Assembly (NCBI RefSeq): GCF_000353285.1
Contig: NZ_KB731324.1
Coordinates: 4,172,577 to 4,236,576 of the forward strand
DNA length: 64,000 nucleotides
Reading direction: 5' to 3'
From: Leptolyngbya boryana PCC 6306
Lineage (GTDB): Bacteria; Cyanobacteriota; Cyanobacteriia; Leptolyngbyales; Leptolyngbyaceae
A program made the position numbers and the translations under genes. This document shows, in pieces, positions 1 to 64,000 of this stretch. Position 1 is the first letter of the stretch. Every line of letters starts with the position of its first letter. The notes below the pieces were generated by a model. It worked only from the letters and a program-made list of their open reading frames with translations. It was not told where the DNA came from and searched no databases.

Positions 1-1225
1 AAACTGGATCAGCAAGCGTGGGGGGTAAATCTTCGACGGTTTCGGCTTGAAGTTCGGTGGCGAATCGGGCAGTCAGAATCGGACCGAGTGTCGAAGTGAC
101 TAACATCAGCACAATCACACTGTTGAGAACGCCTTCTGTCAGTAATCCAGCCCGATAGCCAACTAAGGTAGCAGCAAGTGTGGCAGCAACTTGAGGCAGA
201 GACAGCGATCCCATCACCATCATCTCTGTCCAACTGTAGCGATATGCCAGTTTTGCCAGAACTGCCGCCGCCATTTTGCTGAAAATTAGACCGACCACGA
301 TCGCGATCGTCAGTCCTAGTAATTTCGGATCGCTCAAACTTTGAATAAACACCGGAACCCGAATCAGCAATCCCATGTCCACAAAGAAAATCGGAATAAA
401 CAAAACACTGCCGACAAAGACAACTTTCTCTTTGACCGGGCTATCGCCGACCACCCGATTGACGGCAAGCCCCGACAGAAACGCACCGACAATCTTTTCA
501 ACGCCAATCAGTTGTGCTCCAACTGATGCGAGAAATACGGCGAGTAGCACAAAAAGAAATTGATTGCCTTCTTCATCGCCAGAGCGTTTAAAGAATTCAC
601 GTCCTGCTTTGTCAAACCCGACAAGAATCACGATCGTATAAATCCCTAACGATCCCAAGAGTGTGAACAGCTTGAAGACTGTGAAATCTCCTGCATGAAT
701 TCCGATACAGATTGCTAAAACCAGCAGCGCGCCAATATCAGTAAAAATCGTTGCGCCAATCGTGACGGTCACGGCTTCATTATTGACGATACCTAGCCGA
801 CTGACGATCGGATAAGCAAGTAAGGTGTGAGACGCAAACAAAGAACCTATCAAAATAGCAGGGTTCCAATCAAATCCAAACAATCGACCCACGATCGTTC
901 CGACGATTAATGGAACTAAAAAAGTAAAAGTCCCAAATCCAATCGAGCGGTTTCGAGTGCGTGTAAATTGGTCAATATCAATTTCTAGTCCTGCCACAAA
1001 CATCAAATAAATCAGTCCGATGTCCGAGAGTAGATTCATTGTTTCAGACTCGGTCTGAAAAATATTCAGACCATTGGGTCCTAATGCGACTCCTGCGGCA
1101 AGTAAGCCGACTAATCCTGGCAGGCGTAATCGCTCAAATATCAAAGGAACGACGAGAATAACCGCCAGCAGAATCACGAAGGCAACAATCGGTTCTTGAA
1201 ACAAGCCAGCGGTTAGCAATAACAT
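1..1225 (-). CDS. Cation:proton antiporter, CPA2/KefB type (3' end cut by window)
   Basis: This frame was read on the minus strand from an ATG at 1225. It stays open to the left edge, so the C-terminus is missing. The protein begins MLLLTAGLFQEP and consists of successive hydrophobic helices with short polar loops. Features typical of the Na+/H+ or K+/H+ antiporter fold are visible: a GLLAAGVALGPNG stretch near the N-terminus, FVAGLEIDIDQF in the third helix, and later SHTLLAYPIVSRLG and GAFLSGLAVNR. It should be a plasma- or thylakoid-membrane exchanger of monovalent cations for protons. Which ion it moves cannot be read from the sequence. About 408 codons are visible, and any C-terminal regulatory domain would lie outside the window. 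Confidence 0.85.
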   Translation of the reverse strand, partial: MLLLTAGLFQEPIVAFVILLAVILVVPLIFERLRLPGLVGLLAAGVALGPNGLNIFQTESETMNLLSDIGLIYLMFVAGLEIDIDQFTRTRNRSIGFGTFTFLVPLIVGTIVGRLFGFDWNPAILIGSLFASHTLLAYPIVSRLGIVNNEAVTVTIGATIFTDIGALLVLAICIGIHAGDFTVFKLFTLLGSLGIYTIVILVGFDKAGREFFKRSGDEEGNQFLFVLLAVFLASVGAQLIGVEKIVGAFLSGLAVNRVVGDSPVKEKVVFVGSVLFIPIFFVDMGLLIRVPVFIQSLSDPKLLGLTIAIVVGLIFSKMAAAVLAKLAYRYSWTEMMVMGSLSLPQVAATLAATLVGYRAGLLTEGVLNSVIVLMLVTSTLGPILTARFATELQAETVEDLPPTLADPV

Positions 1226-1280
1226 AGATTCATGTGCATAAACTTAATGTGTATCGATCCAGATGCCTGCCAAACTCTAT

Positions 1281-1943
1281 CTAGAGGTGAATTTGGCTGA
1301 GAATGACTCTGAGGCGATCGTAATCATCTTTTAACAATAAGCTGAGCATTCGCCCGGCCTGTACCAGCCAAGCACGATCGGCTTTTCGCAACTGATAAAT
1401 TTCGCGAATTGCTGCCGCTGTTAAAGCATCGACCGGAGCGCTTCCAACTTGTAGCAAGGTTCTGAGAAAATCAAGTTCGTTACTAAATTCAATAATCTCA
1501 TCTGAATCGCAAGCATAAACGGCTTGATGAATCTGAGGGGGACGAGGGGGAAGATGTTGATAAAGCGTTCCGCCTTTTGAGCCGTTCTTTTTATTTCCGC
1601 CTGCTTGATAACCGACGATCGCGGATCGAAATTCCGTTCTGAGCATGGCAAAAATCTGCGGCTGTTGTTCGCGCAGTTCTTGCATGGACATCCCTAATGC
1701 ACGCGCGCGGTGAACGGTGTCGATCGGGCTAGTGGTGGCATGATAGACCACCGCATAAATGAGATTATTCGATTCTTCATCGATCGCTTTTACCCAACTT
1801 CCAAACGGAGGCATCACCGGAAAAGCAAGATCGTCTGGTTCAAGACACTGAGCGAGAAATTCAGTGGTTGCTGTCTCGATCACTTCTGCAATGTGGTTTG
1901 CAGGGCGATTTTGAGCAGAAAATTGAGGAAGAGGAAGCCGCAT
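1281..1943 (-). CDS. HAS-barrel domain protein, conserved in cyanobacteria
   Basis: This 220-residue soluble protein starts MRLPLPQF. Its N-terminal 90 residues (NHIAEVIETATTEFLAQ, then PPFGSWVKA and IYAVVYHATTSPID) resemble the small beta-barrel shared by HerA and ATP-synthase subunits, which cyanobacteria also carry as a stand-alone protein. The second half is mainly helical, with a Lys/Gly-rich loop near residues 115-125. No catalytic motif is visible. It reads away from the antiporter with a short gap and is probably a single gene. The family assignment is from memory of similar cyanobacterial proteins. The function is unknown. Confidence 0.6.
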   Translation of the reverse strand: MRLPLPQFSAQNRPANHIAEVIETATTEFLAQCLEPDDLAFPVMPPFGSWVKAIDEESNNLIYAVVYHATTSPIDTVHRARALGMSMQELREQQPQIFAMLRTEFRSAIVGYQAGGNKKNGSKGGTLYQHLPPRPPQIHQAVYACDSDEIIEFSNELDFLRTLLQVGSAPVDALTAAAIREIYQLRKADRAWLVQAGRMLSLLLKDDYDRLRVILSQIHL

Positions 1944-2028
1944 AGATGCTCACGAATTCAGCGTGTCTTGAGCATAGCAGGTCTGTTTGTTTACGATCCA
2001 ATACGCGGCTAGATCCGGCTTAAGCTGA

Positions 2029-2059
2029 GAAGTCAGAGTTTTTTGAAGACTCTGACTTC
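2029..2059 (-). terminator. Perfect 11-bp hairpin, probable terminator
   Basis: GAAGTCAGAGT (2029-2039) is followed by a 9-nt loop and its exact complement ACTCTGACTTC (2049-2059). It lies 14 bp beyond the stop codon of the SDR gene and about 85 bp upstream of the HAS-barrel gene start. No clear U-run follows on the minus strand, so the termination role is inferred from the stem and its position. Confidence 0.5.
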
Positions 2060-2072
2060 TGCTGCGATCGAG

Positions 2073-2834
2073 CTAAGCTTGGGTTCCAGCTAGTTCCATG
2101 CCGGGTAAGAAAGTGGCGAGATACTTTTCGACCCCTTTTGGGTCTTGTAAAAGTTGTCCTGAAACTTGAGTCGCTTGCTCACCTGGATAAACATCTTCGA
2201 GTTGTTCTTCAACTGCTCGAATTGCAGCCTGGGCAACCTCTGCGGGAGAAACTTTCGGATCGGGCCAGTCTTTTGCTAAATCTGTATCGACTGTTCCTGG
2301 CATGACTGCTACCACTAAAGTTCCTTGACTGCCTAGCTCTGCCCGAATACAGTGAGTTGCTGAGAGTGCTGCGGCTTTTGAAGCACTGTATGAGCCACTG
2401 AAGGGAAGATTGACTTTTGCAAGTAAAGAAAGAACATTCACGATCGTCCCTCCGCCATTTGCTTTCAAAACGGGAGCAAAGGCTCGACACATATGGCACA
2501 GTCCGAAGTAGTTTACTTCGAGTTCTGCACGCGCGCTGTCTAGATTATCAGCGGCAATGATGCCTTGATTTAAAGAAGTGCCAGCATTGTTAATCAATAG
2601 AGTGACATCAGAACATTGTGCGGCAGCCGCCTGTACAGATTCGGGGTTCGTCACTTCCAGTTCGATTGGAACAATGCGATCGGGATCGAGCGCGACCAGT
2701 GACTCTAATTTTGCAATGCTGCGAGCGCAAACATAAATTTTTGCCGCATCAGCGGTTCTCAATGTCTCGACAAAATGCCGTCCAATTCCACCATTTGCTC
2801 CAGTGACCAGCGCGATCGCACCTTGAACTTTCAT
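2073..2834 (-). CDS. SDR-family NAD(P)-dependent oxidoreductase
   Basis: This 253-residue classical short-chain dehydrogenase has the nucleotide-binding motif TGANGGIG at residues 11-18, NNAG at 82-85, a catalytic Ser near 136 and YSASK at 149-153, all with normal spacing. It is cytosolic and should reduce or oxidise a small carbonyl or alcohol substrate. The substrate cannot be named from sequence. The ATG at 2834 is preceded on the minus strand by a purine-rich CAGGAGAT segment, which supports this start. The gene stands alone and is divergent from gdhA. Confidence 0.85.
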   Translation of the reverse strand: MKVQGAIALVTGANGGIGRHFVETLRTADAAKIYVCARSIAKLESLVALDPDRIVPIELEVTNPESVQAAAAQCSDVTLLINNAGTSLNQGIIAADNLDSARAELEVNYFGLCHMCRAFAPVLKANGGGTIVNVLSLLAKVNLPFSGSYSASKAAALSATHCIRAELGSQGTLVVAVMPGTVDTDLAKDWPDPKVSPAEVAQAAIRAVEEQLEDVYPGEQATQVSGQLLQDPKGVEKYLATFLPGMELAGTQA

Positions 2835-3013
2835 GAGTCTTTATCTCCTGGAAATTTCTCGCACAGTCTAACAATCTTGAACTCTCATTGACAAAGGATT
2901 GTTCAGATGCGATGACACGAAGAATTTCGGAATTTTACGATCGCAATTAATTCTTAATCTCTTTAGGTTCTCATGACTTGGTAGGCTAAAAATTATAGTC
3001 TGCGGAGTTGGTT

Positions 3014-4297
3014 ATGTCCTCCCTATTTGCTGACGCTTCACAACGATTACAGCAAGCTTTGAAGCATACAACATTGTCAGAAGACGCGATCGAGTCTTTG
3101 AAATATCCGAAAGCTTCTCTTTCTGTGTCGATTCCTGTGCGAATGGACAATGGCTCATTGCGAGTGTTTCAGGGGCATCGAGTTCGGTATGACGACTCAC
3201 GTGGAGCCGGAAAAGGTGGGGTGCGATACCATCCGAATGTAACGCTCGATGAAGTACAGTCTTTAGCATTTTGGATGACGTTTAAGTGTGCGGTGTTAAA
3301 TTTGCCGTTCGGAGGAGCAAAGGGCGGGATTGCTGTGAATCCCAAAGAGATGTCGCGGTTGGAATTAGAGCGATTGAGCCGTGGATATATTGATGCGATC
3401 GCAGATTTTATTGGACCTGATGTGGATATTCTGGCTCCTGATGTCTACACGAATGCGATGGTGATGGGCTGGATGATGGATCAGTACAGCATCATTCGGC
3501 GGCAGAATGTGCCTGGAGTGGTGACTGGAAAACCGATCACAATGGGGGGGAGTTTGGGACGAGATGCGGCAACTGCATTGGGAGCCTGGTTTACGATCGA
3601 GGCAATGTTACCGAAGTTCGATATGCGCCCAACCGAAACAACGGTAGCAGTGCAAGGATTTGGCAATGCGGGAGCAACGATCGCTGAATTAGCGTACCGT
3701 GCAGGCTGTAAGGTCGTCGCGGTGAGTGATTCTAAGGGAGCAATTTACTCGAAAGACGGACTTGATATTCCGAGCATTCGCCAACATAAGAATTCGACCC
3801 GTGAAATTCAAGCGGTTTACTGTCAGGGCAGTGTGTGCAACATTGCAGAACACGAGCGTATTACGAATGAAGAATTACTAGAGCTAGAGGTCGATATTCT
3901 CTTACCTGCTGCCTTAGAAAATCAGATTACAGAGGTGAATGCACACAATATCAAAGCAAAGCTCATTTTTGAGCTAGCAAATGGTCCGATTAACTCTGCT
4001 GCGGATGCTATTTTGGAGCAGAAAGGGATTTATGTATTCCCTGATATTCTGGTCAATGCGGGGGGTGTGACGGTGAGCTACTTTGAGTGGGTGCAGAACC
4101 GGAATGGACTGTACTGGACATTAGGTGAGGTGAATCAGTCACTTCAGCAAAAAATGGTAGCAGAGGCGCAGCAGATTTGGGAAATTGCCAAAGAGCTTTC
4201 GATTTCAATCCGTACTGCCGCTTATGTTCATGCTTTGCGACGATTGGGAGAAGCGATCGATGCAAAAGGAACTCGCCACTATTACACCAGTGATTGA
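3014..4297 (+). CDS. gdhA: Glu/Leu/Phe/Val dehydrogenase
   Basis: This oxidoreductase is about 427 residues long and should interconvert glutamate (or a branched-chain/aromatic amino acid), its 2-oxo acid and ammonia using NAD(P). The family signature is complete. The substrate-binding segment has KGGVRYHP near residue 66, the catalytic region has LPFGGAKGGI near 100, and a Rossmann domain with VAVQGFGNAG starts near 214. I chose the ATG at 3014 because GGAG at 3004-3007 sits six bases upstream. A TTG at 3008 is a possible but weaker start. The gene ends 14 bp from the convergent SbcC-like gene. The length fits bacterial hexameric dehydrogenases, and the choice of Glu over Leu is uncertain. 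Confidence 0.85.
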   Translation: MSSLFADASQRLQQALKHTTLSEDAIESLKYPKASLSVSIPVRMDNGSLRVFQGHRVRYDDSRGAGKGGVRYHPNVTLDEVQSLAFWMTFKCAVLNLPFGGAKGGIAVNPKEMSRLELERLSRGYIDAIADFIGPDVDILAPDVYTNAMVMGWMMDQYSIIRRQNVPGVVTGKPITMGGSLGRDAATALGAWFTIEAMLPKFDMRPTETTVAVQGFGNAGATIAELAYRAGCKVVAVSDSKGAIYSKDGLDIPSIRQHKNSTREIQAVYCQGSVCNIAEHERITNEELLELEVDILLPAALENQITEVNAHNIKAKLIFELANGPINSAADAILEQKGIYVFPDILVNAGGVTVSYFEWVQNRNGLYWTLGEVNQSLQQKMVAEAQQIWEIAKELSISIRTAAYVHALRRLGEAIDAKGTRHYYTSD

Positions 4298-4310
4298 AGT
4301 AGAATTCTGG

Positions 4311-7067
4311 TTAGGCTTCGCGCTCAACGAGGATGACATTTTCGGTGACTTTCTCGAATGTATCGTCGTGGCTAATCACAAAAAGCTGTCGGAAGGATTT
4401 GATATTCGCGATCGCTTCTGCTAGGCTCTCTCTCCTTGGGCGATCCATATTAGTTGTCGGCTCATCGAAGAATGCGATATCGATGTCTGCTAGTACTTTG
4501 AGTAGAGCTAAACGAACTGCTAAAGCAGCACACATCTGCTCACCCCCTGAGAGATTGATAAATCTCCGAGAATGTGCGCCTTCTTGAACCATAATTTCGT
4601 AGTCGCGTGTCCATTCGAGAGCGACATTGGGACGATTGAGCAATTCACGGAATAAGCGATCGGCTTCATGGGAAATGCTTTGAACATAGCGCTCTGTAAT
4701 CCGTGGAGCCGCTTCTTTGTAGAATTTTCGAGCGGCTTTGATGAAGCGTTCGGTTTTTTGCTTTTGTTTGAGTTGAGCCTGGGTTTCTGTGCGCTTTTGC
4801 TGAATGGTTTTGAGTTTAGAAAGCCGGGTTTCACATTCTTCTAAACGCTGAGATTCTATCGGTAATCGAGTACTCAGCGAAATCCGCTGATTGTTTGCTG
4901 CTTCATACTCAGTTTTGATTGCTTTAACTTGTTCAGGATCGTAAGTTTCAGCCAGTTGAGCTTTCTGATTTGTGAATTCTGCTTGCTTTTCTTCTAGCTG
5001 TTTGAGTTGCGCGATCGCGTCTTCGTACTGTGTTTTACGACCTTTGAAGCTGTTTGCCGATTGCTGATGTTCGAGATAAATTTGATAGTCTTCTTTGTAC
5101 TGATCACGTCGAAGCTGCTGTTCCCGAATTTGATCAGCTAAGTTCTCAAAGGCTTTCAAAGCATCGTCGATCGTTTTGATTTCGTCTTCTGCTTGCTTCA
5201 GATCAGCTTGAGCTTTCAGGAGTTCTGAATCAAGCTGAGTCAGCGTTTTGAGTTCCTTTTGTAAAATACTGCTTCGTCCGCGAGGATTTTCTAATGTTTG
5301 AAGCTGTCCCGCGAGATGAGCAAGTTGTTCTCTCAGTTCTGGCTCTGCTGCTAATTGAGATTGATGTTCGGTGATCAGCGATCGCAGTTCTGCAATTTCA
5401 CTATCGAGCTTTTCTTCTTCGTCAAACTTTGCCTCAAGCTTACGATATTGTGATTCCTGTTCTCGAATTGTTTTGAGTTGAGTTTGAACTTCACCTAAGC
5501 GTTGCTTTAAGCGATCGGCAAGTAGCTGTTCAGATAAATCATCTAAAATGCCTTGCAGATCGCGCATAAGATGATTGTTTAGCTTGGAGCTATTTGCGAT
5601 CGTAGCGAGAACACTTTCAATTCGAGGCTGCCAGGATGGGGCTGCCTGCTGTAGCTCTTGTAAGGTTAAAGTTGCTGTCTGAATATGATTCGCTTGAATT
5701 CCTTCGCGATGTTGAGCCTGCGCCAGAATTTGACGCAGATCAGAATCAAATTGAGTCGCAGCTTCGATCCGACTCAGTTGCTGCTGATAGCGGCTTTGTT
5801 GTTCTTCAAGTTGAGGAATTTGTTTGACGATCGCACCTAAGCCTTCTAGTCGCTCAATCTCTTCTCCTAACTGCTTTTGGCGCTGCTGAAGTTGTGCGAG
5901 TCGTTTCTCATCGCGTTGAATGGTTTGCTTCCAGCTTTGACAGGATTGCAGCTTTTCATTGAGTTGGCTTTGCTCTTGCTCAAGCTGAGATTGTTGCTCA
6001 ATTAAAGGTTCGAGTTGTTTGAGTTCAGTTTCAATCTGAGATCGCCGCTCTCCCTTCTGCGCTAGAACAGCAAGCTTCGTCTGATAGGCTCCCAAAGACT
6101 CAGCTAGCTTTTGCCGTTCTTTGAGTAGCTTTTCTTGCTGCGATCGACTTCGATCAAATTCTTGTAATGCTTGATCAGCTTGTGTGTAAGCTTGATAGCT
6201 ATCCCGCCGCTCTGTGCAGAGAGCCACAGATTTCTCAGCACGGTCTAGTTCTGTTTTTAAGCGATCGACATTCAACTGCTCGGCTCGAATCTGCCCCGAA
6301 ACCGTTTCGAGCTGTAAAGTAACTTGCTGAACTTGCGATTCAATTTCGCTCCATTTAGCTTGCTCATCTTTTAACTCTTCATGGCGCTGCTGCCAGTGGT
6401 TCAAATCCGTCTGAATCTGCAAAATGGTTTGCGTCAGTCCCTGTTGAGTCGCGGTAAGTTCATCCCATTCTTGCAAGGATTCGTCATACTGCTGAATATC
6501 GCGCTCTAAGCTTTCAGACTGTGCTTTTGCGAACTTCTCTAAGTCGCCTAACTCTTTGAATACTTTCTTGTATTCTTCGACTTTGAGAATCGGATCAAAG
6601 ACTTTTTTGCGCTCCTCAGCCGTGCCAAGAAAGTCGATCGTAAATGTCCCTTGCGGAACCCCGATTGTATTGCGAAACAATTGCCCTAAATTCGTTCCGG
6701 CTGGTACTCCTAGATGTTCTCTTAACCAAGGTAAAACGTCTTCTTTCTTGGTATAGTCCAGCCGTTCATTTAGTTCTGGATCGTAAATCGTATAGCTCGA
6801 TCGAGTACAGCGCGTGACGGTATAAGTTCGCTGATCCCGACTGGAAACAAAATTGACTGCAGCTTGGGCACTATTAGAACCATTGCGAATCAAATCATCT
6901 TTGGTATACGCGCCCGAATAGTCGAATAGCACCCAAGCGATCGCTTCGAGAATGCTTGTTTTACCCGCACCATTTTCGCCACAAATTGCATTCGTTCCCG
7001 GTTGAAACGAAAAGGAGCGATCGCTGTGAAACTTGAAGTTTTTGAGGCTAACCGAGAGAATTTCCAT
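4311..7067 (-). CDS. SbcC/Rad50-like SMC-family ATPase
   Basis: This 918-residue DNA-repair ATPase should act on DNA ends or hairpins, normally with an SbcD/Mre11 nuclease. No sbcD is seen in this window. The N-terminus has a Walker A, GENGAGKTS, near residue 30. The middle (about 180-740) is a long Glu/Gln/Lys-rich coiled coil. The C-terminus has the ABC signature LSGGEQMCAALAVR near 835 and Walker B IAFFDEPTTNMD near 865. The protein has several cysteines but no CxxC pair anywhere in the coiled coil, so the zinc hook that joins canonical Rad50/SbcC dimers is absent or replaced. The start MEILSVSLKNF is well supported by the family. Confidence 0.8.
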   Translation of the reverse strand: MEILSVSLKNFKFHSDRSFSFQPGTNAICGENGAGKTSILEAIAWVLFDYSGAYTKDDLIRNGSNSAQAAVNFVSSRDQRTYTVTRCTRSSYTIYDPELNERLDYTKKEDVLPWLREHLGVPAGTNLGQLFRNTIGVPQGTFTIDFLGTAEERKKVFDPILKVEEYKKVFKELGDLEKFAKAQSESLERDIQQYDESLQEWDELTATQQGLTQTILQIQTDLNHWQQRHEELKDEQAKWSEIESQVQQVTLQLETVSGQIRAEQLNVDRLKTELDRAEKSVALCTERRDSYQAYTQADQALQEFDRSRSQQEKLLKERQKLAESLGAYQTKLAVLAQKGERRSQIETELKQLEPLIEQQSQLEQEQSQLNEKLQSCQSWKQTIQRDEKRLAQLQQRQKQLGEEIERLEGLGAIVKQIPQLEEQQSRYQQQLSRIEAATQFDSDLRQILAQAQHREGIQANHIQTATLTLQELQQAAPSWQPRIESVLATIANSSKLNNHLMRDLQGILDDLSEQLLADRLKQRLGEVQTQLKTIREQESQYRKLEAKFDEEEKLDSEIAELRSLITEHQSQLAAEPELREQLAHLAGQLQTLENPRGRSSILQKELKTLTQLDSELLKAQADLKQAEDEIKTIDDALKAFENLADQIREQQLRRDQYKEDYQIYLEHQQSANSFKGRKTQYEDAIAQLKQLEEKQAEFTNQKAQLAETYDPEQVKAIKTEYEAANNQRISLSTRLPIESQRLEECETRLSKLKTIQQKRTETQAQLKQKQKTERFIKAARKFYKEAAPRITERYVQSISHEADRLFRELLNRPNVALEWTRDYEIMVQEGAHSRRFINLSGGEQMCAALAVRLALLKVLADIDIAFFDEPTTNMDRPRRESLAEAIANIKSFRQLFVISHDDTFEKVTENVILVEREA

Positions 7068-7279
7068 AGCTATGATTCTACGGCAGATCAGATGTTCTGA
7101 TCTAAAAATGGCAATGGAATAGATTCTAACGTCGATCGCGAAATTGTCGATCGCGCAAATCTAAAACATCTCAGAATTTTGAGGACGATCTGAGAAAAAA
7201 TGCCTCTGATAATTTTGCTCAGTACGAGGGAGAAATAAGACAGATCATATTGTCTTCACCAATCCCAAGTATTGAGAAA

Positions 7280-7876
7280 ATGAGCAAGTTAGTTCTGCTA
7301 GTTGATTATGAGAATGTCCAGAATATTGATCTATCACTGATCCAAGATCAAGACTTTCAGATCAAGATCTTTGTTGGACAATCCCAGAGCAAGCTTCCCC
7401 TAGAGCTTGTTCAATCAACTCAGCGATTCGGCAATTCTCTAGAGTGGATCAAAATTGAAGGCAGCGGCAACAATTCTCTAGATTTCCATATTGCTTTTTA
7501 TTTAGGACAATTGAGCCGAGAAAATCCAAATCTCTCGCTTGTGATCCTCTCCAAGGACAAAGGCTACGATCCTCTGATTGGCTATCTGCATAAGCGTAAA
7601 ATTTCTTGCCGAAGAGTTGAAAACTTAACTGCCCTATCTAAACAAAAACAGAGTGATACTTCTTTGCAACCCAACCTCATGGAAGAAGTCATCGTAAAAC
7701 TCTCGAAACTGGAGAAAAAATGCCGTCCTAAAAGTCGTAGTGCTTTATCTCAGCATATTAAATCACTACTACAGCCAAAGAAGATCAGCCAGCAAGAGCT
7801 TGATCTGCTGATTAATCACTTGTTTTTACAAAAGAAAGTGACTGAAGCGAATAATCGAATTACTTACAATTTTTAG
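7280..7876 (+). CDS. PIN/NYN-like domain protein
   Basis: The 198-residue protein begins MSKLVLLVDYENVQ, the acidic first strand typical of NYN/PIN-like RNA-cleaving domains. A second acidic cluster (NNSLDFHIAFYLG) lies near residue 72 and a third (LSKDKGYDPLIGYL) near 97. These match the usual order of metal-binding aspartates. The C-terminal 80 residues are Lys-rich and helical. A GTG/TTG-type start at 7250 would add ten residues, but ATG 7280 begins directly at the domain and I prefer it. Either start has a weak ribosome-binding site. The role is inferred to be RNA cleavage or binding. The gene stands alone, divergent from the SbcC-like gene. Confidence 0.6.
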   Translation: MSKLVLLVDYENVQNIDLSLIQDQDFQIKIFVGQSQSKLPLELVQSTQRFGNSLEWIKIEGSGNNSLDFHIAFYLGQLSRENPNLSLVILSKDKGYDPLIGYLHKRKISCRRVENLTALSKQKQSDTSLQPNLMEEVIVKLSKLEKKCRPKSRSALSQHIKSLLQPKKISQQELDLLINHLFLQKKVTEANNRITYNF

Positions 7877-8018
7877 CGATCGAGATTGTCGAGGTAGAGA
7901 CAATCAGTCGCCAATTTTTCTAGGCGCTCTTGTCGTTTTGAGAGGTACAAGTTTTGTTCATGTTCTTACAAATTAACTCTTAGCATCAATAATTCAGATG
8001 GGATTTTCCCTGCGAAAT

Positions 8019-8411
8019 CTACTCATCTCGGCTGAACTCATTCTCTACATGCTCAATTAATTCTAAAATGCTGCGAGATTGTCCTGGCTCAACGTTAGAT
8101 TCCGAACCAATATGAACATGATGAGGAAAATTAGGCAAATCTGGAAAATGTTTGACACTATCCCAACGCTTTCTAAGAATCTGCTTTGTGCTATCCATCC
8201 ACTGATAGCGATAGTCTAACGTCGCGACTTGATCATTCTGAGCCATGAAGGATTCTGCAATCTCCAGAAAATCTTCGTTACTCAGCGTTAATCTTGCACG
8301 AAAGTAACCTCGATCGAATAACACGCGCTCATCCACAATTTCGATCGACGAAATGATTGAACTTGCATTCAGCTTTGCTTTAATACTCGCAATGTACTGA
8401 TGTAAGTCCAT
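8019..8411 (-). CDS. TumE-type toxin (DUF6516 family)
   Basis: This protein of about 130 residues starts MDLHQYIASIKAKL. The order of segments IVDERVLFDRGYFRARLTL, LDYRYQWMD, RKRWDSVKHFPDLPNFPHHVH and a C-terminal ILELIEHVE helix is that of the DUF6516 family, annotated as the toxin partner of a small toxin-antitoxin module. An upstream in-frame ATG at 8465 would lie inside the antitoxin gene. ATG 8411 gives a normal family length and sits 2 bp after the partner's stop, so I chose it. It is probably co-translated with the upstream antitoxin. The biochemical target is not visible. Confidence 0.65.
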   Translation of the reverse strand: MDLHQYIASIKAKLNASSIISSIEIVDERVLFDRGYFRARLTLSNEDFLEIAESFMAQNDQVATLDYRYQWMDSTKQILRKRWDSVKHFPDLPNFPHHVHIGSESNVEPGQSRSILELIEHVENEFSRDE

Positions 8412-8413
8412 CT

Positions 8414-8686
8414 TTAAGAAGCTTGCAATTGCGCTGAGCGATACATTTCGTAGTAAGTATTCCACTCAAAAAAGTCGATCGAGTCCCCAAGTTCACCAGC
8501 CTGAAACTTTTGATAGAACCGCTCTGAAGACATCTGATAGGTTTCCTCAAACCTCTTCAATCGTTCACCAATTTCTTTTACTTCTTTTGCAATTGGAGAT
8601 TGAATGGATTCCTCTAGAAGTTGTCTCTCTTCAGCAGACAGAGAGAGGATGATCTGTGCCAGTGATTCGACTAATTTCTGATTCAT
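8414..8686 (-). CDS. Antitoxin partner of the TumE-type toxin
   Basis: This protein of about 90 residues starts MNQKLVESLAQIILSLS and is mostly helical and acidic. Its C-terminus (GDSIDFFEWNTYYEMY) resembles that of small antitoxins encoded directly upstream of DUF6516 toxins. It ends 2 bp before the toxin start, giving the usual antitoxin-first order. The ATG at 8704 would add MPRRDS, and I took the internal ATG 8686 as more typical. It should neutralise the toxin and perhaps autoregulate the pair. No classical DNA-binding motif stands out. Confidence 0.55.
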   Translation of the reverse strand: MNQKLVESLAQIILSLSAEERQLLEESIQSPIAKEVKEIGERLKRFEETYQMSSERFYQKFQAGELGDSIDFFEWNTYYEMYRSAQLQAS

Positions 8687-8718
8687 GCTGTCTCTTCTGG
8701 GCATCCTGAAAAAACATT

Positions 8719-8847
8719 TTATGCCGATACATTACCCTGAATCTTGTTGAAATCTGTCAAAGCAATGCGATTGATGATGCTTAGAATTTCGATTTCAACG
8801 AGGCGATCGCGATCGTCAAAATTCAACCTCACTTCCTGATACAGTCA
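8719..8847 (-). pseudogene. DUF2283-like gene fragment
   Basis: On the minus strand a 40-codon open stretch ending at 8719 reads FDDRDRLVEIEIL, which is the C-terminal signature of small DUF2283 proteins. It has no start codon in a sensible place and lacks the N-terminal strand that normally begins the family. It lies in the gap between a Uma2 gene and a toxin-antitoxin pair, so it is most likely the tail of a decayed accessory gene. Confidence 0.4.
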
Positions 8848-8851
8848 AATA

Positions 8852-9472
8852 CTAAGCTCCAGCCTGAACAAGCTGTTCAACTGTGAGAGTTAATTCTGAA
8901 AAAGTGGGTGACTCGATTCTCTCACTTCCCCGAAACTGCTTGACTTGATACTCGCCATCAATCAATTGATAAACCGAAACCGTTGGCATTTTCGGAGATC
9001 CGATAAAGCGTTTTCCGCCTAAGCCCAGATAATCTACAATCCAGTACTCAGCAATTCCAAGGCTCTCATATTCTTCCAGTCTCCTGGCATAATCATCAGC
9101 CCAGTTTGTGCTGACAACTTCAACGATCAGACGAACAGAGCTTCCCTGTGTAATGACAGATTCTTTATCCCATCGAGGATCATCTGCGATCGCATTCTCA
9201 TCCAAAACAATCACATCTGGTTTGTAACCCGATCGCGCATCGGAGGATCGCACAACGCATTCTGTAGGAATAAAGTAAGGTAGACCCAAGCGAGCAATTT
9301 CTAGAATCAGCTTACTTAAGACAAATCCTGCAACTTTTGAATGCTTGCCTGTTGGATTTGGCATCTCAACAATCTCACCATCATGCAATTCATATCGAGT
9401 GGTCGAGTTTTCCGGATACCACTCGATGAAATCATCAAATGTAAAGTCGGTTGCTATCGTTACAGAAACCAT
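8852..9472 (-). CDS. Uma2-family endonuclease-like protein
   Basis: This 206-residue protein belongs to the restriction-endonuclease-fold family (DUF820/Uma2) that is greatly expanded in cyanobacteria. The visible order is the N-terminal FDDFIEWYPENSTTRYELHDGEIVEM, then GYKPDVIVLDE (metal-binding Asp) near residue 80, LIVEVVSTNWADDY (the E-x-V pair) near 115, and YWIVDYLG near 143. The normal second catalytic Lys is not obvious, as in many Uma2 proteins. Cellular function is unknown. Members are often scattered among mobile and toxin-antitoxin genes, as here. Confidence 0.8.
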   Translation of the reverse strand: MVSVTIATDFTFDDFIEWYPENSTTRYELHDGEIVEMPNPTGKHSKVAGFVLSKLILEIARLGLPYFIPTECVVRSSDARSGYKPDVIVLDENAIADDPRWDKESVITQGSSVRLIVEVVSTNWADDYARRLEEYESLGIAEYWIVDYLGLGGKRFIGSPKMPTVSVYQLIDGEYQVKQFRGSERIESPTFSELTLTVEQLVQAGA

Positions 9473-9614
9473 CGTTACCTCAATTGATCATCTTTTCACG
9501 ATTCGATCTCTCGATTGGGAATTAATGCGATCGTACAACACTTTTTCTGACCCCATAGCCATTCCATAGCTGATTCCTTTGTGAGCGATCGCCTCTTCAA
9601 AATTCAAAATGTAT

Positions 9615-9940
9615 CAAGAATCTAGACCAAGCCAGAATTTTACTGCTTCTTCAACTTGTGCTAATTGCTCGTTTGAAAGTGCCCCCAACTTCCTAATCAA
9701 CTTTGCCTCTGAAGCAGTGACGAGATTCTGCCCATCAAAAACACCCGGACGCAAAAATCTTGCCTGAATATCAACTTCAAACCTTGATCCTCTTGGGCGA
9801 GTGGTATGAGGGACTAAACTGACTAAAGCTCAATCGATATCTTCAATCGGAATATTCATCACAAGACAGAGGCGCACTTTCGCGACATAGCCCAAATCTA
9901 CTAACCAAACTTCACCGCGATTCGGTGTACTGCTGCTCAT
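9615..9940 (-). pseudogene. MazF/PemK-type toxin, broken
   Basis: The minus strand from ATG 9940 reads RGEVWLVDLGYVAKVRLCLV, the start of a MazF-type mRNA interferase. Downstream segments LVSLVPHTTRPRG, FLRPGVFDGQNL and LIRKLGALS are equally recognisable. The two halves do not join in one open frame. A stop falls near 9829-9832, where the family has Asp-Arg-Ala, and the length from start to end is not a multiple of three, so a one-base frameshift near 9835-9842 is also likely. The start overlaps the upstream antitoxin by 29 bp. The toxin should be inactive. Confidence 0.7.
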
Positions 9941-10121
9941 TCTCAGCCTCAAATTCGTCCAGGCTTAAGAATACTGCCTCTGCACATAAATTTAACTCTT
10001 CATCCAAAAGTGGAGGCAGATCCAGACTCATTGTTCGCCGCAAAATTTCTGCCGCAACTTGTTGCTTTTCTATTTCCGATAATTGTTCAAAGGATGCTAA
10101 GAGTTGCTGTGTGCTATTCAC
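9912..10121 (-). CDS. Small antitoxin-like protein upstream of the broken MazF
   Basis: This 69-residue acidic helical protein begins MNSTQQLLASFEQLS and contains LLDEELNLCAEAVFLSLDEFE. This is the form of antitoxins found directly upstream of mazF-like toxins in cyanobacteria. It overlaps the toxin start by 29 bp, the normal coupling of these pairs. Because the toxin frame is interrupted, the antitoxin appears to be an orphan. It is intact in sequence. Confidence 0.55.
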   Translation of the reverse strand: MNSTQQLLASFEQLSEIEKQQVAAEILRRTMSLDLPPLLDEELNLCAEAVFLSLDEFEAENEQQYTESR

Positions 10122-10166
10122 GATTCGATCTCCCGATTGGAATTATTGCGATCGTAAACAATTCTC

Positions 10167-11282
10167 TTACTTCACAGCCGCTTCGTTGCCGCTCTCAGCC
10201 GCTAATTGCTCTAATCGCTCTTGCTGATCTTGAGAGATGCAAGTTTCGATTACGTCTTCGAGATCGCCTTCTAGCACAGGGTTCAACGCAAAGTTTTGCC
10301 CTAATCGATGATCAGTTACACGGTTATCTTTGTAATTGTAAGTCCGAATCTTCTCTGATCGCTCTCCTGTCCCAACCTGCGATCGCCGCATCGAAGTAAT
10401 CGCATCTTGCTGCTCTCGCAACTTGATCTCATACAACTTCGCTCGCAGAATTTGCATCGCGCGTTCCCGGTTCTGAAGCTGCGATCGCTCCTCGGTACAA
10501 AACACCCGAATTCCCGTCGGCTTGTGAATCAAATCGACCGCAGTTTCAACTTTGTTGACGTTCTGACCACCCGCACCACCGGATCGTGCCGTCTTCATTT
10601 CAATGTCTTTCGGGTCGATGTGAATTTCCACATCATCCACTTCCGGCATAATTGCGACGGTTGCAGTTGAAGTATGAACTCGTCCAGAAGCTTCAGTGAC
10701 CGGAACGCGCTGCACCCGGTGAACACCTGCCTCAAACTTCAATTTGCTATAGACGCGATCGCCTTGAATTTCCATAATCGCTTCTTTGAATCCGCCCAAA
10801 CCTTCAGCCAGGGATTCACTCGCCATTTTGATGCGCCAGCCTTGACGCTCCGCATACCGCGAGTACATTCTCACCAAATCCCCGGCCCAAATGCTGGCTT
10901 CATCTCCACCTGTGCCCGCCCGAATTTCCAACATGATATTCTTGTCATCATTTGGATCACTGGGAAGCAGCAAAATCTTTAATCGAGTTTCTAACTCTTG
11001 CAGCTTTTCTTGGAGTTCTTCCGCCTCCATTGCCGCCATTTGTTGCAGTTCAATATCGCCGCCTGATTCTTTGACGATCTGACGTGCGCCTGCTAAATCT
11101 TGCTCAGTCTTGCGCCAAAGCTCATAGGTGTTGACCGTTTCCTCTAACGCCGATCGCGATTTTGCGACCCGCTGAAACTCGCCCGGATCTCGGGCGATAT
11201 CCGGGTCAGCAAGTTTCCGCGTCAATTCGTTAAAGGTCTGCTCAACGGAATTTAATTTGTCAATCAAATATGCTTCAGCCAT
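10167..11282 (-). CDS. prfA: Peptide chain release factor 1
   Basis: This 371-residue factor releases finished peptides at UAA and UAG codons. The universal GGQ that reaches the peptidyl-transferase centre is at residues 238-240, in [14 protein letters not shown]. The codon-reading tripeptide region is RVPVTE (194-196 PVT), which marks RF1 rather than RF2. Length and the start [10 protein letters not shown] are typical. It is the last gene of the ribosomal-protein operon, about 92 bp after rpmE, a placement common in cyanobacteria. The other release factor, prfB, is at 56-57 kb and has the RF2 tripeptide SPF. Confidence 0.95.
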
Positions 11283-11374
11283 AGTAGCCTCGGAAAAAAG
11301 TAGAAAAAATTTAGGCGAAAAGACAATCGCGGCAACTCAAAACGCGATCGTCACATCAATCAACCTAAATCTCG

Positions 11375-11593
11375 CTACTTCTGTTCGTCGCTCATGCCAT
11401 ACTTCCGCAAGAAGCGCTCCACACGACCCTCAGTGTCAATGATCTTCTGAGTTCCCGTGAAGAACGGGTGATTGCCAGACCACACATCCACGTGTAGTTC
11501 AGGCTTGGTCGAACCCACAACCGCTACAACTTCACCATTGCAGTAAACCTTTGCTTCGGGATACCACGTCGGATGAATACCTGGTTTTGCCAT
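11375..11593 (-). CDS. rpmE: 50S ribosomal protein L31
   Basis: This 72-residue protein begins MAKPGIHPTWYPEAKVYCNGE. It is the bL31 family, which sits at the central protuberance of the large subunit. It includes the characteristic VDVWSGNHPFFTGTQ segment and an RFLRKYG end. Only one N-terminal cysteine is present and there is no CxxC pair, so this is the zinc-free (C-minus) form. It lies between rpsI and prfA in the operon. Confidence 0.93.
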   Translation of the reverse strand: MAKPGIHPTWYPEAKVYCNGEVVAVVGSTKPELHVDVWSGNHPFFTGTQKIIDTEGRVERFLRKYGMSDEQK

Positions 11594-11632
11594 TGCCTTA
11601 TCTCCAAATCCGCTTCAAATACAGTGTAACAA

Positions 11633-12040
11633 TTAGCGTTTCGAGTATTGAGGAGCTTTCCGAGCTTTGCGCAAGCCGTACTTTCTCCGCTCTTTCGCTC
11701 TCGGATCGCGAGTCAAATAGCCTTCGACTTTCAACGGCTTCCGGTTCTCAGGGTCGAGTTGGCACAGTGCGCGTGCAACACCCATGCGGATTGCGTCCGC
11801 TTGTCCAGTTAAACCACCACCATGAGCGTTGACGAGAATATCGTATTCCGCTTCTAAGCCCAAGGTTTCCAGGGGAGCTTTTGCACCCGAGATGTACTCT
11901 TGGTTGAATTGGAGATAGAGATCTCCAGGCTTGCCGTTGACGACGATGTTGCCTTCGCCGGGAACGAGACGGACACGAGCGATCGCAGATTTGCGACGAC
12001 CCGTTCCTTGATACATCACTCTTCCTTCAGTTGCTTGCAT
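11633..12040 (-). CDS. rpsI: 30S ribosomal protein S9
   Basis: This uS9 protein reads about 135 residues from an ATG at 12040, with an alternative ATG a few codons in ([20 protein letters not shown]). The C-terminal tail [16 protein letters not shown] is the conserved basic tail that reaches the tRNA in the P site. The start lies 3 bp downstream of the rplM stop, so the two are almost certainly co-translated, as in most bacteria. Confidence 0.95.
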
Positions 12041-12043
12041 GGA

Positions 12044-12499
12044 TTACTTTTCTCCCGGAATCGTTTTGATGTCTAAAACTTTGGGTTGCTGTGCGGCATG
12101 GGGATGCTCTGCACCTGCATACACTTTCATTTTGGTGAACAGCTGGCGACCCAAGGAATTCTTCGGTAGCATTCCTTTCACCGCTTGCTCAATGATGCGC
12201 TCTGGCAAACGAGCTTGCAGCTTTTCAAAAGATTCAGTCTTCATTCCACCCGGACGACCGGAGTGACGACGATACAGCTTTTGGCTGCGTTTCTTACCAG
12301 TCACGTCAATTTTGTCAGCGTTGATCACGATGACAAAATCGCCTGTGTCTAAGTGAGGCGTGTAAGTCGGTTTATTTTTGCCGCGAAGTACCATCGCGAT
12401 TTCAGTCGCTAATCGACCCAAGCGTTGACCCGCTGCATCCACAACGTACCAGTCGCGTTGAATCTCAGCGATAGCAGGAAGGTAGGTTTTGTTTTCCAT
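12044..12499 (-). CDS. rplM: 50S ribosomal protein L13
   Basis: This 151-residue uL13 protein contains [19 protein letters not shown], then [19 protein letters not shown] and [18 protein letters not shown]. All are signature segments of an early-assembling large-subunit protein. It ends 3 bp before rpsI and begins 14 bp after the truA stop. The arrangement truA-rplM-rpsI is standard in cyanobacteria. Confidence 0.95.
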
Positions 12500-12513
12500 G
12501 ACCGTGAGTTTGT

Positions 12514-13356
12514 TTACAAAGAAGGTTCGAGCGTCATCCGAGATAAATTCAGTTTCGGCTGTGCATCAAACCAGAGTTCTGGGGGAAATGGCATGTCGGG
12601 ATAGCCTACTCTTAAGAGGCACAACCCTTGCGGGGGAGCCGCATACCGCACTTCATGACGTCGCTCGTTTTGCCACAACTGAGTGAAGCTCTCAACCGAA
12701 CGATCACCGCGTCCCACTTCTACCAATAATCCGACGAGCAGTCGCATCATTCCATACAGAAATCCGCTTGCCTGCACTTCAATATAGAGAAATGAATCTT
12801 GTCGAACACATTCCGCAAATTGAAGGTCTACCCAGGCATGGGGACGGCTAGAGTTCGCTCTCTGAAAGGCTGACATATGATGGCGACCAATCATGGGAGC
12901 TAAAGCCTGCTGCATTTTGGACTCATCCAGCGGAGCGTGGTAGTAGTGCCAAGACAACGATCGAGCAAATAAGTTCGGGCGTGCCTCAGTGTAGATCGTG
13001 TATCGGTAGCGTCTCCAAGAAGCTGAGAATCGGGCGTGCCAGTCGGCTGGAACCTGAGCCGAAGCCCGAATCAGAACATCATCGGGAAGCCGAGCATTGA
13101 TCACATCTGCCCATCGGTGTGCTGGGATCAGCGTCATCACATCGAAATGTGCCACCTGAGCCGCTGCATGAACGCCTGTATCCGTTCGCCCTGCGGCATG
13201 AATCACCACTGGATAACCAACTACAGACGCGATCGCAGTTTCGATCTCTTCTTGAACGCTCCGATGATTCGGCTGCCGCTGCCACCCATAAAATCGAGTG
13301 CCCAAGTACTGAATCAGGAGGGCAATTCGCTGCAAGGACGGCTGAGCAGGTGCCAT
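12514..13356 (-). CDS. truA: tRNA pseudouridine(38-40) synthase TruA
   Basis: This 280-residue enzyme converts uridines 38-40 in the anticodon stem of many tRNAs to pseudouridine. The catalytic Asp is in [11 protein letters not shown] near residue 58. The N-terminal [18 protein letters not shown] and [15 protein letters not shown] segments are also conserved. The start is 1 bp from the rplQ stop, indicating translational coupling inside the ribosomal-protein operon. Confidence 0.94.
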
Positions 13357-13357
13357 C

Positions 13358-13708
13358 TTAGGTCAATTCGATAATTGCCATTTCAGCGTTGTCACCGCGA
13401 CGACGTACCGTTCTCAAGATGCGGGTATATCCGCCTTGGCGATCGGCATAACGCTCAGGAGCATTCTCGAACAAGGCATGAACGAGCTGCTTGTCGTAGA
13501 TGTATCCCATTGCCTGACGACGTGCCGCAAGCGAACCGTCTTTTGCCAAAGTGATCATCTTTTCAGCTTCCGATCGCACTGCTTGAGCGCGAATCTTGGT
13601 CGTTTTGATTCGACCGTTGCGGATGAGTTCAGTGGTCAGCGCTCGGAGGAGTGCTTTACGCTGATCCGCAGGTTTTCCCAACAAGGGGACTTTACAACCG
13701 TGACGCAT
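13358..13708 (-). CDS. rplQ: 50S ribosomal protein L17
   Basis: This 116-residue bL17 protein starts [21 protein letters not shown] and continues [16 protein letters not shown], with the usual GGYTRILR and [13 protein letters not shown] end. It is placed directly downstream of rpoA (8-bp gap), the near-universal bacterial order, and directly upstream of truA. Confidence 0.95.
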
Positions 13709-13716
13709 AGCTACTC

Positions 13717-14655
13717 TTAGGATTTAGATTTTTCTTGCGGCAGGGTGATCCCCAACCGTTGTTGTAAGGCTTCGACGACTTCCTCGGCAGACTTGGCTCC
13801 AAAATTTTTGATTTCGAGCAGGTCTTCTTGGCTGTAGTCGAGCAAGTCCGCGACCGAGTTGATTTGCGCGCGTTTCAGACAGTTGTATGCCCGAACTGAT
13901 AGCTGCAATTCTTCGATCGGGATTTGATTTTCGATCCGCTCATCGCTCATGCCATCATCATCCGAAGGCTCGAATGTGATGTCTTTCAGCGGATTAAACA
14001 GATCAACGAGGATATTTGCGGCTTGGCTCAGCGCTTCTTGCGGAGTCAAACTGCCATTTGTCCAGATTTCCATGATCAAACGGTCTTTTTCAGCCGTTCC
14101 ACCTTGGCGAGCATCTTCAACGCTGTATTGCACCTTACGCACCGGCATGAATACAGAGTCAATCTGTAAAAAGTCGAGTGCAGTATCATCGGTGAATTTG
14201 CCAGCGCCGCGATAGCCTTTGCCTTTCTCAATTTTGAATTCCATCTCTAACGTTGCGTTAGGAGATAGGGTTGCAATGTACTGAGTCGGGTCAACCAGCT
14301 CAACTTCTGAAGGCAGGTCAAAGTTTTCAGCCGTCACGGTGGACTGACCTTGAACTAAGAGCCGACCAATCTGAGGCTGAGACGAGTAAGTTCTAAAGAC
14401 GAGCTTTTTCATGTTCAGCAAGATGTCCAAAACGTCTTCTCGAACGCCTGGAATCGTTGCGAATTCATGGGTCACGCCTGCAATTCTCACAGCAGTCACG
14501 GCAGCGCCTTCTAAGTTCGACAGTAACACCCGCCGCAATGCGTTGCCAACGGTGGTTCCTTGTCCTCGCTCTAGCGGTTCTAATACGAACTTGCTGTACT
14601 GACTTTGGTCTTCCTCAGTACTCGTATCAATACATTCAACCTGAAACTGTGCCAC
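13717..14655 (-). CDS. rpoA: DNA-directed RNA polymerase subunit alpha
   Basis: The alpha subunit nucleates assembly of RNA polymerase, and its C-terminal domain contacts promoter DNA and activators. I chose the GTG at 14655 (reads [14 protein letters not shown]), not the longer frame to 14799, for two reasons. The protein family begins here, and a strong ribosome-binding site (AAGGAGGG) lies seven bases upstream. The longer frame would run into rpsK. The product is about 312 residues. The N-terminal assembly domain includes [22 protein letters not shown]. The C-terminal domain (from about 235) has [17 protein letters not shown] and [15 protein letters not shown]. Confidence 0.95.
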
Positions 14656-14743
14656 GGAGTAGCCCTCCTTCTTCCTTGCTGATGACATCCATACCGTTTT
14701 GTGCTGCCCATTATAAGCAGCAATCTGCGCGATCGTCGTTTTA

Positions 14744-15139
14744 TTAAACGCGACGACGTTTCGGCGGACGGCAACCGTTGTGAGGAATGGGAGTGACATC
14801 CCGGATCAGGGTAATTTCTAGCCCTGTTCCTTGAAGTGCACGGATCGCGGTTTCCCGTCCAGCACCCGGTCCACTGACCATCACTTCAAGCTGACGCATT
14901 CCTTGGTCGATCGCACGACGAGCGGCTGCTTCGGCAGCGGTTTGTGCCGCAAAGGGAGTTCCCTTCTTTGCACCTTTGAAACCACTCGATCCAGCCGATG
15001 CCCAGGAGATAACCTCACCTTGAGTATCGGAGATCGTCACGATCGTGTTGTTGAAGGTCGATTGAATGTGAGCGACGCCGCTCGGAATATTCTTTTTCGC
15101 CTTGCGCGGACCCGTTTTCCGCTGCGGTTGTCTTGCCAT
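14744..15139 (-). CDS. rpsK: 30S ribosomal protein S11
   Basis: This 131-residue uS11 protein contains [18 protein letters not shown] and [18 protein letters not shown], and ends [14 protein letters not shown]. All are canonical for the platform protein that shapes the mRNA exit region. It is separated from rpsM by about 78 bp and from the rpoA start by about 88 bp. Confidence 0.96.
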
Positions 15140-15217
15140 GTCAAATTCTCAATCAGTTAAGCTGCTACGTTCCTACAAGCCATTGCCCACAAGTAATTTA
15201 CCTGGAGGCAAATCACG

Positions 15218-15601
15218 CTATTTCTTACCGGGAGCTTTTTTCTTCCCAGCGACAGTTCGACGACCGCCTCGACGGGTGCGTGCATTGGTTCGAGTGCGTT
15301 GACCGCGAACGGGCAAGCCCATCCGATGTCTCCGACCCCGATAGCAACCGATATCCATCAATCGTTTGATTGACATCGATTCAAATCGCCGCAAATCCCC
15401 TTCAATCTGATAGCCGCCTTCCACTGCTTCCCGCAGTGCTGCGACATCTGCTTCGCTGAGATCTTTGACGCGAGTGTCAGGATTGACTCCTGTTTTCGCG
15501 ATGATCTCTTTAGACCGGGTGGGTCCAATTCCGTAAATATATCGAAGACCGATTTCCACTCGCTTGTCACGAGGGAGGTCTACGCCCGCAATCCGCGCCA
15601 C
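15218..15601 (-). CDS. rpsM: 30S ribosomal protein S13
   Basis: This 127-residue uS13 protein starts [20 protein letters not shown] and has [13 protein letters not shown]. Its C-terminus is a basic tail ([18 protein letters not shown]) that contacts P-site tRNA and the head of the small subunit. It lies between rpmJ and rpsK on the same strand. Confidence 0.96.
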
Positions 15602-15697
15602 GTTGAGTTCTCCTGAACGTTATTGATAAACAGTCGAAAAGTCTGCCAGCGAGCTAGAAACTGTCTAACTGCGGCAGACTCGTACACGAGCATCTTG

Positions 15698-15811
15698 TTA
15701 ACCCTGGCGTTGTTTGTGCTTCGGGTTTTCACAGATCACCATGACGCGCCCTTTCCGACGAATGACGCGGCATTTTTCGCAAATTCGTTTCACTGACGCA
15801 CGTACTTTCAT
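15698..15811 (-). CDS. rpmJ: 50S ribosomal protein L36
   Basis: This small 37-residue gene runs from ATG 15811 to TAA 15698 and begins [20 protein letters not shown]. The Cys-x2-Cys pair near residues 11-14, with Cys27 and His32 further on, forms the zinc ribbon of the C-plus form of bL36. It sits between infA and rpsM, the standard place. Confidence 0.95.
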
Positions 15812-15893
15812 GCCCAAGTCTCGGCAACATTACAAACACAATATCCTAACAATTTCTTATAACAATTGTCAAAGTGATCTTTATAGCGCAATC

Positions 15894-16124
15894 CTAACGC
15901 CCTTTATTTTTGAGTCGATAGGTAATTCTGCCTTTGGTCAGGTCGTACGGAGTGAGTTCGACTTTGACGCGATCGCCGGGAAGAATTTTGATGTAGTTGC
16001 GGCGGATTTTGCCCGAAATATGTGCGAGTACGTTGAATCCATTGTCGAGGTCTACGCGAAACATTGCGTTCGGTAGTGAATCGACGACAGTCCCTTCCAT
16101 TTCAATCAAGTCTTGTTTAGACAA
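15894..16124 (-). CDS. infA: Translation initiation factor IF-1
   Basis: This 76-residue OB-fold protein ([20 protein letters not shown], then FRVDLDNGF and [20 protein letters not shown]) blocks the ribosomal A site during initiation. It is the first gene of the operon in this window. secY and adk, which usually precede infA in cyanobacteria, are not upstream; a tRNA gene and an unrelated amidohydrolase lie there instead. Confidence 0.95.
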
Positions 16125-16283
16125 GCGGTGCTTTCCTCCAAAAGATAGTCGGGGTCAAATTTTACCCTATTTGAGTGTAGATCATTTAATTAATTTTCGG
16201 CATTTCTGCGGTTACATCGGGAAAATTTTTAAGGAATTGGCTCGACTTTAACAAAGTTTTGCTTTATAGTAAGAAACGCATCG

Positions 16284-16360
<77 letters not shown>

Positions 16361-16447
16361 AAAAGAGATAGTCAAGAGTTCTCATCTGACGAATTCTGCT
16401 GTTGACTCGCGAGTTAGAGAATTTAGTCTTGCTTTGGTTGCGGCTTC

Positions 16448-17794
16448 TTACGGTTTAGCCAAATCGTCTAATTCTGCATAGCTAGGCAAGGTGGTGTCGA
16501 TCGCTTTCCCATTCCGCAAAACAATGCGATCGTGCTGCGATCGCGATAACAGTTCTCCATAATTTCGAGCTTTGAATAGCACCAAATCTGCGGGGAGTCC
16601 GACTCCAATCCGCCCGACATTCGGCAAGCCCATTAAATCCGCGGGGGTAGACGTAATTGCATTTGCCCAATCCCCAAAGGGACGATCGAGTTGAGCAATC
16701 TTTACCGATTGGCTGAACACTTCTAATGCATCATGATCGCCATAGGCATGGAAGGGATCCCGGCAATTGTCTGATGCGATCGCCACTGGAACCTTTGCTT
16801 GTTTCAATTCGTGCAGAAGCGTCACACCGCGCCAGCGGGGAGTTCGATTAGGGGTGCGGTCTTGCAAGTATAGATTGCACATGGGCAGGCTCACGACACC
16901 GATTCCAGCTTTTTTGACTAAAGCGATCGTGGTTTCTGCTTCTGCTGCATCTTGGACTGCCAGACTACAACAATGTCCACAGACTGTTTTATTGCGGTAT
17001 CGATGTCGAATCGCGGCTTCAGCGATTCGTCGCAAAGTATTCGAGTCGGGATCATTATTTTCATCTACATGGAAATCCAGATTGAGTTTGCGATCTTTCG
17101 CCATTGAAAAAATGCGATCGATCTGTTGATCAATGTCAGGATTAATAAATGAAACGCCACCTAAAATTCCATCTGACTCTGCAACTAGATCAGCTAATTT
17201 CTCTCCTTCAGGTGTTAGAAAATAATCCAAAGAGACAAGACAAACCGCCTGTAAAATAATTCGATCCGCCCATTGATCTCTCAATGCTCGAAATATCTCA
17301 AAGCTCATCTCACCGAGTTTTCCGGCTGAATCTAAATGCGTCCGAATCGCTTTTGTTCCATGAGCATAACTACATTTCAGACCAAACTCCATTCGACGAT
17401 AAATATCATCTGGATTCCAATTTTTCTGAGCATCTACTCTAACTGTATTCAGCGCACTTTCAAAGGTTCCATCCGGATTTGGAGCGCGATTCCAGATGTG
17501 ACCTTTATCTAAATGCGTATGTAAATCTGCAAAACACGCCCAGATCATTCCCCCCTGTAAATCGATCGACGGATACACATAATTCTGATAAGTTCCTGCT
17601 GCTAGAATCGCGCTGATCACACCTTCAACAATTTCTAGATCGACATGCAGCAAATGATCGGTGGGTGGCTTACGGGTTGCCCATTTATTCCCATTCACCA
17701 CCAGGGAAGCGGGCACATGAGCATTTCTGATCCAGTAGTGATGCGCATCAAAAATCATAAGTTTGGGGAATTTCGCTATAGATGATTCTGCCAT
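16448..17794 (-). CDS. Amidohydrolase, cytosine-deaminase-like
   Basis: This protein of about 448 residues is from the metal-dependent amidohydrolase superfamily. The metal-binding motif is in CFADLHTHLDKGHIW near residue 93. A second His set is DFHVDENNDPDS (near 245), then TVCGHCCSLA (near 271), and IASDNCRDPFHAYGDHD near 340. This arrangement matches cytosine deaminase and related cyclic-amidine deaminases. The substrate is inferred only. I chose ATG 17794 (MAESSIAKF). The frame extends to 17872, but that would overlap the divergent cobH start. Confidence 0.8.
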   Translation of the reverse strand: MAESSIAKFPKLMIFDAHHYWIRNAHVPASLVVNGNKWATRKPPTDHLLHVDLEIVEGVISAILAAGTYQNYVYPSIDLQGGMIWACFADLHTHLDKGHIWNRAPNPDGTFESALNTVRVDAQKNWNPDDIYRRMEFGLKCSYAHGTKAIRTHLDSAGKLGEMSFEIFRALRDQWADRIILQAVCLVSLDYFLTPEGEKLADLVAESDGILGGVSFINPDIDQQIDRIFSMAKDRKLNLDFHVDENNDPDSNTLRRIAEAAIRHRYRNKTVCGHCCSLAVQDAAEAETTIALVKKAGIGVVSLPMCNLYLQDRTPNRTPRWRGVTLLHELKQAKVPVAIASDNCRDPFHAYGDHDALEVFSQSVKIAQLDRPFGDWANAITSTPADLMGLPNVGRIGVGLPADLVLFKARNYGELLSRSQHDRIVLRNGKAIDTTLPSYAELDDLAKP

Positions 17795-17860
17795 GCAAAT
17801 TATCGAAATCCGAGTACACTGAAAAAGCTCGAAAGTTAATGTATTAAAAGCGACATACTT

Positions 17861-18484
17861 ATGGAGTGGCATCCCACAGACGCGCAGAGTTTAGCCCTGA
17901 TCGATCGAGAAGTTGGCGATCACATGCTTTCTCCTGCTGAATACGAAATTGTCCGACGGGTTATCTATGCAACGGCTGATTTCGACTACAAATCCCTGAT
18001 TCACTTCTCTGATCTTGCCTTGCAGTCTGGTGCGGCTGCCCTTGCTGCGCGCACGACTATTATTGTTGATGTGCCAATGGTGCAGGTTGGCATTAATACG
18101 AATATCCAAAATACGTTCGCTAATCCCATCTACTGCAGTATGGAAGCGATCACCCGTCCCCAAAAAGAGAAAACCCGCGCTGCTTGGGGGATCGAAACGC
18201 TTGCTAGACGTTACCCAGAAGGTATTTTTGTCGTTGGGCAATCTCAGACGGCTCTGATTACACTGGCTGCGTTAATTCAGAAAGAAGAAATCAAACCTAC
18301 CCTTGTGATTGCCACGCCTTCTGGGTTTCTCGATATTGAAGCCGCGAAAGCCAGATTGAGTAATGCCTTAGTTCCAAACATTTGTACTCAAGGAAGAAAA
18401 GGCAATGCAGTGGTTGCAGCCGCGATCGTCAACAGTCTAGTAGATCTGGCATGGCAAGCTTACGGGGGGGATAATGCAGTTTAA
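17861..18484 (+). CDS. cobH: Precorrin-8X methylmutase
   Basis: This 207-residue enzyme of cobalamin synthesis moves the C-11 methyl group of (cobalt-)precorrin-8X to C-12, giving hydrogenobyrinate or cobyrinate. The family signatures are visible: VRRVIYATADFDY near residue 29, HFSDLALQSGAAAL, VDVPMVQVGI near 67, and later SQTALITLAAL and ALVPNICTQGRKGNAVVAAA. The catalytic His is in the LIHFSD segment. It overlaps the convergent next gene by 4 bp at its stop. No other cobalamin genes lie nearby in this window. Confidence 0.92.
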   Translation: MEWHPTDAQSLALIDREVGDHMLSPAEYEIVRRVIYATADFDYKSLIHFSDLALQSGAAALAARTTIIVDVPMVQVGINTNIQNTFANPIYCSMEAITRPQKEKTRAAWGIETLARRYPEGIFVVGQSQTALITLAALIQKEEIKPTLVIATPSGFLDIEAAKARLSNALVPNICTQGRKGNAVVAAAIVNSLVDLAWQAYGGDNAV

Positions 18485-19269
18485 TCCCAATCGGACGATC
18501 GCCGCTTGGATTTAGGAATGCGTTTTCTAGGACGAGGCTCGTCATATTCTTCGTCCCAACGCCGCTCATTCCGTTTCGATCGCGGCGGTTCACGGTAATC
18601 ATCTTCAGGCTCGATCGTATTAATTTGCCGACTGACCGCCTCAAATTCGTCCCGCCGCAGATAAGGATAATCGCTCACCCAAACTCCGACTCGGCTCACG
18701 AAAATATCACTCACTTTAGCAATCCGCCCTAAATCAGGACGATCCGAAAGTGCCAACATTTCAGCCGTATCTCCAATTCGGATTGCCTGATGTTCTCGTT
18801 TTAGGGGGACTTGAATCCGAGTCTCAAACCCTGTTTCATCTCCCACGACGACATTGATTCGCCGTTCCCGATTCTCAGTGACAACTAATTCTCCTCGGTT
18901 ATTCACGCTTTCTTCTGTCCCGACGAGTTCATCGGTCACGAACACATCCAGAACTTCGCCGCGCAAGAACCCTGCATATTTATATCGGCGATAACCTGCA
19001 TTCCGAACTGCCGCCTGAATAGCAGGACTCCACAACCAATAAACCAGCGCCAGGATAATCAGAAAAAACGTGACTGCCTGCACTACATCCTGCAATTCCC
19101 CGGTTGCAAAGAAGGCGCGAATCAGCAAGGCTCCTGCTACCGCAGAAATCGAGATCAGAACCCGTCTCAGAACGTCAGAAAGCTTTCCCCAATAATATTT
19201 GTACTGTGCGCCAGTTCCGACTAATGGAATCAGGTCTTCAAACTTTTTGCGACTTAGAGGGACTAGCAT
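18481..19269 (-). CDS. Conserved cyanobacterial membrane protein, unknown function
   Basis: This protein of about 262 residues starts MLVPLSRKKFEDLIPLVGTG. Two hydrophobic helices lie at roughly residues 35-55 and 60-80, followed by a soluble beta-rich domain (VFVTDELVGTEESV, VVGDETGFETRIQVPLK). The C-terminal 60 residues are highly charged and disordered (PRSKRNERRWDEEYDEPRPR). A GTG at 19278 would add three residues. It ends 4 bp inside the cobH stop, convergent. I do not recognise a function. The length and layout recall a conserved cyanobacterial protein sometimes annotated only as a membrane protein. Confidence 0.65.
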   Translation of the reverse strand: MLVPLSRKKFEDLIPLVGTGAQYKYYWGKLSDVLRRVLISISAVAGALLIRAFFATGELQDVVQAVTFFLIILALVYWLWSPAIQAAVRNAGYRRYKYAGFLRGEVLDVFVTDELVGTEESVNNRGELVVTENRERRINVVVGDETGFETRIQVPLKREHQAIRIGDTAEMLALSDRPDLGRIAKVSDIFVSRVGVWVSDYPYLRRDEFEAVSRQINTIEPEDDYREPPRSKRNERRWDEEYDEPRPRKRIPKSKRRSSDWD

Positions 19270-19558
19270 AGTGGACACAAAAATCGAAATATTTTCAATT
19301 TTATCCGGTCTATCTGGACTTCGCCGACTTAGACTTTGGTTGAATTGATTTTAAGTGAAGTGTGCAGGGAAAATTTACGGAACCGTCTGGATATTCGACT
19401 TTAGTCTGAGATAAAAATCGGTACTTTTTGCGAGGGGATTCGACCTGCTTGTCACTGAGAATAGATTCAAATCTGAGGAACGCACTCGGAAAAGCTAAGC
19501 AACTAGGGGGCAACTAAGTTTGTTTGGTGTATCCGGTTAAAGGCGTGCCTTACAGGTA

Positions 19559-19575
19559 GACTGCCTGACTCTGGG
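19559..19575 (+). other. Homing protospacer (attachment site) with GTA PAM
   Basis: The plus-strand sequence GACTGCCTGACTCTGGG is preceded by GTA (19556-19558), which fits the GTN PAM known for Cas12k. It matches the 17-nt spacer next to the detached repeat at 19877-19893 at 16 of 17 positions; the one difference is position 14 (T here, G in the spacer). The transposon boundary lies 60-63 bp downstream. This agrees with the 60-66 bp insertion distance established for ShCAST, and the left end is nearest the PAM as expected. Confidence 0.85.
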
Positions 19576-19602
19576 GGCTTTTAAGAGTCAGGCAATTTTT
19601 TG
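19562..19602 (+). terminator. Strong intrinsic terminator overlapping the homing site
   Basis: TGCCTGACTC (19562-19571) pairs with GAGTCAGGCA (19585-19594) around a 13-nt loop, and a T-run follows. It would terminate plus-strand transcription before the transposon. Because the stem contains most of the protospacer, guide binding and hairpin sequence coincide. Confidence 0.75.
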
Positions 19603-19616
19603 TTTAAATTCGTGTG

Positions 19617-19755
19617 ATTGTTGTCGAATAACACTTTATTTGTCGTCGTTAACGGATTGATGTCGTCGTTAACAATTTAGTGTCGTTTTAACAGCTTCTT
19701 GTCGTCGAGGGGTAAGAAATCATTCGTTAACAAATTCTTGTCATCAGAGCTTCAA
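19617..19755. repeat. CAST left end (LE) with TnsB-type repeats at about 20-bp spacing
   Basis: TGTCG-type motifs start at 19622 (TGTCGAATAACAC), 19641 and 19661 (both TGTCGTCGTTAAC), 19681 (TGTCGTTTTAAC) and 19700 (TGTCGTCGAGG). A further TTGTCATC lies at 19738. The spacing is close to two helical turns, which suits side-by-side TnsB binding. The arrangement and sequence resemble the ShCAST left end as I recall it (repeated TGTCGTCG-GTGAC and TGTCATTGTGAC). Confidence 0.85.
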
Positions 19756-19876
19756 GCAGTTGAATGCTCATTCAAATTCTTATCCACTTCAACATTTTAC
19801 AGTACAGACTCTACCCAGTTAAAACGAATGCTAACTCTGCTCGTTATAGCGAGGGGCAAATATTTCTAAATTAAAA

Positions 19877-19907
19877 CCCCGAGTCAGGCAGTCCTTTCAA
19901 TCCACCC
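19877..19907 (-). CRISPR. Detached CRISPR half-repeat and 17-nt homing spacer
   Basis: On the minus strand GGGTGGATTGAAAG (19907-19894) matches the 3' end of the array repeat with two changes, and is followed by GACTGCCTGACTCGGGG (19893-19877). It is separated from the last array repeat by about 50 nt. V-K transposons are known to carry a short self-homing spacer behind an atypical repeat between the array and the left end. The spacer's target lies just outside the element at 19559-19575. Confidence 0.88.
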
Positions 19908-19958
19908 ACTGTTAACCGAAAGATTGTGCCTATTAAAGTTGTCAAAAGACTAAGTTAC

Positions 19959-20515
19959 TCTTCAATCGCCCCCTTGCCGCAAACCTGGATGAAACATGTT
20001 GATACTGCTCGTTGACGGCAATAACCTTGCCCTTTCAATCGCCCCCTTGCCGCAAACCTGGATGAAACTTTATCCCCAACGCCTCAGCAATACTTTCGAC
20101 TGAGCTTTCAATCGCCCCCTTGCCGCAAACCTGGATGAAACGTTCTCTGATATTGCGTCAGAAACTTTCTCATACTTTCTTTCAATCGCCCCCTTGCCGC
20201 AAACCTGGATGAAACTTGAGTGAATTGCTTGTGCAGGCTTAAGTCTGTTTGGCTTCTCCTTTCAATCGCCCCCTTGCCGCAAACCTGGATGAAACCGCAG
20301 TCGAGGGATATCTTTCAGATAAATTCCTAGCCTTTCAATCGCCCCCTTGCCGCAAACCTGGATGAAACCTAAGCAGCGATCGCATATCATGCCTAGTTAA
20401 GGGGACTTTCAATCGCCCCCTTGCCGCAAACCTGGATGAAACCGGGCATTTGCCGAGTTGTGCAGGGAGTTTCCGAATCTTTCAATCGCCCCCTTGCCGC
20501 AAACCTGGATGAAAC
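19959..20515 (-). CRISPR. Type V-K CRISPR array, eight repeats, seven spacers
   Basis: 37-nt repeats start at 19959 (degenerate in its first two plus-strand bases), 20032, 20105, 20179, 20259, 20332, 20406 and 20479. In transcription direction (minus) the repeat begins GTTTCATCCAGG and ends GCGATTGAAAG, the usual V-K form. Spacers are 36, 36, 37, 43, 36, 37 and 36 nt from left to right; the 43-nt one at 20216-20258 is unusually long. The leader side is at 20515, next to the tracrRNA. The otherwise identical repeats suggest an array still kept intact. No cas1, cas2 or cas6 is seen. Confidence 0.96.
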
Positions 20516-20689
20516 CCTGCCATTCAAGGTGCAGCCATAGTGTGCTTTTCAAACATGGTTTTGGCAAACCCCTCTAAATCCGATACTTTTTGTTGGACAA
20601 GAAGCAGCTTTATGCTGTGGAAAGCTGCTGAAGGGATTAGTTTGTACGGATTGGCAAACCTCCTAGGGATTTTGACCTCGCTTCGGTTT

Positions 20690-20905
20690 GCCAACAAGTT
20701 AAAAGTTAGGGGTGGATTCCTCCTTGCTCGGAGGTGAGATTGGCTAACCAGCATTGCGGTAGACCCGCACCCTTTTGCTGGGAGCGCACCCAACTTCGAG
20801 GTAGACAGTCAACCTGAGCCAGAAAGCAAGACTATCTTCCGACAGTCAAACTAGCTCGTAATTGTCGATGGCACAGGGGCTATTGCTAGCATGAACCACG
20901 GCGCA
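20690..20905 (-). ncRNA. tracrRNA of the V-K system
   Basis: It lies between cas12k and the array, in the same orientation as both, where V-K tracrRNAs are encoded. Two blocks match the ShCAST tracrRNA as I remember it: AGTCTTGCTTTCTG (20833-20820) and GGTGCGCTCCCAGCA (20790-20776), followed by a GGG-GCGGGT-type segment. A 5-bp hairpin (20719-20734) and then GGAATCC follow. The AATC there can pair with the GATT of the repeat's GCGATTGAAAG end. Ends are approximate. It may extend left toward 20570 through another GCAGCTTT/AAAGCTGC hairpin. Confidence 0.85.
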
Positions 20906-20946
20906 CTCTATTTATAAAATACATTTGAACTAATTGCAAGTAATTT

Positions 20947-22857
20947 CTATTTTCGAGATTGGTATGCTGCGATCGCTAAATTTCTTGCTTTCTCTTGAGG
21001 AGTGCCTGAAAGAGGTTGTTTCGTAATCTCAATCGAAATGCCAACTTGAGCTGCTTGGCTTTGAATAAATTGGGTTAATTGAGCGTATCTCCAACGATGA
21101 ACGCTGGCTCGGTACTGGCGAGCATACTTTCGCTGCTGTTCTATAGAACCTAGAATTTTTTGCTCTGCTCTTGCTTGAACCTCGCTTTGAACAATCTCTC
21201 GAATGTCACCAAGGTCAGGAAGCGCGAGGCTACTTACCTGATATTCCTGAGCGATCGCTACAATTTCATGAGCGATCAAACGATCGAGATATTGTCCTTG
21301 GTTAGATTCTCTAAGTTGGCTAGAACCTCCTTTTCTTTGGTTGTTATGACGCTTATGAGCGTTACGTTGCTGGTTTAGGCGATATCGATTGAGGAGTTTG
21401 TAATTTTTGCCTAGGATTTGACGAATGCTTCTGTAGGTGATAGCTTTACCCGTTTGGATATTGACAATGGCTAAAGTAGCAGGTTTATCAAGTCCATAGC
21501 TTACTCCAGCCAGAATTGAAGGTTGACCTTGGTAGAGAGGATAGCTCGGACGTGGAAATTGATTCTCCAGCAATTCCAGCATTCTTTCTCGCCTTCTGAT
21601 AAAAGCATCCTGATTCTGACTTCGATTTTCTTTGGCTTTCGTACTAGCGATCACTTTTGCACAGTCGCTTGCCTTCTTTTGACGAATTTCCTCTGTGCCT
21701 TCTTGCGTCCAAGTATCAGTCTCTATAGAACACGATAAAACTAATCGATGAACTACCCAATGTTCTGCATCACCTTTGCCTTCTTGCCAAGCGATTTGCC
21801 CAGAACGTAAGGAGAACAAGCTGCTTGAATGCTGATTTTTGCTTGCTTTTTTAGTTTCTTGATCTTCTAAGAATCGGTTAAACCAGTGAAGATCCCTTTG
21901 ATCGCAGTAGACCTCAAAGAAATGCTCACTCAAACCGTTGAAACTGACACATATCCTGCCTTGGCTGTTTAGTGACCAGCGAAGATCTTCATTAGTTTCG
22001 TAGTTGACAGGGAAGGGTAAAATTGCTGGCTTAGTGAGGAGCCGTGCTTGCCAACCGGCTGCTTCCTCTTCGTTTTCAGGAATATGACTTGTTGCCGTTT
22101 CTAACGCTTCTATCCAAGAATGCCAAGATAAGTGCCGTCCTCTTGGGATTCTAGTGGTTTGGAAAGTGTTCATTAAACGCTCAAGGCGGATTTCTGTTTT
22201 ACGGCGACGTTTGATGAATTTTTCGGGGTTTTCGTTTTGATCAGGCAATTTGCAACCGTTCTTGAGTAGGTAAGCGATCGCACATCGAGTCAAGGGATCT
22301 TCTGTCTCGTCATAAAGTTTGAAGAGGGTGCGAGAAACATTCGCGCCTGCTTGATTTGATGTTTGATTCTTTTTCTTACTTCGGGTCTTCTTAACTTCAG
22401 GTTGGTCACTCTCTGAAATTGGTTCATTCAGGTGCGTGAGGAGTTCGCTGGCTTTCAATCTGAGTGTATTGATATCAGTCTGACTAGCGATCGTTAATTC
22501 ATTGTCGCTTTGAAGCATTGCTAACCAACGGGTCTGACCTGAAATCTGATTTCTAAGTCGTGTTTGAAGTGCTAGCCAGGACAAAAATATGCGATGTACA
22601 GTCGAGATTGCTGAGGAATAAAACCTTCCTGGTTGTCCTGAAAATTGGGGGTCTTGCTTTAGTTGATTACACGCTTCACTGACAACTAAACGAGGAAGTT
22701 TCCCTGTAAGGCTCCATTCCTCAAACCGCGAATCCTGAGCGATATGCTTGAGCAACTCGTTGATCAGAGGAGTATGCTTTTCTGCCATTAAGTGCCATAA
22801 AGCACGACGAGTTTCTTCAGTTGCCACCAACTTGCATTGGATTGTAATGACACTCAT
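20947..22857 (-). CDS. cas12k: Cas12k effector (type V-K, nuclease-dead)
   Basis: The 636-residue RNA-guided targeting protein finds DNA through crRNA/tracrRNA and hands it to TnsC/TniQ. I chose ATG 22857 (MSVITIQCKLVATEETRRALW), which is how this family starts; the open frame runs on to 23016. Visible parts are LINELLKHI near residue 30, GQPGRFYSSAISTVHRIFLSWL near 75, a Lys-rich linker with KKTRSKKKNQ, and a RuvC-like core with ILAGVSYGLDKPATLAIVN and LDRLIAHEIVAIAQEYQ. The RuvC acidic residues are degenerate, as expected for Cas12k, which does not cut. A small HTH gene is divergent upstream. Confidence 0.95.
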   Translation of the reverse strand: MSVITIQCKLVATEETRRALWHLMAEKHTPLINELLKHIAQDSRFEEWSLTGKLPRLVVSEACNQLKQDPQFSGQPGRFYSSAISTVHRIFLSWLALQTRLRNQISGQTRWLAMLQSDNELTIASQTDINTLRLKASELLTHLNEPISESDQPEVKKTRSKKKNQTSNQAGANVSRTLFKLYDETEDPLTRCAIAYLLKNGCKLPDQNENPEKFIKRRRKTEIRLERLMNTFQTTRIPRGRHLSWHSWIEALETATSHIPENEEEAAGWQARLLTKPAILPFPVNYETNEDLRWSLNSQGRICVSFNGLSEHFFEVYCDQRDLHWFNRFLEDQETKKASKNQHSSSLFSLRSGQIAWQEGKGDAEHWVVHRLVLSCSIETDTWTQEGTEEIRQKKASDCAKVIASTKAKENRSQNQDAFIRRRERMLELLENQFPRPSYPLYQGQPSILAGVSYGLDKPATLAIVNIQTGKAITYRSIRQILGKNYKLLNRYRLNQQRNAHKRHNNQRKGGSSQLRESNQGQYLDRLIAHEIVAIAQEYQVSSLALPDLGDIREIVQSEVQARAEQKILGSIEQQRKYARQYRASVHRWRYAQLTQFIQSQAAQVGISIEITKQPLSGTPQEKARNLAIAAYQSRK

Positions 22858-22969
22858 AAGACAAGTTCCTAATTTTGGTAAGGTACAAGACCAGCATGAT
22901 GAGCATAGATTCAGCGATCGTAGTGTTGACCAACTTTCAATCTCGATTTGGAAATAATACATTAGTTCT

Positions 22970-23002
22970 AAACTCTTGCAAAGATATAGTAGCCTAGAGT
23001 TT
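22970..23002. promoter_or_regulatory. Inverted repeat upstream of the HTH gene and cas12k, possible operator
   Basis: AAACTCT (22970-22976) and AGAGTTT (22996-23002) form an inverted repeat with centres about 26 bp apart, 26 bp before the start of the divergent HTH gene and about 115 bp from cas12k. This is where a regulator of the cas12k promoter would bind. Palindrome and place are seen; binding is inferred. Confidence 0.35.
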
Positions 23003-23027
23003 TGCCATTCTGACAATCAATCTGGTT

Positions 23028-23360
23028 ATGCCTCTTGCTCCTCGCCTACCAACTCATCGACACTGGAATACGTTGAACGCATATCTACGACCATTGGGCG
23101 ATAAGCAGATGGAGATCGACGAGTTTCTTAACAACTGGGATGTTTCGCGAGAGGAACTTGCATTCATCTGCGACTGTTCTTTAACCACCGTAAATCATTG
23201 GTTTTCTCAAGGAGAGCATCGTAGGATTCCGACGGATAAGCACAAGCAGCGACTGGCGCTAGCTCATCACATCTGGATCACGATCGAGTCGGAACCTGAG
23301 TATTTACAGACGCTACGGCAGATGTATCACAAGCAACGTCGGCGAGAAGAAAAGGAATAA
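23028..23360 (+). CDS. Small helix-turn-helix regulator next to cas12k
   Basis: This 110-residue basic protein has its central part, VSREELAFICDCSLTTVNHW, matching a helix-turn-helix in which the second helix would be SLTTVNHWFSQG. The C-terminus is Lys/Arg-rich (MYHKQRRREEKE). It is transcribed divergently from cas12k. In V-K CASTs a small repressor commonly occupies this place. CvkR of Anabaena is a MerR-type example, but this protein does not look MerR-like (no MerR coiled-coil dimer region). I infer that it represses cas12k and perhaps tnsB. Confidence 0.65.
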   Translation: MPLAPRLPTHRHWNTLNAYLRPLGDKQMEIDEFLNNWDVSREELAFICDCSLTTVNHWFSQGEHRRIPTDKHKQRLALAHHIWITIESEPEYLQTLRQMYHKQRRREEKE

Positions 23361-23423
23361 GAGGTTGTCATATGACAAGAAGTGCTTGTGATAACTGATA
23401 GTTCAATTGTACTTTTCATATAG

Positions 23424-24155
<732 letters not shown>

Positions 24156-24211
24156 GTTGCGCCAGTTAGATCAATTTTCTGGCGCAACAGTTCAACTGCT
24201 TCCCGATGTTT

Positions 24212-25459
24212 CTAACGGGTTTTCATCGGAATTTGGAATGGAAGTCGCTTAGGAGTAGCTTTCTCAGTTGGCTCTAGGATGAAGTAGCCGTCAACCGCAG
24301 AGGACTCTGGTAGTGCTGCGACTTTGTGTTCAAACTCGGTTGGAGTTAGGTCGTGAGACACAAGTAGATCGTATTGGGCGACATATCCCTCAAGCACATT
24401 ACTTCGAGCAGCAAGCTTTCTCAACGATGGGATGATCATCGTTCTTTCTTTTTCTAGCCCAATCCCAATATTCTTATTTAAGCCAGATCCCCCATGTAAT
24501 ACTGGAATCCAGCCTGTTGAGTACCATGTTTCATCGACTTTCCGGCGTAGGTCATCAATCCAGCTATAGCGCTTAGTTTCTTCGTTGGCAAAATCTAGCC
24601 ATTCAACTAATTCAGCCACAGACACTGCATCGACAAAATCGCTGGCTAGAAACCGTTCTGGGTACTCACCAACTAAGATCTCCTTGGCAATGCGTCGTCC
24701 CTGAGTTTGCCAGATTTGATTAGTTTCTTGAATTTCGTGTTGAGCAACGTCTAACATTCCTAATTCGGCAGAGCAGCGAGCCTGAGCGAGTGCAGTCAAG
24801 GTGAAATACTCCTCATACGCCATCGCCGTTTCGATCGTGGTTGCACTCAGCAGTAACTCGCGATACCGCATATTGATTTCTGAGAGGGTGCGTCGCGAAT
24901 CGTGTAAAATTGTGTAACGGTGATCAATAGGCGTTTTGTCTAATTTTGTCAGGGCATCGAGTGAGGCAAAGAGCTTTGCTCGTTCGTTGCTTGCCAAGAA
25001 GTGTTGAATGTCCTGAATGTCCTTCTGAATGCTTTTGAGTCTGTCGTCGATCTTACTCAGCTTGTTGTTGATTGCAATGAAGCCAACACTGCTAACAACT
25101 AAACCTAATCCAGATAGAACAGCGGTTCCTGTGGCAATTTGAAGTACTTGTTGCGTAGTTTGTGACAGTGAGCCAACTTGTGAAGAGAGTTGTGTCAGCA
25201 AGACAGTATTCTGTTGCACTGTATCCTTCAAATCCGACATCTGCATACTGTTGACGATGCCTGGAATGAAGTTGAGTCCTGGAATAAGGTTGAGAACTTG
25301 GGAACTGGCTGGGAGGATGTGGCGCACAATTTGCCCGCCATGTCCGGTTCCGGCTGCCCACCGAATGACACCACCGTAGGCTTTGTATTGTCCTGTTATT
25401 AATCCCATTATTACGTCTGATGGGATCATCCGAGTGACTTCCCAGCCTGGAAACATCAT
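24212..25459 (-). CDS. Large protein with membrane segment and coiled coil, unknown
   Basis: This 415-residue cargo protein has an N-terminal region rich in Gly (GGVIRWAAGTGHGG), a Gln/Ser/Thr-rich coil near 75-105 (LTQLSSQVGSLSQTTQQVLQ) and a hydrophobic helix at about 108-132 (TAVLSGLGLVVSSVGFIAIN). A coiled coil follows (KLSKIDDRLKSIQKDIQDIQ). The C-terminal 230 residues are soluble and helical. I do not recognise the family. Similar coil-plus-helix proteins occur among cyanobacterial accessory genes. It is on the minus strand, about 115 bp from the TPR-CHAT gene, and may be downstream in the same transcript. Confidence 0.5.
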   Translation of the reverse strand: MMFPGWEVTRMIPSDVIMGLITGQYKAYGGVIRWAAGTGHGGQIVRHILPASSQVLNLIPGLNFIPGIVNSMQMSDLKDTVQQNTVLLTQLSSQVGSLSQTTQQVLQIATGTAVLSGLGLVVSSVGFIAINNKLSKIDDRLKSIQKDIQDIQHFLASNERAKLFASLDALTKLDKTPIDHRYTILHDSRRTLSEINMRYRELLLSATTIETAMAYEEYFTLTALAQARCSAELGMLDVAQHEIQETNQIWQTQGRRIAKEILVGEYPERFLASDFVDAVSVAELVEWLDFANEETKRYSWIDDLRRKVDETWYSTGWIPVLHGGSGLNKNIGIGLEKERTMIIPSLRKLAARSNVLEGYVAQYDLLVSHDLTPTEFEHKVAALPESSAVDGYFILEPTEKATPKRLPFQIPMKTR

Positions 25460-25574
25460 AGTCTTGACCTCAAGGAATTGTTGATACGGAATATCAGAAA
25501 TATTCTTGGCTAGTGTTCCTTGAGAGATGCGATCGCTAACCCATCAAAATTTGAGATGATTTCCTGAAGCTGCA

Positions 25575-28439
25575 CTAGGGTGAAGTTACTTCGTATCCTG
25601 TGAGCATGAAGCCTGCCCAGTGATAGGGATGCTCAAAGGGTCGGTGGGACATACCTTTGATTGCAGCATCTTTAAGGGCGAGGTGGGCAGCATCTTTGAG
25701 AGTTTCGGCGTGTCCACTGTGGTTGGGAAGTCGATCGCTTAATGCGTTGTACCAGGGAATTAAAGTTGCGTAGTCGGATTTTAGCCAGGTTTGTGCTTCG
25801 CGGAAGGCATCGATCGGGGAGAGCGATCGACGCAAGTTTTCGTAGAGGCGGATCATGAAGAGAGCGCTGGAGATTTCATCGACAATCCAAAGGGTGCTGA
25901 TGACAAAGTTAACTCCGGCTTTGAGGAAGCCTGCGACGAGTCCGACGTATTCATCAGTGAGGTCGCGTTGGCGCGTAAGTCCGGTTTCGCAGGCGGAGAG
26001 GCAGACAAGACGATAGGGATTGAGGTTAAGTTGGAAGATGTCGCGCAGGGTGAGGAGTTCGGTTCCGGCGAGGGCGAGGGCGGAGTCGAGGGGGTCGTCG
26101 AAGTTGTGGTAGGCGTGTCCGGTGAAGTGGAAGAAGTCGGCGGGTTGGGTGAGGTGGATTTGTAGGGCGGTACGGGTGGCTTGGTCGGAAGTGAGGGAGT
26201 GGGTGGAGAAGAAGGTGGAGATGAGGGTGGATTCTAGTTCGGCGTAGAGCATTTTTTTGGGGGTTTTGCTCTGGCGCTTGGTGTAGTGGGTGGGGGGATC
26301 TTCGATGCTGGTGAGAGTGGGGGAGTGGGGGAGTGGAGAAGTGGGGAGATGGTCGAGGGCAAGGCGGGCGCTGGGAAGCATGGTGCAGCGGAATTTGCCA
26401 GGGAAGAGGGACTGGAGGGGAAGGAGATGGAGATCGCGGTGGGGAATGAGGATGAGGGTTTGGATGGGTTGGAGTTCTTTGCAGAGGGAGTTGATTTCTA
26501 AGATTTTGCGGAGTTTGTTGAACAGCAGGAGTTCCATGTTTTGCCGCCATGGGTCGGTTTTGCCGTTTTCATAGTTGTAGTTTTGGTAGAGGGCCGTCCA
26601 TTGCTGGAGCCATGCTTCAAATTGGGCGAGTTGGTGGGCGGCGGCAGGGTAGGGTTGCTGTCCGGGTTTCAGTGAGGAGGTTTTGGGGGAAGTGAGGGGG
26701 AGGATTTTTGGGGGTTGGTTGTGATGGAGGATGAAGGTGGTGATTGCAGCGGGGCTTCTATGCCAGTAGATGGCGGCGGTGGTTTCGTTGAGGAGGGATT
26801 GGATCTCTGTGTAGGAAGTGTTTGGGGTAGAGGCTTTCCAGTCTTCTCGTAAGCGCCATAGGCAGCGATTTTTGCAGGTCTCGGCAAGTTCGATGGCTGC
26901 AATTGGATCTTGCTGGGCTAGGGAATCGATTTGGATTTGCTTGAAGCTTTCAAAGCGGCGTTCTAGTGAGATTTTTTCACCGAGTGAACGGTCTGGATCA
27001 TCTAGTAACCGTTGGAGTTTAGCAGAGGCTTCTTGCAGTGCGGCTTGGATTGTTCTTTGATCACCCAATTGCTGACAGATCTTTAGGAAGTCTTGCCAGA
27101 GTTCGAGGTGAAGTTTAGGATAGTCGAGGAGGGGAAGCAGATCAATTGCTTTCTGATAGTTCTCTCTTGCTCTGAGCCAGTTTTGAAAAGGTGAGGGTTG
27201 GTTTTGACTTGAGTTGTAAAGTGTTTTTGCCTTGCGACGATGTAGCATTGCTATCCCGTAAGGATAAGCAGAAGAATCTGGTAGAATTGCTTGAATGCCT
27301 TCATCCCAAACTGTTAGAGCTAATTTATCGTCTCCCTGAAGTTCGAGAATTGCTAGACCCCGATTATCCCAAGCTTGCCAAAATTGTCCTTGAGAGTAAG
27401 CTATTGCTTGATCATAGCAAGTTATAGCTTCTCCATAGTCTTTCAGAGAGTAGAAAACGTTTCCCCGACCATTCCAGGAGTAGTAATAATCTGATTTGAG
27501 TGCAATTGCTTGCTTATAGGATCTCATTGCTTCTTGATACAGACCTAATTCACGTAAAGCATTTCCCCGCCCGTTCCAAGGATTGCAATAATCTGGCTTA
27601 AGTGCTATGGATCGTTCGTAGGAACTAATTGATTCTCTGTATTGCCCTAAGTCATACAAAACATTTCCCCGACCAGTCCAAGGTTGACAATAATTTGGCT
27701 CAAGTTTAATCGATTGATTGTAGGAATCAATCGCTTCTTTGTATCTCCCTAGTTCACGTAAAGCATTTCCAAGACCGTTCCAGGGGTCACAATAATCTGG
27801 CTTAAATGCAATTGATTGGTTATAAGAATCGATTGCTTCTTTGTAGTGTCCTAGATCATACAGAGCATTTCCGCGGCCGTTCCAAGGATTGTAATAATCT
27901 GGCTTAAATGCAATTGATTGGTTATAAGAATCGATTGCTTCTTTGTAGTGTCCTAGTTCACGCAAAGCATTTCCGCGACCGTTCCAAGGATTGTAATAAT
28001 CTGAGCTAAGTTTAATTGATTGGTTATAAGAATCGATTGCTTCTTTGTAGTGTCCTAGATCATACAGAGCATTTCCGCGACCGTTCCAGGGTTCACGATC
28101 ATCTGGATTAAGTCTAATCGATTGGTCATAGGAATCGATTGCTTCTTTGCATCGTCCTAATTCACGTAAAGCATTTCCGCGACCGTTCCAAGGATTATAA
28201 CTATCCGGCTTGATTTTAATGGATTGCTCGAAGGAGATCAGTGCTTTTTGATACCGCTTCAAATAGTAAAGAGAATTGCCCAGGGAATTCCATGCTTTGT
28301 GATTGTGTGGGTTGAGCAAGATTGCTTTATCCAAAAACCAGAGTGCTCTTTCATAGTTATCATGTTCTAGTGCTTTAATTCCTTGTTCTAGCAATTCATT
28401 AAAGTTATCCATTGGCTCGGGGGCTGAAAGCTCTGTCAT
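25575..28439 (-). CDS. TPR-CHAT protease-domain protein
   Basis: This 954-residue cargo protein has about ten 34-residue tetratricopeptide repeats at residues 12-360, a helical linker, and a C-terminal CHAT (caspase-like) domain from about 690 on. The catalytic pair is visible: His in FFHFTGHAYHNF and Cys in VCLSACETGLTR. CAGVNFVISTLW-like and DAFREAQTWL segments are also typical. CHAT proteases act in bacterial conflict and cell-death systems and cleave partner proteins. The TPRs would sense or hold a partner. Two small genes lie directly upstream on the same strand. A Pro/Ser-rich insert (residues about 698-715) comes from a low-complexity DNA tract. Confidence 0.88.
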   Translation of the reverse strand: MTELSAPEPMDNFNELLEQGIKALEHDNYERALWFLDKAILLNPHNHKAWNSLGNSLYYLKRYQKALISFEQSIKIKPDSYNPWNGRGNALRELGRCKEAIDSYDQSIRLNPDDREPWNGRGNALYDLGHYKEAIDSYNQSIKLSSDYYNPWNGRGNALRELGHYKEAIDSYNQSIAFKPDYYNPWNGRGNALYDLGHYKEAIDSYNQSIAFKPDYCDPWNGLGNALRELGRYKEAIDSYNQSIKLEPNYCQPWTGRGNVLYDLGQYRESISSYERSIALKPDYCNPWNGRGNALRELGLYQEAMRSYKQAIALKSDYYYSWNGRGNVFYSLKDYGEAITCYDQAIAYSQGQFWQAWDNRGLAILELQGDDKLALTVWDEGIQAILPDSSAYPYGIAMLHRRKAKTLYNSSQNQPSPFQNWLRARENYQKAIDLLPLLDYPKLHLELWQDFLKICQQLGDQRTIQAALQEASAKLQRLLDDPDRSLGEKISLERRFESFKQIQIDSLAQQDPIAAIELAETCKNRCLWRLREDWKASTPNTSYTEIQSLLNETTAAIYWHRSPAAITTFILHHNQPPKILPLTSPKTSSLKPGQQPYPAAAHQLAQFEAWLQQWTALYQNYNYENGKTDPWRQNMELLLFNKLRKILEINSLCKELQPIQTLILIPHRDLHLLPLQSLFPGKFRCTMLPSARLALDHLPTSPLPHSPTLTSIEDPPTHYTKRQSKTPKKMLYAELESTLISTFFSTHSLTSDQATRTALQIHLTQPADFFHFTGHAYHNFDDPLDSALALAGTELLTLRDIFQLNLNPYRLVCLSACETGLTRQRDLTDEYVGLVAGFLKAGVNFVISTLWIVDEISSALFMIRLYENLRRSLSPIDAFREAQTWLKSDYATLIPWYNALSDRLPNHSGHAETLKDAAHLALKDAAIKGMSHRPFEHPYHWAGFMLTGYEVTSP
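27480..28270 (-). repeat. Near-identical 102/204-bp coding repeats in the TPR region
   Basis: The TPR units alternate between an ALRELG form and an ALYDLG form, so the real repeated unit is a pair of TPRs (68 residues, 204 bp). Consecutive units at roughly 27800-28100 differ by only a few bases. Such high DNA identity points to recent expansion by slippage or unequal recombination. Confidence 0.75.
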
Positions 28440-28453
28440 TCTCTACATAATAC

Positions 28454-29668
28454 TTACCTAGATTTTCGCCCCTTTCCGAAGAAAAGCCACACGCGAATCA
28501 GCACCGCAAACAAAATCCCAATCGCTGAACACATCAAAACCCCGATTGCCCCCTCTGTCCAAGGCGAAACTCTCATCGGTGCAGGCACAACCTTTACAAC
28601 GGACTGCACGATCGACGCATCCTCCAACTTCGCTGCCGCAAACGAAGCTGTGATCGCCACCGATCCCACCCCAACCCCCAAAACCGCGATCGAATCCTGA
28701 AACTTCTGACTTTGCGCCTCCAATCTACGATCGCGCTCCGCCTGCTCCAACTCCACCAAGCCCCGAATCGTATCCGTCGTCTTCTCCCGCACCCGCAGCC
28801 CGATCGTCAACGTCGCAATATCCCGCTCAATCTGCCGCACATCGCGACTTCCAATCTGCTCAAACTGGCTCAGCTTTTGAAACGAATGCGATCCCTTCGC
28901 CGACATGCTTGATAATCTTGATCGATAGTTCTCTAGATTTGTCTTCACCGTCTCCAACTGAAACTCTAAAAAGCTTAAACACTCCGTATACTGCGATAAC
29001 AACGTCAGATTTTGCTTCAAATCCTGCGTCAAATTCTGCAAATCCAACTCAGAAACCTCTACATCCTGCATCGTCAAACTCATAATTGAAGATGGTTTCG
29101 GAAACAAATGCTGACTGAGCAACGGCTTAATCTGTCTCGTATTGCCATAAGCCCAATTTACTTTATGTCGGAATTGCAGCAAATACAGCCACTCCTGCAA
29201 TGCTTCACCCGCGATCGCTTTCATCTCATCCAAGCTGGAATAAAGCGCCACAATTCCATGCTGATTTTCTAAACCACACTCAAATATCTTTGCCCCCTGC
29301 CATTGATCCGCAGAGTCTGACAGGTTCTCGATGCCCAAAATTTCACAACTCGATCGCACAATATTCTGCGGATCTTCCCCCTCTGGCAACACTCCAAACA
29401 CAAGCCAGCTTCGCCCCAATTCGCGATCGCACGATCCAGTTTTTGCTAAGACGATTTCTTTTAGCAGCTTCAAATTATCAAGCGATTGCGATTCCTGTTT
29501 CTCGATCGCGCTCGTAATCAAATACTGCTCTGTATCTCCACGCCCATAGCGATACACCGTGCCTGCAATCAGATCCTTTTGAAACGATTCTCGCTCATCA
29601 CTATCCTGCGTCTCATCGCGCAAGACGTAAGAAAACAAACAGAGATGGGGATAAATCAGGTGTGCCAT
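28454..29668 (-). CDS. TPR-CHAT-associated protein with coiled coil and C-terminal membrane helices
   Basis: This 404-residue protein has an N-terminal soluble domain (MAHLIYPHLCLFSYVLRDE) that extends to about 200. A long coiled coil spans about 205-310, and two hydrophobic helices lie near 325-340 (AVLGVGVGSVAITASFAA) and 370-395 (GAIGVLMCSAIGILFAVLI), followed by a short basic tail. It ends 14 bp before the TPR-CHAT gene and begins directly after a small upstream gene, so the three form one operon. By layout it resembles the CHAT/caspase-TPR-associated membrane protein of so-called CATRA conflict systems. That link is inferred. Confidence 0.5.
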   Translation of the reverse strand: MAHLIYPHLCLFSYVLRDETQDSDERESFQKDLIAGTVYRYGRGDTEQYLITSAIEKQESQSLDNLKLLKEIVLAKTGSCDRELGRSWLVFGVLPEGEDPQNIVRSSCEILGIENLSDSADQWQGAKIFECGLENQHGIVALYSSLDEMKAIAGEALQEWLYLLQFRHKVNWAYGNTRQIKPLLSQHLFPKPSSIMSLTMQDVEVSELDLQNLTQDLKQNLTLLSQYTECLSFLEFQLETVKTNLENYRSRLSSMSAKGSHSFQKLSQFEQIGSRDVRQIERDIATLTIGLRVREKTTDTIRGLVELEQAERDRRLEAQSQKFQDSIAVLGVGVGSVAITASFAAAKLEDASIVQSVVKVVPAPMRVSPWTEGAIGVLMCSAIGILFAVLIRVWLFFGKGRKSR

Positions 29669-30133
29669 CTAAATTAGGTAAATTACCCACTCCCAAAATT
29701 TTCCGTTGTTTGCAATTTTAGCCCGCTCTTCCTGTGCCCGCTCACTCGGATTTTTCGCCGCTAAAATCTCCTGTGCTGCTGCAATGCGATCAAGCGGCAC
29801 GGACAGATTTTCAATCTCATTTTCCCCAGGTTTCGGCGATTGATTGGGCGGTATTTGAATCTCTTTTCCTCGTGGCTGACTCTGATATCCCGCAAGCAAT
29901 TCCTGTCGCGCTTCTTCGTAAAGTGATTTGAGCGCACTTGCTTTCATTACTTGCCGCAACTTCGCGATCGCACTCGCAGGCTGATCCTTTAGCTCGATCG
30001 CCACCTGATTCAATGTTTGAATCATTTCAGGATCGAGAGCGTTGGGAGATTCTGCGATCGCGGCTAGCGCAGCCCTCAACGATCTTGCATCCGTTTCCTG
30101 CATGGGAAATAACTTTGAATAGATATCTAGCAT
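29669..30133 (-). CDS. Small helical protein, first gene of the CHAT operon
   Basis: The 154-residue protein starts MLDIYSKLFPMQETDARSLR. ATG 30133 has TGAGG about eight bases upstream; a longer frame begins at 30175. It is helical and Ala/Glu-rich, with a proline-rich hinge (IPPNQSPKPGE) near residue 105 and an aromatic end (KFWEWVIYLI). Its stop directly abuts the start of the 404-residue gene. I infer that it is a small regulatory or sensor partner of the TPR-CHAT protein. No known domain is seen. Confidence 0.45.
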   Translation of the reverse strand: MLDIYSKLFPMQETDARSLRAALAAIAESPNALDPEMIQTLNQVAIELKDQPASAIAKLRQVMKASALKSLYEEARQELLAGYQSQPRGKEIQIPPNQSPKPGENEIENLSVPLDRIAAAQEILAAKNPSERAQEERAKIANNGKFWEWVIYLI

Positions 30134-30439
30134 TATTGTAGCCTCAGGCATCGCACTAAAAGCTACACAGAACACTTAATTAAGTTTTGATAAGGTAAAG
30201 AATCTGGTCGACAAATATTATCTGAACTCGTTCTCGACCGGGAGTCATTCAAATTCTTAAGTCACCTAGAGCAACGGGTAATAGCGGATTTCAAACCTAT
30301 TTGCCATAGAAACTTTTGTCCTTGCCGAGTCCCGTAAATACAAACTCTTTATACTTCCTCGTACTTAGAAAAATTATACTTAGAGCGGAAATATTTCGAG
30401 AAGATTTAATTCCAGTTCGTTCTTTCGTTGTAAGCAAAA

Positions 30440-33400
30440 ATGTATTCTGCAAGTCCTTTATCCATTCGTGTTACTGAAGTTGGTGAATATATTCGTTACC
30501 GCTCCTGCGAAAGACGGTTCAAATTAGAGTATAACGATCGTGATTTAGCCTCAGAATTACCGTTTGCAGATCGCTTATTCAATACTATTGATCCCGTTTT
30601 GCAGGCAGCTGGTAGGCAGAGAGAAGATGCCTGGGAAGTATCGTTACAGAGTGGAGGTCTGACCGACCTAACTAATTTCTCAACGCAATCTGGAAGTGAG
30701 ACAACAACGCGATCTGGAAATGACACAAATTGGCATGATTTCGCGACTATACTCAGTGGCATCTCCATCGGCAGTAATTCATATGGACGAGAAATCTCAA
30801 TTCATGCCCGATTAGGAGCTTTTGAGATCAAGGGGCAATTGGATTTCCTCGTAGTGTTGTGGGATGGCTCTCGACCTCGCCTTAAAATCGTCGAATGTAA
30901 AGCAAGTAGACGAGATCGCACTTACCATCGGATTCAGGTAACTCTCTATCGGATGATGCTGAGCGCACTTCTTGAATCTCACCCTCTTTTTATTGGTGGT
31001 TACCGCATCACATCAGAAGATATTGAATGTGTTGTTGCACGTATTCAAGAAGATAACAATTTAAGTCAAGATATTTTGGCTCTTGCCCCCTTAAACCTAG
31101 AAACAGAAGAAGCGGATATCCGACGATTAATTGCACCGGGTGGAAGCTTGGAAAGAATTGTTAACAGTGATTTAGCAGATTTGGACTATCAAATAGAATC
31201 CAAATGTGATGACTGTGTTTTCAGCGTTCATTGCCTAACCGAAAGTGCTCGTGAAAGGCGCTTAGAACTGCTTGGGCTAGAGCCATCTGTTATTCGCAGT
31301 TTGAGGAATGCAGGGATAAATAGCATAGACGATTTAGCGGAACTTGACTTGGCAGGTGGGCAAGCAATTACTTTGCGCCAAGACCCAAGTTACTCAGGCA
31401 ATCTCGAACTGATGAGACTTCATGCACAGGCACGTCGAAAAACTCTGCCAGGTGGCGACACTCATCCTGATGAATATGAAGTCATTTCGTTGCCGAATAC
31501 TGGACAGGGACAATTACCTCAGCACGAAACGTCTGATGGAAGAAGACTCATCAGAATTTACTTATCGATAGACTACGACTACGTTGAAAATCGAATTGGA
31601 GCTTTAGCCGCTCACGTGACCAATAGTAACTGGCAATTGCATACAGGATGGTTAGACGGAGATCCAGACCCAGAAACAGGTCTTGTACGAAGAGTTCCGA
31701 ATCATGTTATTCAAGAGCAAAATAGGCAAAATGAAATTGGTCGTGACGGTAATAACCGACCAATTTATGAAGAACGTCCCTTGCTAAGCAGGGATGTCAT
31801 TCACTTCAAAAACGACCCGTGGACAGGTGATTACGTCACTGATACAAGCGCGGAGCGAACGCTAATTCAGTCGTTTTTATCCGAGTTGGTCGATGCGATC
31901 GCAGATGTAGCTGAGCTTGACGAAGCGCCGATTCATTATTACATCTGGTCAAGATCAGACATGGCACAATTAGTTGAAGGTTGCTCCCGTGCCAGTTCTA
32001 GGCTACTGGCGAGTTTAAGAGAACTTTTAGGATGCCGCGATCACTTGGAGCAATTGATCTACTCCTGTCTGCAAGAAGAAGTAGACCAGAGATTTGCTCT
32101 GGGTTGGACAAGCAGAGGACTTTCGGTTGCCGCATCGCTCAAATGGTTTGGTAATACCTACCACTGGCAACGCCGTGTCAGTGGACGACCAATTTCTTTA
32201 CATCAAGAGTTCACTCAAGACATTTTTGACTTCAAAACTGATTTATGGATTGATCCATCAGTTCCTGCTTGGACTGAAGAAGGAGATGGAATCAGACATA
32301 AGTTTGAAATTCGTAGCCGCTTTCATGATTCATTAACAGCACCATACTGGAGAGCATTTTGGAGAAGCCTACCAAATCCAAGTGCTATTCGGGATGCAAG
32401 AGTCCGTCGGGCTATAAATTCTTACAATAACGCGCAGAGACCTAACAACCTACGCGAGTATTTGCGTGCGCGTGTCCATGCTCTTCGTTGGATTGAAGAA
32501 AGAATCAGATTTAAGAATCCAGAAATTAGCAAACCCAATGTAATAATTGCAAATCTTCCTGATTTTAATCTTGGTGTCAATGACACTGCAAGAGCAGCAC
32601 TTGATTTTCTAAAACTTGATCAACACATCAATCTCACAAGTTGGATCGCTGAGCACCTTGTACCACCTCTGTACAGAATCTCTACAGGTAAGACAATTCC
32701 TCTGCGAAACATCGTTTCACTCGGTCAAGTAGATGATTCATGCCAATTAACTGCGAATCTTGATTTGACAGATTTCGATATCAATCTTGAAGCATTCAGA
32801 AATAATTGCAATCTCGGCCCAGGTGCATTTGTTAGACTTAGCCCCTTTTCTGAAGCCCGTCGAGGGCAAACCTTTAGACAACTGATGATTGGCGGAATTA
32901 CTTGCACTCTTCAGAATCTTGATTGGGATAGTGGAGAGGTAAGCTTGTCAGTAGTCCGCTTTCGAGGAAGCGATTTGTACCGATTAGGTAGCCGAGTGCC
33001 GGAGCGTGGACCTTTATTCGATCGAGCAACACTAGATGAAAGCCCTTCCGACTTCGTTGCTCCCAGGGTAGATAACCGTCTTCAGACTGTCATTAATAGC
33101 CATGTTTATCAATGGTTTCACCCTGAGTTATCTCAGATTCCAGCACAAATAGATATTGCTCCTGCCATGATAGAGCAATATCAGGAAATTCTGAGAACCT
33201 TACGCTTGCGACGTGGACGGCAATTAGCACAAGAACAGCGTGAAGCTGCTACTGAGGGCTTAAGGACGAGAATCCAACTTCTTCAGGGGCCACCTGGCAC
33301 GGGTAAAACTGAAACCACGGCTGCTTCCACTTTACTTAGAATTCTTGCGCGGAGAACAGTGCGGACAGAAGGTAAAAATCAATATGGAGAAATTGTCGTT

Positions 33401-34660
33401 ATAGCAGCCCATACACATACTGCTGTTAACAACCTTTTACAGCGTATCCATAGTGTATTGCCCCACTTTATTGACGCAGCCAGTGAGTCTGGTCTAAGAA
33501 TGCCACCTGTTCGCTTAGCTAAAGTAGTTTCACGAGATGAAGATGAAGTGCCGGGAGGAGACATTCCCAATATCCCATCTGAGCCAAGTTTAAAAGTCTT
33601 CCAACCATTCAGGGAAAACTCCGTTCTAATTATTGGGGGCACAACTGGTGCGATCCTAAAGCTAGCTAAAAAACTAGAAGGTTTCTCATCATTTAAGGGA
33701 TTTCCTATTTCAACATTGATTGTTGATGAAGCTAGTATGATGGTCTTCCCTCATTTCCTGGCTTTAACTACACTAGTTGGCACAGATGGTGAGATTATGC
33801 TTACTGGGGATCATCGGCAGTTGTCCCCGATTGTGGCACATGACTGGGAAAATGAAGATCGCCCTCCTGTGGTTGCTTACCAACCTTACGTCAGCGCTTA
33901 TCAAGCAGTTCTCAATATTAAGCAAAATTTAGGAGTTCCAGACTCTCAAATTCTTTGTTCTGCGCTTAGTTTTACCTTCCGCTTACCACCATTGATTCGA
34001 GAATTAGTGGCAAGGCTTTATGTGCGAGATGGCATTCACCTAACAGGTCCAGAACGCAACAGTTCACCAGGAATTGTTCCTGTAACTGCATGGGAAAAAT
34101 TATGGAGTGCCTCCACCGGGCTTTATCTAGTCCTGCATTCCGAAAGACGGTCTAGAAAAAATAACGAGACTGAGGTTGCTATTGTCGAGCAAATATTAGA
34201 AGCTAACTATGCTGCCATTCCTGAAAATTCCGTAGCTATTGTTACACCACACCGAGCGCAGAAGGCCCTGTTGAATAGTGGATTAACGAACTATCGAAAC
34301 ATTGTAGATGTAGTTGATACTGTAGAGCGGTTGCAAGGCGGTGAACGCCCAACCGTGATTGTCTCTGCTACTGCCAGTGATCCTTCTGCAATTAGCAAAA
34401 ACGTGGAATTTATTCTTGATTTGAATCGCTCTAATGTAGCTTTTTCTCGTGCTCAGGAACGGTTAATCGTCGTTTGCTCCAGTTCTTTGCTTGACCACAT
34501 CCCTGCTGACTTGGAGCATTATGAATCTGCTATGCTTTGGAAATCGCTGCGCGAAATTTGCTCTCAGGAAGTGGCTTGTGAAACCGTCAACGGACATACA
34601 GTGCAAATTTTCACTCCACCCGATGCGCTTCCAGAGGCAATTGTAGAAGAAGAGTTATGA
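30440..34660 (+). CDS. RecB-like nuclease fused to DNA2-like SF1 helicase
   Basis: This 1406-residue protein has two enzymatic parts. The N-terminal 270 residues form a RecB/Cas4-type nuclease: CERRF near residue 22, GQLDFLVVLWDG (Asp) near 135, KIVECKASRRD (Glu-x-Lys) near 149, and a cysteine cluster, KCDDCVFSVHC, near 254-264, which suggests a 4Fe-4S centre. A helix-hairpin-helix-like stretch (LRNAGINSIDDL) follows. The C-terminal part is an SF1 helicase with Walker A GPPGTGKTET near 949, LIVDEASMM near 1093, TGDHRQLSPI near 1121, and late motifs ending in NVAFSRAQERLIVV. It probably unwinds and degrades foreign DNA, and is convergent with an m5C methyltransferase (6-bp overlap). Confidence 0.85.
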   Translation: MYSASPLSIRVTEVGEYIRYRSCERRFKLEYNDRDLASELPFADRLFNTIDPVLQAAGRQREDAWEVSLQSGGLTDLTNFSTQSGSETTTRSGNDTNWHDFATILSGISIGSNSYGREISIHARLGAFEIKGQLDFLVVLWDGSRPRLKIVECKASRRDRTYHRIQVTLYRMMLSALLESHPLFIGGYRITSEDIECVVARIQEDNNLSQDILALAPLNLETEEADIRRLIAPGGSLERIVNSDLADLDYQIESKCDDCVFSVHCLTESARERRLELLGLEPSVIRSLRNAGINSIDDLAELDLAGGQAITLRQDPSYSGNLELMRLHAQARRKTLPGGDTHPDEYEVISLPNTGQGQLPQHETSDGRRLIRIYLSIDYDYVENRIGALAAHVTNSNWQLHTGWLDGDPDPETGLVRRVPNHVIQEQNRQNEIGRDGNNRPIYEERPLLSRDVIHFKNDPWTGDYVTDTSAERTLIQSFLSELVDAIADVAELDEAPIHYYIWSRSDMAQLVEGCSRASSRLLASLRELLGCRDHLEQLIYSCLQEEVDQRFALGWTSRGLSVAASLKWFGNTYHWQRRVSGRPISLHQEFTQDIFDFKTDLWIDPSVPAWTEEGDGIRHKFEIRSRFHDSLTAPYWRAFWRSLPNPSAIRDARVRRAINSYNNAQRPNNLREYLRARVHALRWIEERIRFKNPEISKPNVIIANLPDFNLGVNDTARAALDFLKLDQHINLTSWIAEHLVPPLYRISTGKTIPLRNIVSLGQVDDSCQLTANLDLTDFDINLEAFRNNCNLGPGAFVRLSPFSEARRGQTFRQLMIGGITCTLQNLDWDSGEVSLSVVRFRGSDLYRLGSRVPERGPLFDRATLDESPSDFVAPRVDNRLQTVINSHVYQWFHPELSQIPAQIDIAPAMIEQYQEILRTLRLRRGRQLAQEQREAATEGLRTRIQLLQGPPGTGKTETTAASTLLRILARRTVRTEGKNQYGEIVVIAAHTHTAVNNLLQRIHSVLPHFIDAASESGLRMPPVRLAKVVSRDEDEVPGGDIPNIPSEPSLKVFQPFRENSVLIIGGTTGAILKLAKKLEGFSSFKGFPISTLIVDEASMMVFPHFLALTTLVGTDGEIMLTGDHRQLSPIVAHDWENEDRPPVVAYQPYVSAYQAVLNIKQNLGVPDSQILCSALSFTFRLPPLIRELVARLYVRDGIHLTGPERNSSPGIVPVTAWEKLWSASTGLYLVLHSERRSRKNNETEVAIVEQILEANYAAIPENSVAIVTPHRAQKALLNSGLTNYRNIVDVVDTVERLQGGERPTVIVSATASDPSAISKNVEFILDLNRSNVAFSRAQERLIVVCSSSLLDHIPADLEHYESAMLWKSLREICSQEVACETVNGHTVQIFTPPDALPEAIVEEEL

Positions 34661-36064
34661 AGCGATTTCAATGTCTTGATCTCCACCAAGATTGAGAATT
34701 AGGTTTTTACTTTGCTTACCTCGATTAATAGAGAAAGCGGTGTAAGACAAAACACTTTCAACAATTGCTTTGACTACTTCTACATGCACACCATTACCTA
34801 ACGCTTTAAATGCACGCTCTCGTGTTTCAGGTAGGATGTGTTCCTCTGGCAATCCCAAAAGCAACAACCCTTCTGATCGGGATAGGAAACGTTTTTTTGG
34901 TCCAAGAATGGGGATTTGGGTTTCTGTCATGGCGACTAAAGAAGGGATTGATGAGTACCGTTTCACTCGCAACCCAGAGGGGCGAAATTGTAGAATATGC
35001 TGCCATAAGTTTCTTTCTTCCCCCTGACAGTTCCACTCAAGCTTTCTCAAAGAAGGTGGAAATTGGCTTAGATCGTCCAACCATTCTCTAGTAAAAAAGC
35101 GTGAATATTTATGGAACCATTCTCGGTTTTGCCGTATGAATCTCACTTTCCAGTTAGGGAAATGAGATTCCGGCGTTTGAGCATAGCTTGGTAGAAGTGC
35201 CAACAGTTCATCTTTGCTCATCCTCTTCTTTAATGAGTATGCATTCAAGCATGCTCGTAATTCTCTAATTGTGGCAGCATAAGGGGTATAGCTTTCAAAC
35301 GGATAAGTTGCCTCAAATTCATCTCCCCAAATCGGAAATGAAGGCAAAGAAACGGTTTTTTCAGGTAAGTTCTTAATTAATTGATTCCAATGATTGATGC
35401 ACTCCCGCTGCTGATCCGATAAGGATGTCTCTTTTCTCTCCTGCTGAGAAAGATTTTTGTTCAATTTGATATACTTCTCTAGGGGAATTAATGGCTGTAT
35501 GTTCTTGGCAGGAAAAGGGTTTTCTGGTAATTCCTCATTCAGAACGCCAACTATGAAGAATCTCTCCCTACAGTGTGGAAAGCCTAAATGATGAGGAGAA
35601 AATAGTCCTGGCCCACCACTTCCCACATGAGTCGTTCCACGCACACTGTAACCAATTCTCTCTAGCCGAGTTTTTACAATGCTCCAAGTACGACCGGAGT
35701 CATGACGTTCAAAATTACCTACATTTTCTAGAAAGAGATATTTCGGTCTGCATTTTTCTAAAATCTCTAAAATCTCGTGAAATATAGTCCCTTCTGTTGG
35801 GTCATTAAATCCACGTTGATGACCCGACTTTGAAAACGGTTGACAGGGAAAGCCTGCACAGAGGATGTCATGTTTTGGAACTAAATTTTTAGCTTCTCGA
35901 ATATCGCCATATGTCAGATGAGCCACAGAGGGGAAATTCTTTTTGTAGTTCTCTCTTAATTCTTCATTGATCTCAGATGCAAAGACGCACTCAAACCCAA
36001 AGCTAGATAGAGCCTTGTGAAATCCTCCCAAACCAGCACATATGTCCACAAAACTCAATCTCAT
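34655..36064 (-). CDS. DNA (cytosine-5) methyltransferase
   Basis: This 469-residue Dcm-type enzyme transfers a methyl group from S-adenosylmethionine to cytosine C5. The motifs are in normal order: FVDICAGLGGFHKAL at residue 5, DILCAGFPCQPFSKSG (catalytic Cys) near 71, YLFLENVGNF near 110, and HCRERFFIVGV near 165. A target-recognition region covers about 200-400, and KALGNGVHVEVVKAI lies near 428. The recognition sequence cannot be read from the protein. No type II restriction gene is adjacent. The convergent helicase-nuclease may be the partner that spares methylated DNA, by inference. Confidence 0.9.
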   Translation of the reverse strand: MRLSFVDICAGLGGFHKALSSFGFECVFASEINEELRENYKKNFPSVAHLTYGDIREAKNLVPKHDILCAGFPCQPFSKSGHQRGFNDPTEGTIFHEILEILEKCRPKYLFLENVGNFERHDSGRTWSIVKTRLERIGYSVRGTTHVGSGGPGLFSPHHLGFPHCRERFFIVGVLNEELPENPFPAKNIQPLIPLEKYIKLNKNLSQQERKETSLSDQQRECINHWNQLIKNLPEKTVSLPSFPIWGDEFEATYPFESYTPYAATIRELRACLNAYSLKKRMSKDELLALLPSYAQTPESHFPNWKVRFIRQNREWFHKYSRFFTREWLDDLSQFPPSLRKLEWNCQGEERNLWQHILQFRPSGLRVKRYSSIPSLVAMTETQIPILGPKKRFLSRSEGLLLLGLPEEHILPETRERAFKALGNGVHVEVVKAIVESVLSYTAFSINRGKQSKNLILNLGGDQDIEIAS

Positions 36065-36163
36065 TTGTTTTACTTTGCGTAGCCCATAAATTAATCCATC
36101 TGAAATTTTACTTCTATAATGTGTGATGATACACAGGACTCAAAATAAGACTGCCCTGTTGCA

Positions 36164-36682
36164 TCACCTGCTAAAGCTATGCCTCTTTTGGCGATTTCGC
36201 ATTTCAGAAAAGAGCATGAAGCAACGATGGCATTTGCTATCGCTCCAAGTTGCAGGAGGCTTAAATCTTGCTTTGCAATTTGGACACTCTGAAAGAAGTC
36301 TGAGACCGTGAACTTCGCAGCCTTGAGTATCTTTAAACTGCCACTGAATCTGATGACAGGGTAGTTCTGCATAGCAGGAAGCACAGAGGCGAATGGGTTC
36401 AAGTTGCATTCCGACACCTTCTGGAGGCATCATTTTCCATAGTTGCTCTACTGAGATTCCAGTTGCTGTGGATAATTTCTCGAATTGTTGCTGAGTGGGA
36501 TAAGGATTGAAACGAAACTTCTCCCAACGTGCGATCGCTCCTCCCAAGCCTGATATTTTTCCCACTCCACTAGGAGTCAATTCGTTCGCTTGCCGAAACC
36601 GCCCCAGAAAATGACTAATGCTTTCTCCTTCCAAAGCTTCCACATGAAAGAACCAAGGTTGAATCTCTGAGTGCTCGATCAT
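36164..36682 (-). CDS. tniQ: TniQ, target-adaptor protein of the CAST
   Basis: This 172-residue short TniQ, as in V-K systems, links Cas12k-marked DNA to TnsC. The N-terminal half has SISHFLGRFRQANELTP and a helical adaptor region. The C-terminal half has two zinc-binding sets: Cys100/Cys103/Cys122/His125 and Cys133/Cys136/Cys151/Cys154. Its start overlaps the tnsC stop by 4 bp, showing translational coupling. An overlapping reading frame at 36091-36417 is a shadow. Confidence 0.93.
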   Translation of the reverse strand: MIEHSEIQPWFFHVEALEGESISHFLGRFRQANELTPSGVGKISGLGGAIARWEKFRFNPYPTQQQFEKLSTATGISVEQLWKMMPPEGVGMQLEPIRLCASCYAELPCHQIQWQFKDTQGCEVHGLRLLSECPNCKARFKPPATWSDSKCHRCFMLFSEMRNRQKRHSFSR

Positions 36683-37524
36683 CGGTACTCCGTTGAAACT
36701 TCCTTTAAGATCTCCAAATCGATTTTGGTTTTACCTTGCTTTAAAGCTCGAATTGCAGCTTCTCGAAGAACCATATCTAGCAGTCCAATATATCCTGCCG
36801 TAGTCTCTCCAAGAATCTTGAGTGCCGCTTTACTTGTGAGGTTTGAAGCAACAGGCAACTTTAGAATTTGTTTCTCCCAGATCTCGATCGTTCGACGAAA
36901 TTCCTCTCCTGCCAGTTTGCCAAACCGATGACAAGCTCGAAATCGGTTATAAACCTGCTCGTCTCGCTTAATGACAGCATCCAAACGATCGGTGCCGACC
37001 AAAACAACAGAAATCTCCAATTTGTCGAAGATATCTCTCACATCTGCGAATGTTTTTGGCTTGAGGCGATCGGCTTCATCAATAATCAGCATTTCAACAC
37101 CACATCCTTTCAGCACTCGCATCGTTCGTTCCCGAATTTCTGCCACTGTTCCTTTCACCATCTGATATTTCAAGTGTTCAATAATGATTTGGAATAACTC
37201 CTTTGAACCGCACTCTTGAGGCACTTGAATATAGACCACAGGAACGATAGGAGGTTTTCCTGCTTGCTGTGTCGGCTTGTGCCGTAATCGATACGCATCA
37301 CAAGCCAAGGTCTTACCTGTTCTAGATTCTCCTACCACTCGGCAACTTTGCCTTGCCTGACGCTTTCCCTCTAGCCAATTGTGCAAGCTCTGCACTTGGC
37401 TGAGAGACACCACACTTTTCTTAGTTAATCGATGGATTTCTGCTTGAAGCAACTCACTTGTGAGCGGCAGCGATCCTAACGTTTGAGCTATTGATTGAGC
37501 TTCATTTGCCATCATTTCTACCAC
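36679..37524 (-). CDS. tnsC: TnsC AAA+ ATPase of the CAST
   Basis: This 281-residue AAA+ regulator forms filaments on DNA and recruits TnsB. Walker A is GESRTGKT at 65-72 and Walker B is IIDEAD at 147-152; sensor-type VVLVGTDRLDAV follows near 173. It may start at the first ATG or at the internal MANEAQ four codons on, since the first overlaps tnsB by 7 bp. Length fits the short V-K TnsC. It is the middle gene of tnsB-tnsC-tniQ. Confidence 0.94.
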   Translation of the reverse strand: MVEMMANEAQSIAQTLGSLPLTSELLQAEIHRLTKKSVVSLSQVQSLHNWLEGKRQARQSCRVVGESRTGKTLACDAYRLRHKPTQQAGKPPIVPVVYIQVPQECGSKELFQIIIEHLKYQMVKGTVAEIRERTMRVLKGCGVEMLIIDEADRLKPKTFADVRDIFDKLEISVVLVGTDRLDAVIKRDEQVYNRFRACHRFGKLAGEEFRRTIEIWEKQILKLPVASNLTSKAALKILGETTAGYIGLLDMVLREAAIRALKQGKTKIDLEILKEVSTEYR

Positions 37525-39227
37525 CCAAAGTCATCACGCAACTTCTCGTAATCCTCGATCTCTGATATTTCTACACATTGAGTTTCTACAATCTCAGTCT
37601 CAAATTGAGAGGCTTCATCCAGGTGCAAAACTTGAGGTGGTGAAGGAACCTGATCAATTTTGACCTCTGCTTGTTCCGCTTTCTGACGTTCTTTTCGGGT
37701 TTTCTTCTGTACAAAAAGGTCGCGATCCCGCACCTCCTCCAGAATGGATCGATTGCTGATGGTTTTACCCACATCTCGAATTCTTCGACTGCTTGCCTTC
37801 GCCTCATAAAGAGAAATAGTCTCAGTCTCTAAATCTTGAGCGTGAGCACGAGTCAGAAATACTTCTTTCCCTTGTTCCTGATGATAGACAAAAACTGTTG
37901 TAATATCGCGTGGCTCGTAGCGTAAGGTAACGGTTTCTCCCGCATAACCTGCTAGATTTTCCCCGCGGTATATTAGATTCTCAAATCTCAGATAACCCTC
38001 TCGGTAAACAGTGCGCCGTGTTTGTTTCATCAGACAAATATCCAATTCTCGCTCTGTCAGAACGCTTGGATTTGCTAATAATCCTGCTTCCCATCGTTGA
38101 AAACGAGTTTGGTCGCCCATTCTGGCATCAATACCCTGGTTGTAGCGATCGGTGATGTAGCGTACCAAGAATTGCTCTAACTCTCGCAAGGTCAGACTCG
38201 CAGACTCTTCAGCTTCCTCTGGGCGCTTTTGAACATTCGACCCTGTATACCCCGGCAATATTGAGAAAAACTCTGTGTTTAGAGTGCCAAATGGGCGTTC
38301 TACCACTCCTCCTTCTGATGGACGATTGCGCAAATGGCAGGTGAAGCCAATTTGAACAGCAATTTGTTGAAGATGATTTGAACGAAAATCCTTGCCGCCA
38401 TCAGTGAAAAAATGTTCTGGTTTACCGTATGTGCCCCAGTCGCAATTTAATTGATAGCGATCGGGATAAGTTTTTGGCAGTATGGCATGACGCAATGCCA
38501 ATGCTACAACATCCGAACTTGGAGCATCAAAGCCTAAGTTAACGCCAACAATACATCGAGAGTAAGTATCAACAACCGTCGTTAACCAAGGGCGACCAAT
38601 CAATTCCCCATGTTGATCTACTAGAAGGATATCTGCACGTGTATGGTCACATTGCCAAACTTGGTTACTGTATTCGACAGACAAGCTGTTGCCATCACGA
38701 GTTTTTAGTGACAGTCTCGAACCCTGCCAACCAATCGATCTAACATTCTGTTTTTCTGTCTTCCGTTGAATCAAAGGATTTAGAACCCGATAAACCGTCA
38801 TGTGACTAGGATATTTTGTGATTCCCTCCTGCTGAGCTTTTACTTTGACTCGGATTGCAACTTGGGCAGGTGTCATTCGCTTGCCATTTTTATTGCCCTC
38901 TTGATAGGTCTTGATGATAAAATCTTGCCACTCCTGCTCGATTCGATGTTCTCCTTTATCTGTTCGCTCTCCATTAGATAATCCTGCTATGCCCTCTTCC
39001 TGCCAGCTTTTCACCATTCTTTGTACAGTGCGCACAGACTTACCCAAACGAGTTGCAGCATCTCGTAAGCGGTTTCCATAGGTAGCGCGATCGCAAGGTT
39101 CGAGCAAAGACTGGATTACTTCAATCTTTAGTTTTGCTTCGTCCGATAACTCTGTAACGATTTGATTCTGCTCGACTAATTCTCTAGAAACCTGTTCACT
39201 TTCGGGAAATTCAATAGGAAGCTGCAT
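37518..39227 (-). CDS. tnsB: TnsB transposase (DDE) of the CAST
   Basis: This 569-residue DDE transposase binds the end repeats and joins transposon 3' ends to target DNA. The catalytic triad is visible: Asp194 (WQCDHTR), Asp276 (FFTDGGKDF) and Glu310 (GGVVERPFG). The spacings of 82 and 34 residues are the same as I recall for ShTnsB. N-terminal helix-turn-helix domains include LGKSVRTVQRMVKSW near 61 and TVYRVL near 144. The C-terminal tail, which binds TnsC, is Glu/Gln-rich. No tnsA accompanies it, so second-strand cutting is missing. Confidence 0.95.
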   Translation of the reverse strand: MQLPIEFPESEQVSRELVEQNQIVTELSDEAKLKIEVIQSLLEPCDRATYGNRLRDAATRLGKSVRTVQRMVKSWQEEGIAGLSNGERTDKGEHRIEQEWQDFIIKTYQEGNKNGKRMTPAQVAIRVKVKAQQEGITKYPSHMTVYRVLNPLIQRKTEKQNVRSIGWQGSRLSLKTRDGNSLSVEYSNQVWQCDHTRADILLVDQHGELIGRPWLTTVVDTYSRCIVGVNLGFDAPSSDVVALALRHAILPKTYPDRYQLNCDWGTYGKPEHFFTDGGKDFRSNHLQQIAVQIGFTCHLRNRPSEGGVVERPFGTLNTEFFSILPGYTGSNVQKRPEEAEESASLTLRELEQFLVRYITDRYNQGIDARMGDQTRFQRWEAGLLANPSVLTERELDICLMKQTRRTVYREGYLRFENLIYRGENLAGYAGETVTLRYEPRDITTVFVYHQEQGKEVFLTRAHAQDLETETISLYEAKASSRRIRDVGKTISNRSILEEVRDRDLFVQKKTRKERQKAEQAEVKIDQVPSPPQVLHLDEASQFETEIVETQCVEISEIEDYEKLRDDFGW

Positions 39228-39238
39228 AAGTACATAAG

Positions 39239-39270
39239 TCCTATCAGGAACTGCACTAATCCTATGAGGA
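39239..39270. promoter_or_regulatory. Two near-palindromic repeats upstream of tnsB, possible operator
   Basis: TCCTATCAGGA (39239-39249) and TCCTATGAGGA (39260-39270) differ by one base, each is close to its own reverse complement, and they are 21 bp apart, two helical turns. They lie 12-43 bp upstream of the tnsB start. This suggests a cooperatively bound repressor site for the transposase operon. Candidates are the HTH protein at 23028 or the LexA-like protein at 39725. Confidence 0.4.
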
Positions 39271-39362
39271 AGAAATAGCGACAGTCAATCTGTTAGACAG
39301 GAAAATTAATACAAATTAACTATTTGAAGCGATCGCAAGACGAGCGAATTCCAAAATCAGAT

Positions 39363-39728
39363 CTAGTCGAGCCAATACGTGTTGAGTTGAGTTATGACTT
39401 GAACGGTTGTAGATCGCTCGGCACTAACCACTAACGTCGATATCCCTACTAAGAGGACGGTGCAGTGATGCCAATACCCTGGTTCGACTTCCGCCATTAC
39501 AGTGTCCCCCGGTAAAAAGCCACCGCGTGCCTGAAACTCATAATTCTTCACTATTAAATTGTGTCGAAAGGCATCTTCTGCATCGGACACCTGTTGATAG
39601 AAATCTGCCCAATCCGAGTAATAATCAGCGAGCCAATCCTCGTATTCTGCATCGCCACAGTCTTCGAAATCGACTGCCGCCTCTTCATCAGGCAGATCAA
39701 TATCGATATTGCAAGCACTATAAGTCAT
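39363..39728 (-). CDS. Small acidic protein coupled to the LexA-like gene, unknown
   Basis: This 121-residue protein is very acidic in its first half (DIDLPDEEAAVDFEDCGDAE, then DWLADYYSDWADFY). The second half is beta-rich, with GGFLPGDTVMAEVEPGYWHHC, reminiscent of a small SH3-like or YodL-like barrel. I do not recognise it. It overlaps the end of the upstream LexA-like gene by 4 bp, so it is translationally coupled and may be a partner or a target of that regulator. Confidence 0.5.
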   Translation of the reverse strand: MTYSACNIDIDLPDEEAAVDFEDCGDAEYEDWLADYYSDWADFYQQVSDAEDAFRHNLIVKNYEFQARGGFLPGDTVMAEVEPGYWHHCTVLLVGISTLVVSAERSTTVQVITQLNTYWLD

Positions 39729-40390
39729 GGCTCACCGTTCTCCCAAAGTCGCCGTATCAGTCCTACGTACATCCCTTGGATATCTACTTGGTTCGCTTCA
39801 ACTACGGTGGGTTCGTAAGCAGCATTTGCAGGTTTCAAAATGACTTCGCTTCCTTGTCGGTAGAAATACTTCAGGGTCGTTTGTGTATCTACTCTTGCCG
39901 CGACAATTGCTCCATCCTTAATTCGGACTGGATTAGAGATGGGGCACATGATGATCAAATCATTATGGTCAATCAACGCTCCCACCATACTGTCACCCCA
40001 AACTCGCAGCACAAACCAATCCTCACTGCCTGGGGGTCTCTGCCCTGGTAAATCTAACCACTCGATGGGTGAATCTGGAGACAATTCCACCAAACTATGG
40101 GCTGCGATCGTACCCAAAATTGGAAGTTGGAAGCTCGGAGTTGTTAGTCCGTAGCGTTCACCGTTCTCACGTAACCAAGCTTCCGTAAATCGAATGGTGC
40201 GAGCGGTGCGTTCATCGTAAATCAGAACACCTTTGCGCACCAGAATCTTGACCAGGGACTGCACTGGAGCAGGTGAGGTGTATTTCAACCCTGCTGCAAT
40301 GTCTCGAATTCCTGGGCTGTAACCGAAACGGTGGAGGTGGGCTGCCAGCCAATCCACTAGACGTTGTTGTGTTGGTGTGAGAGGAGCCAT
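39725..40390 (-). CDS. LexA-like repressor with altered cleavage site
   Basis: The 221-residue protein starts MAPLTPTQQRLVDWLAAHLH, which resembles the LexA winged helix; YSPGIRDIAAGLKYTSPAPVQSLVKIL fits the DNA-binding helices. The C-terminal peptidase-like domain has GDSMVGALI (Ser134) and TTLKYFYRQG (Lys174), the Ser-Lys pair for self-cleavage. The normal Ala-Gly cleavage site appears as GTIAAHSLVE, with His98 in place of Gly. I chose ATG 40390; the frame continues to 40540. AGTACAAATAATC just upstream resembles half of a cyanobacterial LexA box. Confidence 0.8.
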   Translation of the reverse strand: MAPLTPTQQRLVDWLAAHLHRFGYSPGIRDIAAGLKYTSPAPVQSLVKILVRKGVLIYDERTARTIRFTEAWLRENGERYGLTTPSFQLPILGTIAAHSLVELSPDSPIEWLDLPGQRPPGSEDWFVLRVWGDSMVGALIDHNDLIIMCPISNPVRIKDGAIVAARVDTQTTLKYFYRQGSEVILKPANAAYEPTVVEANQVDIQGMYVGLIRRLWENGEP

Positions 40391-40489
40391 GAGTTTTTTG
40401 TAGTAGTACAAATAATCTGCAAAAAGAGGGGATTTGTCAAGATGGACTAATTTCATGGAATTCCCATTCAGCATGGGCAGCCGGGGGTT

Positions 40490-40872
40490 ACTCGCCACGT
40501 AATTGCTCAACTTAGTAGCTGTGTTGAAGCAGAACGTCAAATCGAGGGCAAGACCACTTGTGAACGTTGCTACTACCTGCTCAGTTTACCGTTGGATGCT
40601 CGGCGATTTGCTCAATCGTACGGGGTCACTGGGGCATTGAAAATCAATTGCATTGGATGCTTGATGTCGGATTTCGAGAAGACCAAGCTCGCTCTACTCT
40701 TGGCTACAGTGGAGAGAATTTAGCGATGATTCGCCACCTGGCGCTCAACTTGTTGAATCAGGAAAAATCAGCAAAGAGCGGCATCTATGCAAAGCGGCTC
40801 AAAGCGGGTTGGAACAATAAGTATCTGCTTAAGGTGTTGGCTCACTCCTCTAAAACGACTCGTCAATCATGA
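40490..40872 (+). pseudogene. ISAs1-family transposase remnant
   Basis: Plus-strand segments ERCYYLLSLPLDARRFAQ (near 40560-40614) and VRGHWGIENQLHWMLDVGF (near 40618) are the C-terminal part of an ISAs1-type DDE transposase. A 2-base frameshift lies between them at about 40615. The N-terminal two-thirds is missing. The remainder continues AMIRHLALNLLNQEKS to a stop at 40872. No terminal inverted repeat was identified. This is a dead insertion inside the CAST cargo. Confidence 0.7.
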
Positions 40873-40932
40873 AGAAGTGTGTGCGTTCGCCCTATACCGA
40901 TAACGAACTGAATTGCCCATATTGTCATCGGA

Positions 40933-41163
40933 GTGTTTTCCCTACATTGCTCAACAGGGAATCGTGCGGATTTCAAAACGTACGAAGGCAGAGCTAGAAC
41001 GGATAGGCAGGGGAAACCGCTAGGACGACCGGATGAACTTGAGAGATGGAAACGTAAACTAATCGTCATGAAGAATTCTGGGTATTCACAAGGGCAAATG
41101 CAGCAGGAAACGCAGACTCGCTTACATCATCAAATCTATTTGAAGAGAGTTTTAGGGGAGTAG
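40933..41163 (+). pseudogene. Possible resolvase C-terminal fragment
   Basis: The end of this 76-codon frame, KPLGRPDELERWKRKLIVMK followed by NSGYSQGQMQQETQ, recalls the Gly-Arg-Pro plus helix-turn-helix end of serine resolvases. The N-terminal catalytic domain is absent and the front of the frame has no family resemblance. It lies directly behind the ISAs1 remnant, so it is likely debris. Low certainty. Confidence 0.3.
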
Positions 41164-41321
41164 CGATGAGGAGGCGCTTCCAGTATTTCTTGAACATCGG
41201 TTGCGATCGCAAACTAATTTCAATTTTCAATACATCACTCAAGCCGTTGTATCAATTATTTCCTGATCTTGTGACTGAAACACGAATATACACGTAAGCC
41301 CATTTAATTCGTGATTTATTT

Positions 41322-41471
41322 ATGACACAGAGAATCCAACTTCCAGGTGACAAAGCGTGTGAATATGTGGCAGCACTTGCCTCACATATTCAGTCAATTA
41401 ATCTCCCGCCAGAAGACAAGCGAGCACTCCTTCAGGCAGTGACAATACTATCTAACTACTTTAACTGCTGA
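41322..41471 (+). CDS. Small hypothetical protein
   Basis: This 49-residue frame starts at ATG 41322 (MTQRIQLPGDKACEYVAALA) and ends at 41471. It has a single helix-rich composition and no known domain. Its end overlaps the convergent gene at 41456 by 16 bp. Coding is plausible from composition but unproved. Confidence 0.35.
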   Translation: MTQRIQLPGDKACEYVAALASHIQSINLPPEDKRALLQAVTILSNYFNC

Positions 41472-42142
41472 TTTTCAAATGCTTTTCGGATTTCATCAAT
41501 TAAGCGCTTGAGAACCTCTCGCAAATATGCAATCTGCTCCGGAGTAAGTTCCCCCCACTTTCTTTCATCAATTAGATAGTTGATTGCAGCAATGTAGGGA
41601 TGAGGAGACTCAACTATAGGATTCTCTACAGGAAGAGGAGTATTTTGAGTGCGACCACCATACTTCTTGAGGCAGGTATGCACCCAATTAAGATATTCAG
41701 TCAAATCTTCCTTGAATCGCCCTATCTTCTGCCTAGGAATTAAATTCGAGTAACTTCGGAGTGTATATTTGCTTGCTTGCTGAACCCAATTCTCCTTACA
41801 AGTCTCTAGCCATTCTGCCGCTTCCTTGCAATCTGCAAACCCCTTTGAAAGAGACTCGAAATTGTTAAGCAAACTAAAAATTTCCTTAAGTCTTACAGCA
41901 TCTTCAGGACTAAAGCGCCCAGTATCAACGTTGTTTAGTCGCTGAGCAATATCAATAACTAAACGAGCTGCTTTCTCCTTTTCTGCTTTTGCTTCTTCTT
42001 TTAGGTCTTCATTACGCTGAGTCAGATATTGAATATGAACATCTTTCCGGTCAACAATACCTTTTGTTACAAGAGTTACTAAACCAACTAAACCACTACT
42101 GCCGAGGATAATTGCAAACCAATTGGGAGAATTTTGAGCCAT
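41456..42142 (-). CDS. Membrane-anchored coiled-coil protein, unknown
   Basis: The 228-residue protein starts MAQNSPNWFAIILGSSGLVG. A hydrophobic helix at about 8-28 is followed by a Lys/Glu coiled coil (EDLKEEAKAEKEKAARLVID) and a helical soluble domain ending RLIDEIRKAFENQQLK. The longer frame to 42223 adds an unlikely Leu/Cys-rich front. It has no recognisable family. It sits between the IS remnants and the right end and is probably cargo. Confidence 0.5.
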   Translation of the reverse strand: MAQNSPNWFAIILGSSGLVGLVTLVTKGIVDRKDVHIQYLTQRNEDLKEEAKAEKEKAARLVIDIAQRLNNVDTGRFSPEDAVRLKEIFSLLNNFESLSKGFADCKEAAEWLETCKENWVQQASKYTLRSYSNLIPRQKIGRFKEDLTEYLNWVHTCLKKYGGRTQNTPLPVENPIVESPHPYIAAINYLIDERKWGELTPEQIAYLREVLKRLIDEIRKAFENQQLK

Positions 42143-42270
42143 ATCAAAAGTTCTAGAAAAAAGACCCTGAATTCTACAAATTTTACGACATTTTAATACA
42201 GGTGTAAGAAGTAACAAAAGCATCCACCAAGCTGATATAGTATATTTGAACTATAAACAGAATTACTGCA

Positions 42271-42510
42271 ATGCTTAATTTTTTACGTAGAAATAATCAG
42301 CATCAACAACAATCATCACCTGATAAATATCAGGGCAATAGTCTTGATAAATCTATGACTGAGATTGCAATCAGTCTCATTAATGGACAGAGTGGAGCAG
42401 AGTTTTCTGCATACTTCATTAACCTCTTCAAAAACGATCCACGGTTCATCAAAAACGTTGATCCAGAATATAGAGAAGCTCTACAGCAACTACTTGAAAG
42501 TGCTGAGTAA
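42271..42510 (+). CDS. Small hypothetical cargo protein
   Basis: The 79-residue protein begins MLNFLRRNNQHQQQSSPDKY, followed by a helical region (MTEIAISLINGQSGAEFSAY, then INLFKNDPRFI). It is divergent from the membrane protein at 41456-42142 and is the last gene before the right end. A 61-residue frame in another phase is a shadow. No function is suggested. Confidence 0.45.
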   Translation: MLNFLRRNNQHQQQSSPDKYQGNSLDKSMTEIAISLINGQSGAEFSAYFINLFKNDPRFIKNVDPEYREALQQLLESAE

Positions 42511-42659
42511 TTCTTATTTAGCTAGAATTTCTGGGTTTCTAGCTAAATAGATTTTCAAGCAGATTTTTTCTAAACACTATGCGGAAACTGAGGTTTATGG
42601 GAATCTTGCCGCGATCGCACCTTGATTGTGGTCTGATTGTAGATTTTGAAGTCAGGTTG

Positions 42660-42907
42660 TCCTTTTGCTGGTTGTCATCTATTGAGATCTCAAAATCATG
42701 ACGCTGATTGTGTTAAACCCCTGATCGTAAAACACGACACTGAATTTGTTACTACTCTGAAAAGCGACATGGATAATGTTAATCGTCCTGCAAGGGCGCG
42801 ATCGCTCTGAAAGAGCTGAAAGTCAATATTAATAGGAAGTTTAAGTTGTTGAGGCTGAACGACATCAATTCGTTATGACGACATTTAAAGTGTTATTCGA
42901 CAACAAT
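42660..42907. repeat. CAST right end (RE) with TnsB-type repeats
   Basis: Read from the outside in, TGTTGTCGAATAACAC (42905-42890) is followed by TGTCGTCATAACG and TGTCGTTCAGCC at about 20-bp steps. After a gap come GACGATTAACA, TGTCGCTTTTCAG, TGTCGTGTTTTACG and CGTCATG. The two ends therefore share motifs but differ in layout: LE is compact and RE is split into two clusters. That asymmetry is typical of Tn7-like ends. Confidence 0.8.
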
Positions 42908-42959
42908 TGTCGAATAACACTTTATTCTGCTAGCAATTTGCTGTTCTTTCAATCTACAC
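42908..42959. repeat. Left-end-like remnant directly outside the right end
   Basis: TGTCGAATAACACTTTATT (42908-42926) is identical to the first 19 bases of the left end (19622-19640) and has the same orientation, so RE and this copy form a 38-bp palindrome centred on ACAAT. About 20 bp on, CTTTCAATCTACAC (42946-42959) matches the detached half-repeat CTTTCAATCCACCC at 12 of 14 positions. It looks like the collapsed left end of a second CAST copy. Confidence 0.6.
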
Positions 42960-43076
42960 ATAGAGCAATCCGATTTGAGTTGTGAAATTTGAGAACGCTC
43001 CTAAATTCTCCATGCTGAGGGACTGAGAAGTCTCAAAATTCCCAGTTTCAAAGTCTCCAAAATTTGGGGGATTTAG

Positions 43077-43178
43077 GAAACACAACAGATCGTGCATTTC
43101 ACGATTAATTTGGGACTGCGATATAAGGAGATTGTGTTTCGTAATGGAGAAGTTAAGCAGATCGTTGTGCAGGGTTAG
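43077..43178 (+). pseudogene. Short C-terminal coding fragment
   Basis: A 33-codon plus-strand stretch directly after a stop codon reads IVHFTINLGLRYKEIVFRNG and ends at 43178. It has coding-like composition but no start codon. It lies between the CAST right flank and the convergent secreted protein. It may be the tail of a gene cut by past insertion. The original family is unknown. Confidence 0.25.
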
Positions 43179-43687
43179 GGCTGGAATAGCTGTTTAGGAA
43201 TTTCTCTTTGATCACTTTGCAATGAACGTGAATATCCTAGTTGCTGAGCTTTTCGTGCAAGCCCTTCTTGTGGGCTAAAAACTTTAGCATTCCAGATATC
43301 ATGACAGACTGCCCAATATATTCTGTTAGATCCAGAGTTATAGCCGAATACATCGCCACCAGGATTCAGGTAGTGAAGGTAAATTAGCTCGTCATTCGGT
43401 GCAGAGGTGAATGCTACAAAAGGTTGGCTGGTTGAGCAATAAACCCATCGTGAGGTTCGTTCAGTCTTAGAGTCTTTACCTGTAAATTGAGTTTCAACTT
43501 CAATTCTGTAGAGCTGATTTGCTGCTCCACCCAGCTGATTTTGATGGACTAATGTTCTGCTCAGTAAAGATGATTCCCAGCAAGTACCTTGACGACATCC
43601 CGAATCAAGAACTTGTTTAGGTTGTGCGATCGCGGGAAGAGAGACAGTCAAAATGCTCGAAAGCGTGATGAATTTGAGAATGCTCAT
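43175..43687 (-). CDS. Secreted or periplasmic protein, unknown
   Basis: This 170-residue protein has a clear signal peptide (MSILKFITLSSILTVSLPAI, cleavage near AQP at 21-23). The mature part has four cysteines: an early CRQGTCWE pair and later YCSTS and AVCHDIW, likely forming disulfides. The core is beta-rich (YRIEVETQFTGKDSKTERTS). Similar small Cys-containing exported proteins are frequent in cyanobacteria, without known role. It stands alone. Confidence 0.6.
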   Translation of the reverse strand: MSILKFITLSSILTVSLPAIAQPKQVLDSGCRQGTCWESSLLSRTLVHQNQLGGAANQLYRIEVETQFTGKDSKTERTSRWVYCSTSQPFVAFTSAPNDELIYLHYLNPGGDVFGYNSGSNRIYWAVCHDIWNAKVFSPQEGLARKAQQLGYSRSLQSDQREIPKQLFQP

Positions 43688-43877
43688 TATGAGACTACTG
43701 AAAACACTTTAGTAATGGCTTAGACTTTCTGAGTAGATTGGCCAAACCCAATACTAGCGGACATTGTAGCGCAGATATACCCAAGTCTAGCCACCATCCA
43801 GAAACTTTCACAAACTGAGAGTACAGTCGATGAAAGTACAGTGAACAGTTCGGTTCATTGAACGGATGGCAAGAACC

Positions 43878-44165
43878 CTAGCAGTAAGCTGCAATATCTT
43901 CACCACAGACATCTGCTAGGTAACACAGTGCTTTGAATCGTAATCCTACGAGTTGTTCGTAGAACGGGTTCAGTTTGCACATCGGCGGAATGTGAAACAA
44001 AACGCGACCGAAGAAGCGGACATCACGTTCAAACGGGCATTGGGCAGGAATGAGGCGACAGAAGAAGTGAGCAGTTTCAGCGGTGTGAATTTCAAGATTG
44101 TCGAGTTTTTCAGCGATCGGACGGAGAAGGGAAGCTGCAAGTTTGTGAAGTGTAGGGTACAACAT
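43878..44165 (-). CDS. Mo-dependent nitrogenase C-terminal-domain-like protein
   Basis: The 95-residue protein contains IPAQCPFERDVRFFGRVLFH and IPPMCKLNPFYEQLVGLRFK, the signature of a small family (Mo-nitro_C) named after similarity to a nitrogenase C-terminus. Cyanobacteria, including some that do not fix nitrogen, carry several copies. No nif genes lie nearby, so a direct link to nitrogen fixation is not supported. The gene stands alone. Confidence 0.75.
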   Translation of the reverse strand: MLYPTLHKLAASLLRPIAEKLDNLEIHTAETAHFFCRLIPAQCPFERDVRFFGRVLFHIPPMCKLNPFYEQLVGLRFKALCYLADVCGEDIAAYC

Positions 44166-44240
44166 GACTGATCTCCTGAGCTGTGAGGTGTTGGGGATTT
44201 GTTCTCTGCTACTGACTTATACGGTTGAACTGGATGGTTT

Positions 44241-44516
44241 ATGCAAGGTGACTTGGAAGGCTTTGAGCTTCAGAGATGGTACAACAGAGAGCGCTACTTG
44301 AAAATTTTGGCACTGGACGGATATCAAATTGAACATTGTCGATCGACAGCTGCAGATGTTGATGGAGGGAGCAGAGTGTTCTACCTTTTTCTAAGCAGTG
44401 CGCGAACAGCTTTGCTGTGCCAAAGGCAATGTTCTCAAAATGGAGTAAGTTGGTATCGCGGAGACGTTATCCTGAACCTTGTAGGTTGGACTCTAGATTA
44501 TGTTGCGGCTCAGTGA
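44241..44516 (+). CDS. Small hypothetical protein overlapping the FAD dehydrogenase start
   Basis: The 91-residue protein begins MQGDLEGFELQRWYNRERYL and is followed by IEHCRSTAADVDGG. It has three cysteines in its second half and no known domain. It overlaps the start of the next gene by 17 bp. It could be a small coupled gene or a chance frame. The frame is open upstream of the next gene's own start signal. Confidence 0.35.
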   Translation: MQGDLEGFELQRWYNRERYLKILALDGYQIEHCRSTAADVDGGSRVFYLFLSSARTALLCQRQCSQNGVSWYRGDVILNLVGWTLDYVAAQ

Positions 44517-46107
44517 AATAAAGCTCCCGTTAGATCATACCGAAGCGGAAATTGAAAGCGCCATTCTCGACATGCTGCACCTTAGGGCAGAAGAATTGGT
44601 TGGGTATTCCATTTTTAAGCGCAGCTATGATGCCCGCAATCGAGGGGAGAAGATTACTGCGGTCTATATTCTGGACGTAGAAATCAAGCAAGAAAAACGA
44701 GTACTGCAACGGTTTAAGAAAGATCCGCGGGTGAAAGAGACACCGGATATGAGCTATCGTCCCGTGGCTCACGCGCCGCAAGGATTTACAGAGCGACCGA
44801 TCGTCATTGGCACAGGGCCTTGTGGGATGTTTACGGGACTGATGCTGGCGCGGATGGGATTTCGCCCGATTCTGCTGGAGCGGGGAAAACAAGTCCGCGA
44901 TCGCACGGCCGATACGTTTGGCTTTTGGAAAAAGAGAGCTGACTTTAATCCAGAATCGAATGCTCAGTTTGGCGAAGGCGGAGCAGGAACTTTCTCCGAT
45001 GGCAAACTCTACAGCCAAGTTCGCGATCCGCAACACTATGGGCGGAAAGTGTTGACAGAATTAGTCAATGCGGGCGCTTCACCGGAGATCCTGTATGTAA
45101 ATCGTCCGCACATTGGGACATTTAAGCTGGTGGGAATCGTTGAGAAGATGAGAGCAACGATCGAATCCTTGGGCGGTGAGATTTGCTTCCAAAGCCGAGT
45201 CGAAGAGGTCTTGATTGAAAATCGGCAAGTGCAGGGCGTTCGCTTAGAGAGTGGAGAAATCCTCGAAAGTCGGTATGTGGTGCTCGCGATTGGACACAGC
45301 GCTCGCGATACGTTCCAAATGTTGTTCGATCAAGGTGTTTATATTGAGCCGAAACCGTTCTCGATCGGCTTCCGGGTTGAGCATCCGCAGCCCGTGATTG
45401 ATCGCGCCCGATACGGACAATATGCAGGCGATCGACGATTGGGGGCAGCAGATTATAAGTTAGTGCATCATGCCAAAAATGGGCGATCGGTGTATAGCTT
45501 CTGTATGTGTCCCGGTGGATTAGTCGTTGCTGCGACTTCAGAGCCAGGGCATGTCGTCACAAACGGTATGAGCCAGTATTCTCGCAATGAACGTAATGCT
45601 AATAGTGGGATTGTCGTTGGCATTTCGCCCGACGATTATCCAGGAAGTCCTTTAGGGGGAATTGCCTTGCAGCGACAGTTAGAAAAGCGGGCGTTTGAGT
45701 TAGGGGGCAGAACCTATGAGGCTCCAGGGCAGTTAGTCGGAGACTTTATTGCCGATCGTCCGTCGCGCGAATTTGGCAGTGTGTTGCCGTCCTATGCGCC
45801 GGGTGTGCGGTTAGGAGATTTGGGATCGAGCTTACCAGAGTACGCGATCGCGGCAATCCGCGAAGCTCTCCCCGCCTTTGAAAAACAGATCGCAGGGTTT
45901 GCGATGCCCGATGCGGTTCTGACGGGTGTAGAAACTCGAACCTCTTCCCCGATTCGGATCAAGCGTGGGGAAGATGGGCAGAGTGTGAATACTCAGGGTT
46001 TGTTTCCAGCGGGAGAAGGCGCAGGCTATGCAGGCGGAATTCTTTCAGCAGGAATTGACGGCATTAAGACGGCGGAAGCGGTAGCGTTGCGGATGCTGGC
46101 GACTTAA
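44500..46107 (+). CDS. FAD-dependent dehydrogenase (COG2509-like)
   Basis: This 535-residue flavoprotein has an N-terminal domain of about 90 residues (MLRLSEIKLPLDHTEAEIES). A dinucleotide-binding motif, IVIGTGPCGMFTGLMLARMG, follows near residue 100, then FGEGGAGTFSDGKLYSQVRD near 160 and LAIGHSARDTF near 262. The C-terminal PAGEGAGYAGGILSAGIDG motif completes the flavin site near 505. The family is conserved in cyanobacteria and Firmicutes, and its substrate is not established. The start is placed at the first in-frame codon that gives the family's N-terminus. Confidence 0.85.
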   Translation: MLRLSEIKLPLDHTEAEIESAILDMLHLRAEELVGYSIFKRSYDARNRGEKITAVYILDVEIKQEKRVLQRFKKDPRVKETPDMSYRPVAHAPQGFTERPIVIGTGPCGMFTGLMLARMGFRPILLERGKQVRDRTADTFGFWKKRADFNPESNAQFGEGGAGTFSDGKLYSQVRDPQHYGRKVLTELVNAGASPEILYVNRPHIGTFKLVGIVEKMRATIESLGGEICFQSRVEEVLIENRQVQGVRLESGEILESRYVVLAIGHSARDTFQMLFDQGVYIEPKPFSIGFRVEHPQPVIDRARYGQYAGDRRLGAADYKLVHHAKNGRSVYSFCMCPGGLVVAATSEPGHVVTNGMSQYSRNERNANSGIVVGISPDDYPGSPLGGIALQRQLEKRAFELGGRTYEAPGQLVGDFIADRPSREFGSVLPSYAPGVRLGDLGSSLPEYAIAAIREALPAFEKQIAGFAMPDAVLTGVETRTSSPIRIKRGEDGQSVNTQGLFPAGEGAGYAGGILSAGIDGIKTAEAVALRMLAT

Positions 46108-46414
46108 GCGCACAGATCAATACCGTTGCAGCAACCGCGATCGCTCTTTCTTCATTCCACCAGGGAGAGGCTTGCCACCATTGCCAGAGGGGAAGACTGC
46201 CTTTACTGAGATTGCAGCGGTTACAGACTGCGACTAAATTTGATATGACATTCCTGCCCCCTTTGGATTCAGCCACGATGTGATCCAAGGTGAGAACTTG
46301 GGGAGTACGTCCACAGTAGGCACAGGCTCCATTGAATCGTTGTTTGATTCCAGCTTTGAGCTTGTGCTTTTGGGATTTCCGCCCGAGTTCTCGAAAGGGG
46401 GGCTTTGAATTCAT
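46064..46414 (-). CDS. HNH endonuclease
   Basis: The 116-residue protein has a compact HNH motif: RFNGACAYCGRTPQ (first Cys pair), LTLDHIVAESKGG (His), and NLVAVCNRCNLSKGS (Asn and second Cys pair). This is the small stand-alone HNH nuclease form. The C-terminal 40 residues include a hydrophobic stretch (AIAVAATVLICALKS). Its end overlaps the convergent FAD dehydrogenase end by 44 bp. The biological target is unknown. Confidence 0.8.
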   Translation of the reverse strand: MNSKPPFRELGRKSQKHKLKAGIKQRFNGACAYCGRTPQVLTLDHIVAESKGGRNVISNLVAVCNRCNLSKGSLPLWQWWQASPWWNEERAIAVAATVLICALKSPASATLPLPPS

Positions 46415-46525
46415 GCGTTTAATCTCATCCCTATTTTGTTTTTATCTTGGTTCTGTGCAGGTGCGACTTGCAGAAGTAGAGTTTAAGAGTAACTCAGTGA
46501 GTGTGAAAGGTGAAGTAGATTACAT

Positions 46526-47084
46526 CTATGGATGAGAGCGAATGGATTGAGGAGGCTCACTGGTCACAGTAGTAGCACGATCGTGGGCGTTTCCCCTCTT
46601 GTATACACGATCAAAAGCGACTGAATCATTCAGTAGGTGCGCTCGTAAAAACAATGCGCTCCATCGGGCGATCGTTGCAATTGCTTGAGGTTGATTTAGA
46701 GTGGGTCGGCTTGGATCACGGGGATTATCTTGATTGGTCATGCTGTAGTGATTTGCCCCCTTGACGATAATGAGTGCCTTTGGCGGCGTTTGAATGTGCT
46801 TGTAAAATTGCCTGTGCATATCCCCGGAAAGCACTGATTCTGAATCGCTCTTAATCCGACATAACCACCGAGCGAGTGTCCTAATAGTCCTAGTTTGGTT
46901 GTGTCAACTCGGTTCGCGAGACGGGATTTAGAATTTGCATTTTCGGCAATCATCTGTTTGAGCACATCGTTAACTTGCTGTTGTTCTGCTGCGAACCCGG
47001 TGAAGCAAATGCGTGCTTGGTATTGCAAGACGTATTGATGATGATACAGGCACAAGTCAAAGCAGCATAAATAGGCTTTCTCAT
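46526..47084 (-). pseudogene. Exported alpha/beta hydrolase, frameshifted
   Basis: From ATG 47084 (ribosome-binding AGGAG upstream) the frame reads an exported start, MRKPIYAALTCACIIINTSC, then shifts. A second frame carries FAAEQQQVNDVLKQM and the nucleophile elbow LGLLGHSLGGYVGLRA. A third gives KALIIVKGANHYSMTNQDNP (the catalytic His region). At least two frameshifts separate these parts. It was once a secreted PAF-acetylhydrolase/dienelactone-hydrolase-like esterase. A live dienelactone-hydrolase-type gene lies just upstream. Confidence 0.7.
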
Positions 47085-47321
47085 AATTTTGCTCCTGAAT
47101 ACGATCAATCAGTTCTTCTAGTTTGATGAAATTGCTCAGTTAATTCTACTGGGTTCATCAGGCTGAGGGAATTCGTCAAACATGAGGGATGAGCTAAGCG
47201 GATAGGGATTCCGATTCAGTGCTTGGCATGTCCAATGGTGAGGAAGCATAGAGAGCAATTTGCTGAGCGGCAATATATTTGGAGTCAGCAAAACTGCGAG
47301 GAGTAATGTCGCGATCGCGGA

Positions 47322-48155
47322 CTAAACTCCCTGCCGCTTAAACCATGCTTGAAGCCGTTGCCATCCTTCGATCGCTTCTCTCTCCCGATAAGAGGGACGA
47401 TAATCCGCAAAGAAAGCATGAGGTGCATCTGGATAAACAATGATTTCAGACTGGCTCTGCCCGGTTTTGAGTCGAGCTTGCATCTGTTGCACTGTTTCAA
47501 GCGGAATGCCTGTATCTTTGCCGCCGTACAGTCCTAGAACTGGAACCTTGAGCGATGCTGCAATATCGATTGGATGCTTAGGGGTGACTGGTGTTGCATC
47601 ACCGACGAGGCGCCCGTACCATGCCACTCCTGCTTTGACTTGGGGACGATGTGCTGCATAGAGCCAGGTCATTCGTCCTCCCCAACAAAAGCCTGTGATT
47701 CCTAACCGTTCAGCATTTCCCTTGGCTGAGCGCACTGCCCAATTCACGGTTGCATCTAGATCAGACATGACTTGGGCATCTGGAACCTTGGCAACAATCG
47801 GACGAATTTGATCAATGCTGCTTAACTTTGAGACATCGCCTTGCCGGATAAATAATTCAGGTGCGATCGCGACATAACCTAACTTGGCAAATCGGCGGCA
47901 AACATCTTGGATATGCTCATGCACCCCAAAGATTTCTTGAATCACCAAAACAATTGGAAAATTAGAACCTGTCGCTGGCTGCGCTCTGTAAGCAGGAAGC
48001 TCGCCATCTGCAACGGGAATTTTGACGGCACCTACAATCAATCCCTTCGCGTCAGTCGTGATTGTTTTGGCTGAAATAGGTTGTACCGCTAGGGCAAACC
48101 CTGTTGCGAGAGTAGCAGTAGCAATGAATTTCCGGCGCGTAAACTCTTTCGTCAT
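47322..48155 (-). CDS. Dienelactone hydrolase family protein with Tat-like signal
   Basis: The 277-residue protein has an N-terminus with a twin-arginine signal ([19 protein letters not shown]). The hydrolase triad is Cys in [12 protein letters not shown] near residue 158, Asp in [11 protein letters not shown] near 215, and His in [12 protein letters not shown] near 247, the Cys-Asp-His arrangement of dienelactone hydrolases. It probably acts outside the cytoplasm on ester or lactone substrates. ATG 48155 directly precedes the Arg pair. About 240 bp separates it from the broken hydrolase. Confidence 0.88.
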
Positions 48156-48283
48156 TTTTACAACTGAGCAATTTCGCTCCGATTTTACTGGCTTGACGAA
48201 GCTAGCGATTCTAGCCTACGAGAGATATTCAGAAAATCGAACGGGGTTTTGTCAGTAAGAGAGGAGTGATGTTCCTGGATTAG

Positions 48284-49372
48284 TTATTGATTGATCGGCA
48301 AAGTTACTGTAAATGTCGTGCCAACATTCACCTCACTTGCGACGGAAATTGTTCCACCCGATTGCTCAATGACCTGTTTCACAATGGCTAGCCCTAACCC
48401 TGTTCCTGAAATATTGCCGACATTGCTTGCACGAAAAAAGGATTCAAACAGGTGTGCTTGATCCGTGGGAGAAATACCAATCCCTTCATCCTGGACTTGG
48501 ATGATCACTGCTGCTGATTCACACTGCAATCGAAGCCGAACAGTGCTTTGAGGGGGAGAATATTTGATGGCATTGGAGAGCAGATTGGTGAGAACTTGGC
48601 GCAGCAATACCTCATTCACATGAACGCTCAGGCATTCTGCTGCACAGTCAAACTGAATTGTATGGTTAGCTCCCATACCAAACTTGATCTCTTCCACTAA
48701 TTTGCGGCAGAACGGCTCAATGACAATCAATGTCATATTTGCCGTCGCCCCGATCGCTTCTGCTTTGCCCAATGCCAAGACATCATCGAGTAGAGCAGTC
48801 ATTGTTCTGACGGCGATATGGATGCGTTGAGCAAAGTCGGCTCGCCGTTCTGGTGATAAGTCGCTTTTCTCTAGCAGTCGAGAGAACCCGAAAATGATAT
48901 TGAGAGGATTGCGAAATTCATGGGACACCATTGAGACAAAGCGTGTTTTGATCTGTTTGAGTTCGCGTTCTTGTTCTAGGGCAGCTTGAAGTTGAAGGGA
49001 AAGTCGTCGCGATCGCAGTAAGATTTCCACTCGTGCCTGTAACTCTAACTTTTCGATTGGTTTGCTAATCAGTTCATCAACAGTTTGCCAGAGATGTCGC
49101 GTCACCAGTCTGATATCCGGTTGGAGCGTAATCAGCAAAACAGGCAAAAATACAGGTTGCTCTGCGTTTTTCCTCGCCTGTACCCATTCCCACAAATGGT
49201 GTAACGCTGGTCCATCCAAAATGCACAGGTCAAACGGTTCATTGAGCAGTGGGACAGCATGCTTTGCCTGCACCACAGACTCTCCAACGGTGACATCGTA
49301 ATATCGTCCTAGCCACTCTGTCAGGAGGCGGCGATTCTCCGTTTGCTCAACAAAGATCACAATTCGGTTCAT
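48284..49372 (-). CDS. Receiver-like/histidine kinase hybrid
   Basis: This 362-residue signalling protein has an N-terminal response-regulator-like domain (about 1-120) with Asp53 in CILDGPAL and Lys104 in LISKPIEKL, but its acidic start motif is weak (IVIFVEQ). A coil leads to a HisKA domain with His151 in SMVSHEFRNPLN, then HATPase motifs NLLSNAIKYSP, DEGIGISP and GTGLGLAIVKQ. It has no membrane segments, so it is cytosolic. It lies 3 bp downstream of a KaiC-like gene and is surely co-transcribed with it. Confidence 0.88.
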   Translation of the reverse strand: MNRIVIFVEQTENRRLLTEWLGRYYDVTVGESVVQAKHAVPLLNEPFDLCILDGPALHHLWEWVQARKNAEQPVFLPVLLITLQPDIRLVTRHLWQTVDELISKPIEKLELQARVEILLRSRRLSLQLQAALEQERELKQIKTRFVSMVSHEFRNPLNIIFGFSRLLEKSDLSPERRADFAQRIHIAVRTMTALLDDVLALGKAEAIGATANMTLIVIEPFCRKLVEEIKFGMGANHTIQFDCAAECLSVHVNEVLLRQVLTNLLSNAIKYSPPQSTVRLRLQCESAAVIIQVQDEGIGISPTDQAHLFESFFRASNVGNISGTGLGLAIVKQVIEQSGGTISVASEVNVGTTFTVTLPINQ

Positions 49373-49375
49373 CGC

Positions 49376-50836
49376 TTACTCACCCTCTAGCAATTCGGGG
49401 ATACCTGTGAGGATACCTCGAAGTCGATTGAGCGGATTGCCAACTTTAATCCCATCCCGACTAATTTGAAATTCACGCAGGGTTTTCTCAAAATCGCTGA
49501 TCCGCTTCTTCAGTACGCCGATCACACGTCTCAATTCACCGTGTATTTCCAGATAGCGCAGAAAGATAATATTGTCTGCTAAATAGCTAATCCCAATTTC
49601 GGTTGCCTGAAATTCTCCGGTAATCGATTCAACTTCATTCACTAGCAGAACAGCAACCCCCAGGTTTTGCAAATACTTACAGAGGGAATGAATGTGAGGG
49701 GTTAAGTCTTCGCCTCGAACTGAGAGCCGATACCCCGATACACTATCGATCATGACAATCCGTGCCTGATGTTCTTCGACTTCCTGGCGCACGAGGTTGG
49801 CAAATTCATCAGGGGTATAGTGGAGCGGTTCGATTTGCACGATCGATAAAGTGCCGCGCTCCTGCATGGCGTGAACCGGAATATTGACTCCTTCAGCCCG
49901 ATGCAACAGCGTTTCCTTGTTTTCCTCAAAGGTGTAAATCACGGATCGCTCTCCCCGTCCGGCTGCCTCTTTCATAAACTGAAGCCCTAACGTACTCTTT
50001 CCTACCCCACTCGGTCCACTGATGATGGTAATCGTGCTGCGTTCAAGACCACCATGCAACAGTGCATCAATTTCTGGAATTCCCGAAGAAATCGTTTCTA
50101 CGGTCAGCGCTTGTTCCGATACTCTGGGTAATAGTTTCGGAAAAAGCTGCATTCCTTCACTCGTGAGGCGAAAGCTATGATTGCCGCTGCGAAAATCGCT
50201 TCCTCGAAACTTGGAAACCGACAGGGTGCGATTGTCCTCATTAAAGTTCAAGTCAAGCACCCCGTCGCTCATGAACTGTAAATCATCGTCGGGGGCTTCG
50301 ACGCTGTGTTCTGAGGTAAACAGCACCGTAATATCTTTCTCTGTCAGAAATCGCAGAAACGACAATACCTGCTTACGGAACTGAAAGGTATTGGTTGCCA
50401 GGTAGCGAAATTGGGTCATTGAGTCGATGAAAATTCGCTGCGGCTTTAGGCTTTCAACTTGTTCTACAATGCGTTGGGTTGTTGGCTCGCGCTCGACTTC
50501 AGCGGCTGAGAAAATATCGTAGGTTTGTACTTGAGCAAAAAAGTCGGAGGTGGGGCTAAGGTCAAGAAACGTGATGCCCTGAGTGTTGAAGTTCAAGCCT
50601 TCAGCTGTTTTTTGCAGTTGGGCAACCGTTTCTGCCAGTGTAATGAACAGAACGGTTTCACCGTTTGCGGTTCCCGACGCTAAAAAGTGCATTCCTAAGG
50701 TTGTTTTACCTGTACCCGGTCCGCCTCGAACCAGATAAGCACGACCGGGTACATATCCACCATGAAGCACTTCGTTGAGTCCTGAAATTCCCGTCAGTAG
50801 TCGATCGTGAGTCATCTGTAAGCCATCTCCCCTCAT
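49376..50836 (-). CDS. KaiC-like two-domain ATPase
   Basis: This protein of about 486 residues has two RecA-type domains. The first Walker A is VRGGPGTGKTTLG near residue 38 and the second is ISGPSGVGKSTLG near 274. Walker B-like strands are RIFIDSMTQF and RIVMIDSVSGY. It belongs to the KaiC-related family, not the true clock KaiC, since no kaiA or kaiB is near. ATG 50836 or the internal ATG 50815 (MTHDRLLTGISG) may be the start. Its partner histidine kinase follows directly. Together they probably form a signalling pair; the signal is unknown. Confidence 0.85.
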   Translation of the reverse strand: MRGDGLQMTHDRLLTGISGLNEVLHGGYVPGRAYLVRGGPGTGKTTLGMHFLASGTANGETVLFITLAETVAQLQKTAEGLNFNTQGITFLDLSPTSDFFAQVQTYDIFSAAEVEREPTTQRIVEQVESLKPQRIFIDSMTQFRYLATNTFQFRKQVLSFLRFLTEKDITVLFTSEHSVEAPDDDLQFMSDGVLDLNFNEDNRTLSVSKFRGSDFRSGNHSFRLTSEGMQLFPKLLPRVSEQALTVETISSGIPEIDALLHGGLERSTITIISGPSGVGKSTLGLQFMKEAAGRGERSVIYTFEENKETLLHRAEGVNIPVHAMQERGTLSIVQIEPLHYTPDEFANLVRQEVEEHQARIVMIDSVSGYRLSVRGEDLTPHIHSLCKYLQNLGVAVLLVNEVESITGEFQATEIGISYLADNIIFLRYLEIHGELRRVIGVLKKRISDFEKTLREFQISRDGIKVGNPLNRLRGILTGIPELLEGE

Positions 50837-51150
50837 TGCCTAATCCTGATAAAACGTGATGTAATGTGCCTTTTCTGCTGTGCGGGAGTTGACTGTCCGT
50901 TGAGGGTCAGAAAGTTCAGGCTTCATGGGGTGAGTTACCTGTCTCTTTTGGCTACGCTGCCTAGCAAGCACAAACTGAATTAGAAACGAGAATACCAGTA
51001 AGGACTTAAATGTTGCGAAAAACAAAAGGAAAGTTCGGCAACCATACTCTCACAAGGCAATTGAACACCTGCAATATTTATTCGCAAAAAACGGAAATTT
51101 TCACATTCTGAGGCAAGATACTCAAAATGTGACAAGCCATTTTTCAGAAT
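50837..51150. other. Intergenic region, nothing recognised
   Basis: These 314 bp contain only short frames with no family resemblance (the longest is 61 codons, on the minus strand at 50840-51025). A promoter for the KaiC-like gene should lie here. I see no hairpin or repeat worth naming. Confidence 0.4.
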
Positions 51151-53214
51151 TTATCGGCTTCTAATCTGGCTCTGTTGGAGTTGCTGCATCATTTGTTCTT
51201 GCGTCAATGCTGGCTCTTTGCAACTTAACCCCTGGCACACTAGCGCCACAGCGTTTTCTGGTAAAGCATCAATGACAATTAGCGCAGTTGTGGGCAAGTA
51301 ATGGGTTTCGAGCGGAGTAATTTGCTCGATCGAACTCCGAACCAGTGTTTGATTGCGAAACCAATCGAGTGCAACAAACAAACTCGGACAAGCAGAAGGC
51401 GATTGTTCCATCACGCTTGCAAACGCTTGTAAGGCTTGCTCTGCTTGATCGAAGTAATCTAAGTTCTCAGTTAGTAATGACAAACGGACTAAATTCGCGA
51501 TCGCAATGCCATTTGCCGCAGGTGTTGCATTATCGGCATAGCTCCGTTCCCGAATCAGTAAATCTCGACTCGCATCTTTTGCTGTGTTGTAATAGCCACC
51601 TTGTTCGATGCTCCAAAGATACTCGTCAAACTCATCTTGAATCCGAATGGCTTCTGCTAGCCAATCTGTCTGGTTCTCTGGCGCATCGGATCGAATGCTC
51701 CGTGTAGCTTGATGTAAATCGAGTAGAGCTTTAATGAACAGAGCAAAGTCTTCAGCTTGGGCAAGTAGCTCAACTTTGCCGCCATAATTTAGGCGATGGA
51801 AGCGCTGATTGATCCATTGATTTTGCAGAATGAAATCTGCGGCTTGGCTGGCAAGTTCTAAGTATTCTAATTCTCGAAACACCGCATACGATCGAGCGAG
51901 TCCCGAAATCATTAAACTATTCCAAGCAACAATCATTTTTGTGTCGGTAACGGCTGGAATTCGTCCTGACCAAGCAATAGATTTTGCTTCTTCTGCATTC
52001 CGAGCAGGCGGAAACGGATCACTCACACAAGCTCCATATCGAACTTCAAACAACTTGCTGAGGGCAGTTTCAGCAGTCTGTGAAAGTTGGTTAGAGTTCT
52101 GGCGTTGTAGTACGATTTTGCCTTCAAAATTTCCAGCAGGAACAATTGAGAACTGTTCCGATAGCTCTGTGAATTCTTCCGAAGTTAGTAACGCTTGCAG
52201 TTCTGAATAGCTCCATACATAGAAAGCTCCTTCTTCGGGTTCTGCATCTTCTGGAGTAACAAAACTATCGGCATCTTGTGCGGCATAAAAGTAGCCTTCG
52301 GGTGCAGTCATTTCGCGTTTGAGCCATTGAGCCGTTTTCGCGATCGCTCTTTCAAACGCAGGTTCTTGCACGCCCAATGCCCAGAGATTTGCTAAATATT
52401 CGACAATCTGCCCATTGTCGTACAGCATTTTCTCAAAGTGCGGAACTGTCCAAGTCGCGTCCACGGTATAGCGATGAAATCCGCCTGCGACATGGTCAAA
52501 GATGCCACCTAAAGCTAAATCTAAGCCGCGTTGAGTCACTGCTTCGCGCGCGTCATACCGATCGAAGTCGAACCGAACTGCGTGCAGGACTGCATCCGCA
52601 TAAGGAATCATCGGAAATCTTGTACCAGGCATTTGTGCCGATAGAATCCCGGTACTATATTCCAACCCCAGTTTTAAGAGTTCGTCGCTTAAAGTCTGAG
52701 TGGGAAGCAGAACTGAGTTTTGGAGATTTGTGAGAATTTCTGATTTGACTCCATCGATCTTGGCACGATCGCTGTCATACAAGCGCCGCAACGTCTGCAA
52801 GATTTGCAAAAAACCAGGACGACCATATTTGGGATCGATTGGGAAATACGTTCCGCCATAGAACGGGACTAAATCGTCTGGAGTTAGAAAAATATTTAAG
52901 GGCCATCCTCCTTGTCCCGTAAGCATTTGCAGCGCTTGCATATAAATGCTGTCGAGATCTGGGCGTTCCTCGCGATCGACCTTGATCGGTAAGAAATTCT
53001 CATTTAGATAGTCAGCGATCGTCTCATCTGAAAACGCTTCACCTTCCATCACCGTACACCAGTGACAAGAAGAGTACCCGATCGAGAGGAAGATGATTTT
53101 GTTTTCTCGGCGTGCCGTCTCGATCGCATCTTCGCTCCAAGCCCACCAGTTGATCGGATTGTGAGCATGTTTGCGTAGATAAAGGCTTTGGGCATGGAGT
53201 AAGCGATTCGGCAT
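51151..53214 (-). CDS. Thioredoxin-domain (DUF255/SPATA20-like) protein
   Basis: This 687-residue protein has an N-terminal DUF255 domain with HNPINWWAWSEDAIETAR near residue 16 and a thioredoxin-like FLSIGYSSCHWCTVMEGEAF (CHWC) near 48. LTGQGGWPLNIFLTPD lies near 95. The rest is an alpha-barrel of the glycosidase type (GGIFDHVAGGFHRYTVD near 238). The family is widespread from bacteria to humans, and its activity is not settled. The start MPNRLLHAQSLYLRKH is the conserved one. Confidence 0.9.
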   Translation of the reverse strand: MPNRLLHAQSLYLRKHAHNPINWWAWSEDAIETARRENKIIFLSIGYSSCHWCTVMEGEAFSDETIADYLNENFLPIKVDREERPDLDSIYMQALQMLTGQGGWPLNIFLTPDDLVPFYGGTYFPIDPKYGRPGFLQILQTLRRLYDSDRAKIDGVKSEILTNLQNSVLLPTQTLSDELLKLGLEYSTGILSAQMPGTRFPMIPYADAVLHAVRFDFDRYDAREAVTQRGLDLALGGIFDHVAGGFHRYTVDATWTVPHFEKMLYDNGQIVEYLANLWALGVQEPAFERAIAKTAQWLKREMTAPEGYFYAAQDADSFVTPEDAEPEEGAFYVWSYSELQALLTSEEFTELSEQFSIVPAGNFEGKIVLQRQNSNQLSQTAETALSKLFEVRYGACVSDPFPPARNAEEAKSIAWSGRIPAVTDTKMIVAWNSLMISGLARSYAVFRELEYLELASQAADFILQNQWINQRFHRLNYGGKVELLAQAEDFALFIKALLDLHQATRSIRSDAPENQTDWLAEAIRIQDEFDEYLWSIEQGGYYNTAKDASRDLLIRERSYADNATPAANGIAIANLVRLSLLTENLDYFDQAEQALQAFASVMEQSPSACPSLFVALDWFRNQTLVRSSIEQITPLETHYLPTTALIVIDALPENAVALVCQGLSCKEPALTQEQMMQQLQQSQIRSR

Positions 53215-53289
53215 AGAGCGGTGAAGAACACGATTTCAAAATTGTGCTTGAAATCCGCAAATTCTTCACCCCTCTGAGCTAATTTGAGC

Positions 53290-54054
53290 TTATTTTGCTT
53301 CTCCCCGCAAAATCGCATTGCCGTCTTTGAAGTCAATATCCTTGATATCCAGACCGCGCAGCTTCATCTCGATATTGAGTTGCTCCTGCACTTTGGCAGC
53401 AGGGACACCCAACCGATTGGCAACTTCTGCGATCGTAAAACTCATATTCCCAATCTGGATTTTTGCATTTTGATCAAACCGTAACTTGCCATTTTGCATT
53501 TCTGGTTTGCCTTCAACGCCGATGTAAACTTTGCGATCGCTCATCGGAATTTTTTGCGTAATTTCAGATAACAAGTTTTGCTGTTTTGATCCCAGTCCGC
53601 TATTTTTTAACTCCTGAACATCTACAACCGCTCCTGTTTTTAGCTTGTCATCTTTCAGCGAAGTATGAAATCCTTTCACAGAGTTTGGTAAGGGTTGACC
53701 GCCACTTTTTTCAGTGATCTTTGTTACCAAAAGATCATTCAATTCCTGAGAATTTAGGGCAACTTGTACATTTGGATTTGGGCTGAAAGGCTTGTCAGGC
53801 GAAGCATTAGCAACAATCTTTGTATCAGGAGAAACCCGATTGGGTTGTGGAATTGATTGAGCTTTCTCCTCAATCTTTTTTTCAATAGCTGCCCCAGACT
53901 TTTGAATTTGGGCATAAGTTTTGGGATTCTTTTCTCCCTGCGCATACCATTCGGGTAATTGTGTCAACTGTCTCCAGAAATAATAAATTCCTGACGCAGT
54001 TCCAAGCACAATTCCCGTCGTGATCAATAGAAATAAAACACCAGATTTCTTCAC
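53290..54054 (-). CDS. Membrane-anchored protein, unknown
   Basis: The 254-residue protein has an N-terminal hydrophobic helix (VLFLLITTGIVLGTASGIYY), then a Pro/Lys-rich linker. A soluble domain contains NSQELNDLLVTKITEKSG and LGVPAAKVQEQLNIEMK. It is probably anchored in the plasma membrane with the domain outside. Similar small anchored proteins are conserved in cyanobacteria. No function was recognised. It is about 75 bp from the DUF255 gene on the same strand, and an operon is possible. Confidence 0.6.
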   Translation of the reverse strand: MKKSGVLFLLITTGIVLGTASGIYYFWRQLTQLPEWYAQGEKNPKTYAQIQKSGAAIEKKIEEKAQSIPQPNRVSPDTKIVANASPDKPFSPNPNVQVALNSQELNDLLVTKITEKSGGQPLPNSVKGFHTSLKDDKLKTGAVVDVQELKNSGLGSKQQNLLSEITQKIPMSDRKVYIGVEGKPEMQNGKLRFDQNAKIQIGNMSFTIAEVANRLGVPAAKVQEQLNIEMKLRGLDIKDIDFKDGNAILRGEAK

Positions 54055-54207
54055 AGCTACCTCAAGTCAATCTTGTAGGATCTTCAGTCAATCTATTATG
54101 TAAATTCGAGTTAATCAATCACTTGTTTAGATACCGCACTGATACGACCTATGCAACACGATCGCGCTTAGGTCGCTAAAATATAGAAAATTCACTGGAC
54201 TGGATTC

Positions 54208-54813
54208 ATGATTCCTACCGTTATTGAAACCTCCGGACGCGGCGAACGCGCCTTTGATATCTACTCTCGACTCTTACGGGAGCGAATTGTGTTCCTCGGT
54301 AGCGCGATCGATTCCGATGTCGCCAATTTGGTCGTAGCTCAACTGCTGTTTCTCGAAGCCGAAGATCCCGAAAAAGATATCTATCTCTACATCAATTCTC
54401 CGGGTGGCTCGGTGTCAGCCGGGATGGGCATCTACGATACGATCAAGCAAATCGGCCCTGACGTTTCGACGATTTGTGTCGGGTTTGCCGCTTCAATGGG
54501 TGCATTTCTCCTGAGTGCTGGCACTAAGGGCAAACGGATGAGCCTGCCTCACTCGCGGATTATGATTCACCAACCGCTCGGTGGTGCTCAAGGACAAGCG
54601 ACGGATATCGAAATTCAAGCGAAAGAAATTCTGTATCTCAAGAAGCGCTTGAATACGATTCTCGCGGATCACACAGGTCAACCGCTTGAGCGAATCGAAC
54701 AGGATACAGAGCGCGACTTCTTTATGTCTGCCACAGAAGCGAAGGACTATGGATTGGTGGATCAAGTCATCGATCGTAAGCCTTCTGCTACTCGTCCCGC
54801 CGTTGTGAAATAG
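54208..54813 (+). CDS. clpP: ATP-dependent Clp protease proteolytic subunit
   Basis: This 201-residue serine protease subunit, chambered with ClpX/ClpC, degrades unfolded and tagged proteins. The catalytic triad is visible: Ser96 (GFAASMGAF), His121 (IMIHQPLGG) and Asp170 (TERDFF). [13 protein letters not shown] near 61 forms the oxyanion region. Cyanobacteria carry several ClpP paralogues; which one this is cannot be decided here. The start [20 protein letters not shown] is conserved. Confidence 0.93.
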
Positions 54814-54967
54814 TTTGTCAATTTCACTCTGGTTTGATTCTGTCTCGCTGCGATTCCATCTCGCCCCGGATTTTCATTGACGGGTGGGATGGAATCCCAG
54901 CAAGAAGACCGAAATGATGAAGAATAAAGTGAGAAGGTAATTTGATTCACGCTTATTTGAAATTGCT

Positions 54968-55879
54968 ATGACTCAAGTTGAAGGTGCTGTTTTTTACGAT
55001 CGCTCATCCTGGGGACGCATCCAAGTCTCAGATGCTGATCGCCTCAATTTTCTCCACAATCAAAGCACCAATACATTTAATCTCAGAAAACCCGGCGAAG
55101 GTTGCGATACTGTCTTCGTCACTTCAACGGCTAGAACGATCGATCTCGCAACGGCGTACATTCTAGAAGATTCGGTGATTTTGCTCGTTTCACCTGGTTT
55201 GACTGAAAAGCTGATGAAGTTTCTCGATCGCTATATATTCTTCGCAGATAAAGTGAAACTTGCTGATATCACTGCCGAGACTCAAACAGTCTCAGTCTTG
55301 GGTTCAAAGAGCCATGACATTGTCAAAGAACTGGGTGCAGCCGAGTTGATCGCTCAGCCTTACGGAACGCACTGCCTTGTCGACGGAATTCGGATTGCGG
55401 TTGGTAGTGGACTTGCGACGGAAGGATATACCTTAATCAGCGATCGAGCAATTGATCTCACGTCAAAGCTCAAAGATTTGGGCGCAACTGAAATTGATGA
55501 TCAAGCCTGGAATCAGCTACGAGTTGAACAAGGTCGTCCAATGCCGGGAACTGAATTGACCGATGATTACAATCCTTTAGAAGCCGGATTGTGGCATACG
55601 ATTTCATGGAATAAAGGGTGCTATATCGGACAAGAAACAATTGCCCGTCTGGATGCCTATAACGGCGTGAAACAAAACCTCTGGGGCATCAAGCTCAATC
55701 AAGCGGTCGAACCTGGAACAGTTGTGTCGATCGCGGATGAAAAAGTTGGAAAAATTACCAGTGTTGTAGACTCGATTGGGCTTGCCTATATTCGCACCAA
55801 AGCAGGTGGAGCAGGATTACAGACTGATCTCGGTGAGATTGTTGCACTCCCGTATTTGACGCGTGAAAAACAGAATTGA
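54968..55879 (+). CDS. ygfZ: YgfZ/GcvT-like folate-binding protein
   Basis: This 303-residue protein resembles the aminomethyltransferase fold. The family motif KGCYIGQE (residues 218-225 approximately), followed by TIARLDAYNGVKQNLWGIKL, marks YgfZ, which helps repair or assemble Fe-S clusters with tetrahydrofolate. RLNFLHNQSTNTF near 25 is also typical. It is downstream of clpP on the same strand, separated by about 150 bp. Confidence 0.88.
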   Translation: MTQVEGAVFYDRSSWGRIQVSDADRLNFLHNQSTNTFNLRKPGEGCDTVFVTSTARTIDLATAYILEDSVILLVSPGLTEKLMKFLDRYIFFADKVKLADITAETQTVSVLGSKSHDIVKELGAAELIAQPYGTHCLVDGIRIAVGSGLATEGYTLISDRAIDLTSKLKDLGATEIDDQAWNQLRVEQGRPMPGTELTDDYNPLEAGLWHTISWNKGCYIGQETIARLDAYNGVKQNLWGIKLNQAVEPGTVVSIADEKVGKITSVVDSIGLAYIRTKAGGAGLQTDLGEIVALPYLTREKQN

Positions 55880-55960
55880 GAGATAGGGAGAAATTTAAGC
55901 CTGGATTCTCCCGATTTCCCAACTGGCTACGGACACAAGACCCGGACGATAAACTCTTAG

Positions 55961-56172
55961 AAAGTGTTTTAAAGGTAATCTTTCAGACACATTCACCCGC
56001 CCCCGGACTGAAAGCCGGGGCTAGTTGAACGAAGTCCACTGAAGGGACTAAAATTCAATCAGAATGGGGTCTTCAGTCCTTTCCAAAGGACTTCGCACTG
56101 TTAGCCCCGAATTCATTCCGGGGTGAGATAGAACGCAGCGAGGAAACATTTGATACTTTTAAAACACCCTTT
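55961..56172. repeat. MITE-like element between ygfZ and prfB
   Basis: AGTGTTTTAAAGGTAATC at the left (55963-55980) is mirrored on the right by GATACTTTTAAAACACCCT (56152-56170). Inside are two strong GC hairpin arms, CCCCGG...CCGGGG near 56014-56036 and AGCCCCG...CGGGG near 56103-56122, and the perfect dyad AAGTCCTTTGG/CCAAAGGACTT-like near 56080-56096. There is no gene. A second copy of one end occurs at 63351-63372. Confidence 0.55.
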
Positions 56173-56180
56173 TAGGGTTT

Positions 56181-57294
56181 CTAAGCTTCCACCAGTTGAT
56201 TCTCTTGTCTCAGACACGCCTCAATAAATGGATCAAGTTCTCCATTCATTACGTCTTGAACTGCGGTTGTCTCCACATTCGTTCTGAGATCTTTCACCAT
56301 CTGATAGGGATGGAACACATAGTTGCGGATCTGCATTCCCCAAGCTGCCTCAACCATATCGCCTCGAATTTCCGCGATCTCTTTGGCGCGTTGTTCTTCT
56401 GCGATAATCAGCAATTTGGCTTTCAGGTAGGCGAGTGCTTTCTCTTTGTTTTGAAGCTGCGATCGCTCTTCTGTACACCGCACTGCAATGCCTGTTGGCT
56501 TATGGACAACTCGCACAGCCGTCTCAACTTTGTTGACGTTCTGCCCACCTTTACCGCCCGCGCGAGAAGTCGTGATTTCTAAATCCTTCTCAGGAATATC
56601 TAACTGCACCGACAAATCAATCATCGGCATCACTTCCACGCCAGCAAAGCTCGTCTGCCGCTTGTCATTCGCATTAAACGGCGAAATCCGAACTAAGCGA
56701 TGCGTCCCTTTCTCGACTTTGAGATAACCATAGGCATAGCGCCCATCGATCTCAAGCGTGGCAGACTTAATCCCCGCTTCGTCTCCTTCGGAAACTTCCA
56801 TCAAATGCACCTTATACCCATGTGCTTCACCCCAACGGGTATACATGCGTAACAACATCTCCGCCCAGTCTTGGGCATCGGTTCCACCTGCACCTGCATT
56901 AATGGTCAGAATTGCGCCCTTGGCATCGTAAGTGCCAGACAGCATTTGTTGCAGTTCCCACTGGTCGAGATCCCGTTGAAGTTGCTGCGTCTTTGCTTCA
57001 GCTTCTTCGAGCAGGGATTGATCCATTTCGAGTTCGAGCAATTCTAAGGTCGCTTCAGCGTCAGCGAGATCAGATTTCCAGCGATCAAACTGTTCGAGGT
57101 GAGATTTGTAGTCGTTTAATTCTTGAAGGGTGCGTTGTGCCTGAGTTTGGTCGTCCCAGAAATTCGGTTGAGATGCAATTTGCTCAAGATCTTGAATTTT
57201 CGCAGTCAGAGCAGGAACGTCAAAGATAGTCCTGGGTAGTTCCCAGGCGCGAAGTGAGCAATTCGACATTCCGCTTTAATTCAACGGTATCCAT
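56181..57294 (-). CDS. prfB: Peptide chain release factor 2, made by programmed +1 frameshift
   Basis: RF2 releases peptides at UGA and UAA. The first part is 24 codons from ATG 57294 ([20 protein letters not shown], then QDYL) and ends in an in-frame TGA at 57222-57220. Skipping one base after CTT joins it to the long frame, [16 protein letters not shown]. The finished protein is about 370 residues. The RF2 tripeptide is RISPFNA (SPF) and the GGQ is in [15 protein letters not shown]. The single-frame start at 57269 is therefore not the real one. Confidence 0.93.
57219..57235 (-). promoter_or_regulatory. prfB programmed frameshift site
   Basis: The minus strand reads CAGGACTATCTTTGACG. CTT-TGA-C is the universal bacterial prfB slip site, with an AGGA Shine-Dalgarno-like element four bases upstream of the CTT. 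When RF2 is scarce, UGA is read slowly, the ribosome slips +1, and more RF2 is made. This gives negative autoregulation. Confidence 0.93.
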
Positions 57295-57364
57295 ACTAAA
57301 CAAGCATAAAAGAGCATTTCTGATTGTAGCGCCGATTTCGCATTCAGTGCCAAAGTTCAAAACT

Positions 57365-57856
57365 CTAGAGAATGATCCAGAGCAGAATCCCGATCGCGAA
57401 ACTTACACCGATCGTAATGAATGTCTTTTTCAAGCGCTGCAAAATCGGCTGAACTTGATAGCTGACTACCAATCGATCTTGCGCGAGAATTTCGGGTGGT
57501 TTTTCCCACATCTGCCCGTCATACCAGCCAGATTCCTCGTAAAAGATCGCCGTATCACTTAAGCGCCGTTGCACATATGCCCAGCCCAGATAGAGCCGCA
57601 CCAGTGCCAAACCCGGAATCACAAATGCTCCTGCCGATGCAAATAAGAGAAATTGGGGTAAATGCTTTGCAGGCGGAAAACTCACCGCAGCGACAGGCGC
57701 AGCAACAAGCCAACTTATTGCCCAGAGAATCACTACAGGCTTGAGATAGGAAATGCGATCGAGCGTTGCCCAGCGAAAAAACCAAGATTCCTTCAGTTCT
57801 TGATATTCATTGAGCGGCTGCTGTTCGTCGGGAACTGGACAAGTAACAGAATTCAT
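57365..57856 (-). CDS. CGLD27/Ycf36-family protein
   Basis: The 163-residue protein starts MNSVTCPVPDEQQPLNEYQE and continues LKESWFFRWATLD, a signature of the CGLD27 (Ycf36, DUF1230) family, conserved in cyanobacteria and plastids. It has about four hydrophobic segments (VVILWAISWLVAAPVAAVSF, then LLFASAGAFVIPGLALVRL and a C-terminal FITIGVSFAIGILLWIIL). It is a membrane protein. In algae it is linked to iron or photosynthetic stress, and the exact role is unknown. It is divergent from cruF. Confidence 0.85.
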   Translation of the reverse strand: MNSVTCPVPDEQQPLNEYQELKESWFFRWATLDRISYLKPVVILWAISWLVAAPVAAVSFPPAKHLPQFLLFASAGAFVIPGLALVRLYLGWAYVQRRLSDTAIFYEESGWYDGQMWEKPPEILAQDRLVVSYQVQPILQRLKKTFITIGVSFAIGILLWIIL

Positions 57857-58199
57857 GACGAAACGGAGAAAGTAGAAGGATATTCGTAAGTATAAAAGAC
57901 TTATCCTAACTAAGGGAACGAAGCAATTTTGGATTTAGGCGTAATCTGCTGCGATATGGCGGTGAGGACATTTCTATCTCAGAGCACATGAATTTATGAG
58001 GTTAATTGAAAAAAGACGATTCCGATGGGTCGCAGTGGGTCACCCTTGATACGCCTCCTCAATCCAGAATTTCATCCCAAAATCAGATGCTTTTTCGGAA
58101 ATCTAGAAAAAAGCATCGGAAGAAACGACTGAAAATACCTGAAGATTTGTAAACTAAATAGTCAGGCAAAGTTAGTGCCATATTTTCTGAGGAAACGGT
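57857..58199. other. Divergent promoter region between CGLD27 and cruF
   Basis: This 343-bp gap carries the outward promoters of both genes. Apart from the hairpin at 58086-58117 I see no gene or repeat. Confidence 0.5.
58086..58117. terminator. Hairpin with A/T-rich arms
   Basis: GATGCTTTTT (58086-58095) pairs with AAAAAGCATC (58108-58117) around a 12-nt loop. The T-rich left arm could make it work in either direction. No gene ends nearby, so it may belong to an unseen small transcript or protect cruF from read-through. Confidence 0.4.
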
Positions 58200-59123
58200 A
58201 TGAAGCATCTGGTTACAGTTGAGCGCCTGTGTTTGGCAGGACATTCGTTGGCGCTGGCTTTTGGATTAGCGGGATTATTGCTGGTGCTGCCCAATCCAGA
58301 ATTTATTGCATCTCTTCCGACGGTTGGGCAAACCGCGTTTGGGTGGAGCATGGCGAATGGCGGAGTCGGGTATATCCTACTCGGGGCTGTGACGGTAGCA
58401 ATCTATGCTTACCGGACGCTCGGAATACGGCACTGGCTGACATTTATGCTACCTGCAGTGATTCTTTCTTTGGGTAGTGAATTGCTGGGAACCAGTACGG
58501 GATTCCCGTTTGGTGCGTATGGTTATTTGAATGGGTTGGGCTATAAGATCGCAGGCCTTGTGCCCTTCACTATTCCCTTGTCTTGGTTCTATGTCGGATT
58601 GTGTTGCTATGTGCTGGCACGATCGGGCTTAGAAAGCATTGGACTGCCGCTTTGGGCGAAATTGGTCGGCTCGATCGCGCTCGGTTCTGTATTATTAACT
58701 GCCTGGGATTTCGTTCTCGATCCGGCAATGAGCCAAGCGCCTTATCCTTTCTGGGAATTTGGTGAAGTCGGTGAATTCTTCGGGATGCCTTACCGAAATG
58801 TCACAGGCTGGTTGGGAACGGGTGCAATCTTTATGTTTGTGGCATCGCTGTTCTGGGGTGCAAAGCCGTTGAATTTGAATCGTGCTCAGTTGTCTGTGCC
58901 GCTGATTGTCTACTTGATTAACTTTGCCTTCGGAGCAATCATCACCGTTACTGAGTTGGATTCGCGCTATTTAATTCCGACTTCGATGAGTATTGTGTTG
59001 GGTGTCGTTCCAGCGATCGCGCTTTGGTGGATGACGAAGCCTGCTCAAGGAGTTGAGTCTGCGTTGTCTGGAAATTTGACGCGCGAAGTGCCGACAGTTT
59101 CGGTAGGTGTCGGGCAGAAGTAG
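58200..59123 (+). CDS. cruF: Gamma-carotene 1'-hydroxylase CruF
   Basis: This 307-residue membrane enzyme of carotenoid synthesis hydrates the psi end of gamma-carotene at C-1', a step toward myxol glycosides (myxoxanthophyll). It has seven or eight hydrophobic segments. Conserved segments are LGSELLGTSTGFPFGAYGY near residue 94, GLVPFTIPLSWFYVGL near 118 and AWDFVLDPAMSQ near 165. The C-terminal 30 residues are polar. It is followed 110 bp later by its known partner, the cruG glycosyltransferase. Confidence 0.9.
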   Translation: MKHLVTVERLCLAGHSLALAFGLAGLLLVLPNPEFIASLPTVGQTAFGWSMANGGVGYILLGAVTVAIYAYRTLGIRHWLTFMLPAVILSLGSELLGTSTGFPFGAYGYLNGLGYKIAGLVPFTIPLSWFYVGLCCYVLARSGLESIGLPLWAKLVGSIALGSVLLTAWDFVLDPAMSQAPYPFWEFGEVGEFFGMPYRNVTGWLGTGAIFMFVASLFWGAKPLNLNRAQLSVPLIVYLINFAFGAIITVTELDSRYLIPTSMSIVLGVVPAIALWWMTKPAQGVESALSGNLTREVPTVSVGVGQK

Positions 59124-59233
59124 AGGAGATAGGGAGATGGGGAGATAGGGGGAAAAGAAAGTCACCCGCTCTCTCCTTCTCTCGACCTTTCCTGCAATAA
59201 TGAACAGCATTTGATTTTTAAGGGGTTGGAAGG

Positions 59234-60472
59234 TTGACGAATTTCATCGGACAGACCGGAATCTATTGCCTGGGATTGATTGATTCCCAGGCTTTTGTAT
59301 TTCAGGATGTGTTTTTCCTCGTACTGTTAGCAATTCAAATTCCGGCGGCAGCAATTCTACTCTCGCGATTGCTCAAAGGGGCTGTGCGTCGTCCTCCGCT
59401 TCAACCTCAACTGCCGAATCCAAACTTTTTCGGAGCGGTGAGTGTCGTTGTGCCGACGCTGAATGAAGCCGATCGTATTGCGCCTTGTCTAGAAGGGTTG
59501 ACGCGCCAAACGTATGAGGTGCGAGAAATTACGATCGTGGATAGTCGATCGACCGACAAAACGCCGGATTTAGTCAGAGTCGCCCAAGCGACTGATCCGC
59601 GATTTCGATTGATCAATGATCCTCCTCTGCCTCCAGACTGGGTGGGTCGTCCTTGGGCATTGCACAACGGATTCTTGGCAAGTTCTTCTCATAGCGAATG
59701 GATTTTGGGGATTGATGCTGATACGATTCCGCATCCGAGCTTGGTCTGTAGCTTGCTCGAAATGGCGAATCGCGAAGGGTTTGACCTGATTACCCTCTCG
59801 CCCCGGTTCATTCTCAAGTATCCAGGCGAGCTTTGGTTACAGCCTGCTTTATTGATGACCTTGGTGTATCGATTTGGAGCAGCAGGAGAAGTCGGAAGTT
59901 CTCCGGAACGAGTGATGGCGAACGGGCAATGCTTTTTTTGTCGGCGATCGCTGTTAGAAAAAGTCGGCGGCTATACCAGCGCCAAAGGGTCTTTCTGCGA
60001 TGATGTCACCTTAGTGCGAAACATCGCGGCAACGGGCGCAAAGGTCGCTTTCTTAGATGGTGCCAACGTTTTGAAAGTCCGCATGTATGAGGGCATGAAA
60101 GAGACGTGGGAAGAATGGGGTCGATCGCTCGATCTCAAGGATGCTTCAACCTCGGCGCAAATCTGGGGGGATCTGGCATTTCTCACATTAGTCCAAGCAT
60201 TGCCGATTCCATTGCTGATTTTAACCGCTGCGATCGTTGCTTCTGGAAATACAACCTTGCCTGCTTTGATCACGTTGGGATTGAATGGAGCCTTGATTGC
60301 GATGCGATTGGGATTGAATGCGGCGATCTTGCAATCTTACGATCGCGCTCAAGCGAAAGGAGCAGGATTGTTCTGGCTGTCTCCGTTCGCTGATCCAGCC
60401 GCTGTGTTTAGAATTTTCCTCTCGTCTACTCGCAAGCCAAAAAGCTGGCGAGGTCGAACCTATGGGGGATAA
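59234..60472 (+). CDS. cruG: Carotenoid 2'-O-glycosyltransferase CruG
   Basis: This 412-residue family-2 glycosyltransferase transfers a sugar to the 2' hydroxyl of myxol-type carotenoids. GT2 motifs are VVVPTLNEADRI near residue 72, TIVDSRSTDKTPD (first Asp) near 98, and WILGIDADTIPHP (DxD) near 155. FCDDVTLVRNI near 255 holds the catalytic acid. An N-terminal and two C-terminal hydrophobic helices anchor it. The start is a TTG at 59234 with AAGGGG eight bases upstream; no ATG suits. It pairs with cruF. Confidence 0.88.
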   Translation: MTNFIGQTGIYCLGLIDSQAFVFQDVFFLVLLAIQIPAAAILLSRLLKGAVRRPPLQPQLPNPNFFGAVSVVVPTLNEADRIAPCLEGLTRQTYEVREITIVDSRSTDKTPDLVRVAQATDPRFRLINDPPLPPDWVGRPWALHNGFLASSSHSEWILGIDADTIPHPSLVCSLLEMANREGFDLITLSPRFILKYPGELWLQPALLMTLVYRFGAAGEVGSSPERVMANGQCFFCRRSLLEKVGGYTSAKGSFCDDVTLVRNIAATGAKVAFLDGANVLKVRMYEGMKETWEEWGRSLDLKDASTSAQIWGDLAFLTLVQALPIPLLILTAAIVASGNTTLPALITLGLNGALIAMRLGLNAAILQSYDRAQAKGAGLFWLSPFADPAAVFRIFLSSTRKPKSWRGRTYGG

Positions 60473-61244
60473 TGTAACGCTCCTAGGTTTGGCTGGCAGC
60501 CTGGTTGCGGGACTCGCAACTGGGGCAGGGGCATTGCCGATCTTTTTCATCAAAGAAATTACGCCTCAAACTCAAGGTGCACTTCTGGGGTTTGGGGCGG
60601 GAGTGATGTTAGCCGCGACTTCGTTTTCCTTGGTGATTCCGGGAATAGAAGCGGCTGAGAAACTGGGTGCAAATCACCTGATCGCAGCCGCGATCGTCGT
60701 TGCTGGAATCTTATTGGGTGGTGGGTTTCTCTGGTTCGCAAATCGCTACTTTCCGCATGAGCATTTTATTAAAGGATCGGAAGGTTCAGCCCAAGCGAAT
60801 CGATTGCGGCAGGTCTGGCTCTTTATCATTGCCATTACGCTGCACAACTTTCCAGAGGGATTGGCGGTTGGCGTCGGATTTGGCGGCGGCGATGTTGCGA
60901 ATGGAATTGCGCTGACTTTGGGAATCGGATTGCAGAATTTTCCAGAAGGATTGGTTGTGGCGATCGCGCTTTTAGGAGAAGGATATCGTCGCCGCAGTGT
61001 GTTTGGAGTAGCGTTGTTAACGGGATTGGCAGAGCCAATCGGTGGCGTAATCGGTGCAGCAGTCGTGTCGATCGCTGCAATAGTTTTGCCCTGGGGAATG
61101 GCATTTGCAGCGGGCGCGATGCTATTTGTGATCAGTGATGAAATTATCCCTGAGTCACATCGATTGGGAACAGAGAAGCAGGCGACGGTGGGCGTGATGA
61201 TTGGATTTGTATTGATGTTGTTTTTGGATGTGGCATTGGGTTAA
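60462..61244 (+). CDS. ZIP-family metal transporter
   Basis: This 260-residue transporter (start ATG 60462, MGDNVTLLGLAGSLVAGLAT) imports zinc or another divalent metal. It has eight hydrophobic helices, and the two key motifs are TLHNFPEGLAVGVGF (helix 4) and LQNFPEGLVVAIAL (helix 5). An upstream extension to 60318 would overlap cruG; the chosen start overlaps the cruG stop by 11 bp. It may be co-transcribed with cruG. Confidence 0.87.
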   Translation: MGDNVTLLGLAGSLVAGLATGAGALPIFFIKEITPQTQGALLGFGAGVMLAATSFSLVIPGIEAAEKLGANHLIAAAIVVAGILLGGGFLWFANRYFPHEHFIKGSEGSAQANRLRQVWLFIIAITLHNFPEGLAVGVGFGGGDVANGIALTLGIGLQNFPEGLVVAIALLGEGYRRRSVFGVALLTGLAEPIGGVIGAAVVSIAAIVLPWGMAFAAGAMLFVISDEIIPESHRLGTEKQATVGVMIGFVLMLFLDVALG

Positions 61245-61278
61245 TTGTTCACCCCACTCCCCACTCCCCATTTCCCCA

Positions 61279-62121
61279 CTAACGTGGAGCCGTAATACTC
61301 TGAGCACTGGGCGATCGCATATTCTCATCATTCAAGTGATACATCCCCGACCAGCTTGCTAACAATCGCGTACAAATTTGGCGAATATGCTCCTCTTGAT
61401 TCAAGGTCATTCGCCAATCTGCAGGCAGACCGATCGTGCTATTCAATGCTCCCGATAGCGCACCTGTTAAAGCAGTGACTCCAGGAACCTGATATCGCGT
61501 CTGAGCCGCCCGCAAAATCGATAATCTAAAATCTCCTGCCGTGCTGAGAAAACAATAGAGTGCAAGTGCGATCGCGGCATCTCCAGTCGTCGCTTCACTC
61601 AAGGTCAGAATTAACTGCACCGCATCTTCTAATCCCACTTTCTGTTGCACCATCGTTTCCACTTGCTGCAATCGCTGAAGTCTGGGAATTCCTTCGGGTG
61701 GAGCTAGCAATGCTTCAAACATGGGAGAAACTAAACGGCGCGGATTGAGATCGCCTTTCAAGGCTTGAGCGATCGTGTATCCGATCGCTAAGAGATCTAA
61801 CTCTGAGATCAGCAAATTTTGCCAAACTTTCAGAACAGTTTGGAGATTCTGCCGCAGTTTTGTAAAGTCATCATGGAAATACAAAAATACGGGGAGAAGC
61901 GCGATCGCTGCTTCCGCATTCGTCAGGGGTTCTCGGAAAATCGGATCGCTAGAATTCTCGATACGACTGGGATCAATCAAAGATTCTGCATAAAACTCCA
62001 TTAGGTCTTCTAGAGAATAGTGACGCGACGGCAGGCGACCCGATGCCTGAATGCCGATCATCTCTCCCATAATCGCGCCCATCATTGTTGCTTGAAATCG
62101 ATAGAGAAGTGCAGATTGCAT
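61279..62121 (-). CDS. ADP-ribosylglycohydrolase-like protein
   Basis: The 280-residue protein starts MQSALLYRFQATMMGAIMGE (ATG 62121; the frame extends to 62175). GAIMGEMIG and the C-terminal GVTALTGALSGALNSTIGLP segments recall the ADP-ribosylglycohydrolase fold. The metal-binding acidic residues expected in the first (GDxxG) motif are not evident, since GEMIG is present instead. It may be a degenerate member with a structural or binding role, without removing ADP-ribose. Confidence 0.6.
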   Translation of the reverse strand: MQSALLYRFQATMMGAIMGEMIGIQASGRLPSRHYSLEDLMEFYAESLIDPSRIENSSDPIFREPLTNAEAAIALLPVFLYFHDDFTKLRQNLQTVLKVWQNLLISELDLLAIGYTIAQALKGDLNPRRLVSPMFEALLAPPEGIPRLQRLQQVETMVQQKVGLEDAVQLILTLSEATTGDAAIALALYCFLSTAGDFRLSILRAAQTRYQVPGVTALTGALSGALNSTIGLPADWRMTLNQEEHIRQICTRLLASWSGMYHLNDENMRSPSAQSITAPR

Positions 62122-62206
62122 GATTATTTTCCGAAACCTAGTGTAGAATTCTCGCTGATTTGGTTCATTTCTCACCGTTTTTATTCTGCAACTTTAGCTC
62201 CTCGCC

Positions 62207-62827
62207 ATGCGTCCCATGATTCGTCTTCAACTTCTTTCTATGATGCCAACCCGATTTATCAAATCGCTGTTTCTCTTCACACTCGCGATCGCTCTTACGG
62301 CTACGATTATCCATCCTGGATTGAGCCAGACTCCAGCCCGAAACATTATCCGCCTAGGAAGCCAAGGGGCAGATGTCACCGAATTACAAAGTACCTTAAA
62401 GCTATTGGGCTATTATGGCGGCTCGGTCAATGGTGTATTTGATGAAAGCACTGCTCAAGCCGTCCGACGCTTTCAACAAGTCGCTGGACTGGATGCAGAT
62501 GGCATTGTTGGCGCTGCGACCTGGAATCGCTTATTTCCCTCCAATGAACCTGTCGCGCCCCCAGCGAATCCTGATCCCACTGCGCCACGTCGGGTTGAAA
62601 CTACTGCACCCGCTTCCACCGAGTTTCCAATTTTAAGACGCGGAGCCACGGGTGAAAGTGTGCGGGGATTGCAGAGTCGATTAAGAGCGATCGGCGTTTA
62701 TGACGGTGAAGTCGATGGGGTCTTTGGAGCCGGAACCGAGGAAGCGGTAAAAGCGGCACAGCAGAAGTTTGGACTCGAAGCGGATGGTATTGTCGGCGGC
62801 GCAACTTGGGCAGCGATTTTGCGGTAG
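62207..62827 (+). CDS. Exported peptidoglycan-binding protein, two PGB_1 repeats
   Basis: This protein is up to 206 residues. A signal peptide (FIKSLFLFTLAIALTATII) is followed by two peptidoglycan-binding repeats: IIRLGSQGADVTELQSTLKL near residue 45 and LRRGATGESVRGLQSRLRAI near 142. Each ends in a GIVGAATW/GIVGGATW segment. A Pro-rich linker (EPVAPPANPDPTAPRRVE) joins them. There is no catalytic domain, so it likely binds cell-wall material. ATGs at 62207, 62216, 62240 and 62243 are all possible; the last (MPTRFIKS) gives the neatest signal peptide. Confidence 0.85.
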   Translation: MRPMIRLQLLSMMPTRFIKSLFLFTLAIALTATIIHPGLSQTPARNIIRLGSQGADVTELQSTLKLLGYYGGSVNGVFDESTAQAVRRFQQVAGLDADGIVGAATWNRLFPSNEPVAPPANPDPTAPRRVETTAPASTEFPILRRGATGESVRGLQSRLRAIGVYDGEVDGVFGAGTEEAVKAAQQKFGLEADGIVGGATWAAILR

Positions 62828-63447
62828 GTTGAGAGAAATATTGCGATCGGTAACATGGAGTGAACTTTAGTAAAACAGGTGCGCGACTCGAGGATGAGGA
62901 TGCTACTTTATATTCAAGACACAAGAGAAGTTCAAACCCTTCTCCCAAGCCGATTAAAGCCCGTGTCTCCCGCTTTAATCCCTCGCAAATCCTGAAAGAT
63001 ATTTCACCGATCGAACTTCACCTTAGTCTCAACTGCACTCAAGATTCTCACTTCAATTCCGCTTTATTTGAGTCGCAAATTTGAACTAGCGAAAACTACA
63101 GCCTGGTTCGGCTGATTCGGGGAGATTGTTGATTAGACTGTTTGCGATTTTGTCCACCTTATTTGTTGTTTGTTCGATACACCTTGACAACTTAAGTGAC
63201 CACCATTTTTTCAGGGTTTGGCGACTTGCCAGACCCTTTGACATGTTTACCGCAGTTCGGCTTCGCGCGTTTCTAGCTGTTCACTACAAATAAAGCTGGT
63301 AGAGAGTGATCCGCGTCTGGATTCTCCCCATCTCCCCAGGGCTTTTTCATAGATTACTTTTAAAACATTCTCTCAGGCTGGAGCTTCACCAACATGAGAA
63401 GCGGTCACCCAAGATGTTTTAATCGACTAGCACGACAGGACTCCGTA
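62828..63447. other. Long intergenic region with terminator-like hairpin and a repeat end
   Basis: No convincing gene is visible in 620 bp. AGGGTTTGGC/GCCAGACCCT near 63213-63237 forms a 10-bp hairpin with one mismatch. At 63351-63372 GATTACTTTTAAAACATTC matches the end of the MITE-like repeat at 55961-56172. A CTCCCCATCTCCCC tract (63326-63339) is one of several G/C-rich low-complexity tracts in the window. Confidence 0.45.
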
Positions 63448-64000
63448 CTAACGAGTCTTAATATCTGAGATAGCATTGCGCGCAACTCCTGCGATCGCGG
63501 CATCTGAGGCTTTCGGCAAATGATGATATTTTCCGCCTGCTTGCTTCGCCAACTCTTTCGCGAATCCAGTTGAGATAAATTTATTCTCGGTGTCAATGAC
63601 GAGCAACTGAATCCCCAAGGCGCGAATTTTTGCGGCAAGCTCTAACAGTTCACCTTTGATATCCGGCTTTTCACCTTCAGGCAAAGTTTCACCGAGCGAT
63701 CGCGCCAGCGGAATATTGCCTCGACCATCGGTAATTGCCACAATCACGACTTGTCCAATATCGCCGGACTGTTTTGCATTCAATCCGACTCGAACTGCCT
63801 GGGTTAAGCCATGTGCTAAGGGAGAACCGCCGCCGCACGGTAAGCGATCGAGTCTGCGTTTTGCGGCTTCAATTGATCGCGTTGGCGGTAATAAGACCTC
63901 AGCTTGCTCACCTCGGAAAGGAATCAGCGAAATTTGATCTCGGTTCTGATATGCCTCAGTGAGTAAGCGCAATACTGCACCTTTGGCAGCATTCATCCGA
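63448..64000 (-). CDS. chlD: Magnesium chelatase subunit D, C-terminal part (cut by window)
   Basis: The visible 184 residues are the von Willebrand A domain of ChlD, which with ChlI and ChlH inserts Mg into protoporphyrin IX in chlorophyll synthesis. [19 protein letters not shown] at the edge and [19 protein letters not shown] follow the MIDAS aspartate region. [19 protein letters not shown] and [17 protein letters not shown] are also typical. The AAA+ N-terminal half is beyond the window; the frame is open to position 64000. Confidence 0.92.

Follow-up and report, generated by a model that had tools for sequence, protein, structure and literature searches.

We find that the window, the whole 64,000-nucleotide stretch of Leptolyngbya boryana PCC 6306 DNA analysed here, carries an element (19622-42902) that, judged by its genes and termini, is a type V-K CAST, and we are confident from its sequence that a guide composed of a truncated repeat (R*) and a 17-nt anchor spacer, acting with the V-K machinery, homed this element to the terminator of a predicted RNA gene. 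The observations that favour guided homing are the match between anchor and flank, the PAM, the distance, the orientation, the machinery genes, four comparable loci in other cyanobacteria, and orthologous sites that are free of the anchor. The observations that count against it are a mismatch at position 14 of the anchor, flanking 5-mers that are reverse complements of each other, the ACA found in place of the PAM in Leptolyngbya sp. FACHB-321, and a left end in Cyanobacteria bacterium FACHB-63 that lacks the outermost unit. The mechanism is already known; it is the attachment gene that is unusual.

The element is bounded by inverted terminal repeats that begin with TGT and contain repeated TGTC motifs, spaced mostly about 20 bp apart in the left end (LE), and the right end (RE) is 90% identical to the LE region across about 49 bp (Table 1). 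The anchor unit, the CRISPR array (seven identical repeats and a last one with two mismatches) and cas12k lie on the left side, and tniQ, tnsC and tnsB on the right, an arrangement like the published V-K layout, in which the array and cas12k face the LE and tnsB-tnsC-tniQ lie toward the RE (PMC9938897). Because the family match begins at residue 54-57 of the cas12k ORF, the true start of this gene is probably near 22857. For the same ORF, PADLOC ranked a model labelled Cas12j at the top (892.9 bits) and Cas12k next (874.3 bits). No model match to TnsA was obtained among the subset of element ORFs that was scanned. As in type I-F3 CASTs, the chromosomal att site has a guide of its own (PMC11406308), but type I-F3 CASTs are Cascade-based, whereas in the window element the effector is Cas12k and the Tns proteins match V-K models.

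Several further features of the element are worth recording. In contrast to published V-K elements, in which tnsB is normally the first gene from the RE (PMC9938897), about 3.7 kb separate tnsB from the RE terminus in the window; the gap between tnsB and the RE (39228-42700, about 3.5 kb) contains a LexA/S24-like gene (39725-40540). The cargo stretch at 24212-36064 looks like a defence island; its products include a C5 cytosine methylase, a TPR-CHAT protein, a protein that partly resembles JukB and a helicase partly similar to MkoA. A small divergent ORF (23028-23360), for which a Pfam search gave nothing over the cut-off, adjoins cas12k, which is the position of the CvkR/Arc regulator (PMC9938897). 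Elsewhere in the same genome, at 274362-275324 of contig C1, there is a second Cas12k fragment, 43% identical and corresponding to residues 356-688.

Table 1. Features of the window and left-end positions of the other elements found at the same terminator
Feature	Position	Strand	Description
Predicted RNA gene (attachment gene)	19472-19601	+	Long stem-loop and intrinsic terminator
PAM	19556-19558	+	GTA, read directly from the sequence
Anchor protospacer	19559-19575	+	Overlaps 5' arm of the terminator; 16/17 against the anchor spacer
Presumed target-site duplication, left copy	19617-19621	+	ATTGT (5 bp outside LE)
LE	19622-19760	+	Starts with the terminal TGTCGAATAACAC; six TGTC-type motifs, taken as TnsB sites; inner limit approximate
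Anchor spacer	19877-19893	-	GACTGCCTGACTCGGGG, 17 nt, directly after the half-repeat R*
R*	19894-19911	-	Truncated repeat (...GTGGGTGGATTGAAAG); tail GATTGAAAG common to R* and the 37-nt array repeat
CRISPR array	19959-20515	-	8 repeats of 37 nt, 7 spacers
cas12k	20947-23016	-	ORF of 689 aa; NCBIfam NF038191 V_Cas12k, 896.9 bits (cut-off 150)
tniQ (V-K type)	36164-36682	-	PADLOC TniQ_0_V-K, 5.4e-68
tnsC (V-K type)	36679-37524	-	PADLOC TnsC_0_V-K, 4.6e-101
tnsB (V-K type)	37518-39227	-	PADLOC TnsB_0_V-K, 3.3e-236
RE	42700-42902	-	Terminal repeat 42886-42902; inner limit approximate
5-bp junction	42903-42907	+	ACAAT, reverse complement of the left ATTGT
Second left end, remnant	42908-42954	+	Same 19 bp as at the LE terminus; a second half-repeat-like GATTGAAAG follows
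Phormidium tanganyikae FI6-MK23			Left-end-like start 61 nt from PAM position
Cyanobacteria bacterium FACHB-63			Left-end start 58 nt from PAM position
Leptolyngbya sp. Prado105			Left-end-like start 51 nt from PAM position
Leptolyngbya sp. FACHB-321			Left-end-like start 60 nt from PAM position

The anchor unit has the known arrangement of the V-K anchor spacer, or delocalized crRNA (PMC9938897, PMC11406308), which combines R* and a 17-nt spacer near the LE with a GTN PAM outside the element. Such anchors are usually 17 nt long, with R* and a GTN PAM 46-82 nt from the LE and one case at 147 (PMC9938897). R* itself is identical to the 37-nt array repeat at 13 of the last 17 bases. When recomputed, the match of the anchor spacer to the left flank came out at 16 of 17 bases, exactly as the original prediction had it, with the single mismatch at position 14, and the GTA PAM named there was found next to the protospacer. 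The element boundary had been placed 60-63 bp from the PAM, with 55-70 bp as the tolerated limit; the element starts at 19622, exactly 63 bases from the PAM and within the published 46-82. The proposed order PAM-LE-RE also holds, with the protospacer just outside the LE, since in the published V-K layout the left end is the one near the array (PMC9938897). In this respect, the window element is comparable to ShCAST (Tn7747) of Scytonema hofmanni, in which a 17-bp LE motif matches the neighbouring host gene and which inserts 60-66 bp after the PAM with the LE first, at 63 in four of six Anabaena clones (PMC10949235). The ShCAST motif, however, matches a tRNA-Leu gene and the window anchor an RNA-gene terminator.

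The anchor is the only 17-mer of 19622-42904, on either strand, to reach 16/17 against the 80-bp left flank. Those that do not overlap it reach 14/17 at most, at four places that are all outside the CRISPR array. The array spacers were considered as the source of the insertion and ruled out: every array 17-mer stays below 14/17 against the left flank, and six of the seven spacers, together with the sequence that precedes the first repeat, are all at 10/17 or less. Across the PCC 6306 genome (7.26 Mb), a search tolerating up to three mismatches returned 11 anchor matches, comprising the anchor itself without mismatch, the target with one and nine places with three, and the backwards control of the anchor returned six places. 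PAM, distance, orientation and uniqueness fit V-K homing and support the suggestion that this unit is the record of a homing event.

V-K anchor targets usually lie in tRNA genes (PMC9938897), and tRNA genes make up the majority of V-K att sites, although the sites can differ even among close relatives (PMC11406308). The site in the window differs from these in being the terminator of a predicted conserved RNA gene, which the original prediction had not recognized, nor had it recognized the truncated second left end that abuts the RE. The predicted gene ends in an intrinsic terminator whose 5' arm is the protospacer, and the insertion point falls 20 bp beyond the T-run, leaving the gene whole. 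Its sequence conservation and fold suggest that 19472-19601 is probably a conserved, structured, non-coding RNA. A query made from the left flank had matches in 38 of 58 genomes, and a covariance model (R1) made from 21 aligned copies of the RNA had matches in 55 of 145 genomes of the class (Infernal, stricter filters), the PCC 6306 genome being included in both counts. RNAalifold predicted from the alignment a long stem-loop plus a terminator stem, with both-sided changes at 5 of 34 pairs, including C-G/U-A exchanges in the terminator arm; several pairs of the consensus fold cannot form in one or two of the sequences. Rfam gave no family at E<=1 across 18300-21000, and an identity as 6S RNA was rejected on this result and on the location of the genome's own 6S match elsewhere. 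A tRNA target was rejected as well, since the window yielded a single tRNA, for Pro (16284-16357), at a distance of 3.2 kb. This site is not named in the titles and abstract openings of the literature searched, and we make no claim that it is unpublished.

In the mechanism that we propose, the R*-spacer unit would be transcribed toward the left end, and the R*-anchor RNA, together with tracrRNA, Cas12k, TniQ and TnsC, would direct TnsB to place the element, with its left end first, 63 bp downstream of the GTA PAM. Insertion past the T-run would spare the predicted RNA gene and thereby offer a safe site, by analogy with the usual tRNA sites. We infer the expression of guide and tracrRNA, the transposition reaction, and the role of the anchor crRNA as the maker of the insertion.

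If the element homed to this terminator, relatives should carry the same site without it, and this expectation of the original prediction is borne out by sites that lack an anchor unit. We compared one locus each from the 19 best-scoring of the 38 matching genomes, PCC 6306 itself being left out, and the anchor unit (exact pattern, within 1400 nt) was absent at 17 of them. The protospacer is retained at these orthologous loci, the PAM GTA being present at 19/19 and the exact 10-nt seed GACTGCCTGA at 15/19. The two loci with the anchor pattern belong to Phormidium tanganyikae FI6-MK23 (G001) and Leptolyngbya sp. Prado105 (G004). By the same pattern and range, the unit was not found in the same-genus relatives G003, G006, G002 and G005. 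A TGTC occurs 46-82 nt from the PAM in three of the 17 anchor-free loci (L008, L011 and L017), which is about chance level, and beyond the terminator the relatives compared have no long collinear match, only short scattered ones.

Other CASTs at the same place had also been anticipated, and four cyanobacteria proved to have matching anchors. A scan of GTDB contigs for the R* tail plus seed returned 35 contigs, against about 30 expected by chance on our own arithmetic; the five titled as cyanobacterial were looked at, and the other 30 were put down to chance from the expected number. In four of the five, the target, the PAM position and left-end-like sequence all lie beside the match (Table 1, with the left-end starts set by eye at the first TGTC motif), while the fifth (L054, Cyanobium) lacks such a target site and was set aside. 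A family search allowing one mismatch placed the pattern in 8 of 42 genomes, namely PCC 6306, the four others and three that were dropped (G060, G012 and G006, the matches in the latter two being far from the target site), and it added no further anchor-target pair; its backwards control also hit 3 of the 42. In a sample of 385 other genomes from the phylum, the exact anchor pattern did not occur; viral contigs had no match to Cas12k patterns, and among plasmids Cas12k had distant matches in two records and the LE region had no match.

The Cas12k proteins of the window, FI6-MK23 and FACHB-63 are 90-92% identical, and the FACHB-63 left end begins at TGTCGTCG, without the outermost repeat unit of the window and FI6-MK23. 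In the FACHB-63 assembly, contig C155 is element-free and contig C19 occupied. The two share the same 113 bp leading to the junction, which C155 shows directly, and they might come from a mixed culture; a contig linking the RE with the right flank of the element-free site was looked for and not found. FACHB-321 has ACA at the PAM position, a Cas12k split by stops into three ORFs in one frame that are 28-38% identical to the window protein, and no CRISPR array in the 5.9 kb examined beside it. We infer that the ends in Prado105 and FACHB-321 are V-K ends because of their motifs and, in FACHB-321, also because of the nearby Cas12k gene. The Prado105 anchor locus may be a remnant, given that its contig has no Cas12k match and that part of a urea carboxylase lies beyond the anchor. 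A separate Prado105 contig, C303 (L147:4222-6699), encodes a Cas12k of 825 aa, longer than the Cas12k models (620-642 positions), adjoining a V-K type TnsB.

The close similarity of three of these Cas12k proteins might suggest a single ancient insertion that was inherited vertically, so that the shared site would not reflect repeated homing. This is very unlikely in view of the bases between terminator and left end, which differ in each element, with distances of 63, 61, 58, 51 and 60 (window, FI6-MK23, FACHB-63, Prado105 and FACHB-321), the element-free contig of FACHB-63, a FACHB-321 Cas12k about 30% identical, and same-genus relatives (G003, G006, G002 and G005) in which no anchor unit was found. 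The anchors themselves bear on another alternative, namely that the element inserted by a different route and took its anchor from the adjacent terminator later, as a label and not a cause. How delocalized crRNAs arise is not known (PMC11656645), and the window anchor does differ from its own target. Mismatches between anchor and target fall at position 14 in the window and FACHB-63, at 11 and 12 in FI6-MK23 and Prado105, and at 17 in FACHB-321, whereas positions 1-10 agree in all five pairs, partly by selection (ten leading anchor bases were set by the search pattern and seven leading target bases by the expression used for the target). However, the FI6-MK23 anchor is identical to the terminator variant in the window genome, as is the Prado105 anchor to the variant in FI6-MK23; both fit other genomes' variants better than their own and were thus not simply copied from the present site. 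Since the distances also fit guided insertion, we consider a later acquisition of the anchor most improbable. Chance agreement, which could appeal to the shortness of a 17-mer, the inverted repeat in the flank and the near-expected GTDB count of the R* tail plus seed, has a negligible probability, as the anchor outscores every other element 17-mer (14/17 at most at unrelated places), is correctly placed relative to R*, PAM and LE, and recurs in similar geometry in four other cyanobacteria.

The right junction adds a second V-K end to this locus. A truncated left end begins 5 bp past the last RE base (42902), and its GATTGAAAG (42954-42946, minus strand) is followed by a different 17-mer; the same GATTGAAAG is also present twice inside cas12k, by chance. 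The element flanks, ATTGT on the left and ACAAT on the right, show no direct 5-bp duplication, but reverse-complementing the 39-bp junction RE-ACAAT-LE' gives exactly RE-ATTGT-LE', the junction that a direct duplication would produce. These sequences would fit an element that inserted directly next to an older V-K left end and duplicated 5 bp, with the short palindrome inverted later or flipped in the assembly. The 17-mer of the remnant has no close target in the PCC 6306 genome, where its best other matches have two mismatches and the backwards control gave 63 matches against 36 for the true sequence; because of this lack of a close target, we do not favour the possibility that the remnant homed here by its own guide. 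Synteny between the window and the relatives' loci gave no fix of the right flank. To the right of the element, a FAD-dependent gene stretch (44391-46427) has a 2-kb match in G003, inverted (6370-8406 of its locus L070), some 6-8 kb past the element-free site.

We lean toward a broader interpretation, in which the terminator of this unnamed conserved cyanobacterial structured RNA would serve two or more deeply diverged V-K CAST lineages as a common homing site. The anchors of these lineages carry three variants of the terminator arm (ACTC, ATCC and ACCC), some of which fit another host's terminator better than their own, so that guides would travel between hosts, and the window element would abut what is left of an earlier V-K left end, as expected of serial homing.

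These natural sequences indicate that a tRNA gene is not required for V-K homing and that a conserved RNA terminator can serve, with insertion past the T-run. The five natural anchor-target pairs bear on how far mismatches are tolerated, and a genus with occupied and anchor-free versions of one site is useful for studying V-K homing and the gain of anchors.
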